From: Jaapia argillacea MUCL 33604 | Taxonomy: Eukaryota > Basidiomycota > Agaricomycetes > Jaapiales > Jaapiaceae | Assembly: GCA_000697665.1 (NCBI GenBank) | Contig: KL197709.1 | Span: 3,296,583 to 3,360,582, forward strand | Length of the DNA stretch: 64,000 nt | Direction of reading: 5' to 3' | In this document: positions 1 through 64,000 of the stretch, one piece after another | How the letters are laid out: each line of letters starts with the position of its first letter | Position numbering within the stretch: position 1 is the stretch's first letter | The notes under the pieces: model-generated | Told to the model about the DNA's origin: nothing | What the model saw: only the letters and a program-made list of their open reading frames with translations | Databases searched by the model: none | Position numbers and translations under genes: made by a program

Positions 1-561
1 TGTATTTTTTGGCTTATTCACTTTCTCCTCTCTTTATTCTTTCTATCTGCCCAACAACTCCAGGCCCACCTCCATCGACAACTCTGGCATGAATGCATGC
101 TGCACCCTACCCCCATCTGCAAACTCTTTTGCATTCTGCTATTTAGTTCTCCTGTCGTAGCCTTTGTTTATGAACTATCTTTGTAAAGTAATAGCTAGAT
201 ACATTTGATTCAAATACATTTTTGAAGCGTCTATACCTGTCTATGCTGGCTATCAGAGAAGAAATCGGCACCTACTGCTATAGAACAACCGCCAGAAATA
301 TCTTTACTATAGAAGTCTTCTAAGATTCCAGGGCAGCTATAAGATTTTCTTCTCAGATAACGGCACTATTATAGTGTTTTTTAAGGGGGACCCTTGGTAT
401 AACAACTTTAAGTTCTATTACATCTAGATACGCACGTCTAGGCACTCTGAGTTCCAAACCCTTTTTCCTGATGGGGGATGTCGTATACTTGATTCGATGG
501 AGTTATGGTTGAAACAGTATAATGGCACGATTCCGCTAGTAGGCGGATTGGGTTCCCCACA
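1..561 (-). repeat. Start of 3' LTR of element 1 (partial)
   Basis: Read on the minus strand, the LTR opens TGTGGGGAACCCAATCC at 561, directly after the integrase/chromodomain coding end. Bases 479-561 match 36998-37080 with only six differences in 83 positions, all transitions at CpG/TpG sites. That second copy is the first part of a solo LTR that ends in CCCCACA, which fixes the LTR boundary here. Beyond about 475 the two copies stop aligning clearly, so bases 1-470 may be a diverged LTR, another insertion or flank. I see no gene in 1-470. Confidence 0.6.
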
Positions 562-3500
562 GCGCTCGCAGTACTCGATGTGCTCGTGCATCATCACTTT
601 GTTGTCGGCGGTGACGTAGAAGGCTGGGGGAGAAGGGATATGGATGCTGGGGGTGATGACGACGGTAAGAGTGTGGAGGATGGCGGCGGTGATCATTTTG
701 ATGGTGCGGAGGGGGTTGGGGGTGCTTGTTAGGCAAAGGGGGTGGTTCGAGCTGCTGGAGTATTCGCTGAGGAATGGATTTTCGTATTTTTGCGAGGTGC
801 GCTTTTATACGCGTAGGGTCGGGGTTTTTGGTCATGTCTTCTGGAAGATTCGGGAGGCTTTCCATTGCTGCGCGTCTAGCGGCGATGTCTATCCAGAGTT
901 GGGTCCATTCTTCCTCGGGTACTTTGAGTAATGCGAAGGCAAGTTTCACTGGTTTGGGGGATTCAGGGTGTTTCTGATGGAAGTTGTTTACCAATTCTGA
1001 TGAGTTTCAGAGGTTCTTCATAGCTTCCCAAGTGTTTTCTGAGTCTGGGTATCCTTTCCATCGTACCAGGTACTTGACGGCCTTTTTCCCTTTCCCAGCG
1101 TATTTCGATTTGACGATTTCTTCTACTTCGAATTCTTCTTCTCCAGCGATCAAATCTGGTACAGGTCTTGGGTAATTTACGCCGTACTTGGTGGTTTCTT
1201 TGTACAGGGTCAATAGTCCCGCATGGAAGACCGGGTGTATTCTCCATGTTTTGGGTAATTTGAGTCTATAGGTTCCAGATCCAACTATGGTTTCTATTTC
1301 GAAGGGGCCGTGTCGTTTGGGGGAGAGTTTGGCGCTGGGGTATTCCGTTTTGACGTTTTTTCCTTCCAGCCAGACTGAATCTCCGACTTTGAAGTCGGGT
1401 CCTTTCGTTCCGTACTTGTCGTGTTGGTTTTTCATTGCCTCAGCGGCCAGTTTAAGGCATGCTTCGGCTTCTTCTCTTGACTTCTTGAGTTCTTCTAGTC
1501 GTAGTTCGGCCGCTGGGATGTTGGGCGTGGGTCTGAATGATGGTTTGACTCTCGCTTGGTATCCGTGCATGAGTTCGAAGGGTGTTTTCTTGGTTGCAGA
1601 GTGTATGCGCGTATTGTGGGACAGTTCGGCGGTGAATAGGAGAGAAGGCCAGTTGTTTTGGGCTCGGTTACAATATGCTCGGAGGAATATTTCTAATTCC
1701 TGGTTAACTTTCTCCGTGGTTCCGTCGGTTTCTGGATGGTATCCCGTGCTTAGGGCTGATTTGATATCTAATCGGTTGAATATGGCGCGTAGGACTTGGG
1801 ATGCGAATTGGGGTCCTCTATCTGATATCATTTTGTCTGGTAGTCCGTATCGTCTGAAGGCACCTTTGATGAGGATTTCTGCTGTCCCGTCGGCGTCTAT
1901 GGTTTTGCTGCAGGGTGTGAAGATGACGGTTTTGGTAAATTGATCGGTGAGGACGTGGATGGCGTCGAAGCCGTCTACTTCTGGGATGCCCATAATGAAA
2001 TCTTGGGTTACAATCTCGAAGGGTTGTGTTGGGATTTCTGTTGGGTGCAGTGGTTCTTTCGTTGGGTTGTTGTTTGGTTTGATGGATTGGCATGTCGCAC
2101 ATCCTTCGACGTAGTTTCTGACAAATATTGACATACCAGGCCACCAATAGTCTCGCTGTACGATCTTGAGGGTTTTGTATCTTCCGGGGTGTCCCATCAG
2201 GGTGGGGTCGTGGCATGATTTTACGACCTTTTGCCGTAGGTCTGTGTTTTTTGGTACGTATATCTTCCCTCGGTAAAGTATTAATCCGTCTTCTAGGTTC
2301 CATTCTTCTAGTCCCTTGGTAAGGGATCGTGGTCCTTGTGTGCGAATGGAGTCTAGTGCTATTGCTACCGAATCGTCTAGTTCGTTGTTCTTCTTGATTT
2401 CTTCCTTTAGATTTGAATCTCCCATTATTTGTACGTGTCCCTCGGGGTTTGTTGTTATTGCGCTTCGTACTGCTAGTCGAATTTGTCATGCAATGATGGG
2501 GGAGTGTGTTGACGCGGTTCCTCGTCCCGTGATATTGATCTGTTTAGCGAAAAGTTGCGGGCCTAATAGTATTCTGTCCTGATTGTCGGTATCCACCCCC
2601 TCCTTATGGTCTTGTCGTCTCGAAAGACCGTCGGATTTGTTTGATTTCCCCGGTTTATGTATTAGTTCGAAGTCGAATCATGTTAGGAATTGGGCCCATC
2701 TTGCCTGTCACCAGCTCAGCTTCTGGGCGTTTCGGAAGTATTCTAGATTTTTGTGGTCGGTGTAGATTTTAATCTGGTGGGTGCATCCCTCCAGGTAATG
2801 TCTCCATGCCTCTAAGGAACGTATGATCACTAGCAGTTCCTTGTCGTAGATGTCGTAATTTCGTTCTGCGTCCGATAGTGATTTCGATAGGTAAGCGACT
2901 GGATGCCATTTCCCGTCGTCCTCTAGTTGTGTTAGTACAGTGCCCGTGGCATAATCGGATGCGTCGCATTTGATTTGGAGCGGTTTGGTCGTGTCTGGGG
3001 TTACCAATGTTGGGGACGAAGTGAATGAAGCTTTCAGTTTGTCGAAGGCCTCTTGGCACTTGGTGGTCCATTCCCATTCGTGTTCCTTTTTGGTTAGTTC
3101 GAACAGGGGTTTGGCGATTCTTGAGAAGTCGCAGATGAATCGTCGGTAGAAGTTGCAAAATCCCAGGAAGGATTGGACTTCCTTGACCTTCCTGGGTTCT
3201 GGCCACTCCGTGATTCCTGCGACTTTGATCGGATCCATTTCTACCAGGTTGTGCGAGACCACTAATCCGAGGTACTCGATTTTGGGGACTTCGAACGTGC
3301 ATTTCTCCGGCTTCAGGAAGAGGTCGTTCTCTTCCAGGATTTTCATGACTTGGTGGAGTATTTTGCAGTGTTTTGTCATGTCTTGCGTGAAGATCAGTAT
3401 GTCGTCGAGGTAGACTATAACATGTCCTTTGTCGATTAATTCCTTGAATAGTTCGTTCATCATTGTTTGGAAGGTTGCTGGCGAGTTGGTGAGTCCGAAG

Positions 3501-6500
3501 AACATTACGCAGGGTTCGTACAATCCGCGGTTGGTTTTAAAGGCTGCCTTCCATTCATCCCCCTCTTTGATCCGTACATTGTTATATCCCCATCGTAGGT
3601 CTAGTTTCGAGTAGATTTTGGCCCCTTTTAGTTTATCGATGAGTTCCGAGATGAGTGGTATCGGGTAGGTGTTTTTGATGGTCATCGAATTAAGATACCG
3701 GTAGTCCTGTGTCAGCCGGAGTTTTCCATCCTTTTTCTTCACGAAGAAGAAGGGGGAGGATAGTTGGGACTTCGATGGCTGGATGTACTTCTTCTCCAAT
3801 TGTTCTTCTAGGAAGGCGTCGAGTTCCTTCTGTTCGGTCGGTGATAAGGGGTACGTTTTGCAGTTGATGGGTTTCCACCCTTCTTTGAGTTCTATTGCGT
3901 GATCCCACAGACGTTGTATTGGGAAGCGTTCTGATGCCTTTTTCTCAAAGACTTTCTTGTATTTCCAGTATTCCATAGGTACCATCTCTTCCAGAGTTCT
4001 TTCTCTTTGCCCCTGGGCAGCCTTTTCTGCTAGTTCAATGCATTTGTTTCTGTGGGCCCTTGCCGCGATGATAGCGGGGTGTTCGTCTTCTTCTGGGTCT
4101 TCGTTGTCTTTGGGTAGTGGGTCTCCCATCAGGGCCCGATGTACTTTTATTCCTTGGTAAGTCCATGGTCGTATTTCCTGATCCGGGTCTGTAGTTTCGT
4201 CTTGGGTCCATAATTCGATCGGAAGTTTTCCTATCTTTCGTGAATTACGTTTCTTGGCCTTGCTTCCTTTGATCTCGATAGGTTCTGTTTCATGACCCAG
4301 ATCTCTCGGAGCTGGTTTGGCTCGTGCGGTGATAGGCCCTTCTTGGATTTGGCATGTGTTGGGGCATCGACTGAGATTAATCGTGTAGGTTTGCCAATCA
4401 ATCTCGGGGTTGTGTTCTAGTAACCAGTCACTTCCGAGGATGACATTTTCTTTTCCTATATTTGTTACGTAGAATCGGTTGTTTTCAGTGTGGGTTCCTT
4501 CTTCTTGTCCATGAATTCGGACTCCTAGTTCGACGTAGTAGCAGATTTCTCCGTTCGTGTTTTCAGAATCGTCGACGTTGTGAACTGGGATTTGGGTTGG
4601 TAATTTCTGAAGGTTCATTTGTTTTTTGACAGCGTACTCATAACTGATTAAGTTCCCTGTGGCCCCGCTGTCAATCAGGGCTTCAGTGGTGGCGGTTCGA
4701 TTCTTTCCGATGAGTTCAATCTGGATACGTAGGGACGGGGTTCCTGAATTCTTCAGAGTGGAAATAGATAGTAATTCGGGGGTATCCAAGACTTGGTATC
4801 GATTAAATGAATCTCGTTTAACCTTCTCGTTCGCCACAGGCAGAAGGTGGTTTAAAAACCCAATTTAGCAAACTCTTCCTTCACCGTTTGTACCACTTCC
4901 CATCTGTTATCCTCCGCCGTGTCCTGCAAGAGATTCCTGATCTCCTTTCCCACATCCCTTGGTTCTTCTTCCTTTTCTTCCCCTACTTCGACGACTCTTG
5001 CCTGGAAGCGCCTTTTGAAGGGTTTCTTTCGTTTGTCCGGGCAGTTGCGGGAGAAGTGTCCGGGCTTCCTGCAGTAGAAGCATGTGTTAGTGTCCCTTAA
5101 CTTCTTGCGTTCTTGGTCGTCCAGTCGTCTAAACTGTCCGGTGCGTCGATTTCTTCTGAAGCGGGTGGCGTCTATGTCCATGGGGACGCCTTCCGATTGG
5201 TAGGGGCGTTGATAGCGGGGGGTGGGGTCGTCAGGGTATATAGGTTTGGCCGATCGGAATCTCCAGGATTTTTCGGCTGTGGCTTGTTGCCGGAGTAGGT
5301 CTTCTTGAATGGCGGCGGCTTTAAAATTGGCGTAATTAGATGGTGGGGTGGGAAGGTGGATGATGGCACGGAGAATGTCCCAATTGAGTCCCTTTTTGAA
5401 GTACTCAAGTAGGGCGGCGTCGTTAAACTCCGTGTATCAGGCTAGATCCTCGAATTTGGCAACGTAATCATCAACGGAGGATCTTCCCTGTTGTAAATTC
5501 TGGATTTGCATTCTTGCGGTTCCTCCTTTGTCTAGCTCTTTGAACGCATCTTTGACGCGAGCGATGAATTCGTCCCATGAGTCCTTGCTTCCATCAGCTT
5601 TGGTATAGGGGCCGGTGGGTTTCTCGAAGTCCTCGATGTATTTCATTGCCCAGGAACCCGCAGTGCCCTCCTTCATGAAGGAGAGGATGTAGGCAATCTT
5701 GGCCCATTCGTTTTTGAAGTCATCTGGGTTGGCTCCAATGTTAAGTTTAACTTCTTGAACGAATTTATCAGTCCTTTGTCGATCGCCGGTGAAGACCGAT
5801 GGCGGGGCGAGTTTAGGTCCTTTGCTGGTGGCGCTGGACATGATGTTGATGGCGGGGGGTCCGGGTGGGGGTGGCGGAGGTGGTGGAGGTGGTGGCGGAA
5901 CAGAAGAGATCTGGGGTTGGGGATTTGGGGAGTATATGGGGTAGCTAGGTGGGTCGGGGGGAGGTGTGGCGTAGACGGGAGCTGCTTCTTCAGAATAGGT
6001 TTGCTGGGTAGGAGGGTTCTGTGCTGGGGAGTGTGAATCTTCGGGTTCCTCAGCAATGGGGGCGTTAGCGGGTTGAGTCTCCGCTTCTTCCTCGGTGGTT
6101 GAATGGTCGTTGTCTGGTGTTTCTGGGGCTCGGTAAGATGCCCTAGAAGCAGTTCTAGACACAGCTTCTCGTAATTCTTGTAGCCCTCGATCGCTGCCGA
6201 TAGATTGTCTGCTGGGTTGTCGCGATGGTGGTTTGGGTCTAGGGGTTCCTCCTCTGGAGACTCTTCGATAGGGGTTAGCCCACGGGGGTTGGGTGGATGA
6301 GGACGCGATAAGCGGGGCGGGAGAGGCGATCGGAGGTGATGCCGGGCTGGTTGGGGTTTGAACGACTTCGGGAGGGTTTGGTAATAGTTCTGGGTGTACT
6401 CGAAGGTATTCGTCGAGGGTGGGAAGATCGGGGTTAAAGGGGAATTTGGTGGGTGTTTCGAAGAGGTTGAATTTGCTGCTTTCGTCGAGGACGAAGGGTT

Positions 6501-7253
6501 GTCGGTTATAGTAGAAGAGACCGGTGGTTTGGTCAAAGCAGATTTTCGATTTGATGTTGTTGGTGTATCTGCCATATTTGAGCTCTGCGAAGGTAGGTGC
6601 GTGTGTCTTTTCTGGGAGGTGATGTCGGTCGTACTGGGAGATGAAGTTGGGATCAATTTTGGCGAGTGTGTGAAGGCGGGGGAACTAATTCGATGTGTTG
6701 TCGGCGGAGTAGTTCTACTTCTTCTGCTTGTCGGCGTATTCTTTCAATGATGTTATTGATTCGTGCGCGGAGAGCGGTTAGGTCGTTTGAAACGATGTTG
6801 AGTTGGTGGTGCAGTTGATTGAGTTCTTGGGTGACGAGTAGGAACGCGCTTAGGAATGCGTTGATGTGGATCCTTACTTCTGCCAGCTTTGTGATCCACT
6901 GATGACTTGGAGTATAGTTAAGATATGTGCGAGTTTGGAGTGTTTTCTGACTCGTCGTTTCTTGGGGAGTGTTACTTGGTATTGGGTAGCGACAGGGGAT
7001 AATGCCGCGGGGGTTTCTAGTTGTGGTCTACCGACAGGGTAAAGGGCGTGTATGGCTCGTCGTTTGACGAATACAAGCTGTTTATCGTCGGAGCGTTGTA
7101 CTAGGAACAGGGGTTGGATGTCGATGGTGTTTACAATACTGGGGCGGAGTTCATTGGTTATGACAACGTGATATGATTCCAGGGTGAGGGAGGTCGCAGA
7201 TCCTGACTGCGTCGGTGTCGTAGGGTGAGTAGGGTGTAGAAAGCTTGTCCAAG
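1..7253 (-). mobile_element. Ty3/gypsy chromovirus, element 1 (LTR retrotransposon fossil, incomplete)
   Basis: Minus-strand LTR retrotransposon of the chromovirus branch. In element order from high to low coordinates: Gag region (about 4850-6660) with a long polyproline tract and a CCHC zinc knuckle (CFYCRKPGHFSRNC); aspartic protease with DSGA near 4660; reverse transcriptase with the YLDDILIF active site near 3400; RNase H near 2720-3000; integrase with an HHCC-type zinc module and DDE core (about 1250-2430); and a C-terminal chromodomain (YLVRWKGYPDSENTWE) near 1020-1130. The start of its 3' LTR is at 561 and runs off towards the window edge. The 5' end is missing because element 2 begins at 7254. 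The coding part is broken in roughly half a dozen places, so it is not whole. Family assignment is firm; age is moderate, judged from CpG decay of the LTR start. Confidence 0.93.
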
Positions 7254-7804
7254 TGTTACGAGCGCCTTAGCGTTAGCGAAGGTAGTGAGTAAGACTTGTA
7301 AGTCCTTTGGATACTTCGCTTACCAAATACTCAGGCTACGATGAGATGAGGCTGTGGAGGATGACGAACGAGAGCGAACCAGTTGAAGGGTACAGGCTAA
7401 GATGCTGTATTGTTCAAGTGGACAAGCTTAAGGAATACAGGAGGGCGAGAGCGCCTTATATACTAGGACCAGGAGGAGAGAATGTAGTAGAAGGGTATAG
7501 AAGGCGCTACGAATAGCATCCAGGGAATACAAGGGAACATAGTGGAATGGTAGAGAATAAGGTGGAAGGTCCAAGGGATCGGTAGCCTGCCGAAGAAGGT
7601 ATAGAACGAGAAGATGAGTTGATAATAGTATAGCAAGATATAAATAGAATGAGGCTGAGAGAAGATGCGATAAGACAAGATAAGATGTCCACGATAAGAT
7701 AAGATAATGAAAAAACGAAACAGGTATACAAAGTCATAACAATAGGTCGGAATAGTAAGGAATGTTCTACGAGTCATGTGATAAAAAGTAAAAAGAATGT
7801 GACA
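7254..7804 (-). repeat. 3' LTR of element 2
   Basis: 551-bp LTR. On the minus strand it opens TGTCACATTC right after the polypurine tract and ends GCGCTCGTAACA. A TATATAAGG promoter box lies at 7454-7462 (minus strand). It aligns in reverse orientation over its downstream part (TATA box, R-U5 with CTTGTCC and the terminal GCTAAGGC) with the solo LTR at 22767-23327, so both belong to one LTR family. Hydrophobic ORFs that run through it are just AT-rich LTR sequence. Confidence 0.88.
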
Positions 7805-7807
7805 TTA

Positions 7808-7817
7808 CCCCCCTCCC
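7808..7817 (-). other. Polypurine tract of element 2
   Basis: Minus strand GGGAGGGGGG, four bases before the 3' LTR start. This is the usual primer for plus-strand synthesis in LTR retroelements and confirms orientation and the LTR boundary. Confidence 0.85.
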
Positions 7818-10800
7818 AAGGTCCATGTCCTCATGGATCATTGTTCATATCCAAAATGTCATGAGGCAGCAAATGAAACTGCAAAGAACGCAGGGATAGA
7901 CGTTCAGGCGGTCTATACGCCAGGTGATCCCTGTGAAACTTCTTCATTAACTCCTCCCGTTGCTCTTTCACGAATTTCCAGTCCATCCATTGATTATCAC
8001 CAGAGGGTTGACCCTTCCACTTCACCATATACTGGATGCTACCATTATGCTCTCGGTATTGGATAAGAGCTTCGATCTCTTGCTCTGAACCATCACTGAC
8101 TATGGTAGGGGGTGGTGGTGGAAGTTTCTGGTGTTTGAATTCTCCTTTTTTATATGGACGGAAGTATGCTTCATTGAAGACTGGGTGGATGCATCGTTTC
8201 CTCCATTCAATAGGAAGAGCGAGTTCATAAGCGGATCCATGTTGTTTTATGATTTTAAAGGGGCCATATCGTTTGTCATCCAGTTTCTTCATCGGACGAT
8301 CGGTCGTAATATTTGTGGCTTCTCACCAGACCATGTCTCCAATCTTGAAATTATACGAGTTGGATTTCTTTCAATCATAATGGCGCTTCATTTGTTCCTG
8401 CGCCTTAGCCATTGCAGCCTTAGCGTCGTCCCATGTTCTACGCATCCGATCGTGGAAATCCTGAACAGATTCGTTATTTGCTTTTCATCGATAATTGACT
8501 CCGGTCCAAGGATGTCGGCCATATAATAAATAGAAAGGAGAGTAGCCCGTTGTGGAGTGTGGTTTATTGTTATATGCGAATTCCTCCTGAGAGATCCAAT
8601 CGTGCCAATCATCTTGATGGTGGTTAATGAAGATGCAGAGGTATAGTTCAACCTCTTGATTTACGCGTTCCGTTTGACCATTGGTTTGTGGATGATAGGC
8701 AGTCGAAGGATTCATGCTGACCCCCAAGAGACTATGGAGCTCCTTCATGAAGTTCAATACGAATTGAGTTCCTCAATCACTGACGACCTTTTGGGGATAC
8801 CCGAATTCACACCACCATCTATCGCGGAAGAGTCGAGCTACTCCTGGTCCAGATAATTCTGTGGTAATGGGTATAAGTCGTATATTCTTGGCTAAGTGAT
8901 CGGTGATGACAAGAAGGGCATCGCATCCTTTGGAAATTGGCAGTGGACCAATCATGTCGATCCCGATTATTTCTCCAGGTGAATCCGGTATTTGATTTGG
9001 GTGTAAGGGAGCGTGTGTAGCACCTCGACAAGGTTTCATGCGTTGACAATCAACACATCCTTCAACGTACTTTTTGACATCATGTTGAATCGTGGGCCAC
9101 CAATAGTCTCTCGTGATCAATTGATGGGTTTTGGCGGCTCCAGGATGTCCTGCTTCAGGTACGTCGTGATGATGTCAAATGATCTCTTCGCGAATCATCG
9201 GGTCTTTTGGTACATATATTTGATCTTTCCATTCTATAATTCTGTCATGCTCTTCGAAGCCTGGCTTCTTGGTTTTGAGAGCAATCTCCACTGAGTTGTC
9301 TGCTTTTCTTCTAGCATGTTTTATCATTCCCAGGATGGTAGTGTCACTTCCCTCAAAGACAATCTCATTTGACCACATCCAATGTTGGAACCAGTGCGGT
9401 TTTAACATTGTGATGTCCTTATTATCATTTTCTCGTCCGTCGTCATGATCTGTTCGACGAGACAATAAGTCAGCCTTAGTATTTTCCTTGCCGGCTTTGT
9501 GCTGAAGTGTGAAATGATATTCGGCCAATTCTGTGTACCAACGTGCTTGTCTTTGGTTAAGTTTCTGGGGTGAGCGGAAGTACGTGAGATTCTGATGATC
9601 GGTAAGGATCTCAAATTCCTGTTCAGCTCCAAGAAGGTAGTAATGCCATTCCCTGAGGGCTTTCATTATCGCAAGCATTTCTTTGTTGTAAATTTCGTAA
9701 TTTCATTCGGCGTCATTCATTGATTTGGACATGAAGGCAATAGGAACCCATTTTCCTTCTTGATGCTGAGAGAGCATAGCTCCTATGGCATAGTTGGATG
9801 CATCTGTTTCTACGCAATACTTGTCAGTGTTTGTAGGATGATGAAGGACGGGTGTAGACGTAATCGCCCTTTTTAACTTTTCTAAAGCTTGTTGTTGACT
9901 ATCAGTCTAGTGAAAGTCGGTTTTACTGGTAAGATCATTCAAGGGTCGTGCGATCTCGCTGAATCCCTTGATGAATCGTCGATAGAAGTTGCAAAACCCG
10001 AGGAAGGATTGAACATCTCATTTAGACTTTGGCAAAGGCCATCCGAGTACTCCCTGAACTTTGACTGGATTAAGAGAGATTTGTCCTGCAGACACAATAT
10101 GTCCTAGATACTCCACAGTTTCCTTCTTGAATTTGCATTTCTCCAGTTTGAGGTATAATTTATGTTGTCGAAGAATTTCCAAAACCTGTCCGGTGACTCG
10201 ATGATTGTCCTCCAGGGTTTTGGTAAAAATCAATATGTCATCCATGTAGATGATGACATGGCCGTCATTTATTAGTTCACGAAAGATTTCATTCATCATG
10301 GTTTGAAACATGGCTGGTGAGTTGGATAATCCAAAGAACATCACCAGAGGTTTGAACAGTCCTCGGTTGGTTCTAAAGGCTGCCTTCCATTTGTCTCCTT
10401 CCTTGATGCGGATGTTGTTATATCCCCAGCAAACATCGAGTTTCGTGAAGTATTTGGTGTCTTTTAATTTATCAAACAATTCTCCAATGAGTGGAAGAGG
10501 ATAACGATTCTTGATCATCATCTCGTTTAGTTTACGGTAATCTTGTACTGGTTGAAGTCATCCATCCTTTTTCTTGACAAAGAAGAAGGGTGATGCCATA
10601 GGAGATTTGGAAGGTCTGATACGTCCAGTTTTCAGATTTTCCTCCAGGAACTCATCAAGTTCCTTTTGTTTGCTTGGCGAAAATGGGTATAGTTTACAGT
10701 CTGTGGGTTTCGACCCTGGTTTCAATTCGATTGCATGATCCCAGATCTGCGAGTCAGGAGTGTTTTCAAAATCCTCCTTGGTGAAAACGTCCACAAAGTC

Positions 10801-13800
10801 ATGGAACTGAGGGGATACAATCTCTGTCCAATGCTTCTTTTCGCATTTTGATTCTGTATCTATGGCCAATTGTGTTGACAATGTACCAGTGGCACGTGCA
10901 AGAGCCGGTTTCAAATGGGCTACAAAGACTCTATCTCCCCTCCTAAGGTGAGATTCCAGATCACCACCGTCACCGTCCGGGAAATCAATGTCATCAACTC
11001 CCAGAGAGTGACCAACATCCACCCAACGAAGGAGGTTCGGCACCACCCCACAAACAGAAGGGCAGCGGCCAAAAACAAGTGTGTTATCAACCCAATTGAT
11101 GTCAGGATTGTGCCTTGTGAGCCAATCATAACCAATAAAAATATTGTGATGTGCCAGCGTCGTGACACAAAGAGAAATCAACTCCGTATGTCCAAACATT
11201 TCCAGCTCGACTTGACAGTAGTGAGTGATCGATGTTGAGTTCCGTGAGCCATCCATATTATATACAGCAGCTGGTCGTGCGAATTCGATGGTATCCAGAC
11301 CAAGTTTGTCGACATATTTAGCATCAATAGCTGAGAAGGTACATCCTGAATCTATCAAGGCCTTCTCATTGAAAACTTCCTGAGTTTGGAGATTCTTTAT
11401 TCGTACGTCGACGTCGAATTCGAATCCTTGATTCTTGCTGGTTTTACGAATCCAACAATACTTCCAAGGTTCCCGTAGCTCGGCTAGTGCTTCCATGGGA
11501 TCACTGGAGGATATCAATTCCTTTATGATCTGTGGTGTGGAGACTTCAGAGTGTCGAGCCCTAGGAGTCCATCAGCGGAGCATGGCAAGCTGATCTTTTT
11601 GGCTACGCTCCTTCAAGGAAGACCTAAACTGTTCAGCAGTTTGGGTGCGTAGTTGTTTTAATGAGTTTTTATCAGGTCCAATGCCTGTGGGGGTGTCAGG
11701 GACTAAATTCACTGTGGTACCACTATCTACTTGTATGGTACTGTCTGTATATACTGCATCTGAATAATTTAATGGCGAGTATCTAGAACCTGTCAGGAGA
11801 ATGTCCTGTCGATAATCCGCATCATTAACTATCGACCGTTGTGAAAAGCCTGAGTTGCAGAAGAAGGGTCGTCGGGAAAAGAAGAGGGATCATCTTCTAC
11901 TTCTACATACTCTACAGGGACTTTGTCCATTTCCTCCTGTTTTTGTGAATTTTCATAATCGATCTGGTCAACACTTGTTTTTTGGTTTAAGGAATCCAGA
12001 AGGTTGCGGAGTTCCGCAAGTTCCTCTGGTGTGTACTGCACAAACATTTCCCACAAACATTCCACCATGGATCGTTTCGGTTGTGTGCAGTCTCGTGCAA
12101 AGTGGCCTTTCTGTTGACAGTTGTAGCAAACTGCCGAAGCACATGTACGACCTATGTCCATTGGCTGACCACTGCCGCCGAACATCGTACCGGTGCTGGT
12201 TCTCCGGTTTTGCGAATTCTGGCCGGATCCAGATTGTGATGGTGGAGGTCCAGGTGGCGGGCGATACTGTTGTTGCAAAGCAAATTGACGAGGAGGTTGG
12301 CCGCGCTGCACAAAAATGGTTTGAGGATGAGGAACAAAGGGATGGGCAGTGGGCGACAGTTGTTGATTTTGACGATGTAGGGTGTTATACTGTTGTGTTG
12401 CTTCGTCAATTCGCCTAATCCATTCGGAATAGGCAATGTAATCCGTCAGCGGCTTTGAGATCCCAGTTTCGATCTTTTTGATGATCTCACTCTGGATATT
12501 CCTTCTAAAATTGTCGATGTGGAATGCATCCGGCAGATCAAGGTTTGCATCCAAAAGATGTTGATTGTAGTCCGTGAGATATTCATCAGCTGTTCGGTTC
12601 CCTTGTTTCATTTCCATCATGTGAAGGTGGGATTTTTCTTCCTTGTTGATCTCCCCAAACCGCACATCCATATCAATGAGGAATCAGTTCCATGTTAGGA
12701 TTGCCTCAAGTCTTGTTACTTCTGCTTGGTCGGGAGTTGCCTTTGCTTTTTCTACCGCTAGGAACCCCTCATGTCGTGTCCATTGAGTTCAGACATGTTT
12801 TCTCCATGATGATGTGTCGCCTCTGACTAGGGAGGTGACATAAAGGAACTTGGCTTTGTCATCGCTATAGGCATTTGTATTGCCGTTGAGGTAAGTGATG
12901 ACATTGTCACGCCAATCATTGTACTCCTTTTTGTCACCTTCAAAATGTCCTGGGGCGGTGATTTTTTCTACCTTAGTTGGCCCGCCCCTGAGGCTTGCAA
13001 GGAGTTGATTGAACTGCGCGTCCGTCATTTGTACCGGTGGTGTTGCCATGATGGATGGTTGTGGTCGAAGTGGTGGTAATTGGGATAAGGTAGTAGTGGG
13101 GGATGTAGAAGGAGAAGGCGGTGTCACTGCTCCTCTAGGTGGTACTCGTGTGGGTGGTGGAGGTGAATCTTCAGGAATAGAAGGTGGTTCTCGGATTCAT
13201 CGGATTTCCCAAAAAAGATGTTCAGGGGTTACTGGTCTGAATCCTGTGGGTCCTTTTACGCTGTAGTCGTATGTGTCTACACCTGTGAAGGTGTATCGAT
13301 TTGGACAGGGGGTTTCGTTGCACTCAACTGGGAGTGTGTCATCTGGGAAGGTGTTGTCGACTCTTTCTTCTTGGTCGAAGTTATGTAGGAGTCCGAAACA
13401 AAGAAGATCCCGATTTGGATTCAAGGTGGCGGTTCTGTATGTGTTTTGTAATAAGAACTACTTTCGCCTCCTAATCACAAAAGTACAAAAGGATCTCTTT
13501 TGGCTCTGCTTCCTTTTACGACTCGGTCGTCGTCCTCTGTCAAATCAATAACTTCTACCGGGATAGAAATCGAGGCGTGGTTTTCCTCCTCGAAACATGG
13601 GGGTTGGGGGTATGGGATAAGGGCGTTGGGGATGATGTTCCCGTTGAAATCTTTGTCTGGTGTGAAGAGAGGATCTTCGTCACGGTACTGAGCGTATTGC
13701 TGCGCTAGAACGTACTCCGCTATCTGAGTTCTCCACACTCCTGCATCTAATGCCTCCCTGACTATTTCTGTGATACCCTGAATATCCTCTACTGGTCCTT

Positions 13801-15163
13801 CGATCTGAGCTTGCTCATCCTCTGTCAAGTAGGGACAAACTTCCCTAAGTACGGTGAGGATGGTGCAAAGAGCCTCTAACAAACAGACAACCCAAAAAAC
13901 GAGGTGCTCGTTGAACTGGGTGGGAGCAAATTGTCGGTAATCAATGGGCATCTACTCCTCAACGTCAGCAGTCTCGTAGTTCTCGTAATCAGGGGTATTA
14001 CCACGAGTGTCTGGGTAGTCAAGGGTTTGGTTGAGTTGGGTGAGGTGTTCGCGGAGAATGTCGAGAGGGTCGAGAGATGGGGAGCGTTGTTGACATGCGG
14101 CAAGGCGAGCGAGGAATTCCTGTTCACGAGGGCTAACAGGTGATGGCGAGCAAGGTGGTGTAGTGGTGAAGTCAGGTGTTCCGACTGAAGGTGCTGCTGG
14201 TGGTGGAGGAGTGGGTGCAGTGTTCCAATTGCGAAAGAAATCCTCCTCGTTATATAGTTGTCCGAAGTGGAATTTGATCGGACCACTTGTGTCTACTTGG
14301 AATCGGATCTCGTGTACCGCAATCGGCTGATATGTGGTGTGTGTGGTTGATATAACCAATTGGAGTAATCGGTTATGAACGTGTATGAGGGCCTCGCAGG
14401 CGTGGGTGCAAAGAATGATCACAAGGTGGAGTCCTTCCAATAGGGCGAGGATGATTTGGCAAATGAAATTGATAACGGTGTCAATTTCACGAGGTGGCAT
14501 GTGAAACGGGGTTGGTTCTCATGTGAACCAGGGTATGTGAAATTCGGAATCCAGGCCTAGTGAATTCTGGGAAAATCCCTAGGGTCTGCCGTGTGTGTCG
14601 GAACGGACTTATGCCACTAGACAAGTTCCGGAAGAATCCACTTACGTGGGTGTTGCAAGCTTCCGATAAGGAGAGCTTCTTCGCAGTGTCAAGGCCTAGT
14701 CAACACTCTACTAGCACCAATGACTTCTCAGCTGCGACCTTACGATATTTTTGTATTTATTCTATTTATGTAATACATAGACGACGATGGGTGGGAAACC
14801 TTTCAACTGTACTCGCTTGAAGTCCTGCGAGTGCAATAGGGGTATGACGGCCCGCTATTCAAACACAAGCTTATTCCGGACCTGATCACCGGCGAAGATG
14901 ATCAACACAAACCAGGGATACCTGAGAGTGTGCAAGTGGGAGTAATCAGAAGAACGGCTTTTGTATTCTAGGGGGAACTTTCCACGCAATGAGGTTTCAG
15001 GGAAGGGTGTGGTACCTGCAGGAATAATCCCGGCAGAACAACCAGTGCTGAAAGGCGTGTCGAAGTCAAAGCCCACGAACGGCATCGGCGTATGAATAGG
15101 CTGGATTGTGAAGGTAGCTGCAACGGTATTTGCTGGTATAGATTTTTGTGGTCATATGTCGGA

Positions 15164-15582
15164 TGTTGAAACTAGTCTTGAGCGCCTTGTTGCAATGAAG
15201 GGTCGATGTCAACGTCGGATACTCTTGCACTGCCGTATGCAAGCAACAAGGGCGGTTGGTGAAGAAAGTCTTGAGCTAATGTCAGCAACAAACAACAACC
15301 AGGGATGTGACTGGCAGCAGCACCGGAAGAGTAGTGCGAGTAGCAACAAGGAGTAATGAGGTCGACCAATAACACACCGAGGTGGCTGGTTTGGAATAGA
15401 CCAGCTCAAGACTGGAGTTTGCATTAAAGTTGTACAAGCTTATATACTACATGGTTGGTCTAATAATAGCTTGATGGCGCAATAAGGCGTCATACTGAGT
15501 CATAAGAGTCCTTAATGCTATAGGTCGGAATAGTAAGGAATGTTCTACAAGTCATGTGATAAAAAGTAAAAAGAACGTGACA
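15164..15582 (-). repeat. Candidate 5' LTR of element 2 (diverged)
   Basis: The outer 63 bp (15520-15582) match the outer 63 bp of the 3' LTR (7742-7804) with two differences. A TATATAAGC box follows at about 15440. The rest barely aligns with the 3' LTR and U3 is much shorter. The inner boundary near 15164 is a guess, based on a TG and a GAGCGCCTT motif resembling the end of the 3' LTR. Outer flank bases (TCAGG after 15582, CCAAG before 7254) do not form a target duplication. Confidence 0.5.
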
Positions 15583-16074
15583 TCAGGCCGAGGCCAACTG
15601 GCTTAACTGGAATGTGCCATGACAATGGAGGGAATGGAGCCTTGGTAGGGGGAGGTCATTTGGAGTGATGAGGCGTCGGAGGGTGAGCCTGTTAGATGCA
15701 CCACAAATAATACCCTCGTTCTCGAAATACTCGATGAGATGCTGATGGGCACTGGGAGAAACATCAATATCAAGGCAAGTAAGCTGTGTAAGGCTTCTGA
15801 GAGCTCTAGCAAGGAGCGGGAGCATAAGTAAATCCATAGAATACAACACCGTCAGGTAGGTGAGTTGTAGGGTGTGTGATGAATACAATGGGTTACTATG
15901 AAGGGATTGGAAACACTTCCAACCGGGACCAACAACATCAATATTACGGTATAGATGTTTTGCTCCTATATCATGCAGACAAGACAAAGATTTCATGAAT
16001 TGTAGAAGATCTCGCCGACAAAGAAAACTTGAGATATAATCAAGACTCTCTGTCAGCATTGCAAGGAGCCCCAA
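15583..16074 (-). pseudogene. F-box-like/LRR-like family protein, 3' part lost to LTR insertion
   Basis: 163 open codons. The N-terminus has an F-box-like helix (DYISSFLCRRDLLQFMKS, then HDIGAKHLYRNI), followed by a repeat-like stretch with PLLARALRSL and CLDIDVSPSAHQHLIEY. The same order and motifs recur in the copies at 37400-38570, 58245-59446 and 59941-60959, where the proteins go on for another ~190 residues ending in an FG..EY...LFWW block. Here the frame stops exactly at the junction with the LTR ending at 15582, so the C-terminal half is gone. F-box proteins of this sort are thought to be substrate adaptors of SCF ubiquitin ligases; that role is inference here. Start at 16074 is the ORF start; the LAMLTE methionine a few codons in matches the MPTED start of the 59941 copy and may be the real one. 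Confidence 0.75.
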
Positions 16075-16440
16075 CCTAGATAAAGCAGTTTAGTCTCAGA
16101 ATGCCAACCAATCATATGCATACTGGAAATACCAATCTCCAGGTGATATAAAGGTAGTAAGGACATCCATGAGTGCAAAGAGTAAACCATTGTTTGCTGA
16201 TTTGTAGCCAAAGAACAGAATGTATGACATCTAAGCACCCGCAGGACATTTACCTTATAGGGACCGAATCGGATGGCTGAGTTGAGCCTCTGACAATGTT
16301 TCAGAGGATTTGACTTGCATGTCCGATTGTTACAAAGAACGAAATTGGTTTTATACAGCCAACTGTCTCAGAGACGTTAATAACATCGACTATACAGTCT
16401 CTATCTCTCCAACTTCATCTATGGGTACGAATCCCACTCG
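16075..16440. other. Intergenic, no gene recognised
   Basis: Only a short minus-strand ORF (16053-16238) without recognisable motifs lies here. It could be leader of the F-box-like gene. Confidence 0.4.
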
Positions 16441-17880
16441 ATGGTTGATCAAATTGCAGACTCAACCTCTGCAGGACTGAGACGTTTACACCCCCTTGAC
16501 TTGCCTGGATTGACCCGCAGTAGCAAACAGAATGGGATGCTTGACCCCCACTCCCTCACTCGAAAGCACAACATCATTCAAGGACTTCGTGGAAAATGTC
16601 TGTTAGACTTGTTTAAGTTTTATATTGGGTACAATGCTAATTCATGACGTAGATGAGGCCCTCAGATTCATAGCAATTTGCCACTCAAGCACTGTTGTCG
16701 AAGTTTTGGATGTTAAAGCAGGGAACACTTTGATCGTCAAGATTCTCCGCCAGAGGATCGAGGATTCCCCTACCTGGCAGAAGGAAGAGCGAATTTTGGA
16801 TGTCCTTCAGTTTATGACCAAAAAGAAATCATGGTCAGTCCTGCTGTGCCACCTATCTATACACTGACCTTCTGGAGCCAACAGAATCCTTCCCCAATTG
16901 TGGGACGTGGCCACATATCACGGACATTGATGTCTTGTCATGGACAAATATGGGGTTCTGTTGGACAATGTCCTTCATAAGCGGGATCATCCCCACTTGA
17001 CACGCCCACAAATCCATATTGTGGTATCGCAACTCATTCAAGGTGTCTCAAGTAAGCACATTAACATTCAAGCTCACAAACATCTCAGATACAACTAGCC
17101 ATCCATCGACTCGGTTTTGTTCACGCTGATTTGAACCCAAACAATATTCTTTTGGACTTTGGTGACTCCATTGCATTGAGTAAGACTGATATCAAATGTG
17201 ATTCGGTAAGACTCTTGGCTAGGAACCCCCAGTACTTTAATTGAATATGAGTTCATTAACAGACTATTTGCACTCGTGTTTTCAATTTTGGGAATGCTGT
17301 GAGCGTTCATGGCACACACAAACATGTGACTGTGGCTGGAGCATACCGAGCCCCCGAGGTTGACATAGGTACGTCCAATAACACTCAGACAAGAATCGCT
17401 CCTCAGCGTAGCCAACAGGTATGGGATGGGGTGCCGAAATTGATACCTTTGCTCTCGGTTGTGTCTTCACTGAAATTTTCACCGGGAAGAGACTCTTTCA
17501 CTCACTGACCAGTCTGGTGGACCGCTTGTTCACCCTTCAAGAAGTTCTGGGACCATTTCCTGTATCAATGGCTCATCAAATCAAAATCAAGAGACCTGGG
17601 ACATTCATCTGTTTGAATTCAGATGTTCCCAAACTAGCGACCTGCCCTGAAATTCCCAATATCACAGTCTTACCATTTGAAGTAGGCATACCACAATTTA
17701 GCAATAAGTGCGTTTCTCACTAATGCACAGAGTATCATGGCCCCCACACTGGGCGTTGATTTCCTCAACCGATTTCTCCAACTTGATCCCCAGAAGTGTA
17801 TCGCAATAAACAACACCGAGAAGCATGATTTCTTGTATTCCCTCTTGTAGAATACTTCTGACCGGAGCCTCATGTCACTC
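16441..17880 (+). pseudogene. Serine/threonine protein kinase (CMGC/SRPK-like), decayed
   Basis: Kinase landmarks appear in the right order on the plus strand: a worn glycine loop (YIGYNANS, 16618-16644), the ATP-lysine strand (NTLIVKILRQR) near 16725, the hinge (CLVMDKYGVLLD) near 16935, the alpha-E helix (VVSQLIQGV) near 17025, the catalytic loop (IHRLGFVHADLNPNNILL, HAD in place of HRD) near 17101, DFGD near 17157, the APE motif (YRAPEV) near 17345 and the F-helix (WGAEIDTFALGCVFTEIF) near 17428. Introns with GTAAGC/GTACGT donors separate several of these. The N-terminal lobe does not keep one frame: the hinge is one frame away from the stretch before it, so the gene is probably broken. 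The ALGCVFTEIFTGKRLF block points to CMGC/SRPK-type kinases, which are numerous in basidiomycetes. Confidence 0.75.
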
Positions 17881-18079
17881 AATGGAGTGAAATACCCAAT
17901 AGTTATCGCGGCAAACTTGGTCCGCTGAGGACATTGGACTGCTTCACTTCATATTGTTCTGTGATGATTAGCATCCTTTCTGAATTCTATTGAGAAGTTT
18001 GAAGCCCTGATAGTACTGGAACCTCTTTGCTAGCACTGCACTGGTTATGAAAAATGTAGCGGTGGTGATAGTATATACT

Positions 18080-18690
18080 CTGGCAAACCCTCTCAACTGG
18101 CGGTGATAAGGGTTAATACCAGAAGAGACTTGATGCTTTTCCATCTCATCCTGTGCATTCCATGTTTTCCAATATCGCAAGCAGGACCGTCCAACCCTGG
18201 TGATCTAATCTCTGCTTGACCCGTACAATATCTGCCAATCGTAAGGTAACCAGTGGGTTCTCCGAGTTAGTAAGCCACCACACAGCTCATCGCAGTCTTA
18301 TATCCAGGTGCCTCCGATATCTGGAACACCTTAACTCGCACGATTTATGACTGGCGGTGGAGATTAGCTTATTCCAAATGTCCCTGTCCATCGGCAGTGA
18401 TATGTAGATTCCAATAGCCGCATCTTGAAATCAGTCTTCAGGTAAGAAACCACAGTATTTCGCGGAAATTAGCTTCTCCGACATACCCTGTCCACCGGCG
18501 TTGATGTATACTTCCGATACTACAAAGAAGCTGAGACGAGTTCAAACCTTCATTCAAATTCAACTCGATACCTTCGGACATGGCATGTCCACCAGCGGCG
18601 ATACAATGCTTCAGATACTGAAAGGAAGCTGAAGGTATTCTAAGAAGTTCAGGCTTCAATAGCAAATTCAGATTGATACAATAGCTGAAT
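18080..18690. repeat. Degenerate tandem repeat, ~101-bp period, about six copies
   Basis: A core resembling TGTCCA(C/T)CGGC(A/G)(G/T)TGATA recurs near 18085, 18189, 18287, 18389, 18490 and 18590, followed in the later copies by (T)TCC(G/A)ATA. Spacing is 98-104 bp, close to 34 codons. On the minus strand one copy reads SIHQRRWTGYVGEANFRE, which resembles tetratricopeptide repeats of basidiomycete TPR genes, so this may be the remnant of a TPR-coding array. No long open frame covers it. Confidence 0.5.
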
Positions 18691-18971
18691 GACTCTTCCA
18701 GAATTTTTTCCTAAGGCCAAGATCAAATTCTCTCATCATCGAACCAAATCATACTTACTGTGTCATGTGAACTTAGAGGGTTGTCAGAGGCTGGTCTCCC
18801 GACAACACTTAGGAACTCGCTGCCAGTGAAATGTCATATGAATGACATAGCATAACACTTGTTTATCATAGTAACAATCATAAGACATGCTACCTATATG
18901 GCAAGAACGAGCTGGTTCTGGTGGAGAGTGTTTACATACTAGTCAGTCGATTTCCAACACTGCCACTGAAA

Positions 18972-19217
18972 TCATCGACGAGAACGACCTGTAGTTGACT
19001 TCATCTTTGGACGTCGTGCCGGAGGTGTAACAGGGCGCTTGACAGGGGTTCTGGTCGATACCAGCGGTGTCATCTCCCACTCCATATGAGGGTGTTCAGA
19101 TAGTGGGCTTGTCTTAAGCTCATCTCCAACACCGATATCACTGCCACTGAAATCATCAATGAACTTGTCGTTCTGCTCGACACCGTCCTTGTTGTCTGAA
19201 GGCAGGGATTGTGTCAT
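18972..19217 (-). CDS. Possible extra 3' exon or small ORF with basic tail
   Basis: 81 codons downstream of the gene at 19235-20522. It has an acidic/polar start and a lysine/arginine-rich end (RRPKMKSTTGRSRR) that would serve as a nuclear localisation signal. The neighbour's last exon has its own stop at 19235, so this would be used only with another splice. It could equally be non-coding. Confidence 0.3.
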   Translation of the reverse strand: MTQSLPSDNKDGVEQNDKFIDDFSGSDIGVGDELKTSPLSEHPHMEWEMTPLVSTRTPVKRPVTPPARRPKMKSTTGRSRR

Positions 19218-19234
19218 GACATGATCTTCGAGAT

Positions 19235-20522
19235 TTATTTTGAAATCAATTTCACTCCCTTTGTATACACATCAGAATGCGTTTCAGAGAACTTAATAAG
19301 AGCGGGGCATTTACTGCTATGTGATGGTGACTGTCCAACAATGGCTGAAGCAATAGGTGGTTCAGCATGCATCTGCTTGCCTACAAGTTTTGTGTTGAAT
19401 GTGGAATGGAAACTTACTATAGAAAAAAACCACACATACCATCGCTTTGAAGGGCTTGAAGATCATCCCCAATCAAACCCGACTCGCTAGATGGAAGGTG
19501 TACCTTTCCTGTTGGCAGGGGTTTCCGAATATCATGATAGTCACCCCTAACATCGTTATCTTCTGTGAGGCCCAAGCGACCAACACAAATCAGTTCAATT
19601 GGACAGTAATCAGGCCACCAAGCCTGGGATCCTTGAATAAAAGATACATAGAAGGAAACCCAAACAATATCCCCAATCTCAAATCCAGGTCGCTTGCTCT
19701 CAGGAAGAGCAACAAGCTCGCCATCTTCATATGTGAGTGCAACAGGCCATCTAGGGCTTGCAATCCATGCATCAGATTCTTCTCTCACGAGAGCCTCAGC
19801 TATCCTGGGATGAATTGGATAATTGGGGACATTGTTTCGATTGAATGGAGTCTTCCTTGAAAAGAGAGGGCTGGTCATGATAAATTGTCGCCTCTGCTCT
19901 GGGCTGCCAGATATATTCTGCCAAGGACACTGAGGATGGCCTGCACGGTTGAATCCAGGAATGTTTTGGATATAATCCTTGAACATCTACCACAGTAAGA
20001 AGAAATTAGACCAGAAACAAAATCAAAAAACACTCACGTCTCCCTTTGTGTAAAAACTCTGATCATTTACTGTATCAAACCCATACGATATCTCACATCT
20101 GAATCCAACTTCCGACTGACTGTTTGATCGGTGAATGGATCAGTGGTCAGAACATATGAAAAAGTAGTAATAGATAGCTCACTCACACTTGGGCTGCCAA
20201 AACTCCAAATGGGATGTTTTTCCCTTTCAGAACATAATTTCCCATTTCAAAAGGCAATCCAAATGCCCATATACCTGCATGAAACAGCACTGCAGGTCTG
20301 TTCCTCTTCACATCGTACAACTAGGGATGTCAAATGTTAACAAAATCTCAGTTCAGTTCCGATCACACTCACCGTCCAGGTAGAGCCGTGTTGCCTCTGA
20401 CCAGGAATCGCAACAACGAGAGGGGTACTGGTGGATAAAGAATCAGCTGCCGCCGTGAAAGACAGCTCGTCTGTAAAAGGTTGGTGCTTCCAGACATCGA
20501 GTTCAGAGAGGGTGTAATCCAT
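19235..20522 (-). CDS. Hypothetical protein, five exons, 352 aa
   Basis: Exons read from the sequence: 20373-20522, 20187-20320, 20038-20119, 19440-19986, 19235-19380. All junctions are GT-AG with introns of 51-67 nt and the frame stays open to a TAA, giving 352 codons. The start (MDYTLSELDVWKH) is the only in-frame ATG of exon 1. Middle residues give GFDTVNDQSFYTKGD and, in exon 4, a stretch GFEIGDIVWVSFYVSFIQG then WWPDYCPIELICVGRL, reminiscent of a small beta-barrel reader (PWWP/Tudor-like) but without a firm match. No signal peptide or membrane segment. Function unknown. The good codon integrity amid repeats suggests a live host gene. Confidence 0.7.
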
Positions 20523-22766
20523 TAGAGGGTTACCATGCCCAAGGTAGACAACCTGTTCTTTATATACAATGACCTACTACATTTTTTGTTGGGGGACTTG
20601 AAGGAGGATTCGAGATAATGAACTCAGAGATGATGCAAAACCCACCGACGCTACGTTGCCGAGATGACCTGAGAGTAGTCAATGATCCTGCTGATCCAAT
20701 GTGACTTGTGTTTTCAATATGTATTATCACCTGAAGTCAACCAGAACAATTTCATATCCTGCCAGTGAGTTCAACATATCCAGAACATCCGAGGAGGGTT
20801 TGCCTATGTTCTGAAGTTATTCTAGAGTCCACTCGCTCGAGGAAACATCCCGGCCATAACTCCGATCTGTGTCTTTGTTAAATTTTCGGAAGTAGCTCAT
20901 TTCATAGGATCACATAGTACATTATTTGATTTGAGATTTGAAAGTTGGGAGATGACACAAACCCCACCGACATGAACAGATGACTACATAGACAATGTCT
21001 GTGCTCGGCTATGAGCAGGGGTCCAAGCTAGGCAGAAAGCTTAAGCCATGACCTTCATATCCCAAGTCAAATGAATATAGAACAGCCCAGGAGGTATTGA
21101 CTAGGTATTGAGGCTTGAATGACCCAATATAGAATCGAACCGTGTCTCTACGAAGCATGTACAGTTATGAGATGGTATGTGCGAATGCAGGAGGGACGAC
21201 AAGTACAGGGCGGAGGGGTAAAAACATAGGAAAAATTCTGGGTGGCTGCTCATATGCCATTCGATATGCTGTTAGGAAGGCCATGGCAGAGAGATAATTT
21301 TGTTTCGATTGACGAGAGGATTGTAGGATTTATGTGGTGTTCAAAGGTCCTCCGAAGATGGAACTGCTAGCAGTGGCCAAAATAAACTCTGATTCCACAG
21401 ATTCCGATAACGAGTTCCCCTGAACCAGTGCAGACGTTCATGGTCCATGAAAATGGAGATTCAAATTCAGACTATAAATCAGTGTCAGAACTGGTCCCAA
21501 TTAACCAGCTTATTGATTAATTCAAACCACACATCGAAAAAGACTTTACCGATCAGATCTCTATGATAACGCGCAGGGTGTCAAACTTGCTCACTGTTTT
21601 GTCCCTCTTTTGCCTGTCACCCTCTCTGCCAACCAAATCATCTCTATGCTCTTGCTTCATCACCATCATATTCTCCAAGACAACAGCCCTCCACACTAGA
21701 CCTCCCAATCAACAACAAACTCTTCCCAGTTGAACATCACTTACTGTAAATAGTACCATCCTCCCAACCTGGCAAGGAGGATGTGGAAGTTGAAATGCAG
21801 ACAATTATTCTCCGTTTCTTGCAGGTGACCACACAATAATTCATGCAAAGCATGCAAGAGGAATCAAAGTAATTGACAAGTATAGCTAATATATAGGATG
21901 CTACAGAGTATGTTATTGGAGTCACCAAACCTTAACGACAACCCAACACAACTTGAACCACAAATCAAAATATTACAGACCCAACAACATGGCAGAGGCA
22001 GCATGGGTATGGCGGCAGGGACTGTGTGATAGAATGGAGTATCAGTCAATGGAATTATTCAAAATGACCAATTCAACTCAGGATTAGAAGTGCCTACAAC
22101 GGCATGAAAATTAGCATGGAAATCATGGCAAACAAGGCCTACACTTACCAGGTATGGTTGCTGTGTCGACTCAGGAGTTGGTATCGAAGGGATGAAAATA
22201 ATAGGGGTAGGCTCTGATGACAATGAGAAGCATGTTATGAGTCTGAGAAACTGGGCGGGGCCAACATACCAGATATGAGCTAAATCCCATGGTAGGCATC
22301 ACCCATAAGACCATCGTGGTGACCTTGCATGTACGGCAAGGGAAGAGCACAGCTAGAGGAGAAGTAATGTCCTGACACGAGAAAATTCACATACCAGGGC
22401 ACACAGGGAAACGAAAGGATGGGACGTGAGCTGCCGCTCAGACTGGAGATCTCCTGCCAGCCACCCGCTGTGATCAATGTTACCCAAATACACGAGGAGA
22501 TGGGGCAGGTAGACAGACAAACTGAGAACTCAATTGCATAGTGTTACACCGCACAGGCTTGCGACCGGGAAGACATTAGTGAGGTTGGATGGTCCCAACA
22601 TCGAGGTAAGAGCATCGGCAGAGATGTCGTCGTCGATGAGGGGAGGGAAGACGTGGCATCGTCGTTGATAACGATGCAGCGAGAGGAGACATGGCAAGAG
22701 GATGAGCTGGCAAAAGCTCTCGACATTCAACCAACCAAATTCAAGCTCTGCTTCATTCTCATGACT
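20523..22766. other. Intergenic, no gene recognised
   Basis: Short minus-strand ORFs (21737-22049, 22280-22477, 22530-22778) are cysteine- and serine-rich and share no motif I know. No repeat or element end seen except the target duplication base run just before the solo LTR. Confidence 0.4.
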
Positions 22767-23327
22767 TGTTGTGAACACATCCGGACTTGTATATTTTCTT
22801 GTGTTTTCATTCTTTTATCGGACTTCCTTCGCTTTTGTATCATTTCCCTTGTCTATGATACTTAGCATCATTTCATCTTATCCTATCTTATCTTATCCTG
22901 GGCATTATCTTATCTCAGACCTCGTACTATTATTAGCGCACAATGACTCGTCACACACAAGCCTCGTCATTGTCCTCTGACCCATTGTTCTGTCTTCATT
23001 GTTCTGTATCCATTGTTCAGTATCATTGTCCTGAACCTTAACTCACTCACCATTGTCTCTAGATATTGTCTTGTTCATCATTGTCCATAGTACATTGTTC
23101 AATATTCCATTGTTCCTGTAGTATATAAGGACACCTAGCTACTCTGTATTCGCTAGCTTGTCCGCTTGAACAATACAGCACTTTAGTTGTATCCTTCAAC
23201 TGGTTTTCTCATCCTTGTCATCCTCTACCGCCTCAAGATCATAGCCTGAGTACTAGTTAGCAAGAATACCTGAAAGACTTACAAGCCTTATTCGCTACCT
23301 GACACTAACGCTAAGGCACTCATAACA
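22767..23327 (+). repeat. Solo LTR of the element 2 family with 5-bp target duplication
   Basis: 561 bp, from TGTTGTGAACAC to GCACTCATAACA, flanked by TGACT at 22762-22766 and TGACT at 23328-23332. A TATATAAGG box lies at 23122-23130, followed by the R-U5 part that aligns with the reverse complement of 7254-7420 (CTTGTCC.CTTGAACAATACAGCA and CTAACGCTAAGGC). Repeated CTTATC runs sit in the U3 portion, as in the 7254-7804 LTR. This is the product of LTR-LTR recombination and is a fossil. Confidence 0.95.
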
Positions 23328-23332
23328 TGACT

Positions 23333-24961
23333 TGGTGAATTTGCGTGCTCGCTTGACTATAGTAGGGCACTCGAGATGTGACCTGGCTCTTTCGGTTGCG
23401 CCAGGGCACAGGTGTGGGAGTGTCGGAATGTCCCACTCCGATCAGACTTGGACCAGTGGTCGTGCCCTTGCTGGGCTTGTTTGCAGTATTTGCAGTTATG
23501 TCACTATGAATAGAACAGTATTAAGAAATTAAGTGCCCAGATAATATTGAACTAGCATCGGAACCCATGGCCAGTCACGGGAAATGCAAGTGCTCCATTG
23601 CTTGCCAGGGCTCGCAAGGCTCGCGAAGGAGCACGTGTGCTTCTTACATATTATCTAATACCAGTTTTTCCCACGCGCTTCCTCTGGTCAATGGTAGGAT
23701 GGCATGCTAACAGGAACATGTTTATGGTTGGTGAAGGGATATCAACGTGTAGAACTGGAGGACAGGAATTGGTGGCAAGTTCATCAATATCATAGTGAGG
23801 TGTGAGGGCTGTGTTGATTGCCATTGAAGCATTGATGTCGGGCCTGTCTGTCTATGTCTATTCATACAAACTGTTACATGTCGTGTGAGGTAACCATTTT
23901 TGATTAGATGTTGTATGAACTTGTGACGTAGTTGTGATCACGTTTTCAGTTCATCACAAACCAAATGAAGAAATGAGGTGGAGTCAGGCATGCTGATCAT
24001 CTAGATTCTGATGATACAGACGTAACAAAACTGTTGGCTTGTCGTTAACCAATTTGTAATGAATGCTGGAGCTGTGTGTGCCAACCTGCTTAACACGTTC
24101 TAATGCCAGAAAGCTAATTATGACCAATAATATTTGGGTATTTAAGGCATGATTTTCAGTTGGCATATTTGATAAATTGGAAACGGCGAGACAGTATAAA
24201 GGAATATCCATCTAGATTGCTAAAGCCTGCCTCATTATGAGTAAATTTTAATTAGTATAGGCAATATCTTCCCTGTTCAACAGTGTATTTCAATGGGCAG
24301 GTAAAGCGTGAAAGCTGTACCATCACAAAAAAAAACACAATCAGACCAGAGAAGATACTGTCTGTACCACCCAGACAGACGTTTTTCTCTAGGAGTTCAA
24401 ACCTACATTTAGTGTGGTGGCATATAATGTATTGCTTCTATTTCAAGGTTAATTGCATCCCAAACACGTTTGATGTACTATAACTCCAACTTCAGCTATG
24501 ATATGACTGTGACTGGCCATTCTAGTGGCGATGGGAGAGTAGCTGCTTCTCCTATTCAAACATGGGGATTCCATAAGAGGCAGACCTAGTATCCATATCA
24601 GGGTCTGTGAATCGTTCTGATGTTGCAACACACCAGAAGTAGCAGCTTCAACGATCTGCAGTCATATCTTTTTGCACACGAGATGCTTCGGCTTGCCATA
24701 TGTCATGTTGACTTCTAATTGAATGGTAATTTGCCATCAGTCTACACAGCGGTGATACTGATACGTCAGGGCCATAGAATTGTTTTATAGCAACTCACAT
24801 TCTAGATGCAGTCTCCATGATGGCCTGTAGCATACACTTTTGGTTAGCTTCACAGAAGATTCGCTGTCCAGCAGCAGAAGGGTGTCCACAAGGTGAAATG
24901 TGGCATGATGATTACAGTTATAACAACATCGAAGACGCTGTTGTGAAGTTCCCCCACACCC
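23333..24961. other. Intergenic, no gene recognised
   Basis: Only ORFs of up to 75 codons without motifs. No repeats seen. Confidence 0.4.
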
Positions 24962-25437
24962 ATGCCTCAATCCAATCCCACTGGCACCTTGACTTATCCT
25001 TCTGGAGTGTCAACCATTGCCGCAGGTGACAAATGCACACTTTGTGGACATTCTACAAAGAAAGGAGGTATGACCAGGCAGCCCAGATGTGCACCAGTCC
25101 TAGTCCCAGCCAACCCACCTCTTCTTGACTTTTTGATGTGGCAGCCTCCCCTGGTTGCGATTAATCAAAACGACGCTATACTGCAAGTACGTCATCATAT
25201 CACATGGTATATGTTTCGATTACTCACTTGCACTGCTTTGTAGAATGAAACTCGTGTTTGGTACAACGACGGACCCAGAGATATAGTCTACGGGACTGTG
25301 AAAGGGACTGACCGTCGTGAAGACGTGCGTGTTGTTTTTTGATATCTTGCGACATTGGCTTCTGATGTTTCATTCAGGGCTTACAGATGGCCGTTATCCA
25401 TACCAGCGATGGTAGTGTCCACAAAATCCCGTGTGTA
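24962..25437 (+). CDS. Small hypothetical protein, possibly spliced
   Basis: An ATG at 24962 opens a frame (MPQSNPTGTLTYPSG) through about 25188, where a GTACGT donor follows DAILQ. An acceptor (TTTGTAG) at about 25243 leads into NETRVWYNDGPRDIVYG and TVKGTDRRED. The protein would be roughly 110-130 residues, with one CTLCGHS cysteine pair. Function unknown; the exon model is tentative. Confidence 0.35.
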
Positions 25438-25439
25438 TA

Positions 25440-26045
25440 TCTACTTGTCTTGGATACATGATGTGCTAATGCTTGGAGTCGATCTAAGATCCACCTTTGT
25501 TTCTGTGATCTGCTAAGTTCCGTGGTGTTGTGTCAGATGTTGTTCGACAGTTGAGTAGCAGGGAGGGATGTTGAACAGCAGTGAGACATTATTCGAGGGA
25601 AGGGGGTATTCTAGGGTTTCGGGAACATCTACCTTTCTATAGGCCACATGTACCGTCTTCATCCATGTTATCACATTGATTCTTGAATCCATCAATCGGA
25701 TAATCAGGTGGAAGATGGTGGCAACTCTGACGCATCCCGTGATGGGATTCTTCGGCCTCTGCATGCGCTATGTTGCAATACTTGACCAGTGGCAGTGTTG
25801 TGTATCCTTACTAGTGCCACAGACTGTCCTTTATTGGTATCGACTCATTGGAATTATGCATGTTGTGGCAAGAACTAAGGAACTGCTCTGACACTGATCA
25901 TAGCAAATAAATTGGATTGAAGTAGGCATAAGCTTCCTGATGCAACATATCAGAACCAGACCGAGCGACAAGAATAATCCATCACGTGTCACTATACATA
26001 TACCATGCTTCTACAAAGACCTCTAATTTCTATCAAGATCTGGAT
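25440..26045. other. Intergenic, no gene recognised
   Basis: Overlapping short ORFs on both strands with no motif. Confidence 0.35.
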
Positions 26046-26468
26046 CTATGCATGTGGCTTGAAATGGATTTGAAGACTGTGGGGGGTGCGTGGGGGTGTG
26101 AAAGTTCCAATGATTTGAATTGGAGGAGATTGAAGTTGCAGGGATGTTCCTTCACTATCAACATCATCTTCGGCCATGGGTTCAGTGATGTCATCTACTC
26201 GGCGATCAAATTCATATGTGGCATCATCATCCCAGAAACTTTGGATATCGTTTGATAGATGGATCATCATGGCACAGTGTGGTATCAAGAAAGTGGAATG
26301 TGGTACTTGCAACTTGGTCAAAGCATACCAGTGGACAACAGTTGCAAAACAAATCAAGGCTTCGCAAAACACATCATAATCACTGTATGATTCAAGTTGG
26401 TAGCGTTCTGTGAAATATTGTATGAAGAGGATGAATGATGTCTTGTGTTGTTGATCCAGTACTCCCAT
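26046..26468 (-). CDS. Hypothetical ORF, 140 aa
   Basis: Unbroken frame of 140 codons. The N-terminal half is hydrophobic with two stretches (TSFILFIQYFT and ALICFATVVHWYAL); the C-terminal half is acidic (MAEDDVDSEG) then proline-rich. No family recognised. It ends just before the gypsy fragment on the other strand. Confidence 0.35.
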   Translation of the reverse strand: MGVLDQQHKTSFILFIQYFTERYQLESYSDYDVFCEALICFATVVHWYALTKLQVPHSTFLIPHCAMMIHLSNDIQSFWDDDATYEFDRRVDDITEPMAEDDVDSEGTSLQLQSPPIQIIGTFTPPRTPHSLQIHFKPHA

Positions 26469-26519
26469 TTGACCTAGCTGAAGTGACTTTCATGGTGAGC
26501 AGGATGTATGCTGGTCTCA

Positions 26520-26935
26520 CTACACCGAACTCTTGGTTCTGCAAATTTACCAACTAGAGAAGCGTTCAAATGACCTAGCCCATGTCAGCAGGGCAGTTTG
26601 AGAAGATCTTTGGTTGGAGATTAACTACAAGAACCTTTAAGAAAGGAGAACTAGTCCTGAAAAGAAACAAAATGGTTGAGAAGTCCATGGATTGGAAACA
26701 TTATCTGCGGTATCTAGGGCCATATGAGGTGATTAGGCACACCAAAGGGGGGTCTTACATACTCAGAGAACTAGAAGAAACATTGATGCAGAGTGGTGTG
26801 GCAAGGTTTCAGCTGCTTCCAAATGTCACTCACAATGGAGAGGAGATGAGGTTCCAAGGGACAAAGAGCAATTCAGTACCAAAGTGTTGGATCAAACATC
26901 CGTGGATCAGGACAGAGACTCAGACAAGGAATTGA
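26520..26935 (+). mobile_element. Ty3/gypsy integrase C-terminal fragment (fossil)
   Basis: An isolated scrap of an integrase tail: YQLEKRSNDLAHV, then FKKGELVLKRNKMVEKS and RYLGPYEVIRHTKGGSYIL. This matches the C-terminal beta-barrel region of fungal Ty3/gypsy integrases (LVLVRN...RYLGP...GGSYIL). No LTR, reverse transcriptase or Gag lies nearby, so this is a small remnant. A shorter related copy is at 31436-31520. Confidence 0.85.
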
Positions 26936-28251
26936 TGTATTGAAAGAGCAGGATTACAGTTTACCCCAAATTGGCTAAAAAAGTTAAGAGAGCGGCTTTA
27001 ACCAACCATCCTACTTTCTTGTCTGCAATCCTACCACTTGACACCTATCAGCTACAGCCAGTCCTCCAGCTATAACTCGTCTATGTCTCAATTTATCAGA
27101 AAACCCTTCTCTACTGCGGAACTTGATGCGGTAGCTAGCTTGCCATATGTCGATCCATCAGTCCCAGAAGATCTCTTTTGTCCTCCTACCCTTCCTACCC
27201 AACATATCCCTTCGTTCAATTTCCAGTTGAATGGAGGAGAAGCCAATATCCTTCGAACAGGAAGATTGACAGAAGGAGGGGTTGATCATAAGTATGTCGA
27301 CATTCAGGTCTTCGGTGTTGCAGCCAGCACCTCCATATTCTTCCCAGGAGGGGATGAGTTTTGAGAGTATATGGGCAGTTGCTGCATTCGGATTTTTATC
27401 AACAAGGCTCATACTATCACTCCATGTCCATGTGATGCTGGACTTGATGGGACCATTCTTGCCCCTGAACCCATCATCACTCCTAATGGCCCTAACAACA
27501 TTCCTCCGACTTCTTCACTCCCTATCCCGACCTTTGAAACACCATACACTCCACCATCAACTTAACTCTGTAGTCAGCATCTAGCCACTGCAAAGCCTCA
27601 CCCATCTCCTATCTTCCTTATAGAGGAGGCTGGTTCCGTTGTTGGCAGCTTTGGCTAGCGTCTCTCCGACATTCTTACTGGTGCCAGACAACCAGAGGGT
27701 AATCTCTTTCAGGGATTCAACCTCCTTTGCGCAGAAATCTATCATAAGCTGGCATTCCTTTGCCTTTGATGAGAGATTGACAGAGATAAGGGGGCCTTCC
27801 AGGCAGGTCTGATATTGGTGAACGTCAACCTTATGCAGAGCTTGCAGACCGTGGTAGAGGCTGTCTCCCACATTAGGTTCATGCATGAGGATCTCTATTT
27901 GCCAATGATCATTGGTGAGGAGGTGATTCAGGAGCGGAGGGAAGAGGAGAAGAGGGTTATAAGTGAGAAGGAGAAGGAGAGGGTGATAAGCAAGGAGGAG
28001 GAGGAGGAGGAGGAGGAGGAGAGGGTTATAAGTGACGAGGAGGAGGCACAGTTTATGGAGGAAGCTGGACGCTGGCTCTGATGATGAGGATGTTGCCCTT
28101 TCAAATTGTGGTGTGGATGTCAGACCGCCGTGCAGTCCTGTATAAAGATTTGATGATTCCTAGCTCTCTTCATCCCTCTTTACTGGCTCTACATGTAATT
28201 ACCTGCTACTTGCTCTTGAAGAATTTGTATCTGCAGAACATTGGAGCAGTT
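26936..28251. other. Region of unassigned ORFs
   Basis: Plus-strand ORF 27038-27364 (108 aa, MSQFIRKPFSTAELDAV) and the overlapping-frame 27371-27565 (proline-rich) may be parts of one old gene. Minus ORF 27581-27886 (101 aa, helical, AKECQLMIDFCAKEVESL) overlaps a plus ORF 27815-28081 that is dominated by glutamate/arginine because of a (GAG)n tract at about 27986-28022. None has a recognisable domain. They could be remnants of the neighbouring mobile elements. Confidence 0.35.
27986..28022 (+). repeat. (GAG)n/(GGA)n simple repeat
   Basis: Run of AGGAGG units between two copies of AGGGTTATAAGTGA, giving a poly-glutamate stretch on the plus strand. Low-complexity sequence. Confidence 0.8.
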
Positions 28252-30519
28252 TTACGTTGAATGGAGATGAATACATGATTTAGCTATGCGGTAGACTTCA
28301 GAGAAATCAGTCTTGTTGTAGTATCGGTTCAGAGTCTTCTTGGCAAGGTTGACAGAGGCGCGGATGGAGACATCCAAGCCCTGGCGGTCGAGGGTTTGGT
28401 TGGTGAAGCTTTGGTCAATGATATCCATGACCGGGATCACTGTCACCAAGTTGGGTGTTGTGTGCAAGAAGTAAAGAGTCACATCCTTCAGTATCTGAGT
28501 AATGAGGGGAAACATGTAAGCGCCAACACGGACTGCAGAGAACAAACATCTGGAGCAATGTGTGGCATGAAAACAGATTCAATTCACCTTCAACACGTCT
28601 CTCAACTGCTTTGCAACTCTCCACTCGCTTTCCAATAACACATCCAGTGGCTTTCAATACTCAAGTGCAAATTCAATCACGTTGAAAGTGGAGTTCCACC
28701 TCGTTGACACAACTCTGGGCATCAAATGCAGCGCCATTTGCATCTCCTCAAGCTTCCGATACCAGTCAGGCAACAGCTTAGTTGTTGAGTGGATGATTTT
28801 TGTTGCTAACTTCCATTTTTAGATCTAACTGACCTTGACTAGGACCAAGCAAACAGGCCCCACATTGGCCTGTAGATCCTCTCGCTCAACATCTGTCAAC
28901 AACGCGGCTTCGTCTACCCACCCATCAACATCATCGTTATCTGTTGAATCCACACTCTCAGCCTTGGCCTCAGCCTGTTCTTCGAGCTCAAGACTTGCTG
29001 CTAGCTCCAACAGCTCCTGCTTGGCGTCGTCAACAGCACCTGTTGCCCCCTTCTTTGGAATGTTGTACTGCTTCAGTAAAGTCTTGGCCATGAGGTTCAC
29101 CACATACAAGAAGAACCGACTCTGGTTAACTGCTCCAGGGAAGTTCAGCAGCAAATCGATGAGCTCTTCAATCATCACATCATTATTGGAAGCATTGTTG
29201 CATGTAATCCCAAGATACTGTAAAATTGTGAGTGCCATGTTCCCATTATGGTAGTTTCTGATTTCTCACTTTGTCTGATATCCCGAAGTCATCTAGAATC
29301 TTTGCAAACGCTATTGCGAGATTTTTGCTGGAGTGAGACTGTGTGAGGTGAGTACCAATTCATGTGAGCTCGCCAGATGGCTCACTGCCACAACCTCCAC
29401 GATATCTATTACAATGCATAGCAGGGTACTGGTATACTCAAGATGGACGGAAACTGCAACAAAGGCCTTGTGGTTCGGGGAGGTCCATGAATCAGTAGCG
29501 AAGCTGAGGGCTCCTTTGTACTCCTTTCAGGGAACAAGTGAGTGTTATTGTATCAATTTAACATGGTTTCGGATACTGACCCTCATCATCTTCGCCATGC
29601 GTTGCCAGCAATTAGCAAATACCCAATGAACATCTCTCAAGATGGTGGATGGTGACAGGATGTAATATTCTGGCCTCCCTGTCTTCATCAACCATTGGAA
29701 CCCACAATCTTTGACAATCTTGAAAGGTTGAAGGCTCTCGGCCAACCAACGAACTATCTCCACTCTCTCCGCCACAAAAGTAAGTCCCTTCCACCATTGG
29801 ATCACTGTTTGAAGTACTCACTTGGCTTCTGTTTTTGTATGCTGTTGATGACTGTAGCAAATCTTCCCGCCACCCTTCTTCTCAAATGTAACATCAATCA
29901 AACCTGCTCCTTGTAGGTCTTCACAGATTCTCGGGCATCCTTGATATTCTTGATTTCCCAAAATGTGTCTGTAGGTGTATTCCCCCCAACATGATTTGAC
30001 ATGTTTAATCATGTTACCTGTTGAGGCTGCATCACCTTTGTCAAGAAAGTGTCAGACAATATATTTGCATCCCTTTGCTGCACAAGCAAACTCATGACAT
30101 TGATGTTCGTTGATGTATCAAACCTCCGGTGTTGGTTTGAAGAATGCGTATATAGCTGAGTTCCAACCCTTTTTGAGGTGTTCTAGAGACAAGAATCTAA
30201 GTGAAGTCCTGATGTTGAGCTGTAAATCCTCACCTAACTCGGTCTCAGAGCTTTCGCCCTCATCGTCACTCAAAATTTCAACAGTCACATCATCCCCATG
30301 CTGAGCATCATCATCCTCCACACTTGTCACTGTTGCCCGTCATCCTGAGGTGGAGGCTCCCACATCAGGAGTTGGCTTGGCACTGTTGTTTCTTGTGTCG
30401 GCCTTTGCTTTCTTGCTACTGCGAGGGTTGGTATCATCATTTACCCTCTGCTTTGTACCTTTGTCCTGGGGTTTTGATTGGGTGGCTTTGCCTTTTGATT
30501 TTTTGCTGGCCTTGGCCAT
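28252..30519 (-). pseudogene. hAT transposase
   Basis: Plain DNA transposon transposase. From the ATG at 30519: lysine-rich nuclear signal (MAKASKKSKGKATQ), acidic linker, the family block LKKGWNSAIYAFFKPTPEV, a BED-type zinc finger (HQCHEFACAAKGC then MIKHVKSCWG) near 30000-30110, IVRWLAESLQPFKIV near 29750, ASNNDVMIEEL of the catalytic core near 29190, and STRWNST plus SIRASVNLAKKTLNRYY near 28330-28720. The C-terminal dimerisation (hATC) region is lost after VYRIAKS. In-frame TGA codons at about 30341 and 30053 replace arginine positions (CGA>TGA fits both), and other frame changes separate the blocks, so it is dead. Assignment is firm from the ordered motifs. Confidence 0.88.
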
Positions 30520-31130
30520 TGTGACAGGTGTTGTGATGGACTGGATAAGCTTTGCGAGTACGATGGATAAGTCTGAGTTTGAATAGGTTGTTCAGCCACA
30601 AGTATTTCACCACAATCATAAGAGTCTTGGGTATATGTTACCAACTGTCCCCTGTTCAGGATTTTGTCTCTTCTAGTACGTAGATGAAACATGTAATGTA
30701 GTAATACTCCTCAACCTCAACAACAGGTCTATCAGTCTCAGTAGGGTACTCTATGGGTTGACGGGTTTAAAGGATGCAACCTGGACTTGTACCCCTATGT
30801 ACCCTCTACCCTCTACCCATGCAGGTTTTGTCAACACATGCTATTCCCTAAAGTCTATGTGGCCTGGCAACCCAATGTCTCCACATTGTTGGAACCAATC
30901 TCTGCTAAACTTTGTGGGTGATGCTACATTGGCCATGTCTGTTTCAGTGTCAACTCACTTGAGGTTGTTCATGACAAGCACAGAGAAGCATCTGAGTGAC
31001 CTAGCCTGTACTTAGGGAGTAGCACAGGTTGAGCCAACCTGTACAGGTCATGGGTATGGATATATAGAGGTATGGATATGGATAGCTGCTACAGTACCCG
31101 TTAACCCAGTTTATTACCCCTGAGCTAAAC
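28252..31130 (-). mobile_element. hAT-family DNA transposon (decayed)
   Basis: Carries a hAT transposase on the minus strand (separate entry). Upstream sequence at about 30740-31110 is rich in short GGGTA/TACCC motifs (GGGTACTC, GGGTTGACGGG, TACCCGTTAACCC) like the subterminal repeats of fungal hAT elements. I could not fix terminal inverted repeats or the 8-bp target duplication, so both ends are approximate and the low-coordinate end appears truncated. Confidence 0.7.
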
Positions 31131-31435
31131 ACTGCTGTAACTCAGCCTCTAACACCTCTAAATGTACAGTCTCTCATTGCTGGTTCTCTGATCTCACAAT
31201 TGGCACCAGCAATGGTATGTTGTCAATGATTGTCCGTCCTACCAATACTCTTGTTAACCACAGCCTGTTTTCAGACCCAACTAGTCAACATATTCAATGC
31301 AATCCCTGCCCTCACAAAGCCAAAACAATCAGAGCTACAACCTGAGCACCATCTGTGAACATGTCAACAATGTCCTCATGTGCTGGACTGAACGGCAGGT
31401 GACATACCACACACTCTCTTGCATGACCCTTGACC

Positions 31436-31520
31436 AGCAGAGCAGTTTGAGAAGATCTTCAGTTGAAGATTAACTACAAGAACCTTTAAAAAGCAGAACT
31501 AGTCTTAAAAGAAACTTCTT
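31436..31520 (+). repeat. Second copy of the gypsy integrase scrap
   Basis: About 85 bp (from GAGCAGTTTGAGAAGATCTT) closely matching 26585-26670 in the same orientation. Non-functional fossil fragment; marks a local duplication or two insertions of one dispersed repeat. Confidence 0.75.
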
Positions 31521-34254
31521 AAAAGGAATACAAGGGCTGAGAGGTCTTATCACATGGATCAAGCATTCAATTTGTACTTGCATGGGAAAATGTGCCACAG
31601 GATTATCAATGTCTACAACAGCAATGACAAACACACATGTCAACAACAACACTCTCATACTTGCAATAGACAGCCTAGATACACTGTCCTCCTCAATCTA
31701 TGAAACTTCCACGATGCTGATACAGGAAACACTTTATATATGGAATGAGTTCCAAACACAGGTAGTTCATAAAGACAAAGATCAAAGGGAAACTTACAGC
31801 AAACCAACAGTAACACCAGTCCCATCAACTTCAATGGTCGCGATTTGGGTACCCTGGTCATCATCAATTGCTGAATGATGTTGAAGAAAGCAAAAACTCA
31901 CATTGCCCAATCCGTGTGTAGATAGAATGGTTCCATACAATACATTTCCAGATGCATCCCAGAAAAAAACTCAGGCTCCACTCTTGAGGATCAAGGTAAA
32001 CACTTTGGTATTGTGTACAAACAAACAAACTCACCACAAACCTATTAACAGGAGGAGGGGCAGGTGCAAAATCATTGTCCTCAGGCACATATGTGAATTC
32101 GAGCAACTCCCAGTCATGCAATGTCGTCACTGAATTTCTTTCAAGCAGTTTGACTACCAGATAGATGTTGAATGGACAGAATGATGATCTTCCTGGTCCA
32201 CCAACCACACATGTCGATTTTCGGAACATGTGATACAAATATTGATGACTGTGATGCTTGTGTGTCGATGAGAACTGGCACAGATATTAACAAAGTAAGC
32301 TTTGTCAACACCTCTTGTAGGGAAAAGAGTTAGGAGTATAGTTGCTTACAGACCTTGAGGTCACATCTTTATATGCCATTGAATGGATGCCACGATCTTC
32401 ACTTCCAGAATACATATAGGTGACCTGTCAAAATTGTCCTATGATCTTTTGGGTATGTGGCTAGCCTTTCAGCGACTCCAGTGAGGCAATCAGAGGCTTA
32501 TTCTCATTACAAAGACGAGAGTTTGATGGACACATTTTAAAATAATCAATAATCCTTCTTGTCACAATAATCATCACTTACTTCACATGGTGAATATTGC
32601 CATTGGCAGTATGAAGGCAAGACGATCATGATCAATGGAAATGAAATAAGGTGCTCATTAAACATCTGTTTCCGCAGGCTAGTGAAGCGGACACCTGCTC
32701 TTTAGAGCTGTAGCAATATATTATGTTGCTTTATTTGATTCTGGTTGTACTGTTGAAGCATATGGCTGTGATCTTCTCTTCTCTAGTGGTGTTTACAGAT
32801 TGAGCAAACCATTGGTCGTCAGGTTCTTCCCCGACTCCTTACAAAGTAAGGAAAGGATCTAACAAATGGCAGGCACTCACTATGGGACATTGCAGGAGTG
32901 GGAAATATGATGTCATATAGAACAACCTAGGTTACTTGCATCATTTAGAACCATCTGGGCTTGGTTTTGGCTTTTGCCCTTTTATTCTTTCCATTGTCGG
33001 TGTCTGCAGATGCCAGTGGATTCCTCATGCGACTCACTGTCAACACTTCATTCTCTTGCATGATTCTATGTGACTATTACTCAAGATTTTGCTTGTACCA
33101 TTGTTCATTTGTTCATTTTTGACCTTGTTCATCACTCAACTTGTCTTCATGGCAGAACTGTTCATAACCAAACACCCCTGTACTGCTACTAGAGTGTAGC
33201 TATTGCCTCCACACGATGTCTGGCATGAACTTGGTGACTATCCTATTTTCTATGATTCCGTGTATTATCCAGAAATTTCCTGGGTATATGGGACACCTCT
33301 TCATCAGTTGAGTTGTGTCTCAGTCGGTATTTGACTTTACACCCCTTCCATTACATGAATGTCATTGGTGTCATCGGCTTTTACTCCCTGTTCCTTCCTA
33401 AAACCTTGTGGAATGTCATTGGTGACCTTTTATTTGTCGTGCAATCCAACATGGATGGCATTTGATGCCCCTTGGCGACCAGTGGTTTGTCTGACTCGAT
33501 GTTAGAGCTTCACCATTTCGTCTGGCTTACATCATCCACTGCGAGCAGGGCATCCAAGGTAACTGTCTTGATGCATCTTGTGCATTTATGGCGAGGCTGT
33601 TTGAAAGGATGAGTCAACTCCATGTTTAGAGAGGATGGCTATTGTACCTGAGGGCATATCTTGGGACATCCAAGAGGATTTACCTCCTTCTGACTGGGGC
33701 ATCATTATATGGTTGATGGGGAGAGGGTTGTGTGAGGATGTGGAGGAAATCCCAAATGTCTGGTGCCATCCTTTCATGCACATCGAGCCCATGGCCATCT
33801 CTACATTGTCATTATGTAATTGTACTCAGCCAGCGATTTGTGGTGAAAATGATCCTGCTTTTCTGAACTGTTGAACACAAGGAGTCGGGGACACTGGCAC
33901 TCAGGTGCTGCTACCGGTTAAATGCATTTTGTGGGAGAAAATCATTGTTAGATAGTCTATGCATCTGAATAATCTCATATCCAACAACAACCTTGAAAAA
34001 GGTAAGTATGACACCCTTATGAACCTTCCAAAAGACAATGACACTCAATGCAATTCATTTGGAAGGTATCACTGATACACACTATTCCTATGAAGGAACC
34101 AGAGAGTTCTAAAGCCAGAAACTTGCCAACCACAAAAGACAACTACATTGGTAAGTCTCCTCCAGTAATACCATTTTGAATTTGAGACTTCAGCCATGCC
34201 AATGACCTACTGGCACTGTGAGATTCACAAAACAGTCCCAAAATCTGAATCTTA
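31521..34254. other. Mostly non-coding; one possible minus-strand spliced gene
   Basis: Minus strand 31580-32240 shows short open pieces (FNIYLVVKLLERNSV, LLEFTYVPEDNDFAPAPPP, then after a GTGAGT donor VYLDPQEWSL) that could be exons of a small gene. I do not recognise it. 32240-34250 holds nothing convincing; a plus ORF 33635-33874 (79 aa) has no motif. Confidence 0.3.
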
Positions 34255-37221
34255 CCAATAAATGAATGGAGCAGAGATCTTCATATATGCATGGGGTTCT
34301 GTGATCCCTGAAGTCCAATCAAGAACCTCGAAGTCTTCATGGTATTCCATTCGTCGAGTATCTATACCTGTGATGTTGTTTTGTTATTATAGACAGCTAC
34401 CAAAGGAAAACAAACTGAAAACCTTGTAAATATGGGGTATTGAACTTGATCACCCAACAGTCACTATCCCCGACGAATCGCCGACCAATGGGCAACTTTG
34501 AATCAACAAATCCTTCCTGCTTCTGTATAATGTCAAAGCCACGAGCACGATACTTGTCAACCCATAGAGGCAGATGAGGAACCTCATTCGTGTCGCCACC
34601 TGTAACCCGAAAATCGGTATACCTCACGTCATCATCATTGGGAAGATCCCTATCCATGAATCGCGAAATGAATGACCTCCGATTGACAAAGGAAGCTTGA
34701 GGGAATATGGACACTGCCATATCAGCTGTGAAATAGTTCATGACAACAGCTGGACAGGACATTGTTAAATCCAATTCAATATCTTTAGAGCAATACATAC
34801 TTGAGTGGAATTGAAATAGGATGTGTTCTACAGGATGTGATTTCAATGCGATGAGCTGAATGCGACGAATGGGGCCAGAGCGATTAGTGTCAGTGAAATT
34901 GAAGATATCAACGATGCCAGATGTCACATAATGTTCAATAGAATCGCCACCCTCCGACTCCTTCACTGAGTTAATGATGGCTCGGAGGATGGCAAACTGA
35001 AACTGTCTCCAGCCTTGGGACCCTACCATCATGTACCCAACCGATTGCAGGAAGGTACCCATTGCATAGGCATCTCCTAGGCAAAGGTAGATATCGAAAT
35101 CTGAAGTAGGGTGCTGCAGGCGTCTGTCGAAGCAGAATAACGCTTGCGATCTGGACACTATCCCTCTGCATTTTGCCAGTACCCGTTGAAAGGCCCAACA
35201 TTGTGACCCAGGGAACCAGGATACAAGATGGTGATCAATGTTCCAGACATGATGTGGGGTACTTGGGGTTCGTAAGTTCCGAGTGAGGGGTAGTTGTTCG
35301 TCTTCAATGGAAATCGAAGAACGGGAGGGATCAGTGTTTTGGGATGTGGGAATGCATAGGACAGACTTTGTAAGGTCCGGAATTGATGTGTCCAGTAATC
35401 GGAACACAACAGGAAACTCAACTCGACACAGCGATAGTGGAGGAGTAATCCCGAGGGGAGGGTGCGCTACTGCAAGTACTTGCGCGGGTGTCCGGAACGT
35501 CGGGAATCGAGTCGGACTACTCGGAAATCTAAGGATACGATACGACGAAACTAACTGTAAGACGTGTGATGAAAACAAACTAAAACGATAGGAAAATGAA
35601 GAAATCAAATCGAAACAGACTGAAACTAATACATCAGGATAGGAACGAAAGGAAAACACTAATCGGAACGAAATAAGATCGGAATGAATCGAAAAGAAAG
35701 CGTCAAGATAGAATGTGAAGGTCGGGAAACGTCAACACAAGTCGAAAGTAAGAAAGATTGGAAATCCCGAAGGTAAAGAAGTCCGAAGCCTGAGACAGTT
35801 AGATTCCAAGGGGACACTAGAGAGCGACACAAGGACAAGCTTAGATTGAGAGCGCGAGGGTGAACGACATCCGAGAGCAACTCCGGACGAGAGAGATCAC
35901 GAAAGATTGTTATTGGGAAAGTAGCTACGGACAGGTTTTTATACCTAAGTACATGAGGTAGCTACAGAATAGGAAAGGATAAAGGGAAAGGTGAATTCAG
36001 GACAACATGAGGGTGAATCAAGTGAAAGAGTTCACAACGAAAGAGGGGGACAAGTCGGAAGTCAAGTAACTGAGGTAAAACATACTGAGTATTCCTCGGA
36101 AGCGAGTGAAGTCCTATCGGAGGTGTATCGGACCGAAAGAGGAAGTGCACAGAAGCCTCGGGATGAGCAGGATCTATAGTAGTTAATCTCAGGAACCTAA
36201 AGTGAGTATCTTCCTGATTGAGGACTCAGTCCAAGAGCACAGACATGAGGTGGAGAAGTCGATAAGCGATGGGCGTGGAGAGTGATGTAAGTGTTTTGTA
36301 AATCCCGGAGTATCGGATCATCGGAACGTGATGTGGCAGTGTATTGGGAACTCGGATCATCGAGATAAGAAGCTTCCTGATAAGATTGTTGAGATTCCGG
36401 GGACGTGCAAGGTCGTAAGTCCAAGGTGGTGAAGGAGGAGTTCTGCGTCGAATCGGATGTCTCGGAGTCCTAGGAACGTTCGCATCGGGTGCATCGAGTT
36501 GTATCGTCGGGACGAATACGGTCCTAACTTGATAACGTCGGAATTCCCGATACTGAATGACGTGGAGGCGAGATAGTCAACAACTAGTCTTGAGTCGAAT
36601 TCCGATGTTCCGGACTCCTATGAACGTTTGCATCGGGTGCATCGGAATCGTATCGTCGGGTCAAATACAGTCCTAATCGTAGAACATCGGAAATCCCGAT
36701 ACTGAGCAACGTGGAGGCGAAATGGTGGACATCTGGTCTCTGGAGGAATCTCGGAGTTGGAGCGGATAGGAAATTCCGACGTCATCCGGAATACGATCGA
36801 ATCGTTAGGAGAATTGGGCGTGCGTTGGGACGTTTGGATATTTCCGAGTTCGGAATGACGAGGGAGCAAATTACTGAGAGTCGAGTTTCGTTTGAGATGG
36901 GACTGAGTGCTGTGTGGTTGTCAGGAGTGAGGGAATGGGATGTTGGGTCCGAAATCATATGAAACTGGTGAGTTCAACTCGATCTGAAGAGAGGGGATGT
37001 TGTATACTTGATTTGATGGAGTTACGGTCGAAACGGTATAATGGCGCGATTCCGCTAGTAGGCGGATTGGGTTCCCCACAACGACTGATGTAGGTATCAA
37101 TTATTCCCCGGAACCGACGATTGAGGGATGGAAGGAGGAAGATGAGATCGGGAGGCCATGACGCAAAAAAGGTGATCATAAAGCTTATCCCATCATCCGA
37201 TAATGTATCAATCAAAAGCAT
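34255..37221 (-). pseudogene. F-box plus nucleotidyltransferase-like host protein, split by an LTR
   Basis: The 5' part (37081-37221) encodes an F-box-like start: MLLIDTLSDDGISFMITFF, then DLIFLLPSLNRRFRGIIDTY. The 3' part (below 35252) continues VWNIDHHLVSWF, a stretch ending in CFDRRLQHPTSDFDIYLCL (GS..A..F.dR...SD.D.Y is the usual pattern of a fungal family with a nucleotidyltransferase-like fold; here the glycine-serine pair is replaced), then CPAVVMNYFTADMAVSIFP. A further exon (RRMEYHEDFEVLDW) lies near 34260-34350. Between the halves sits the LTR 35253-37080. The 3' frame runs unbroken 420 codons from 35659, its first ~135 codons lying in LTR sequence. Biochemical function unknown. Confidence 0.7.
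35253..37080 (-). repeat. Solo LTR of the element 1 family inserted in a host gene
   Basis: About 1828 bp. On the minus strand it starts TGTGGGGAACCCAATCC (37080) and ends AGTACCCCACA (35253); the terminal TGTGGGG/CCCCACA inverted repeat marks it as an LTR. Its first ~85 bp match the LTR start of element 1 (479-561). A GTATAAAAACC promoter box is at 35934-35944 on the minus strand. The host gene resumes on both sides. A clean 5-bp target duplication was not seen. Fossil. Confidence 0.8.
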
Positions 37222-37399
37222 CCTCTCAAAAGATGACCACAGGTTGCATTGCACGGCCTTCATTGACTGAGGTGGACGAGGTAATGGGGGTGTCGATAGA
37301 CCACCTTGGAGAATATATAGACAACAGTAGTACATGGAAAAATTACATTATATGGTACAAGCGTGACATAAACTGTTATTTATGAACACCCACATCCCA

Positions 37400-38570
37400 T
37401 CAGACTTTCTTCACCGCCGGCCAACTTCTACAGAATCGCCATTCCCACCAACAAACTGTATGGGACTCACATTGTGGGTACCATCCACCATCAAACATGC
37501 TACGAGCATATTCCAACAGTCCTAGTGCTATAAACCAGAGGAAGATCCAGGTAGCTGATATCTCCTCAATAATTGCTAAGTGTTGTTCCATAACATCTGG
37601 AACCGATAAATCCGAGAGGTCAGTACCCCCATAGACACCTAAAGCAAAGCTCCGAATATTTGGAAGAATGGTTTTGTCGTGTGTCATCAACTTGAGGATA
37701 TGCAGGAACTGAAATATTGTCACCCTTCAAGAAAACTACAATCAGCAATTCCAATACTTACCTGCTTCACTGCATTCACCCCATTGTAATCGACCTCAAC
37801 AAAAGATAATTGCAGTGAATTGAGGCTCAATAGCCTCAAAATGAGGATCAAATCGGCATCCGAGCTGACGGAGAACTGGATGGTGGTAACAGTACGCCCA
37901 TATTGTGAGCGGAGTAGCACAAGGAAGTGGATAAGTTCTCCTCAGGTGAGGATCTCTGTGGAAGTCAAGACTTCGACGCTTCTGGAGTAGATGATATGGG
38001 AAAGGCGAGCGCATGAGTTACAGTTAAGGATGCAGAGTTTTGGCAGGTAAGGGTGAACTTTTGGTATGGGTATCAGAAGATCGGCAAGTGTAAGTCACGA
38101 AGTGGGGTGAGGGATGATACCCTCACATTCCAGACTCTCGATCAGTTGTTCCCGACTGTACTCCATGACCTGGAGCGATAAGGAGATAAGCTCGGGGAGA
38201 CATTTGAGAGTCTGGGATAGTAGTGGGACGTTATGGCAATCGTGGATGTAAGAAACTGAGAGATATGTGAGGATGCGGGTATAGCATAAATATTGGGGCC
38301 TCTGAGCGAGGGTCAAGTAGCACCGGGGGGCCTTGCGTCCAATCGATAGCACATCTGTGTAGGTGATGCGCACGATAACGTCGTGAAGATATCTGCAAAC
38401 TCGCAAAAGAGTAAGGCGATCGGCTTGTGGCAGCTCATTGCATATCCCATGAATGAGCTTGCACGGTACTATGAAAATGGGTGGTCTACAGTCCTGCTTG
38501 TCAATATCGGCAGCGAAAAGAGGAAACCACTTACATGATGGCGCGCAATGTCAACAAATCCATCAGAGAG
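37400..38570 (-). CDS. F-box-like family protein
   Basis: Spliced minus-strand gene of the same family as 15583, 58245 and 59941. The F-box-like start reads ICNELPQADRLTLLRVCRYLHDVI near 38390-38450 after a GTAAGT...TTCATAG intron. Then come VPLLSQTLKCLPELISLSLQV and LIESLECEGIIPHP (38095-38240), leucine-rich sequence at 37720-37920 (LLSLNSLQLSFVEVDYN), and a C-terminal exon 37400-37723 ending FIALGLLEYARSM..GGWYPQ..VCWW. That matches the family's FG..EY...W.P...LFWW ending. A probable short first exon is near 38540-38570. Frame changes between pieces at 37900-38090 may be introns or damage; I could not settle this. Probable SCF adaptor (inference). Confidence 0.6.
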
Positions 38571-38927
38571 TTGAGCAATGATCAACCGATGGTATCAGCC
38601 ATGTTTTGTAGTATCCCAAGAGTGTCTGACTAATGTGACGACATATTCACTTCAGAATAGAGAACACTTCCAAAGAAAAAACTTCTTCAAGCTTGTATAA
38701 ACGGGTATACGATAACTCCAATGGCACCAGGCGCGGTAACATTCGTGTGATGATTTGAAGCGAAATGACGAGAAAAGAAATAGGAGAAAGACAAGGCGTC
38801 CGACTCTAACACCATCAGAGTCAAGATCTGGGAACCACACCAATCCGTTATAGTGGCATTTTTTCATGGAGCACAAGGAAGCTCACCAAGAAACTGTGTC
38901 AACAGATATAAAGGAATCACAGGACCC

Positions 38928-39165
38928 GAAACAATTTCATAGACGCTTTCATGTGAATCAGCGGGGAAGGAGTCAGAACACAATCAGATGTCAGACTTGA
39001 CTTCAGTGGAATTCTGGTACACGCTGTAATACGAGCCGAATGACACTCACCGAAACAAAGCATTTCAGACACTCTGAAGACCGGCAGACGCAGCATCAAG
39101 ACGTATGAAACAATCATATGGAGGCTTTCACGAGAATCAGCGGCGCAAGGAGTCAACGGAAAACT
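38928..39165. repeat. Direct duplication, ~180-bp spacing
   Basis: About 58 bp starting GAAACAATTTCATAGACGCT at 38928 recurs, diverged, starting GAAACAATCATATGGAGGCT at about 39107; both run on into CAGCGG.G.AAGGAGTCA. Confidence 0.7.
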
Positions 39166-39175
39166 TTGTCGTGGA

Positions 39176-39450
39176 TCTGGGCCACATGAAAACAAAGACA
39201 CCGCGATCAGGCATCATCAGGGAAACAGCTGGGATCTTCCATCCTGTTATGGGGTGGGGAAAGGAGTCGGTGGAAACCATTGGTTCAATAGTGTTGAACC
39301 TGAACTTCATGAATCTGGGCCACATAACAACAAAGACACCGCGATACAGGCATCATCAGGAAAAGGGTTGGGATCTTCGGTAGATTTCTGGGGGCAGAGA
39401 AGGGAGTTGGTTGAAACCTCTGGTTCAGTAGCGTTGAACCTGAATTTCAC
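39176..39450. repeat. Tandem duplication, two ~137-bp units
   Basis: Unit 1 (39176-39311) and unit 2 (39312-39450) both run from TCTGGGCCACAT.A.AACAAA through CAGGCATCATCAGG and GGGATCTTC to GTTGAACCTGAA.TTCA. The units differ by scattered substitutions and small indels. Confidence 0.85.
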
Positions 39451-39887
39451 CCACAGCACACTGGACGACAAGACAGCCACCTGAATATTTTGCTATGAAA
39501 ATCGGCGGAGCAAAGGGTGAAACGACTGACAATGCATCTGATTCCCTGAGCTGTTATACACCTGATAATGCGTCCATAGATATAAGGGCTCAACATTCCA
39601 CAAAAGAACAAAACAGTAAACTTGATAGAAGCCTCCCACAATGTTCTGATGACTGAGAGACTTCACCATGAATGTGCAGCTGATCAATCACGATCGTACT
39701 ATCAGATGTTTGGAGCACCTGAGCCGTTGTAAAATCAGCCATATGAAGTATAGTGCTGAGAATTGCCTGATCCCAGCAATAACTAGTTGCACCTGAAGAA
39801 TAGAACACATCGAAACATCTGCAAGAATATCAAACAGAGCCTTGGCTCGCTGAGTTACGGGTGACACATTCCAGTGTGACCAACCCA

Positions 39888-40205
39888 TTCAGCTATTTTT
39901 TCCAGTAGTAATGGCCAGCGGACCATGCATATCGACCATTGTTAATGTGCCAGCGGACTCGGCCGACATGTGTCTGCGGCCCATTGTTAATGGCCCAGCA
40001 GACATGCCATTAGTATTGTGTCAGCCGACTTATACCATTAGGCAGCTGAACCAGTAGTAATGGCTCAGCTGACAATGCCAACACGTCATTAGTAATGGCT
40101 CAGCTGACCTTGGTAGAATATATGCCGACGATCAGTCCGCTGTACATTGATAATACACTCGCGGACATTCCATTAGTAATGGCTCAGCCGACCTATATAT
40201 TTCAG
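39888..40205 (+). repeat. Left terminal inverted repeat with subterminal motif array
   Basis: The outer ~110 bp pair with the right end. Inside, a motif of the form (A/G)TAATGG(C)(T)CAGC(G/C/T)GAC recurs many times: GCCAGCGGAC near 39913 and 39950, CAGCAGAC near 40003, TCAGCCGAC near 40022, TAATGGCTCAGCTGAC near 40060 and 40095, TAATGGCTCAGCCGAC near 40178. Such clusters are typical transposase-binding sites at element ends. Confidence 0.9.
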
Positions 40206-40847
40206 TGCCGGCAGCAGATTATCCACTTTTTGGGTGAGTGCCAGGGACCTGCTCATGCCACGAGACCCAATAGGATTGTAATAGCAATCCTTTGCATTTT
40301 GAGCGATGACCCCTAGTTTGCGGTTGTCGGGCATTCTGTGGTAATGTTTGCGGGGACCAGCAGGAACCCAGCAAATCAGTATATTGACAGAGAATTATGT
40401 GCGGACGACTGCATGTTACACTGGCATGATCGCGAGACTTGTAGCTGGTGATAATGCTATCAAAGGGCATCTCAATCCAATCCGTTGGGTCTTAATTCTG
40501 CAGGCAATGGCAGCGCACAATGTGCGGTGAACAATGTTGTGGATGTTAATAGTCCTGAATGTTGGGATGCGACCACACAATCATTGACAATGATTGGACG
40601 CTGGCGCTGATAGAATCAAACAGTGATAACCTGCTGAAATATTGGTTGACGTTGCGAGACGTTTGCAAGACCGCCGGACAGAGCAGCACTGAACCTGACA
40701 ACCAGATAAAAATCTTTGACATTTCTACGAGGGAGTAGATACAATGACAGCGATGATTATACCAATCCAGAGGAAAGAATGTGGAGCATAGTGGGGGAGC
40801 AAGGTAAATACAAGAATGAATTGGACACCGCAAAATCAAACGCAACC

Positions 40848-43195
40848 TCAAGACTGCGGCAATGACACATAAAACCCTACACGCTTCTTGAGCTCGCGCA
40901 TGTCAGCGTCATGAGCCTTCTCAAGCTTTGCAATGTCATTGCTGGTAATCGCGACGGAGCGCAGATCCAACAGACCCTTCCTAGTTGAGTCAACCTCAGT
41001 CGAAAGCTCTTCACAAAGCTTTTCCAGCTTCCTGGACTTGGCCTTGAGGGTTGCGACATCATCGCAGAGGGGCTTCAACTCCTCCTCGACAATCTTCTCC
41101 GTGGCCTTGTCAACGGCTTGTTGGATTATCGCATTGAGCTCATCTTGGGTTCGCTGGAATAAGATAAGATTCGTGAGCAGAGGATGACAACAAAGGGATG
41201 CGACACTCACCGGCAGAATTCCGACCGCATTCGCAATGCGATCTTGAAACTTGGGGACAAGGGGGTAAGACATTGGAACGTCCAACACAGCAGATGACGC
41301 TACAAAAGCAAAAAGGTTAACCTTCAAGGGTTCAAAGAGAGTTCAAAAGCCTCACCTTGAATCTTTACCTTTGGATCCTTGGGTTCAAAGTCTAAATCGA
41401 GTATATGAGCTCCTTCAAGCTAAAGTAGCAGAAAACATACCTATGGTCGTGATCTTGCTACCTCCGGCAACGGGCTTCGGCTTTGGTGGGAGATGAACAA
41501 TCAGCTGCAAGCTCTTCCCTCCTTCCTTCAGAGGAGCCTTGGGCTTCTCAGGCTCAGCAATGTCCTCCTCACTGTTGACGATAACCTCCTTCAACTTAGA
41601 CTTTTTGGAGCGACTGGGTCTCTCAGGCGGCGGAGCAACAGCCGGAGGATCGGCATCTTGCACGGTAGCCTTGGGGGCACCTCGTTTGGTCTTGGGAGGA
41701 ACAGGCGCAGGAGGTTGCAATTCGTTTGTGGGATCCACGGGAGGATCAGCATCTGGCTTGTTACCTTTTGCAATACCTCGTTTGAGTTTAGGGCAAACCG
41801 GTGCCGGAGGTTCCAGCTCGGTCTGAGGTTCCATGGCAGCTGGGACAGCCCTCTTGTTGGGGATGTGAGGGGCATCAGGTGGGAGACCACTAAACACGGT
41901 AGTTCCTGGCCCATAGACAGGACCTGGTAGCCCCATGGGCTCCACATCCTTTGTGGTTGCCTTGGCCTTCGACTTCCCCTTGTTGGGGGGGCGAATGACT
42001 CGGATGGGTTGAGCCTTGGGATCGAAGTAGGGGTTGGGTATAAGGGCGGAGGTAGTCCCCTTGTGGCCGCAGTTGTAGTGCTTTGCAGTGCACCAGAGGC
42101 AGTTGCCGCCGTCCTTATAGTTCGTGCATATGGCGTTTGCACGAGCACAAGTCACGCAAGGCGTAGCAAACATCTAAGGGACATGAAAAACAGTCTCGCA
42201 CAGATGATATCAGACTCACCATCCGAAACAACTTCGTGAGGTCAACCAGGTAACCTGAGATGGAAGCATCCAAGATCTCCAGAGGCTCATTCGCCGCATC
42301 CTTGGACTTCACTCTCTTGGGAGTGACCTTATGAGGGGAATCCAGCGCGGGATGCTTCTGCCTCGATGAACCAGCCACACACTCTCCACCCTCCGCAACT
42401 TCCATCAGGACATCCCCACCATCGTCGCCCAGATCCATCTCCTCATCTTCCAACTCCTGTCCACTTGTATCTTGGCCCCCACCCTCCTCCACAATTGCAG
42501 CCTCCTCCTTCTCACTTTCCCTCCCCACGGTCATATCGGCATCTTTCATCGGAACATCCTGAGCATCGGCCTTACTCTTGCCCTTTGCGATGGCAGGGAT
42601 GCGAGCTGAAGAGGGTTGAGGTGGAGGAGGGAGGAGGCAAGGGTTCAAGTGTGCAGAGGGAGCAGAGACAGGGGTCACATCGCCAGAGATCATCTGAGGA
42701 TCGACAGATGGAGCTGGAATCTGTCAGCGACATCATTGAGAAATCAAGATCAAACATACCAGAAGCATCCTCTGCTAGCCAAAACTTAGCAGCCATGGGG
42801 CGATCATGCACCCATTCTGGCAATTCATCCTTCCAGAAGCTGGCATCAACGTTGAAATGATCTGGAGATAGCTCAATCAGGTCTGCAGCTGAGAGCCTCC
42901 TCCTCTGCGCGACTGCTCCCCATTTGAGGTGTTGCAGGTCTGCAACGAGCCGTGTAAGCCTGAGGGGACGGTAAACATCCAGATAGGTATTGACAACGTC
43001 CCGAGCAGCCGACAGAGCACTTTCAAACTGGTCAAATTCATTTTCAATGAAAGGAATCCAAGCCTCGAGGTCACGCGGACTAGCGTTGGCAATGCAAGAG
43101 TGCCAGAGGTTAACACGGTGAGAGAACATGTAGAGGACGTAAGAGAATGGCCTGAGGGCAGCCTTAGCAGCGTTGATGCGTTCAACAGGGGCCAT
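40848..43195 (-). CDS. KDZ cargo: Zn2Cys6-like, proline-rich, coiled-coil protein (697 aa)
   Basis: Six exons with clean GT-AG introns and one open frame: 42760-43195, 42220-42713, 41441-42173, 41356-41391, 41211-41299, 40848-41153 (2094 nt). The N-terminal ~145 residues are helical (AAKAALRPFSYVLYMFSHR). An acidic, low-complexity linker follows. Exon 3 opens with CVTCARANAIC then CLWCTAKHYNC, spacing C-x2-C-x6-C-x8-C-x2-C-x6-C, the fungal binuclear zinc-cluster pattern. Next come proline/lysine repeats (PPAPVPPKTKRGAPKA type) and a C-terminal coiled coil (TLKAKSRKLEKLCEELSTEV). Lies just inside the left inverted repeat. I infer DNA binding, perhaps of element sequences; function is not known. 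No stop or frameshift in ~2.1 kb of coding sequence. Confidence 0.85.
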
Positions 43196-43406
43196 GGTAT
43201 GTGACGAGTAGAACAGTGGTTGTGTTGAGTTGGTTGACTAGAGTAGCAAAGGTCGCAGTGCAAGATATTCCCGGGAACAGCCGGCAATGTGGACGTGAGG
43301 CAAAGGCACAACCACCGTGAGAGTTTGGACTTCATCATTGGCCGCGCAGTCTGCATACCTCTGCCTTTGATGTCTTTGCTATTCAATTCTGCTTTTCAAC
43401 GCCAGT

Positions 43407-44962
43407 ATGGACGCTCGCTTTTTGCCTGAGGACTCCGAGATTCTGCAGAATGAGCGCAGTATGAATCATGTAATTCCTAAGTTGATGGCATTGCTGAGAA
43501 TCATTGCGTCACCAGAAGCGACTCCAGCGTCTGTTTTTGACCCCATAAAAGGGTTGAATTGGTCTGCCGGTACAACACTATCAGCGCTGTTTGAGAGGGG
43601 ATATTTGGGTCAAGTCAATGAAGGAATTGCCGGCCCATCGCTGAGTATCATAGATAGAGGCGACTTGAATTTTGGTGCGTTCATTCTCTTTGGGAGGATG
43701 TTTCATTGCTTCAACTATCCGCACATCAGATCAAATTCCCCTGTCGCCGAGTCTTAGTTGGGTGCATTCATCGACCATTGGCAAGAACGACGACTTCAAC
43801 CCTGGGTTCGAAGTCCCGCACATCGTCCCGCAAAGCGACCCAAGGAGCCCTTCCATCGTCTCAAAGTTTGGGATACCATTGCCAGTCCAGGATTTGACTC
43901 TAGGTTGTCCTATGACCCCCCCTACTCAGGAGGTCGATCCTATGGACTTGACCCCTCCTCTGGCTTCTTATGAACAACCGGTTGAATCCAGCTGCGTCGA
44001 CTGTCATCTCATGGACGCTGGAGAGTTGACACCACCTCCACTTACATTTCGACAACTTGCCGCTGACAGTGGCTCCAACATCAAAGAGCCTTCAATGGTT
44101 GTCGATGCTGTCAGCATGAATCTGCCCATTCTCGACCCCTTCGATCTCTCTCCACCGCCTCCAACCCAATCGCAGCCTAGGCTTTGCAGCCCTTTCAACT
44201 TGTCACCACCTCCTCCATCTAACCCCCAACAGTTATTTTCTTTCCGGCCAGAATCTCATGATCCACCTCAATCCCCGAGCGTCACACCTGTCCCCAAGAT
44301 GCTGCATCCCATTGCGTTGATGCCGGCAATAGAGATTCATGACGTACCAAAGTCCTCAACAATGCAGCGTAGACCCAAGCCGCAGAGGGTTCAAATTCCA
44401 TCAAAGAGAGAAAATTCGGTCATTGAGGTCAAAATGCCGACTGTAGTCCAACGCCCCAATCTCACCATCCAAACTGTCTGGCATGTTGATCAGCCTCCGA
44501 GGACAGAGGCATCACAGATCCAAGTCAACATAGGAGACGATGCAAACGACTTGACTTCACTGACCCCCGAGCTCCGCAAACGCATCAAGAAAGAAATAAC
44601 TCCTATTAAGATACCTGGAGTTGATGCAATTGACCTCACCAAATCCACGCCACCCGTTCACACCACATCTGCTCAAAATGCTGAGGCTGGACCCTCAGAT
44701 GACCAGCCGCGTTTTGCTACAAGCTGGGGAGTGTTTCCACCTCCTCATCAGCGACCTTACCCATCTTCATATTACAATCAGCTGGTGAGTGTATCCCAGA
44801 ATACCTTTGTACCAATCTGATTTCAAGCAGCCATCTCACTGGGGAGTTGATACCACCGGTTGCGAGGTGTTCTGGTCTCACCACGTTGGGACAGCATTGC
44901 TCAATGATGAGAGGAACGTCTTTGAGGCTGGGCATTCGTTCCAGGGTTATCACAATCTCTGA
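43407..44962 (+). CDS. KDZ cargo: proline-rich protein (485 aa), unknown
   Basis: Three exons, 43407-43674, 43730-44784 and 44828-44962, with GT-AG introns and one open frame to TGA at 44960. The N-terminus (MDARFLPEDSEILQNERS) is helical; the centre repeats short blocks such as DLTPP, ELTPPP, DLSPPPP and NLSPPPPS, looking like degenerate short linear motifs; two DLT(S/K) motifs follow in the acidic C-terminal third (NDLTSLTPELRKR, AIDLTKSTPP). The last exon gives HWGVDTTGCEVFWSHHVG. It is divergent from the zinc-cluster gene, starts 211 bp apart, and the two may share a promoter. Function unknown; likely disordered scaffold or activator (inference). Confidence 0.8.
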
Positions 44963-45179
44963 GCGACTTTGAATGATGTGGAGACTCAGGGTAGGTTGCT
45001 GGAGATGCAGCTGAAGTCGCTGCAATCTCTTGCTGCCACCATTGAGTATGCGGAGGCAGCGGACATTGTATCATGATTCAACTTTGTACTTATTGTGCAA
45101 TGTAAATAATACTTGACTCTAAGGCTAAGACAAAGGCCTACAGAATGGAATGAATGGATCTGTGCGCCCACCAGGCCAA

Positions 45180-47928
45180 TCACCTCTTCATCCTGGGCTT
45201 CTTGGAAAGTGTCCTTGGCACAGCAGGCCTCTTAGGTGCTGGCTTTGCAGGACATGGGCTATGCGAGATGTACAACTTCTTCACCGGAGTCACGTCAGAT
45301 CCATCCGACACTTTGGGCCTCTTCTTAGGAGGACCCGTCTCTGACACATGGTCAGTTAAAGCTGGAACAAATGTGTACAAACTCACTCAAAGTAGGCTCT
45401 GCAGGCGTAGACCATTGCTTCTCCGCCCTCTTGCGTTTCTCAACGCGGACCAGTAAAGGAAGCGGTAGGTTACCGGCATCTGTGAGAGGACTCTGCGCGG
45501 CTATACAGAACCATCAGAATCAAAAAATGTCAGAGAATCATTGAGATATGCAGCATACCGGCAGTTGTAGGTGTAGGTAAAGAGGTAATAAATTTAGGAG
45601 TAGCAGTGGGTGTATTGACATCCATCGCATTCCCTTTCAAACCATGCAAGTCCGGGTTCTTGAGGGTCATTCGACAAACTGCAGTAAGAAGCAAAACCTA
45701 CCTGTATGAGGGGGAGAGTGTGCCAGAAGACTAGGTTCATTTGCCGAGCAGTTGGAGCTACTGGGCCCAGTTGATTTACTGCCGCTGGACTTTGGAAGGG
45801 TCGGCTCCTTTGGTTTTCCAAAGGCCGGCTTCAGCTTTGGATAAGGCCTGAAACTGGCATGATCTATCAATGAATAGTGAGCACCGTTCAGGACATTTTG
45901 CACATCTCTAACCAATGCTCGCACCGTGCAGGCTTGGATCCATTGGATCCCTGCCCAGAGGTCGTCCAAGGCTGGCTGCCTTCGCCTTGCCAAATTGCAG
46001 CTGTGTTTTTGGATATTGCTCGGAACCTGAAGGTTCTGCAACACCATCAGCACATACCTTCCACAGATGCCGGGACATACCACTGTCTGCTGGGACACCT
46101 GTCAAGGTGTCACCTTCTGGGAGGGAGGCCCCTTCTCACACTACAATGGAAGCCAGTCAGTACATGGAGCCCAAGTGAGAGTTGAGTATTATCTACCTTC
46201 TCCGTCAGAGCCTGCGACGTCAGATCCATCGCCCTTATCACCTTCCTCATCGCCTATTCATCTATCAGACATATCCAGGCCAGAAATAAGAGTATCCTCA
46301 CTGGTGCGGTAGTCCTCTTCCTCCATTGAGGCAATCTCGTCCTCGGTTTCATCCTCTGGCACAGTTTTAGCCTTTGACTTACCTTTGGATCTAGTCGTGA
46401 TACTTTGACCGGAGCCAGTTGAATTGGAATTAGTCTGCTTGGAAGTTGATTTTGTCTTTCTGCTGTGTTTCTCCTTCCCTTTACCCTTCTGGGCCTTTGG
46501 GTTGAATGGTGGTGCCTTCCGGGCCTCTGCGGATACAATCAGCAATGTGGGAATGTTGGATAAAACAAATTGTCACCTTCCAGTGTCTTGGACGTCCGTG
46601 TCCACCTGAAAACACTGTTCCGCGCTGTGTTGTTGAGCTTCATTAGCATGTCATAAGAATAGTCCCTGTGCATCTGGGATGGGTCCTGCAACACTCCGCT
46701 GCTAGGAATCCACTTTGGGTCCATCCAAAGCTCGGGCTCTTGAGACACCTGCGCCCAAGGTACCCCAGACTTTCCGCCGGATTGCTGCACTGATTGCATA
46801 GATTCAGTGTGGCTTTACCCTCCACAGTGTGCTAAACTTACTCCAAGTGAGGTTGAGGAAATCTCAGAGGACCACTTCGCACACAGCCTTCTTGTTTGGG
46901 AGGGGATCCGGCAATATGGGATAGTTATTGTTGTCTATTTCTAACTGCAGGTTCTCTTTCACCTTTTTATTATGACTGGGCATCGACCTGGGATTGCTGG
47001 CATCAGAATTCTTGTCTCGATCTGAGCCTCCTAGTCAGATAAGTCAGAGTCAGCGAATGGGATGGCATACTGATTTCTGTCTTTAACCATCGAGCCCAAT
47101 GGACCAAAGCCTCGCTCTCCTCAAAAGCTTCGTTCTCCCAAAGAAAGCCACAACCCGGCGTGTCGATGCTACATCGCGTTCAGCGCCATGGGGACCAAAT
47201 TAAGAGTAAGCAACAAACCAGAAGTAAATAATCTTCCCATCCGACCCTTTATATCCAAAGAGAGTCACTGCATACACTCCCAGCTTCTCCTGCATGAGCC
47301 GCAGAAACTTGGTGACCGATGCCATCGCGCGCTTCTCTGCCGCCCTAAAAGAGTGTTAATACCATCCTCGATTAAAGCCGTGTGTCTCACCTCTGTTGCA
47401 CGGCGGGAGGAGGACCCAGCCTGTTCCACTCTGCGGCACACTTTTCATGCTCTCTCTTCATATCAGGGTCGAGACCTCTCATGAGTTCGCTGACCACAAT
47501 CTGGTAATACTTGAATGTTCCCTTGGGATCATCGGACTCACGCTTCTTCTCCTGCTGCCTCTCCTTGATGTCTTCAAACATGAGGTATTCAAGAACAGAC
47601 TTGGGACTCCACTTCCGCATGAAAAAGCCAATGAGATTGCTGACCGAGTTTGGCACCTCATTCAACATCCAGTTGGATACCGCCTGCCATATTCGTCAAG
47701 CATGGGCTGGGAAGTGATTTCAAATCTTACCTTCGTGATGCTCATCTTGACCTTTGTCGTCACCAGACCAACAGCTTCCAAACGCGTGACAATGGCCTGG
47801 GTAGCTTCATCTAGAAGGGGCTTACGCTGATGCCGTTTGGCGGCGTTGTACCGCTCGCAGAAATCTATGAGAACATCGATGTCGGGGTCAGTGAGGTCGT
47901 AACTGGGCGCTTCTTGTCGGGGAGGCAT
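45180..47928 (-). pseudogene. KDZ cargo: unknown multi-exon protein, damaged
   Basis: Exon 1 (47731-47928) starts MPPRQEAPSYDLTDPDID; exon 2 (47391-47683) holds a helical module (FKYYQIVVSELMRGL, AAEWNRLGPPPAVQQR); exon 3 gives AAEKRAMASVTKFLRLMQ and YAVTLFGYKGSDGKIIYF. Later exons include GCGFLWENEAFEESEAL (~47110), NKKVKENLQLEIDNNNYPIL (~46930), PELWMDPKWIPSSG (~46720), and a lysine/serine-rich tail with KKRPKVSDGSD and TLSKKPRMKR (45180-45386). An in-frame TGA near 46865 sits in VL*DFLNLTW, fitting CGA>TGA. The AEWN..GPP pattern is common to a large Agaricomycete family I associate with transposon cargo; its role is unknown. Confidence 0.65.
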
Positions 47929-48003
47929 GAGTGTGGGAAGGCAGAGAGGGGGTGTATCAACAAAGGAAAATTTTGGAAATCATGATGTGTCACCATCACC
48001 TGA

Positions 48004-48119
48004 GTCGCATAAAGTAATTACAGTCGTGTTGCGTCGCATGAAGTAATTACAGTCGCGTTGCGTCGCGCTAAGTAATTACAGTCGCGTCGCGTCACACGAT
48101 GTGATTACAGTTGCATCGC
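48004..48119. repeat. Tandem repeat, 4 x 29 bp, CpG-rich, in divergent promoter region
   Basis: Units start at 48004, 48033, 48062 and 48091. Consensus begins GTCGC(A/G)(T/C)(A/G)AAGTAATTA and ends CAGTCGCGT(T/C)GC. Each unit holds a GTAATTAC palindrome (GTGATTAC in the last) beside CpG-dense sequence. Differences among units are largely C/T or G/A at CpG sites. It lies 76 bp before the minus-strand gene starting at 47928 and 552 bp before the TET/JBP start at 48671, so it could regulate both. Confidence 0.95.
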
Positions 48120-48670
48120 CCAAAGCATGACATTTATCCTGGATATTGAGCTCACAACTTGCAATCGGTCAGATAAGCTGCTTGCCATGAGCTTGAATAG
48201 TCTGGGCTCAGATCATACGTAGTGTCTAGCAAACCAGACATTGAAACATTTCAATCTGGCTATACACCGGTCAGCAGACTTGTCAAGCAAAATTTGACTC
48301 TGGCCAGAGAAGCAGGATGGCCTGAAGTGTGCTCGAAAGCATCCAAAACCTAGCTGTTGAAGTCAAGAAAAGAGTGCAAGACATCGGAAAGAGGATAGGA
48401 AAGGTTGTGGTGTATTTGATGGTCAACGATGCATTGAATTACTCTGACCTTCATAGTTGTGTCGAGGACAACCATTTTTCAACTCAGCTCATGGAATGGT
48501 TGATTTGAGGCCCATTCACAGAGCAAGGGAGGGAGCAACACCTAAACCCAATGAAAGATGCATGTGGCTGGAGCTGGCGTGGCAGACAGCCTCCTTTATC
48601 CAGCGCGAGACACTAGCCGATCACTCTTTTGCGCCTTTCACCACAATCATTTATCACCACTCTCACTGTC
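48120..48670. promoter_or_regulatory. Upstream region of TET/JBP gene
   Basis: No convincing gene (a plus ORF 48457-48696 overlaps the TET/JBP start in another frame). Probable promoter and 5' leader by position only. Confidence 0.4.
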
Positions 48671-49884
48671 ATGCCTCTCTTTTTAGATCAGACTGATATT
48701 AATCAGGCCCTAAAGCTGGGACATGAAATGTCCAGGCACCTGAACTTTCAATTCCGGGTCAAATTGGGCCATAACGTGGTTCCTGGGACTCCTTTACTGC
48801 GAATCCCTCAAATCCTGCAACAGGAATGTGAGCAAATGTCCTCCATTCTAGCAGAGGCATTTTTACGCCACAGTAAGCCTCCTCTGGTCTCTGCATTTCT
48901 CTCACCAACCCTTCGCAGTCAATCTTGACTGGACGGCAACCGACTACGTGCACCATTTGGGTGTCAAGGCTGACGGCTTTCGATCTAAATGAGAAGAAGT
49001 TGTGGACTCTCAATACGGCCATATCTATGGTCCCAATTTCCCAATTATCACAAAACCCTGCATGATCGTCGACGCCAAAGGGTACATTCTGTTCTGGTTT
49101 CTTCCGGGCCTGTTGCACCCAGACATACAGGTCAGTTCAAGCCTGTTCTGACCTTTGGCATGCCATTGACTATTCGCAGAACGATATGTTTCATGCCGCG
49201 GCCCATTTGAATCCTCAGCTAGTCGGAACAGGGTCTTGCGAGAAGACCACGGGTTGGAGAGGTTCACCCGCGCTCCTCAAACCAAAGGACGAATGTCCTC
49301 ACATTGAACCTGGGCTACTCTTGGGCGGCAGGTATGTGGTGTCATTGTTGCCAGCCATCTATTGTCCGAGCAGTTTCAGGGCATCAACGATGACCTATGC
49401 ACCTCCAAGACCATGCAGAGCATGGCCATGCTTACAGGTACCTAACCTTGGCTGAAGTCCATGCTCAAGGGGAACGCCGTGATGAATGCTGTGTTGAGCG
49501 TGATTCATCCTGACCTTTATCTTGTAGGGAGCATCGCCCGCAGTCTACTGAGGGAATCAGATTCCCACTCCACAGTGATGGAGCATTGGAATTCTGTGTA
49601 CTCAGGCGTCACGGTCATTACCAACCGAGAGACACCTGTTCATAGGGATCCCAATTGCCGACTGGGCTGGTTCGACCTGCTCGCTACTGTTGGACCATAT
49701 CAATATGCGGAACTGGAGTTGAGGGGTCTTGGACTAAGGTTCCCTTTGCGCACTCAGTGGATATGTGATCAAGCATGGTGTCTCGCCCAGCAATGGAGAG
49801 AGGGTCTGCTATGCATATTTCATGAGGGATAGGGTGTTGTGTAGATTAGGAGTTCCCACGGCCCCTCCAGTTAGAGTGGACTGA
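48671..49884 (+). pseudogene. TET/JBP family 2-oxoglutarate/Fe(II) dioxygenase, KDZ-linked
   Basis: Members oxidise 5-methylcytosine (TET) or thymine (JBP) in DNA. Exons from 48671-48872, 48919-49130, 49180-49331, then to 49884. N-terminal region: CMIVDAKGYILFWFLPGLL and NDMFHAAAHLNPQL, conserved in fungal members. Core: LKGNAVMNAVLSVIHPDLYL, NRETPVHRDPNCRLGWFDLL (iron ligands H and D of HxD), GPYQYAELELRGLGLR, then GSLCALSGYVIKHGV (distal iron-binding H) and GERVCYAYFMRD (arginine that binds 2-oxoglutarate). The end, RLGVPTAPPVRVD, fits the family. All catalytic residues are present, but in-frame stops near 48991 (TGA) and 49450 (TAA) and a frame change near 49740 imply the copy is dead, unless unusual splicing avoids them. 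Immediately upstream of the transposase, as known for basidiomycete KDZ elements. Confidence 0.9.
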
Positions 49885-49994
49885 TTTGGTGCAAGTCCCA
49901 CCGGAAGCCAGGCGGCAAGTGCCGGATACCCACAACTGTGATTACACTGCTCTCCTTGGGAATCAATAGCGTTCATCTGCTTCACTCCGTTGTT

Positions 49995-52900
49995 ATGCGA
50001 TCCCGCGCCCCTGCCAAACGAGGCCGCAATGTCGATGATATTGATCTGACACCAAAGAAGAAGACTGTTTCAGCCTATCTTGACAAGGATGGAAATCGTC
50101 GCAAGCATATTGTTGATGCCAGGATTCAGCCGAAATTGAGTCAACCCCTGCCAGAGCCCAGGACACCTTCCAAAACACCTCAGGGGACCCGTAGCCCCCA
50201 GATCCGCGAACATGCGCAATGTGTGCTGGTGATGGAATCTGGCGCTGCGGCAACTGTCTTGGCAGACCTTTGTTATATGCATCATGTTGCCAAACCGCTC
50301 ACCGGCATCTTCCATTTTATTGGGTGGAGCAATGGTTGGGCGGCTTTTTCCAACCAGGTTGGCTATCGAGCCTTGGGATCGAAATTCATTTGGGACATGC
50401 TGGAGCCATATGTCCAATGAATCAATGTCATTTTCCAGACGATGACCTCTTTCAGCAGCCCCACGCATCTTCGGCGAGATATAAAGATCCTTACCAGTCC
50501 CAGCCGGTCCCTCCAATGCCTTACAGCTCTCAACCGATTCCAGGTAACCCAAATCAAGATGCTGGGCCCTCTCGATTTCCTGGATCTATGGAGGGTTGTT
50601 CGTCGGCACCCGTCGACAAAAGTAATCCTTTTGTTGTTGAGGATGACAACAATGAGGAAGGAATAAACTGGAGGGATGAGTTGGATGAAGCCCTTCTTTC
50701 CGAGAAGTCAAACTTCAACAGGCCGCGGCCCAAACTTTGCAGTCGAACCATGATTCTCGTCGACACCTCGGGAGTGCACGAGCTGACCATGAACTTCTGC
50801 GGTTGTGCTGACAAGCCCCCCAACACAGTTCAACTTCTAGACTTAGACCTTTATCCTGGTAGCGTCAAATGACCCGCGACTGCATTCACATTCAAGGTGC
50901 TGGATGACTTCACCCGGCATAACCTCGAATGCAAGACAAATACTTGAGAGTACTATGAAACACTCCGCAGAGCAACTTGACCAGTGTTTCCTCGAACTGT
51001 GCCAGTACGCCGTACATCGCTTGTCATGAGCACCGCTTAACTGTTGTGATTCAAGGATCGTTACAGAGAAATGATGAGATGCTCTCAGCAATGGAGACAC
51101 CTGAAGACACTCAAGTGGCAGGGATTTGGCTATGGCCCCTTTCGTGAGCCAGGTCCAGGAGAGCTGGCTCTCTTTTGTCTGGTGTGTCCTCAGGTAGGAG
51201 TAAATTTGCCCGACAATTGGGAGGAAGAGGCGGAAAGGTGCGAGGTGTTCAGTCTCCACTTAACTCCACCTAGTCATCTCCCTTAGATTACCCTGGCTCT
51301 TCTCTTGGCAATTGAATATGGATGGGAACTTCAAAGCCGAGCAGACCCGTTGCAAGTATCTGGACGACGACCTTCCCTTGACACAAGGTAGCCTGTTTTT
51401 GTGCAAGGATATGCAGTACAATCAGTACATTGCTGGAGCAGTTGAACGACCTCAGGTAGGCTTTTTTGGAGCGGCTCTCATTCTGGCGTTGATGCCCCCC
51501 TTCTCAGAAACCAACTTGTCACGACCACAAGGCTCAAAGTCAAGCAAATACTCAGGCGAAGCACCTTGCGATCACCGGCATTGTGGCCGTCGCGTGTGCC
51601 CAACATGGTTGTTTCTGTCCTGGGTCCTGTGCAAACTTGCAAAAGGGGGAAAGGTGAGGGGCATATATTCTGACCTCACCATCCCTCTGATACACGATTC
51701 AAAATAGGCAAATCAACATGGACTACATATTGGCTCAAGCTCTCAACCTGACCAAAATTCCTGGTGTGACTCCAACTATGGTCCTCTATGACATTATTTG
51801 TCAATATGGCGTGCATGTCGCGAAGAGGTTCCTTGAAAACACTCAATACCTTGGCCTCTCATCAGCCCTAAACTTGATTATGGGAATTGGACTCTTCCAT
51901 GTTCACGGTCACCAAGACGCATGTGGACCCAGGTACTCTCTGAACTACATGATTGGTGCGGGTCAAGTGGATGGAGAGGTTATTGAAACCCTGTGGGCTA
52001 GGCTGAATGAAATCGCCGTCAGTTGCCGGCCGATGGGCCATGGGCATCGCACAGGAACGCTTGATTTCCACATTTTGAATTCCAACTGGCAAAAGACGAT
52101 TGGCATGGGTAAGTTGCACCTATTCGTCTTGCGGCACTCAATTGAATCTCCGCAGTTTCCTCCCTCTGTCGCAAGTTGAAGAGAGCCTACAAACACGTCA
52201 GGCTGAGTGCCGAGGCATTTGCTGACCTCAATAGTGTCACGACGGAAACACAGGTCCATAACTGGAGAAAGATGGAGAAGGCCGCTGCCGAAAACCGTCG
52301 GGATGATGTATCAGCCATGGATGTTTATGTGCCTATCATGAAAAAAGGTGCTGCACCCACTATGCCTGCCTTGCTCCAATCCTGATACATTCATAGCTCC
52401 AACACAGTCTGAAATTCAGCACAACCTGTCCCGGAAGGAAGGCGGAGTCAGTCCAATCAAAGGGTCCGCAAGCTGGTTGGCATCTGGTATTGCAATTCAG
52501 GAGGCCCAGTGCATTATATCCAAGTTCACGGTGCCGACGCTGACTGTTCTTCAGAGTTGAACTTGCTGCTGCGGTCAGGAAGATGGGTCGCCGGCCTACT
52601 GTTGAGCAACTGAATCAAATTGAGGAAAGGAGGCGGAGGCTGGATGGTCGAATCAACACTTTTGAAAGGTTGGCAGCTCGCTACCTTGTTCAGGATGCCT
52701 CATTGCCCAACGCAGAGCCTGCCGATGATCCCGGCATTGCTATTGTGCATGCTGATGGTGCCACTGGAGAGGATGAATATGAGATTGTGTTCGATGAGGA
52801 TGAGGATGCTCTCTGGGAGGACGACTTTGACTATGATGCAGTTCAGGATCAAGCGAACCCCGACAATGGGCCAATTGATGCTGAAAAACGACACATATCC

Positions 52901-53692
52901 CTGCCGACCACTTTAGGACTTCGGCAATGTGCTCACCGAGGCTTGAAGGAAATTTTGGAGGAGGAAGTGAGCCTTCGCATTGGACAGGCAAATGATCTCC
53001 TGCAGCAAATTCACATTGTGCTTGGCCATAAATCCTTTCTGTATCGCACGGAGATTCGACATAACAAATCTCAAAGTAAGAAGACGTGGTCCTGGTCCTG
53101 GGTAGGTCATGTCGAGGCCACGGTGCAGAAGAACTCCCGGCTTTACAAACAATGTAGGAAGGCAATGGGACAAGGAGGTGCCAGTGAGGACCTACTCGCG
53201 AAATACAAAGACCTCAAACCGGAAGATCTGAAGATACAGACAGGGGTTGTTGATGATCCTGCTGCTCGCGGCACAAGACAAAACACTTTAGCTTGGTTTT
53301 GGACTGTGAACCTGGCTGCCAATGCAGATGAGAAGGAGAAGAACGACTATCTCGATGACTGTGAGTATGTTTTTTGTCGTTCTACATCATCGCTGAAGGT
53401 CTCCAGTTTACTGGGTCCATTGGTTGTGTGCGAGGGCTATGAGGGCGAGATGGGCTGAGGAATTCACTCTACTGATTCATGAGATGGATTGGGTTGTGAG
53501 GTTCTTCCACCAGCGGGAAACAGTCTGGCGGACCCAAGCAGACACCGCCTTGGCTGCCAACCTCTCAGGTCATTCTTGCTATGCCGCACGACAGTCTCAC
53601 ATGTGGAAAATGTTTGCAGATAGAGCCGATGCTCAGTTTGTGGAGACTCGGAGTGCATATCCACCCCCTCTAGAGCTCCATTATTACTCGTA
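49995..53692 (+). pseudogene. KDZ transposase
   Basis: Start MRSRAPAKRGRNVDDIDLTP (basic, probable nuclear signal). A cysteine cluster of the CxC2-like type follows (ILVDTSGVHELTMNFCGC, QLLDLDLYP) near 50750-50860; then QWRHLKTLKWQGFGYGP and ALFCLVCPQVGVNLPDNW near 51090-51220; MDGNFKAEQ near 51317; CHDHKAQSQAN and ACAQHGCFCPGS; and the RNase-H-like core with YDIICQY (51787), FHVHGHQDACGPRY and GEVIETLW (52000). The C-terminal half gives LPTTLGL, VSLRIGQANDLLQQI, LGHKSFLYRTEIRHNKSQ and MDWVVRFFHQRE. Several short introns. In-frame TGAs at 50870, 50945 and 50978 lie in one frame (VK*PATAF, NT*EYYETL, AT*PVF), and a frame change occurs near 52380, so this copy looks inactive. Confidence 0.93.
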
Positions 53693-53796
53693 GGGTAGCA
53701 TTGCAATCTGTTTGACTCCACGTATTTGTCGCTGTTGGGTAAGCCACATTGGACTTGAACTGTGTGTCACGCAGCCTCATAATTCCTCCAACTTCA

Positions 53797-54963
53797 ATGG
53801 CTTCTTCCTCATCCATTGCACAGGCGCCCCAGGATATCAGATGTTGCAAACGCCGCAGAATGCTTTGGATGAACATCCGGTGTATCGTCGATGGCCGCAA
53901 TGATGACTATCCAGAGGGCACTGCCCCTTTGGACACAGAGGCAATTGCTCACTGGAAGGTGATTAATAGGCTTCAGGCAGAGAATCAACTCATCCTTGAT
54001 ACCATTGTCGGTCGCCTGTCGTTGGCCATCCAGGCGTAAGTCATGCGGCACGGCCAAGGAGAGACCGTATCCCAGGCCAACTTAATCAACTGGTCCCAAG
54101 GCATTCAGACTGAGTTGGTGAGTTCATTTGATTGTCATTTGTCAGGATAATAACACTTCCACAGTTTATTTACCAGCTGAACTGGGGATACGCTTCTGAG
54201 TCTGGTATGGTCGATGCCTTACCGCACCCCGCGGTTCAGGATATACATAGGTTTTTCTGCTGCTGCCAGCCTCCGCAGAAGGACTGGTCTCCTGCTGTCG
54301 TGGAAATTGCCCGCATTTCAGAAGACCTTGTCTCACAGGCTGCTCATTCCCCTCTGCACCTTAATCACTGGTGGGACAACAACAACCTTCTTGATTTGGT
54401 CAGCGGTGTAGCCACTTGTCTGAATGTACAGGTATGTCTCTTCTTCCTGTTCATTCTGGCATTCAATTCATTCTTGCTAGCTTCACAAAATCAGGGAGAT
54501 TACAGCTGCTATTGACAAGCATAGCCAAGTGATCACAGCGTTGCCGATCCTGAGTGATCCCAGTAGACTGCCCTTTAATGGTGCAATCTTGGGATCTACA
54601 GTCTGTTGTCCTTCTTACTCCTCTCTCCATCTATTCATTTTCTTCGTTTTTTAGGTTGATGAACTTGATGGTGAGCTGCAAGTGGCTCACACAATCGTCT
54701 ACCGATACCATCCATGACAAGGCAATCTGTCGCCCCTCCCCTCTCATCTCTTTGAAGCGATGGAGTCCTACATGCCGGAACTTGCCTATCCCAAGTGTAG
54801 CGATGGCCATACCCTCCAGCTCATGAGAAGGAATTATCTGGACCAGTACAATGCGGTGCTGGAGGCAAAGCGAGTCTTCTGGGAAAAATTGTTTGTGCTG
54901 TCATTGGCGTCGAGTGTTTATGATAAGGTCATGTACAAGACTTATCCTGATGCCGAGGATTGA
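53797..54963 (+). CDS. KDZ cargo: unknown multi-exon protein
   Basis: Starts MASSSSIAQAPQDIRCCKRR just after the transposase stop. Exon 1 continues DTEAIAHWKVINRLQAEN; a middle exon (about 54170-54430) holds FIYQLNWGYASESGMVD, DWSPAVVEIARISEDLV and HHWW-like LNHWWDNNNLLDLVSG; after introns the last part begins at 54658 (VDELDGELQVAHTIVYRYH) and ends MESYMPELAYPKCSDGHTL and YNAVLEAKRVFWEKLF to YPDAED. A TGA in the last part precedes MESYM, so damage or a further intron is possible. No domain recognised; same strand as the transposase. Confidence 0.55.
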
Positions 54964-55078
54964 GAGGATGTATGTATTGTACGCATATGATCTTGCAATG
55001 GAGCAGCATGAGTTGCCAGTGGTTGAATTCAATGCATCAATACAATTACAACAATCGCGGGACTGACTACCCTCATCC

Positions 55079-56336
55079 CTATGCCTCAGCAGTCAGTGCC
55101 TCCGCAAACTGACGTTTCAGCTCCATGATGCCTAGGAATCTCTCAGCCAGAAGATCCCAGTTGAACCGCGAATAGATGTGAAGAGCCTTTGCGCTGAGAT
55201 TGAGAACTCTGGAGCACAGTTTCTGCTCCTCCTGAATGCATATGTCAATGCCGACCCAGATGTATCTGCGTGAAAGTATCACTCACCATGATATCGTTGT
55301 ATTCTCCGATCCAAGTGTCGCATTCCCCTTCACTCTTCTGCAAAAGTCCGCGCAAATACAAATGTTCCCCTTGAGCGCAAGAGCTTGGTAGTGGAGGANN
55401 NNNNNNNNNNNNNNNNNNNNNNNNNNNNNNNNNNNNNNNNNNNNNNNNNNNNNNNNNNNNNNNNNNNNNNNNNNNNNNNNNNNNNNNNNNNNNNNNNNNN
55501 NNNNNNNNNNNNNNNNNNNNNNNNNNNNNNNNNNNNNNNNNNNNNNNNNNNNNNNNNNNNNNNNNNNNNNNNNNNNNNNNNNNNNNNNNNNNNNNNNNNN
55601 NNNNNNNNNNNNNNNNNNNNNNNNNNNNNNNNNNNNNNNNNNNNNNNNNNNNNNNNNNNNNNNNNNNNNNNNNNNNNNNNNNNNNNNNNNNNNNNNNNNN
55701 NNNNNNNNNNNNNNNNNNNNNNNNNNNNNNNNNNNNNNNNNNNNNNNNNNNNNNNNNNNNNNNNNNNNNNNNNNNNNNNNNNNNNNNNNNNNNNNNNNNN
55801 NNNNNNNNNNNNNNNNNNNNNNNNNNNNNNNNNNNNNNNNNNNNNNNNNNNNNNNNNNNNNNNNNNNNNNNNNNNNNNNNNNNNNNNNNNNNNNNNNNNN
55901 NNNNNNNNNNNNNNNNNNNNNNNNNNNNNNNNNNNNNNNNNNNNNNNNNNNNNNNNNNNNNNNNNNNNNNNNNNNNNNNNNNNNNNNNNNNNNNNNNNCT
56001 CGATTCCACCTCTTGCCTTTGCCTCGGCCATCAACGTCCTGATCTTCCCCCAGTTGTATACAGCCCGTTCAATTGCGTCGGCTTCCAAGAGAGGTCTCAA
56101 ATTGGCCTGCCAGCGCTTCCTATCCTCCTGCGGCACTTGTGAGCATTGAATTGTTTCAATTTTGATGAAACTCACCAGCATCATTTCGGCCTCTCCATGC
56201 ACTTAGCATACTCAGCGCTGGTCTCAAGCCCTGCATACTCCTTCAGGAGCCAATGGGCACACTTGGGCAGGTGCCAATACAGTAGGAGCGTGCGATCCAA
56301 GTCCGCAAGATTGGTGATGTTGGATGTGTCGGGCAT
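55079..56336 (-). CDS. KDZ cargo: unknown protein, interrupted by the assembly gap
   Basis: Start at 56336: MPDTSNITNLADLDRTLLLY, then HWLLKEYAGLETSAEYAKC; after an intron VPQEDRKRWQANLRPLLEAD and AVYNWGKIRTLMAEAKARGG run into the gap. Beyond it come LRGLLQKSEGECDTWIGEYN and, after another intron, GIDICIQEEQKLCSRVLNLS to the stop at 55079. Helical throughout, no motif known to me. An in-frame TGA follows ERPK near 56180, before the first intron. Confidence 0.5.
55399..55998. other. Assembly gap (600 N)
   Basis: Exactly 600 unknown bases inside the KDZ element; the round length suggests an estimated or default gap. Confidence 0.99.
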
Positions 56337-56521
56337 AGTGAAAGATGACTCACGGGAATGTCCCAGATTTGTGAAGAGTACAAGTCCGCAGATTTGTGAT
56401 ACGCTTAGGCCAGGCACAATCTAATCTTATCGATCCGGTGCGGCCTTTCAGATTGTAAAGTACGTGTCTGCGCACGGTCACACAAAGTTGTAATACGCTG
56501 TGGCAGGCACATTAATCTACT

Positions 56522-57601
56522 CATCGATGACAATGGGGTCATTGACGTGCCCGGATGCAGAGCTGGCACTCCTAACAAAATCAACATCCTCGTCATCGCC
56601 GCTCTCATCCTCAGTGGAATCCCAAACAGCCGACATCCCTACCGAGGAGAGATCGTCGTCTTCCTCTTCCATCACTTCCTCCTTCATCTGACATTCTTCT
56701 TGCCATTCCATCACTGTAATCAACTTCTGGAACATGTCCCACCCAAAGGGACTCCGTCTGACGGAGGAGCCGATGAGGATTCCAAGTTCTAATTCACACA
56801 ACTGCTTGTCATTCTAGATGTAGGATTAAATCGCAGCATTCCTGATGAAGTCGCTTGGTACATACAAGTAGAACACCAGCTTTCTTGAGCCATCACCTGA
56901 GATAGGCACCCGTCGTTCCTTGCAAGGCCGCAATTCTGAGACAGCGAGCTCGCTTGTCAAGTCCTTCATAGAGGATGATGAGAGAGCCGATTTTCGCAAG
57001 GTCGATCTTGGCCATGATAGATGACAAGAAACGATGGAATTGAAGAAACGAGGTGCTGTGGTAACACTCTGCGGTGTCTCGCATGGATTGCCGGCAATGC
57101 CGGCATATGCCAGGATAATCTTGGATGGAAGGGGGGCAGGCACCTCAGTTCACACATCACACGGACCGGGCAAAGTGGTATTGAAATTTACAATGGCATG
57201 AATAGTTTGTACCCACAGTTTTGGTGTCTCTCAAGTCCCCCCTGCCTTGTGATGACTTTCCTGAATTGCATCCCTTTTCTCCACCATCTTATTAAATAGC
57301 CGTTCACAAGGCCTCCAATTGTAGTCGCTCTCCTTGATGGACTTGCCAAGGAGCAGTCTCAAGGCATATTCGATTATCGACTGGTCGCACTGAAAATTGG
57401 ATCCATCAGTGATCCGCTGAGCTGTCAGCCGCATATGCAGGAGCTTACCAGGAACTCTTTTGCCTTCTCGATCCACTCATTATAATCCCAGATATTTCCA
57501 ATGCGCCGCGAGTCAGATATGAGCTCCTCAGCTCGCGCAGGCAGGTTTTGATATCGTAGAATGGTGCGATCAAGGTTCTCGAGGGTGTCTACCATGGACA
57601 T
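56522..57601 (-). CDS. KDZ cargo: unknown protein next to right inverted repeat
   Basis: Exon 1 (57449-57601, 51 codons) begins MSMVDTLENLDRTILRYQNL and ends EWIEKAKEFL; exon 2 begins CDQSIIEYALRLLLGKSI. The middle (about 56830-57230) does not resolve into one frame. The last piece (56517-56790) reads CELELGILIGSSVRRSPFGW then an acidic tail (EEEDDDLSS...DESGDDEDVDF) ending VIDE. The start MSMVDTLENLDRT echoes NLADLDRT of the neighbouring gene, so the two may be old duplicates. Function unknown. Confidence 0.5.
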
Positions 57602-57784
57602 GTTGGTGGTTGATATTGATCAAGCAATCGCGGTCAGCTGTCAACTTATATGGCTTGCCAGCCAGAGGCGGAGTGATCAACTGCCTAATATGTATGATCA
57701 CATGTGTCCAAACCCACTTGCGAATGAGCAGGTCAATGCGGCTGTTCCTGTGTCGTAACCCGGGAGCTGCAATGAAATCTATTC

Positions 57785-58001
57785 CGCATCTGATTTCTGG
57801 AGTGCCGGGCGGACGTCGGCTGGCCAATAGTAATGTACGTACATAGTATGTGTACAAGGTCGGCTGATACATTAACAATGGTATGTCCGCTGGCACATTA
57901 TCATAGGCAGCGGACACCTGTCGGCCGAGGTCCGCTGGCACATTAACAATGGTCGATATGCAATGTCCGCTAGACATTACTATTGGGTCAAGATAGCTGA
58001 A
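57785..58001 (-). repeat. Right terminal inverted repeat with subterminal motif array
   Basis: Reverse complement carries the same motifs: TAATGTCTAGCGGAC, TAATGTGCCAGCGGAC (twice), TAATGTATCAGCCGAC and TTACTATTGGCCAGCCGAC, interspersed with CATTGTTAATG. Pairs with 39888-40205 over at least 110 bp. Confidence 0.9.
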
Positions 58002-58244
58002 CAGTGTGGTGTGACCTCCGATTTACCAGTCATGTCTAGGAAAGAACTCAAGCATCGTGATAGGGAACCATGGTTGAACGTCGCCACTTACCCAAATGAG
58101 TTAGACCCAACATAGACACCAGAATAAGGATCCTAGCATTAAATGAAATCTCCAAAGGGTGTCAAATACAAAGAATTCGTAGCAACAACAAGTTTGGAGA
58201 GTAGCAAACATTTAAATTTCCGAAACGACGGCCTCCCAATGCAA

Positions 58245-59446
58245 TCAAGTTTCCCACCTGACAAAAATCTCATTGGCATACTTCTGACCAAATACAGCCC
58301 GCCACCAAAATAATGCGTCGTGAGTTGGCTTGGGTGTCCAGGAACCATTGCAATGTGATCTCCAATACTCAAAGGCACCAAATGTCAAATTGGTAAAGGA
58401 GGGGTGCGATGTAGACAGGCATCGTAGTAATGTGAGATGGTGATCAATATGAAGCGGTTGGTCTTGCTGCGCGACTGCAGAAAGTGGGTTCCATCCTGAT
58501 GAAGGGCTGATGAGGAAATGAGAAATATCGGGGAACAATATGGTGTCGCAATTGGCAAGGGTTTCAATGATACATTGGGCCTGACAAGAGAAATCATTTG
58601 GAATTAAAAAAATATGTTGAGAACACAAGATAGACTCACCGCTTGCAGATTCGGAGGGCCCTTCCTGTCAATCCTCAGATGCTTCAAGACTGGCATATAT
58701 GTACCAAGCACCCGGATGACAAGGCAAAGATCCACTGCGGCTACCAACCCGAACGACAATGTTGTCAGATTGGCCAAGGCAGGAAATCCAACCGATGCAA
58801 TCAAATCAGTCAACTCTCGTTCTTCTAGTTCTTGAGTAATTGAGAGTGTGCGGATGCAATGAAATGCGGCCATCCGAGATAGACGAAAGGAGTTGTGACA
58901 AAGGAGTGTATGAAGTTGGGGGAGTGTTCTCATTTCAGGAGGAAATTTAACCAGCAAATCTGTGAAGGTATATCGTGCAGAAGGACGCCGAATCAGCCAC
59001 TCCCTCTCGAGACATTCCATCAATGTCTTCCTGCAATAAGGGGTAACATCGATGTCCAAGACACAGAGGTGCAGTACATATTTGAGTGCCCCGCACAATA
59101 GAGTAATGGATTGACGATCTGTTACTGATGAAACCACCAACTTCTGCACAATGGAAGCATAGGCCGGTACGGTTATGATGGTAAGGAAGCATTGCTTCGC
59201 TTGTCCGCCAGAGACTTTGATGTCTCTGTATAGGGCCCGAGCAGCGAGATCATGTAAGTCACGACTAACTTGCATGATGTGTGGTAGGTCACGGACTTTG
59301 AGGTAGCGTATAATCCTATCAGATCTGTCGAGTGGAAAGGATGAAGTGAATGGATGCAAACTGTGCCCTTTCGTTGAAACAAGCTGTGCAGTGAATAGTG
59401 AAGGCACTTACATTGGATTAGGCGAACGAATCAGCGTCTCCATCAT
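58245..59446 (-). CDS. F-box-like/LRR-like protein, intact (351 aa)
   Basis: Three exons, 59412-59446, 58640-59324 and 58245-58580, GT-AG introns (GTAAGT and GTGAGT donors), open to the stop, 352 codons including it. F-box-like region at residues ~13-45: SDRIIRYLKVRDLPHIMQVS then LHDLAARALYRDI. Leucine-rich repeats follow (LLCGALKYVLHLCVLDIDV, FPALANLTTLSFGLVAAVDL), and the family's C-terminal block reads LTFGAFEYWRSHCNGSWTP then ALFWWRAVFG. This is the best preserved of the four family copies here and defines the gene structure for the others. Probable SCF ubiquitin-ligase adaptor by F-box homology; substrate unknown. It starts 495 bp from the divergent copy at 59941. Confidence 0.85.
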
Positions 59447-59940
59447 GCTCAGATGTACTGAGAGATCTAGGATATGATATTTGCAGCTGGTGAGGCTTTA
59501 TCGTGCTATCTCATCGACAACCGGAGGACTTAACGTCATATCTCTGGAACATAATCATGTGCACCCGAGTTACTGTCGTGCATTTGAAGACCATTCCGGA
59601 CCAGATCTGGCTTTGTTACAGCCCTGACCTTGTGCAAATGAACGCTCTCTGGAAAGACCAGCATTGATTCTACTGGAAGTCCAATGTAACTCCCCTGAAG
59701 CTTATTAGAAGTTGGTTGCAAACCTTAGTAACGTATACCTTCACCCAATAGGTCATGCTTGCCTATGTGTCGTCCATACAAAATGGGGTGATACAAATGC
59801 TATGGTAAACAACAAATCCACTCATGGATGCCATCACTCCCATTCCTCCCCCAGGAAGCCTGTACATCCAGTTGGTTGCTTTCGCACTTCTACCCTGATT
59901 CGAATGATTGATAAATTCTCTTAGACCAGGTTTTCTTGCG
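59447..59940. promoter_or_regulatory. Intergenic region between divergent F-box-like copies
   Basis: No gene seen. Would contain promoters for both directions by position only. Confidence 0.35.
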
Positions 59941-60959
59941 ATGCCGACTGAGGACATTGATCACATATCGAGTTTCCTCGATGCCCATGACTTGGCTCAG
60001 GTCATGAAGACCTCTTCGCAACTGCACCACATTGCTGCGAGACTCCTCTACCACAATATCCTCATCTTCGGCACTCAGCATTGCATTGTTTTACCACTCT
60101 AATCAACAATCCCACCTACCCATCACACACCCGATCTCTAACTTACATAACATCTTCTCCTACAAGCGATCACATCAACATTCCACTCCTCGCACGAGCC
60201 CTCCACAAGCTCGCTGATTTACGTCGCCTGGACATCAAAGTTTCACCTAATGTCCACAGCTTCCTCATCAGATGCCTTGAACATGAAGGTCTCTTCCACG
60301 ACTCGGTGAATCCATCGACACTCCAGCATCTCACCGCTCCACACACTCTTCCCATCCCATCCCTCCAATCTTTGCATTGCTTTGGAACATCTTGATTGAT
60401 CTGTCTCGCCACCTCGCGACGACTCCAAGAGATCTCATTTTGTCAGACTTTGACATCTGACGAAATCGTTATGATCCTATCGACTCTGAGGAACAATTCC
60501 GACTCTATCGTAACCCTCTCCCTCAGAGTGGATACCAATATCAACTTAGACCACCTCCTCGCTGCTCTGAATGCAAGCATCCCCAACCTGCAATACCTGA
60601 CAGTGAAAACGGACTTGTTGTTTTTTGTAAGTCGATTGATGCTTGGACAAAAAATGGTACTCATAAGCGTTAAGGTCAACCCGATCCTCCATTTTCTTAA
60701 CAAGCACAAGGGTCTGTCAGACTTGAAGAAACTCAGGGTCTTAGGAATACCGTGCGAGTTGGTCAGACAAGATAATGTGGGCATTATCGACTTGCACTTG
60801 CGAGTCTTATCAATGATATCCCAAAGCCACATCAATTTGACAAGTGTTTCATTTGGTACTGTAGAGTACCGACGGTATGGTGTTCACGGGAAGTGGGCTC
60901 CATTTCCTACTGAAATCACACTATTCTGGTGGATGGAGGCATTCGTTCGTCACACATAA
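59941..60959 (+). pseudogene. F-box-like/LRR-like paralogue, degraded
   Basis: Start MPTEDIDHISSFLDAHDLAQ, closely like MLTESLDYISSFLCRRDLLQ of the 15583 copy, then HHIAARLLYHNI. The frame shifts near 60085 into NIPLLARALHKLADLRRLDIKVSP and LQSLHCFGTS, where an in-frame TGA (60393) interrupts before LATSRRLQEISFCQTL. A 48-nt GT-AG intron (60627-60674) sits at the same place as intron 2 of the 58245 gene. The end reads SFGTVEYRRYGVHGKWAPFP then TLFWWMEAF. One frameshift and one stop make it a recent pseudogene. Confidence 0.8.
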
Positions 60960-61249
60960 AACCTGTGTTTCGGTCTGTGCAACTTCCGTTCCGTGTTGTA
61001 TTTTCCACCTTGTATTGATTGTAAAGAAACAACCAAATGGTTCCCTGAGAAATGGTGCACAATTAAGTAACCTGATCCTAGGCTTGGTATCCAGGAGTGC
61101 TACATATTGAGAAAGTGATGAAAAATTGCTACGCAAATAACCTCTGATTGATGACTGACCACTACACACCCCATCCAAGAGATCTATTCTCAGACGACAC
61201 ATACTCATCAATCCAGCTGTGAGCCACGCCAATAAGTCAACCACAACCA

Positions 61250-62300
61250 ATATTTGGGATAGAAGCTTACAGGCTAACTATGACCTCTATCCAGCAACGC
61301 TCAGATGGTTTAATATCAGTGAGGGTTGCAATTCTACGATTATCGGTATGTTTCACAACCAGGAGGTTACCGATCCAAAAGCGGTCGCAGGTCATGGCGA
61401 TGCAACCGTTCACCAGTGACGAAACCAGATCAAGAGACGCAAAAATTGTCAGGCTGGCAGGAAGTGCAACCATTGTACCAGGGACTCGAACAACATGGGT
61501 AGATCGACAGCCTTTCGGGAACCAAGCAGTTGTATCGAGATCATTGGGGGACAACGGGTGTTCAACCAGCTTGTTGAGAGGCACCAAGGTTCCGATAGCT
61601 CTCATAGATCCGGTGGGAAATAGCAATGTGCAAATCGGACCAGCGACGGAGTCATCATCGTCAGATAGCTATGGTGCAATTAATGATGAAACGATCAACC
61701 AATAGGAAATAGAAGCATACATGTTGGAAGAGAATGTGCCGATTAAAAGCAAGAACTTCTAGTTGCATCGTGGGATACTCAATGTCAGAGCTCAACACCC
61801 CATGATGAATCTACAATAGAGAAGGAGTCAGCAAACAGCTGGAGGCAAATTTTACTAATTACCTCCCAATTGACCTGTGCAAGATCATCAGACAAATGGT
61901 CAGAGGGTGATCCAGGTGGGAAACTATCCATAGCATTGATCGCAACCAAAGGTACCCAACCTGTATATCAAGAAGCTCACAATGAAACTATCTTCCACAT
62001 CCGCCGATGGAGTGAAACTATAACTCAACAGCCAAAGCCTCCACTCAGAAACACAAACCGATCGTGTGTCAAAGGTGAGCTGATTATAGTTACCAGTGGC
62101 AAATAGACCAACGACAAATACTTTGTGTGATTTGAGTTTGAAGTCGGGACTGGTTGGGAGCATATCATCTTCTGGAGTTAGAATTCGCAAAGAAGCTCCC
62201 ATCTCTGCCGCTGGGTTAACAAACTCAGCCCCTCCGTCCGAAGGAGCTAGGATCTTTGTATTCAAGGAAGCACTGCAACGCAGGCACAGATAAAGCACAT
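61250..62300 (-). CDS. Hypothetical protein, paralogue of 62694-63560
   Basis: Pieces: 62298 downwards (SLNTKILAPSDGGAEFVNPA, AEMGASLRILTPEDDML, FKLKSHKVFVVGLFATGN) and 61267-61680 (DDDDSVAGPICTLLFPTGS, TAWFPKGCRSTHVVRVPGT, RFWIGNLLVVKH, SERCWIEVIV). The second piece aligns along its length with the plus-strand gene at 63100-63450 (FPxG, VWFPNGYCSTYVATFPGS, RSWAGNIIIFKH, NERQWFIAFV). Introns probable. A WFPxGxxSTxVxxxPG signature is shared. Function unknown; no domain known to me. Confidence 0.55.
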
Positions 62301-62693
62301 ATCGTCCAATATTCAGGTCCGCAAACCATATCCAATCCCCGCCACATCAAAGAGTCTCAGAGTTCTGAATTTATGACATTTAATTATTACTACCACCCCG
62401 ATATTGCCACCCGGCACAATAACAGACGAAGGATTCCCTGCTACACAGATGCATTTCCAATCTCCGCCACTAGACCTCAGATATAGTTTCCTACACCCGA
62501 CCTACTGGCTGCGGTACCACAGGCACAGACCACAGAAGTGAAGATCAGCATGTTCTTGTACTCCGCGAACCATCGCCGACCTCCACCATATTCAACGACA
62601 CTACTCTTCCGGACGCCTCTAAACCAAGAAGTTCCACAGGGTTCCAATTAATCCACATTTCGTACTTACACCACCATCTGTCCAAGCTCTCCC
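62301..62693. promoter_or_regulatory. Region between divergent paralogues
   Basis: No gene seen. A minus ORF 62545-62739 (MSEGTQSPSLWGSLSWESL) overlaps the start of the plus gene in antisense and could be the first exon of the minus gene, but nothing supports it strongly. Confidence 0.3.
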
Positions 62694-63560
62694 ATGACAA
62701 ACTTCCCCACAAACTGGGACTTTGAGTTCCCTCCGACATCTTTCTGCAACGTCCCTATTTTAACAGGTCATATGACGCTCCAGCATTCACCTTCTGCTGA
62801 GTTCCAGAAAGCATATAAAAAACAGTACTGGCTGCGTAAATCTCCATGGATTATCAGCCAACCCAACAGACAACTCCACCACCTTCGCTGGGACTTGAAT
62901 ATACAGGAAAGGTGTGCTAACCCATGTCTGCATGTTTGATACATTAATGATGTCATCTACATTTCAGTCTGATGCCATTTCGCATTGGGACGTCATATGC
63001 AACAATGTTACTGTAACAGAGAACTGGGTATGTATCCATCAGCATTCTCACAACAACAACCTCTGATTTGTGCGCACTAGAGAAAACATACCAAAGGATT
63101 TATATTCCCGATGGGAGGTGTTCAGATGCAGATTTTGAACATCCTGATAGCATCCGGCAGCGTTCAAGATCGGCTATTTCTCCCTGGTGAACTTGATGTC
63201 CTAGTGTGGTTTCCGAATGGATATTGCTCGACCTACGTTGCAACATTCCCTGGGAGCGATATCGAGCTATCAAACAAACTTACCTTGTTCACTGCGCTTC
63301 CTGCAGTATCCTTGCATCCCAACGATTCAACTATGGCACTCTTCGAACGCTCATGGGCAGGAAATATCATCATTTTCAAGCACGCTTGTGGTAACCAACC
63401 CCACTTGGTTAACATAACTTCCAACGAAAGACAGTGGTTCATAGCATTTGTAGGATTGTATGTATCCCTCTATCCTCCTGACTCAAATCTGATAATATTT
63501 AAATACAACAGGTGGCTGCTACACAACACGCCACAAACTACAATTTGGGCATCTCACTGA
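62694..63560 (+). CDS. Hypothetical protein, paralogue of 61250-62300
   Basis: Start MTNFPTNWDFEFPPTSFCNV; exon 1 continues LTGHMTLQHSPSAEFQKAYK to about 62935; a short exon near 62970 (SDAISHWDVICNNVTVTENW); then from about 63085 TKGFIFPMGGVQMQILNILI, LPGELDVLVWFPNGYCSTYV, FERSWAGNIIIFKH, NERQWFIAFV. Exon limits are approximate. It shares the WFPxGxxSTxVxxxPG pattern and overall order with the divergent neighbour, so the two arose by inverted duplication. Confidence 0.6.
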
Positions 63561-64000
63561 GAGGACTTGCGCTTCTGTAGTGGGGAACCAGTTGATTGTC
63601 AGGAGAATGTAAATACAAAATAATTCTAGAGTCAGAAGCTCCAATCGTACTCCAGATTTCTCTCAAAATCCATTGGCTGAGTAGACTGTTCCAGTTGAGT
63701 GTCCACAAAGCACCCCATCAAAGTGCCACCGAATTCCATTCAAATGAGTCAGCACCGACGGAATCGACGAAGAAGACCGAAACCAAAGTATCCAGCAGTC
63801 ACGTGCACACAGCTCCTTCCTAGTTCTGTCAATCTGAGTCGACCTATAATCGCCAGCAGAGCACTGATCTGTATACATCATTCAGAAATGCATTCCACGA
63901 CGCCAGGTAAGTAGCCCATACAGTACAGTAAGTCAGTCTCTGATCTACTCGTCTGAAGCACACTCTGTCTTATTCTGCGTGGAATTACTCAAATCAATTC
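63561..64000. other. Window end, no gene recognised
   Basis: Short overlapping ORFs on both strands without motifs. Confidence 0.4.

Follow-up and report, generated by a model that had tools for sequence, protein, structure and literature searches.

A bounded TET/JBP-bearing KDZ transposon with broken genes, probably of the Kyakuja type, in Jaapia argillacea

A 64,000-nt stretch of Jaapia argillacea MUCL 33604 DNA (GCA_000697665.1, contig KL197709.1, positions 3,296,583-3,360,582, forward strand; the window) was analyzed and very probably contains a single TET-bearing KDZ transposon that is structurally whole and coding-dead. The element lies between F-box-like genes in this Agaricomycete-type fungus and fits Kyakuja best. 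It carries predicted, decayed genes for a transposase and for a TET/JBP protein, a type of enzyme that removes methylation marks from DNA. For a large TET-bearing KDZ element, the analysis provides the exact ends, the target-site duplication (TSD) and candidate transposase-binding repeats, and such sequences are what is needed for locating intact relatives and empty sites. The copy also serves as a worked example of a decayed TET-bearing element; the existence of such copies was known before, as described in PMC12730594.

Ends and target site of the element

The element is delimited by a duplicated 7-bp target site, CA...TG termini and imperfect inverted ends that contain arrays of a 22-nt repeat.

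39881..58008, no strand: whole element with termini 5'-CA...TG-3'; 18,128 bp, or 17,528 bp with the N gap left out
39874..39880, no strand: left TSD GTGTGAC, exact match to 58009-58015
58009..58015, no strand: right TSD GTGTGAC, exact copy of the left one
39881..40073, plus strand: left imperfect terminal inverted repeat (TIR), which aligns with the right end in reverse-complement orientation
57815..58008, minus strand: right imperfect TIR, same alignment as the left end
39937..40192, plus strand: subterminal array of the 22-nt repeat (CATTRKTAATGKSYCAGCSGAC), six inward sites and one overlapping reverse site
57859..57951, minus strand: right-end array of the 22-nt repeat, three inward sites
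55399..55998, no strand: assembly gap of 600 N within the element

The left terminus starts with CAACCC and the right terminus finishes with GTGTG. Comparison of the flanks at 41 symmetric trims returned GTGTGAC as the sole match of at least 7 bp, and it directly abuts both element edges. The frequency of a 7-bp match at random position pairs in host sequence is 8.5e-5, or about 0.0035 expected over 41 trims. Unequal trimming of the two ends gives an 8-bp flank match (GTGTGACC), and another 7-bp match, CAGTGTG, occurs at trims -2/-7. The first-pass annotation had proposed an 18-kb KDZ element bounded by paired inverted ends at 39888-58001. The inverted repeats, 7-bp TSD and CA..TG termini bear out the bounded element, and the TSD and inverted ends set its exact edges at 39881 and 58008, 7 nt further out on each side.

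The inverted ends form an imperfect gapped alignment of about 195 bp. A 57-nt inverted block pairs 39902-39958 with 57930-57986 at 91%, other end blocks of 47 nt and 27 nt match at 79% and 85%, and the outermost 16 nt align ungapped with 12/16 matches. The 47-nt block pairs 40148-40194 with 57857-57903, off the main inverted-repeat diagonal, as repeat units do. Two search patterns, both derived from the element ends themselves, were used for the 22-nt motif: all 10 sites scoring at least 17/22 in the 64-kb window fall within the two ends, and one copy searched with up to 3 mismatches has five sites compared with 0.00 expected from 100 dinucleotide shuffles. The clearest copy, at 40170, consists of a 13-bp palindrome, CCATTAGTAATGG, and then CTCAGCCGAC.

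The GC content is 0.50 inside the element compared with 0.446 (16001-39880) and 0.455 (58009-64000) outside. No similarity between the element and the remaining window was detected by blastn or tblastx at E 1e-3. A single 26-nt pair with 77% identity (47872/59045) links the element with outside sequence and is taken as chance. The joined flanks were compared with the rest of the 64-kb window and no paralogous empty site was found, and an Rfam scan of the window at the gathering score returned 0 matches.

The TET/JBP and transposase genes

Pfam places a TET/JBP gene directly upstream of the transposase gene and both inside the element, and the adjacency proposed from the first reading is thereby confirmed.

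48671..49884, plus strand: TET/JBP dioxygenase gene, CcTet-like, broken (Pfam Tet_JBP, 7.9e-10; exon limits by eye)
49995..53693, plus strand: KDZ transposase gene with CxC2 and KDZ DDE core (Pfam; by-eye model from 50195, 9 exons)

The TET/JBP gene has the AG-type features of a Tet_JBP domain, an HxD...H arrangement and an Asp at the CcTet 337 position. It is homologous in two blocks and a C-terminal block to CcTet of Coprinopsis cinerea (PDB 7vpn and 7w5p; 8jkk is a near-identical chain). The CcTet alignment shows that the HRD motif (HxD) and the residue at Asp337 are kept, whereas the Gly331 position is occupied by Cys and the gene is interrupted. The interruptions are a TGA at 48990-48992, a probable TAA at 49443-49445 and a frame change between ~49716 and 49753. 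The CcTet chains match the gene in two frames, either side of the frame change, and the third-ligand His sits in a different frame.

The transposase belongs to the KDZ group by its KDZ domain (PF18758; E 2.9e-35, 122.4 bits against a cut-off of 26.6) and by a CxC2 domain N-terminal to the core (E 1.6e-25, 89.8 bits) that is broken by two stops. The CxC1 profile scores 25.7 bits, under its cut-off of 26.9, and a CoV_NSP13_ZBD match of 20 bits against a cut-off of 27.7 was dismissed as a cysteine cluster. The spliced model has 1033 codons and eight GT-AG introns of 46-57 nt that were picked by eye. Three internal TGA stops (50870, 50945 and 50978) fall within a 111-bp stretch of the N-terminal part, and a frame change near 50190 sets apart the likely N-terminus (49995-). 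Exons downstream of 50980 lack stops in the by-eye model and the DDE core is open, with what we take to be the D, D and E motifs at 51318, 51781 and 51961. A 131-aa piece of the core compared with viral contigs gave three stretches that fit the peptide pattern, none coding a relative, and tblastn against plasmids gave no match.

Open reading frames in the arms and integrity of the copy

The remaining coding capacity of the element consists of open reading frame (ORF) clusters on either side of the two identified genes.

40848..43195, minus strand: left-arm cluster D, one or two genes (ORFs; no Pfam family)
43407..44820, plus strand: left-arm cluster L, proline-rich (ORFs; no Pfam family)
46258..47928, minus strand: left-arm cluster E, apparently eroded, with frame changes by eye (sub-threshold Pfam match only)
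53797..54963, plus strand: right-arm cluster C, downstream of the transposase (ORFs; no Pfam family)
55999..56336, minus strand: right-arm gene R2, a paralogue of R1, with an in-frame TGA at 56181-56183; runs into the assembly gap
56517..57015, minus strand: right-arm cluster R3, acidic C-terminus (ORFs)
57231..57601, minus strand: right-arm small gene R1, two exons, ~103 aa (no Pfam family)

None of the seven cargo models (two each from D and L, and one each from E, C and R1) reaches a Pfam cut-off; R2, R3 and the final D ORF entered the Pfam comparison only as parts of whole frames. A Pfam scan of all six frames of the element, with stops as X and E up to 0.1, has matches only in the right half, in its three plus-strand frames. 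The Radial_spoke_3 match in cluster E (E 0.077, 12.8 bits against a cut-off of 26.4) was dismissed as sub-threshold. Cluster D is laid out as an N-terminal ORF, an ORF with Zn2Cys6 spacing (41415-42173) and a coiled-coil-like ORF (40848-41342). Zn2Cys6 spacing is defined as CX2CX6CX5-12CX2CX6-8C and occurs in the second ORF as CVTCARANAICTNYKDGGNCLWCTAKHYNC. No Pfam family matches this ORF at E up to 1, and it is not filed as a Zn2Cys6 regulator since its sequence has the spacing and leaves the Pfam zinc-cluster profile unmatched. Single-sequence structure prediction for the first ORF of D (42630-43195) has a mean pLDDT of 45.6. Cluster C contains an in-frame TAA (54037-54039) that either acts as a stop or lies within an intron. 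R1 and R2 are small tandem paralogues (blastp, 29.6% over 54 aa, E 1.4e-4).

The cargo had been counted as at least six genes besides TET/JBP, two of them in the left arm and several in the right, and was considered defined rather than guessed. About six ORF clusters make the total plausible, but they come without profile support and several look eroded. The left arm has three clusters by eye (D, L and E) and not two; the right arm does have several (C, R1, R3 and R2), although R2 is cut by the gap. The set is bounded by the ends, but its ORFs are not proven genes or conserved, and one copy cannot establish them as conserved cargo. No description of this cargo set was found in the KDZ/Kyakuja literature among the matches listed.

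It is highly improbable that the two ends derive from separate insertions or that nested elements lie inside, which would make the cargo set accidental. Mixed-origin ends are the refuting case that the first-pass annotation itself had named, and cargo ORFs that are partly eroded and have no known domain would fit accidental cargo. The matching 7-bp TSD at symmetric edges argues against two unrelated insertions and upholds the earlier assignment of both ends to one event. Nesting is opposed by the lack of similarity to the rest of the window, by the presence of only one further inverted pair of at least 25 nt inside the element (36 nt at 78%) and by an even GC content of 0.49-0.52 across the interior outside the N gap. 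The element is also quite unlikely to be still autonomous, with its stops and frame changes being assembly errors or bypassed by splicing. The stop-free transposase exons after 50980 suit this explanation, as does the N gap, which marks the assembly as imperfect, but two of the transposase TGAs (residues 690 and 715) fall inside the CxC2 match. In this match 85 residues (641-725) align with 85 profile positions (19-103), which leaves no net gap for splicing to remove, and interruptions recur in TET/JBP, the transposase, R2 and E. The uninterrupted transposase and TET/JBP frames of an intact element are absent. The initial description as complete-looking thus applies to the ends alone: stops and frame changes interrupt both TET/JBP and the N-terminal part of the transposase, and the interior also contains the 600-N gap.

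Classification and proposed mechanism

The whole but decayed element is best placed in Kyakuja, judging from its TSD and termini set against the published description. TET+ Kyakuja elements have a 7-bp TSD and 5'-CA..TG-3' termini, both found here, and share with this element a KDZ transposase and an AG-type (CcTet-like) TET/JBP gene inside (PMC12730594). Such elements (Kyakuja-1_LB, Kyakuja-2_LB and relatives) were described by Kojima in 2025 from five orders of Agaricomycotina (PMC12730594). TIRs are reported to be absent from two Laccaria Kyakuja families (PMC12730594), and the element is unlike them in its inverted ends of ~195 bp and its subterminal repeat array. The absence of TIRs is not treated as Kyakuja-defining because it is stated for two families of one species. 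The genes of this copy are broken, and its two arms appear to hold ORFs beyond those of published TET+ Kyakuja. The coding regions of TET genes in such elements are described as mostly undisrupted, so the present copy is untypical of the published consensus elements; 32 of the 46 TET/JBP genes of Coprinopsis cinerea are likely active (cited in PMC12730594). The architecture, put forward in the first reading as a specific one to compare between species, is real but less of a first, because KDZ-TET elements are already in the literature and complete, bounded TET+ Kyakuja with their ends and TSDs appeared there in December 2025 (PMC12730594).

The ends and transposase are unlikely to belong to a KDZ branch other than Kyakuja that has long TIRs and TSDs of 8 bp, such as Zisupton. 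In Zisupton, TIRs occur together with TSDs of 8 bp (PMC12730594), Cryptococcus KDZ1-3 have TIRs of 139-241 bp and TSDs of 4-8 bp (PMC12810828), and the 8-bp flank match at unequal trims would fit such a branch. However, symmetric ends yield 7 bp and CA..TG, which is the Kyakuja rule (PMC12730594), and the cysteine cluster is CxC2, whereas the Cryptococcus elements carry CxC1 (PMC12810828). Cryptococcus KDZ1, KDZ2 and KDZ3 resemble the element in their KDZ transposase with a cysteine-cluster domain, long inverted ends and large size (~9-11 kb), and differ in their cysteine cluster, their TSDs and in having been shown to move; the available text of PMC12810828 mentions no TET/JBP. A more elaborate version of the Kyakuja assignment, a lineage with true inverted ends and self-regulating cargo, is doubtful. 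In such a lineage the small paralogues and the protein with Zn2Cys6 spacing would join the transposase on the subterminal motif and TET/JBP would erase methylation there, by analogy to a multi-protein plant transposon with subterminal binding sites.

When the Kyakuja-type element was active, the transposase would have bound the repeated motifs, perhaps via its cysteine-cluster part, and moved the element by a cut-and-paste reaction. The TET/JBP enzyme may have oxidized 5-methylcytosine on element DNA and relieved methylation-based silencing. The stops would have arisen once the family was no longer active at this site, and the copy would now be mobile only with transposase from an intact relative. 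The stops possibly came from C-to-T change at methylated CGA codons. Decay by CpG deamination was rejected as a firm claim and is only a suggestion because the element (0.62) is no more CpG-depleted than its flanks (0.54 and 0.66) and the three transposase stops are clustered. Five of the six in-frame stops of TET/JBP, the transposase and R2 are TGA, and the TGA at 48990 aligns with an Arg of CcTet, which is what descent from a CGA codon would produce.

Inverted ends and subterminal repeats of the element

The first-pass annotation had proposed that the 18-kb KDZ transposon carrying a TET/JBP gene is bounded by two inverted ends, and comparison of its termini bears this out. The gapped alignment of the two ends spans ~195 bp, and repeat comparison recovers inverted copies of 57 nt (91%), 47 nt (79%), and 27 nt (85%). 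The left edge runs from AGTGTGAC outside to CAACCCATTCAGCTAT inside, the reverse complement of the right edge starts CACACTGTTCAGCTAT, and the outermost 16 nt are identical at 12 of 16 positions without gaps. The heptamer GTGTGAC adjoins the element on the outside at both edges. Flanks were compared for a target-site duplication (TSD) after shifting the ends; across 41 symmetric trims GTGTGAC is the sole match of at least 7 bp, and trim -1 gives a 5-bp match. The 1681 independent trims yield four matches of at least 7 bp, three being the GTGTGAC block (one in an 8-bp version) and one CAGTGTG, where the chance rate of a 7-bp match is 8.5e-5 per position pair (200,000 pairs sampled from host sequence). 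The inverted ends and the heptamer at both edges therefore set the element limits at 39881-58008 (18,128 bp, including 600 N). GC content rises from ~0.45 outside to 0.50 inside.

A 22-nt unit, CATTRKTAATGKSYCAGCSGAC, is repeated at both ends. All 10 sites scoring at least 17/22 against its consensus in the 64-kb window lie within the ends, with seven at the left (six inward and one overlapping reverse) and three at the right (all inward), compared to an expectation of 0.5 per strand (20 mononucleotide shuffles). Because the consensus was built from the end copies themselves, the informative part is the absence of the unit elsewhere in the window. A single copy allowing up to 3 mismatches finds five sites, all in the ends, with 0.00 expected (100 dinucleotide shuffles). 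This directional array fits a role as putative transposase-binding sites.

Coding capacity and decay

Gene limits were read by eye from the DNA sequence. The ORFs other than the TET/JBP and transposase genes are:

D, 40848-43195 (-), left arm; middle ORF with CX2CX6CX8CX2CX6C
L, 43407-44820 (+), left arm; proline-rich
E, 46258-47928 (-), left arm; frame changes
C, 53797-54963 (+), right arm
R2, 55999-56336 (-), right arm; interrupted, enters the assembly gap (55399-55998)
R3, 56517-57015 (-), right arm; between R1 and R2
R1, 57231-57601 (-), right arm; tandem pair with R2 (blastp, 29.6% over 54 aa, E 1.4e-4)

Of seven models covering D, L, E, C, and R1, none passes a Pfam cut-off, and whole-frame scans of R2 and R3 give no Pfam match. 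All seven listed ORFs, seen in one copy, are candidate genes of the element family. Between E and the TET/JBP gene lies a 29-bp tandem repeat (48004-48111, 3.7 copies), possibly a promoter-region repeat.

The TET/JBP gene matches the Pfam Tet_JBP domain (E 7.9e-10). Two blocks of the Coprinopsis cinerea enzyme CcTet (7vpn, and 8jkk as a near-identical chain) align to a single frame (E ~7e-13 for the whole sequence), and the C-terminal block of CcTet matches in another frame (E ~2e-4); the gene therefore has a frame change, located between ~49716 and ~49753. A TGA at 48990 aligns with a CcTet Arg. A TAA at 49443, beyond the CcTet alignment, probably also interrupts the gene, depending on a by-eye exon limit. 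The gene retains an intact HRD motif and an equivalent of Asp337, and encodes Cys where CcTet has Gly331. For Kyakuja TET, PMC12730594 (section 3.4) gives Gly or Ser at this position.

The transposase matches the Pfam families CxC2 (E 1.6e-25) and KDZ (E 2.9e-35). Its spliced model (50195-53693) has 1033 codons, counting stops, and eight GT-AG introns of 46-57 nt, picked by eye so that the frame stays open. The three internal stops are all TGA, with 50870 and 50945 inside the CxC2 match and 50978 one residue beyond. A frame change near 50190 separates the cysteine cluster from the likely N-terminus (ATG at 49995). The downstream frame is open and contains MDGNF, VLYDI, and GQVDGEVIETLW, which we take to be the DDE motifs. 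Between the halves of the cysteine cluster are ~95 stop-free codons (50440-50730) that look like an insertion relative to other KDZ proteins.

The DDE transposase would most likely act on the terminal repeats in cut-and-paste transposition, and TET/JBP would most likely oxidise 5mC on element DNA. Both proteins are broken in this copy, so any movement would need help from elsewhere. Of the six stops recorded in TET, transposase, and R2, five are TGA, and such TGA-rich decay would be accounted for by deamination at methylated CGA codons. Counting against this reading, the element (CpG ratio 0.62) is no more CpG-depleted than its flanks (0.54 and 0.66).

Relation to published elements and surroundings

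Kojima 2025 (PMC12730594) characterised complete TET+ transposons, with Kyakuja, a KDZ group, in five Agaricomycotina orders, and proposes an anti-silencing role for TET. KDZ elements are mobile in Cryptococcus, with 139-241-bp TIRs (PMC12810828), CxC2 precedes KDZ in intact Pleurotus copies (PMC7641404), and KDZ and Plavaka TIR motifs are mentioned for Marasmius (PMC8290104). With such elements already published, the present one is therefore a further member. The kinds of TET and transposase it carries point to an Agaricomycete-type fungus. In PMC12730594 the two Laccaria Kyakuja families lack TIRs and show 7-bp TSDs with CA..TG ends, whereas this element has inverted ends. These ends and the extra ORFs may set it apart from other published Kyakuja.

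The element lies between two members of a related ORF family present in both orientations:

15583-16089 (-)
38095-38550 (-), F-box-like, below the Pfam cut-off
58604-59407 (-), F-box-like, below the Pfam cut-off
59991-60395 (+)

Its left flank holds direct duplications at 36447-36720 and 39169-39449 (periods ~149 bp and ~139 bp). Two related retrotransposon copies, of inferred Ty3/gypsy type from their domains, occupy 1007-11571 (-). One has long open frames (1007-2485 and 2708-4864) including a chromodomain integrase, and the other (7831-11571) is broken up into shorter pieces. The stretch that holds them (1-16000) is less CpG-depleted than the rest of the window, with a ratio of 0.84.
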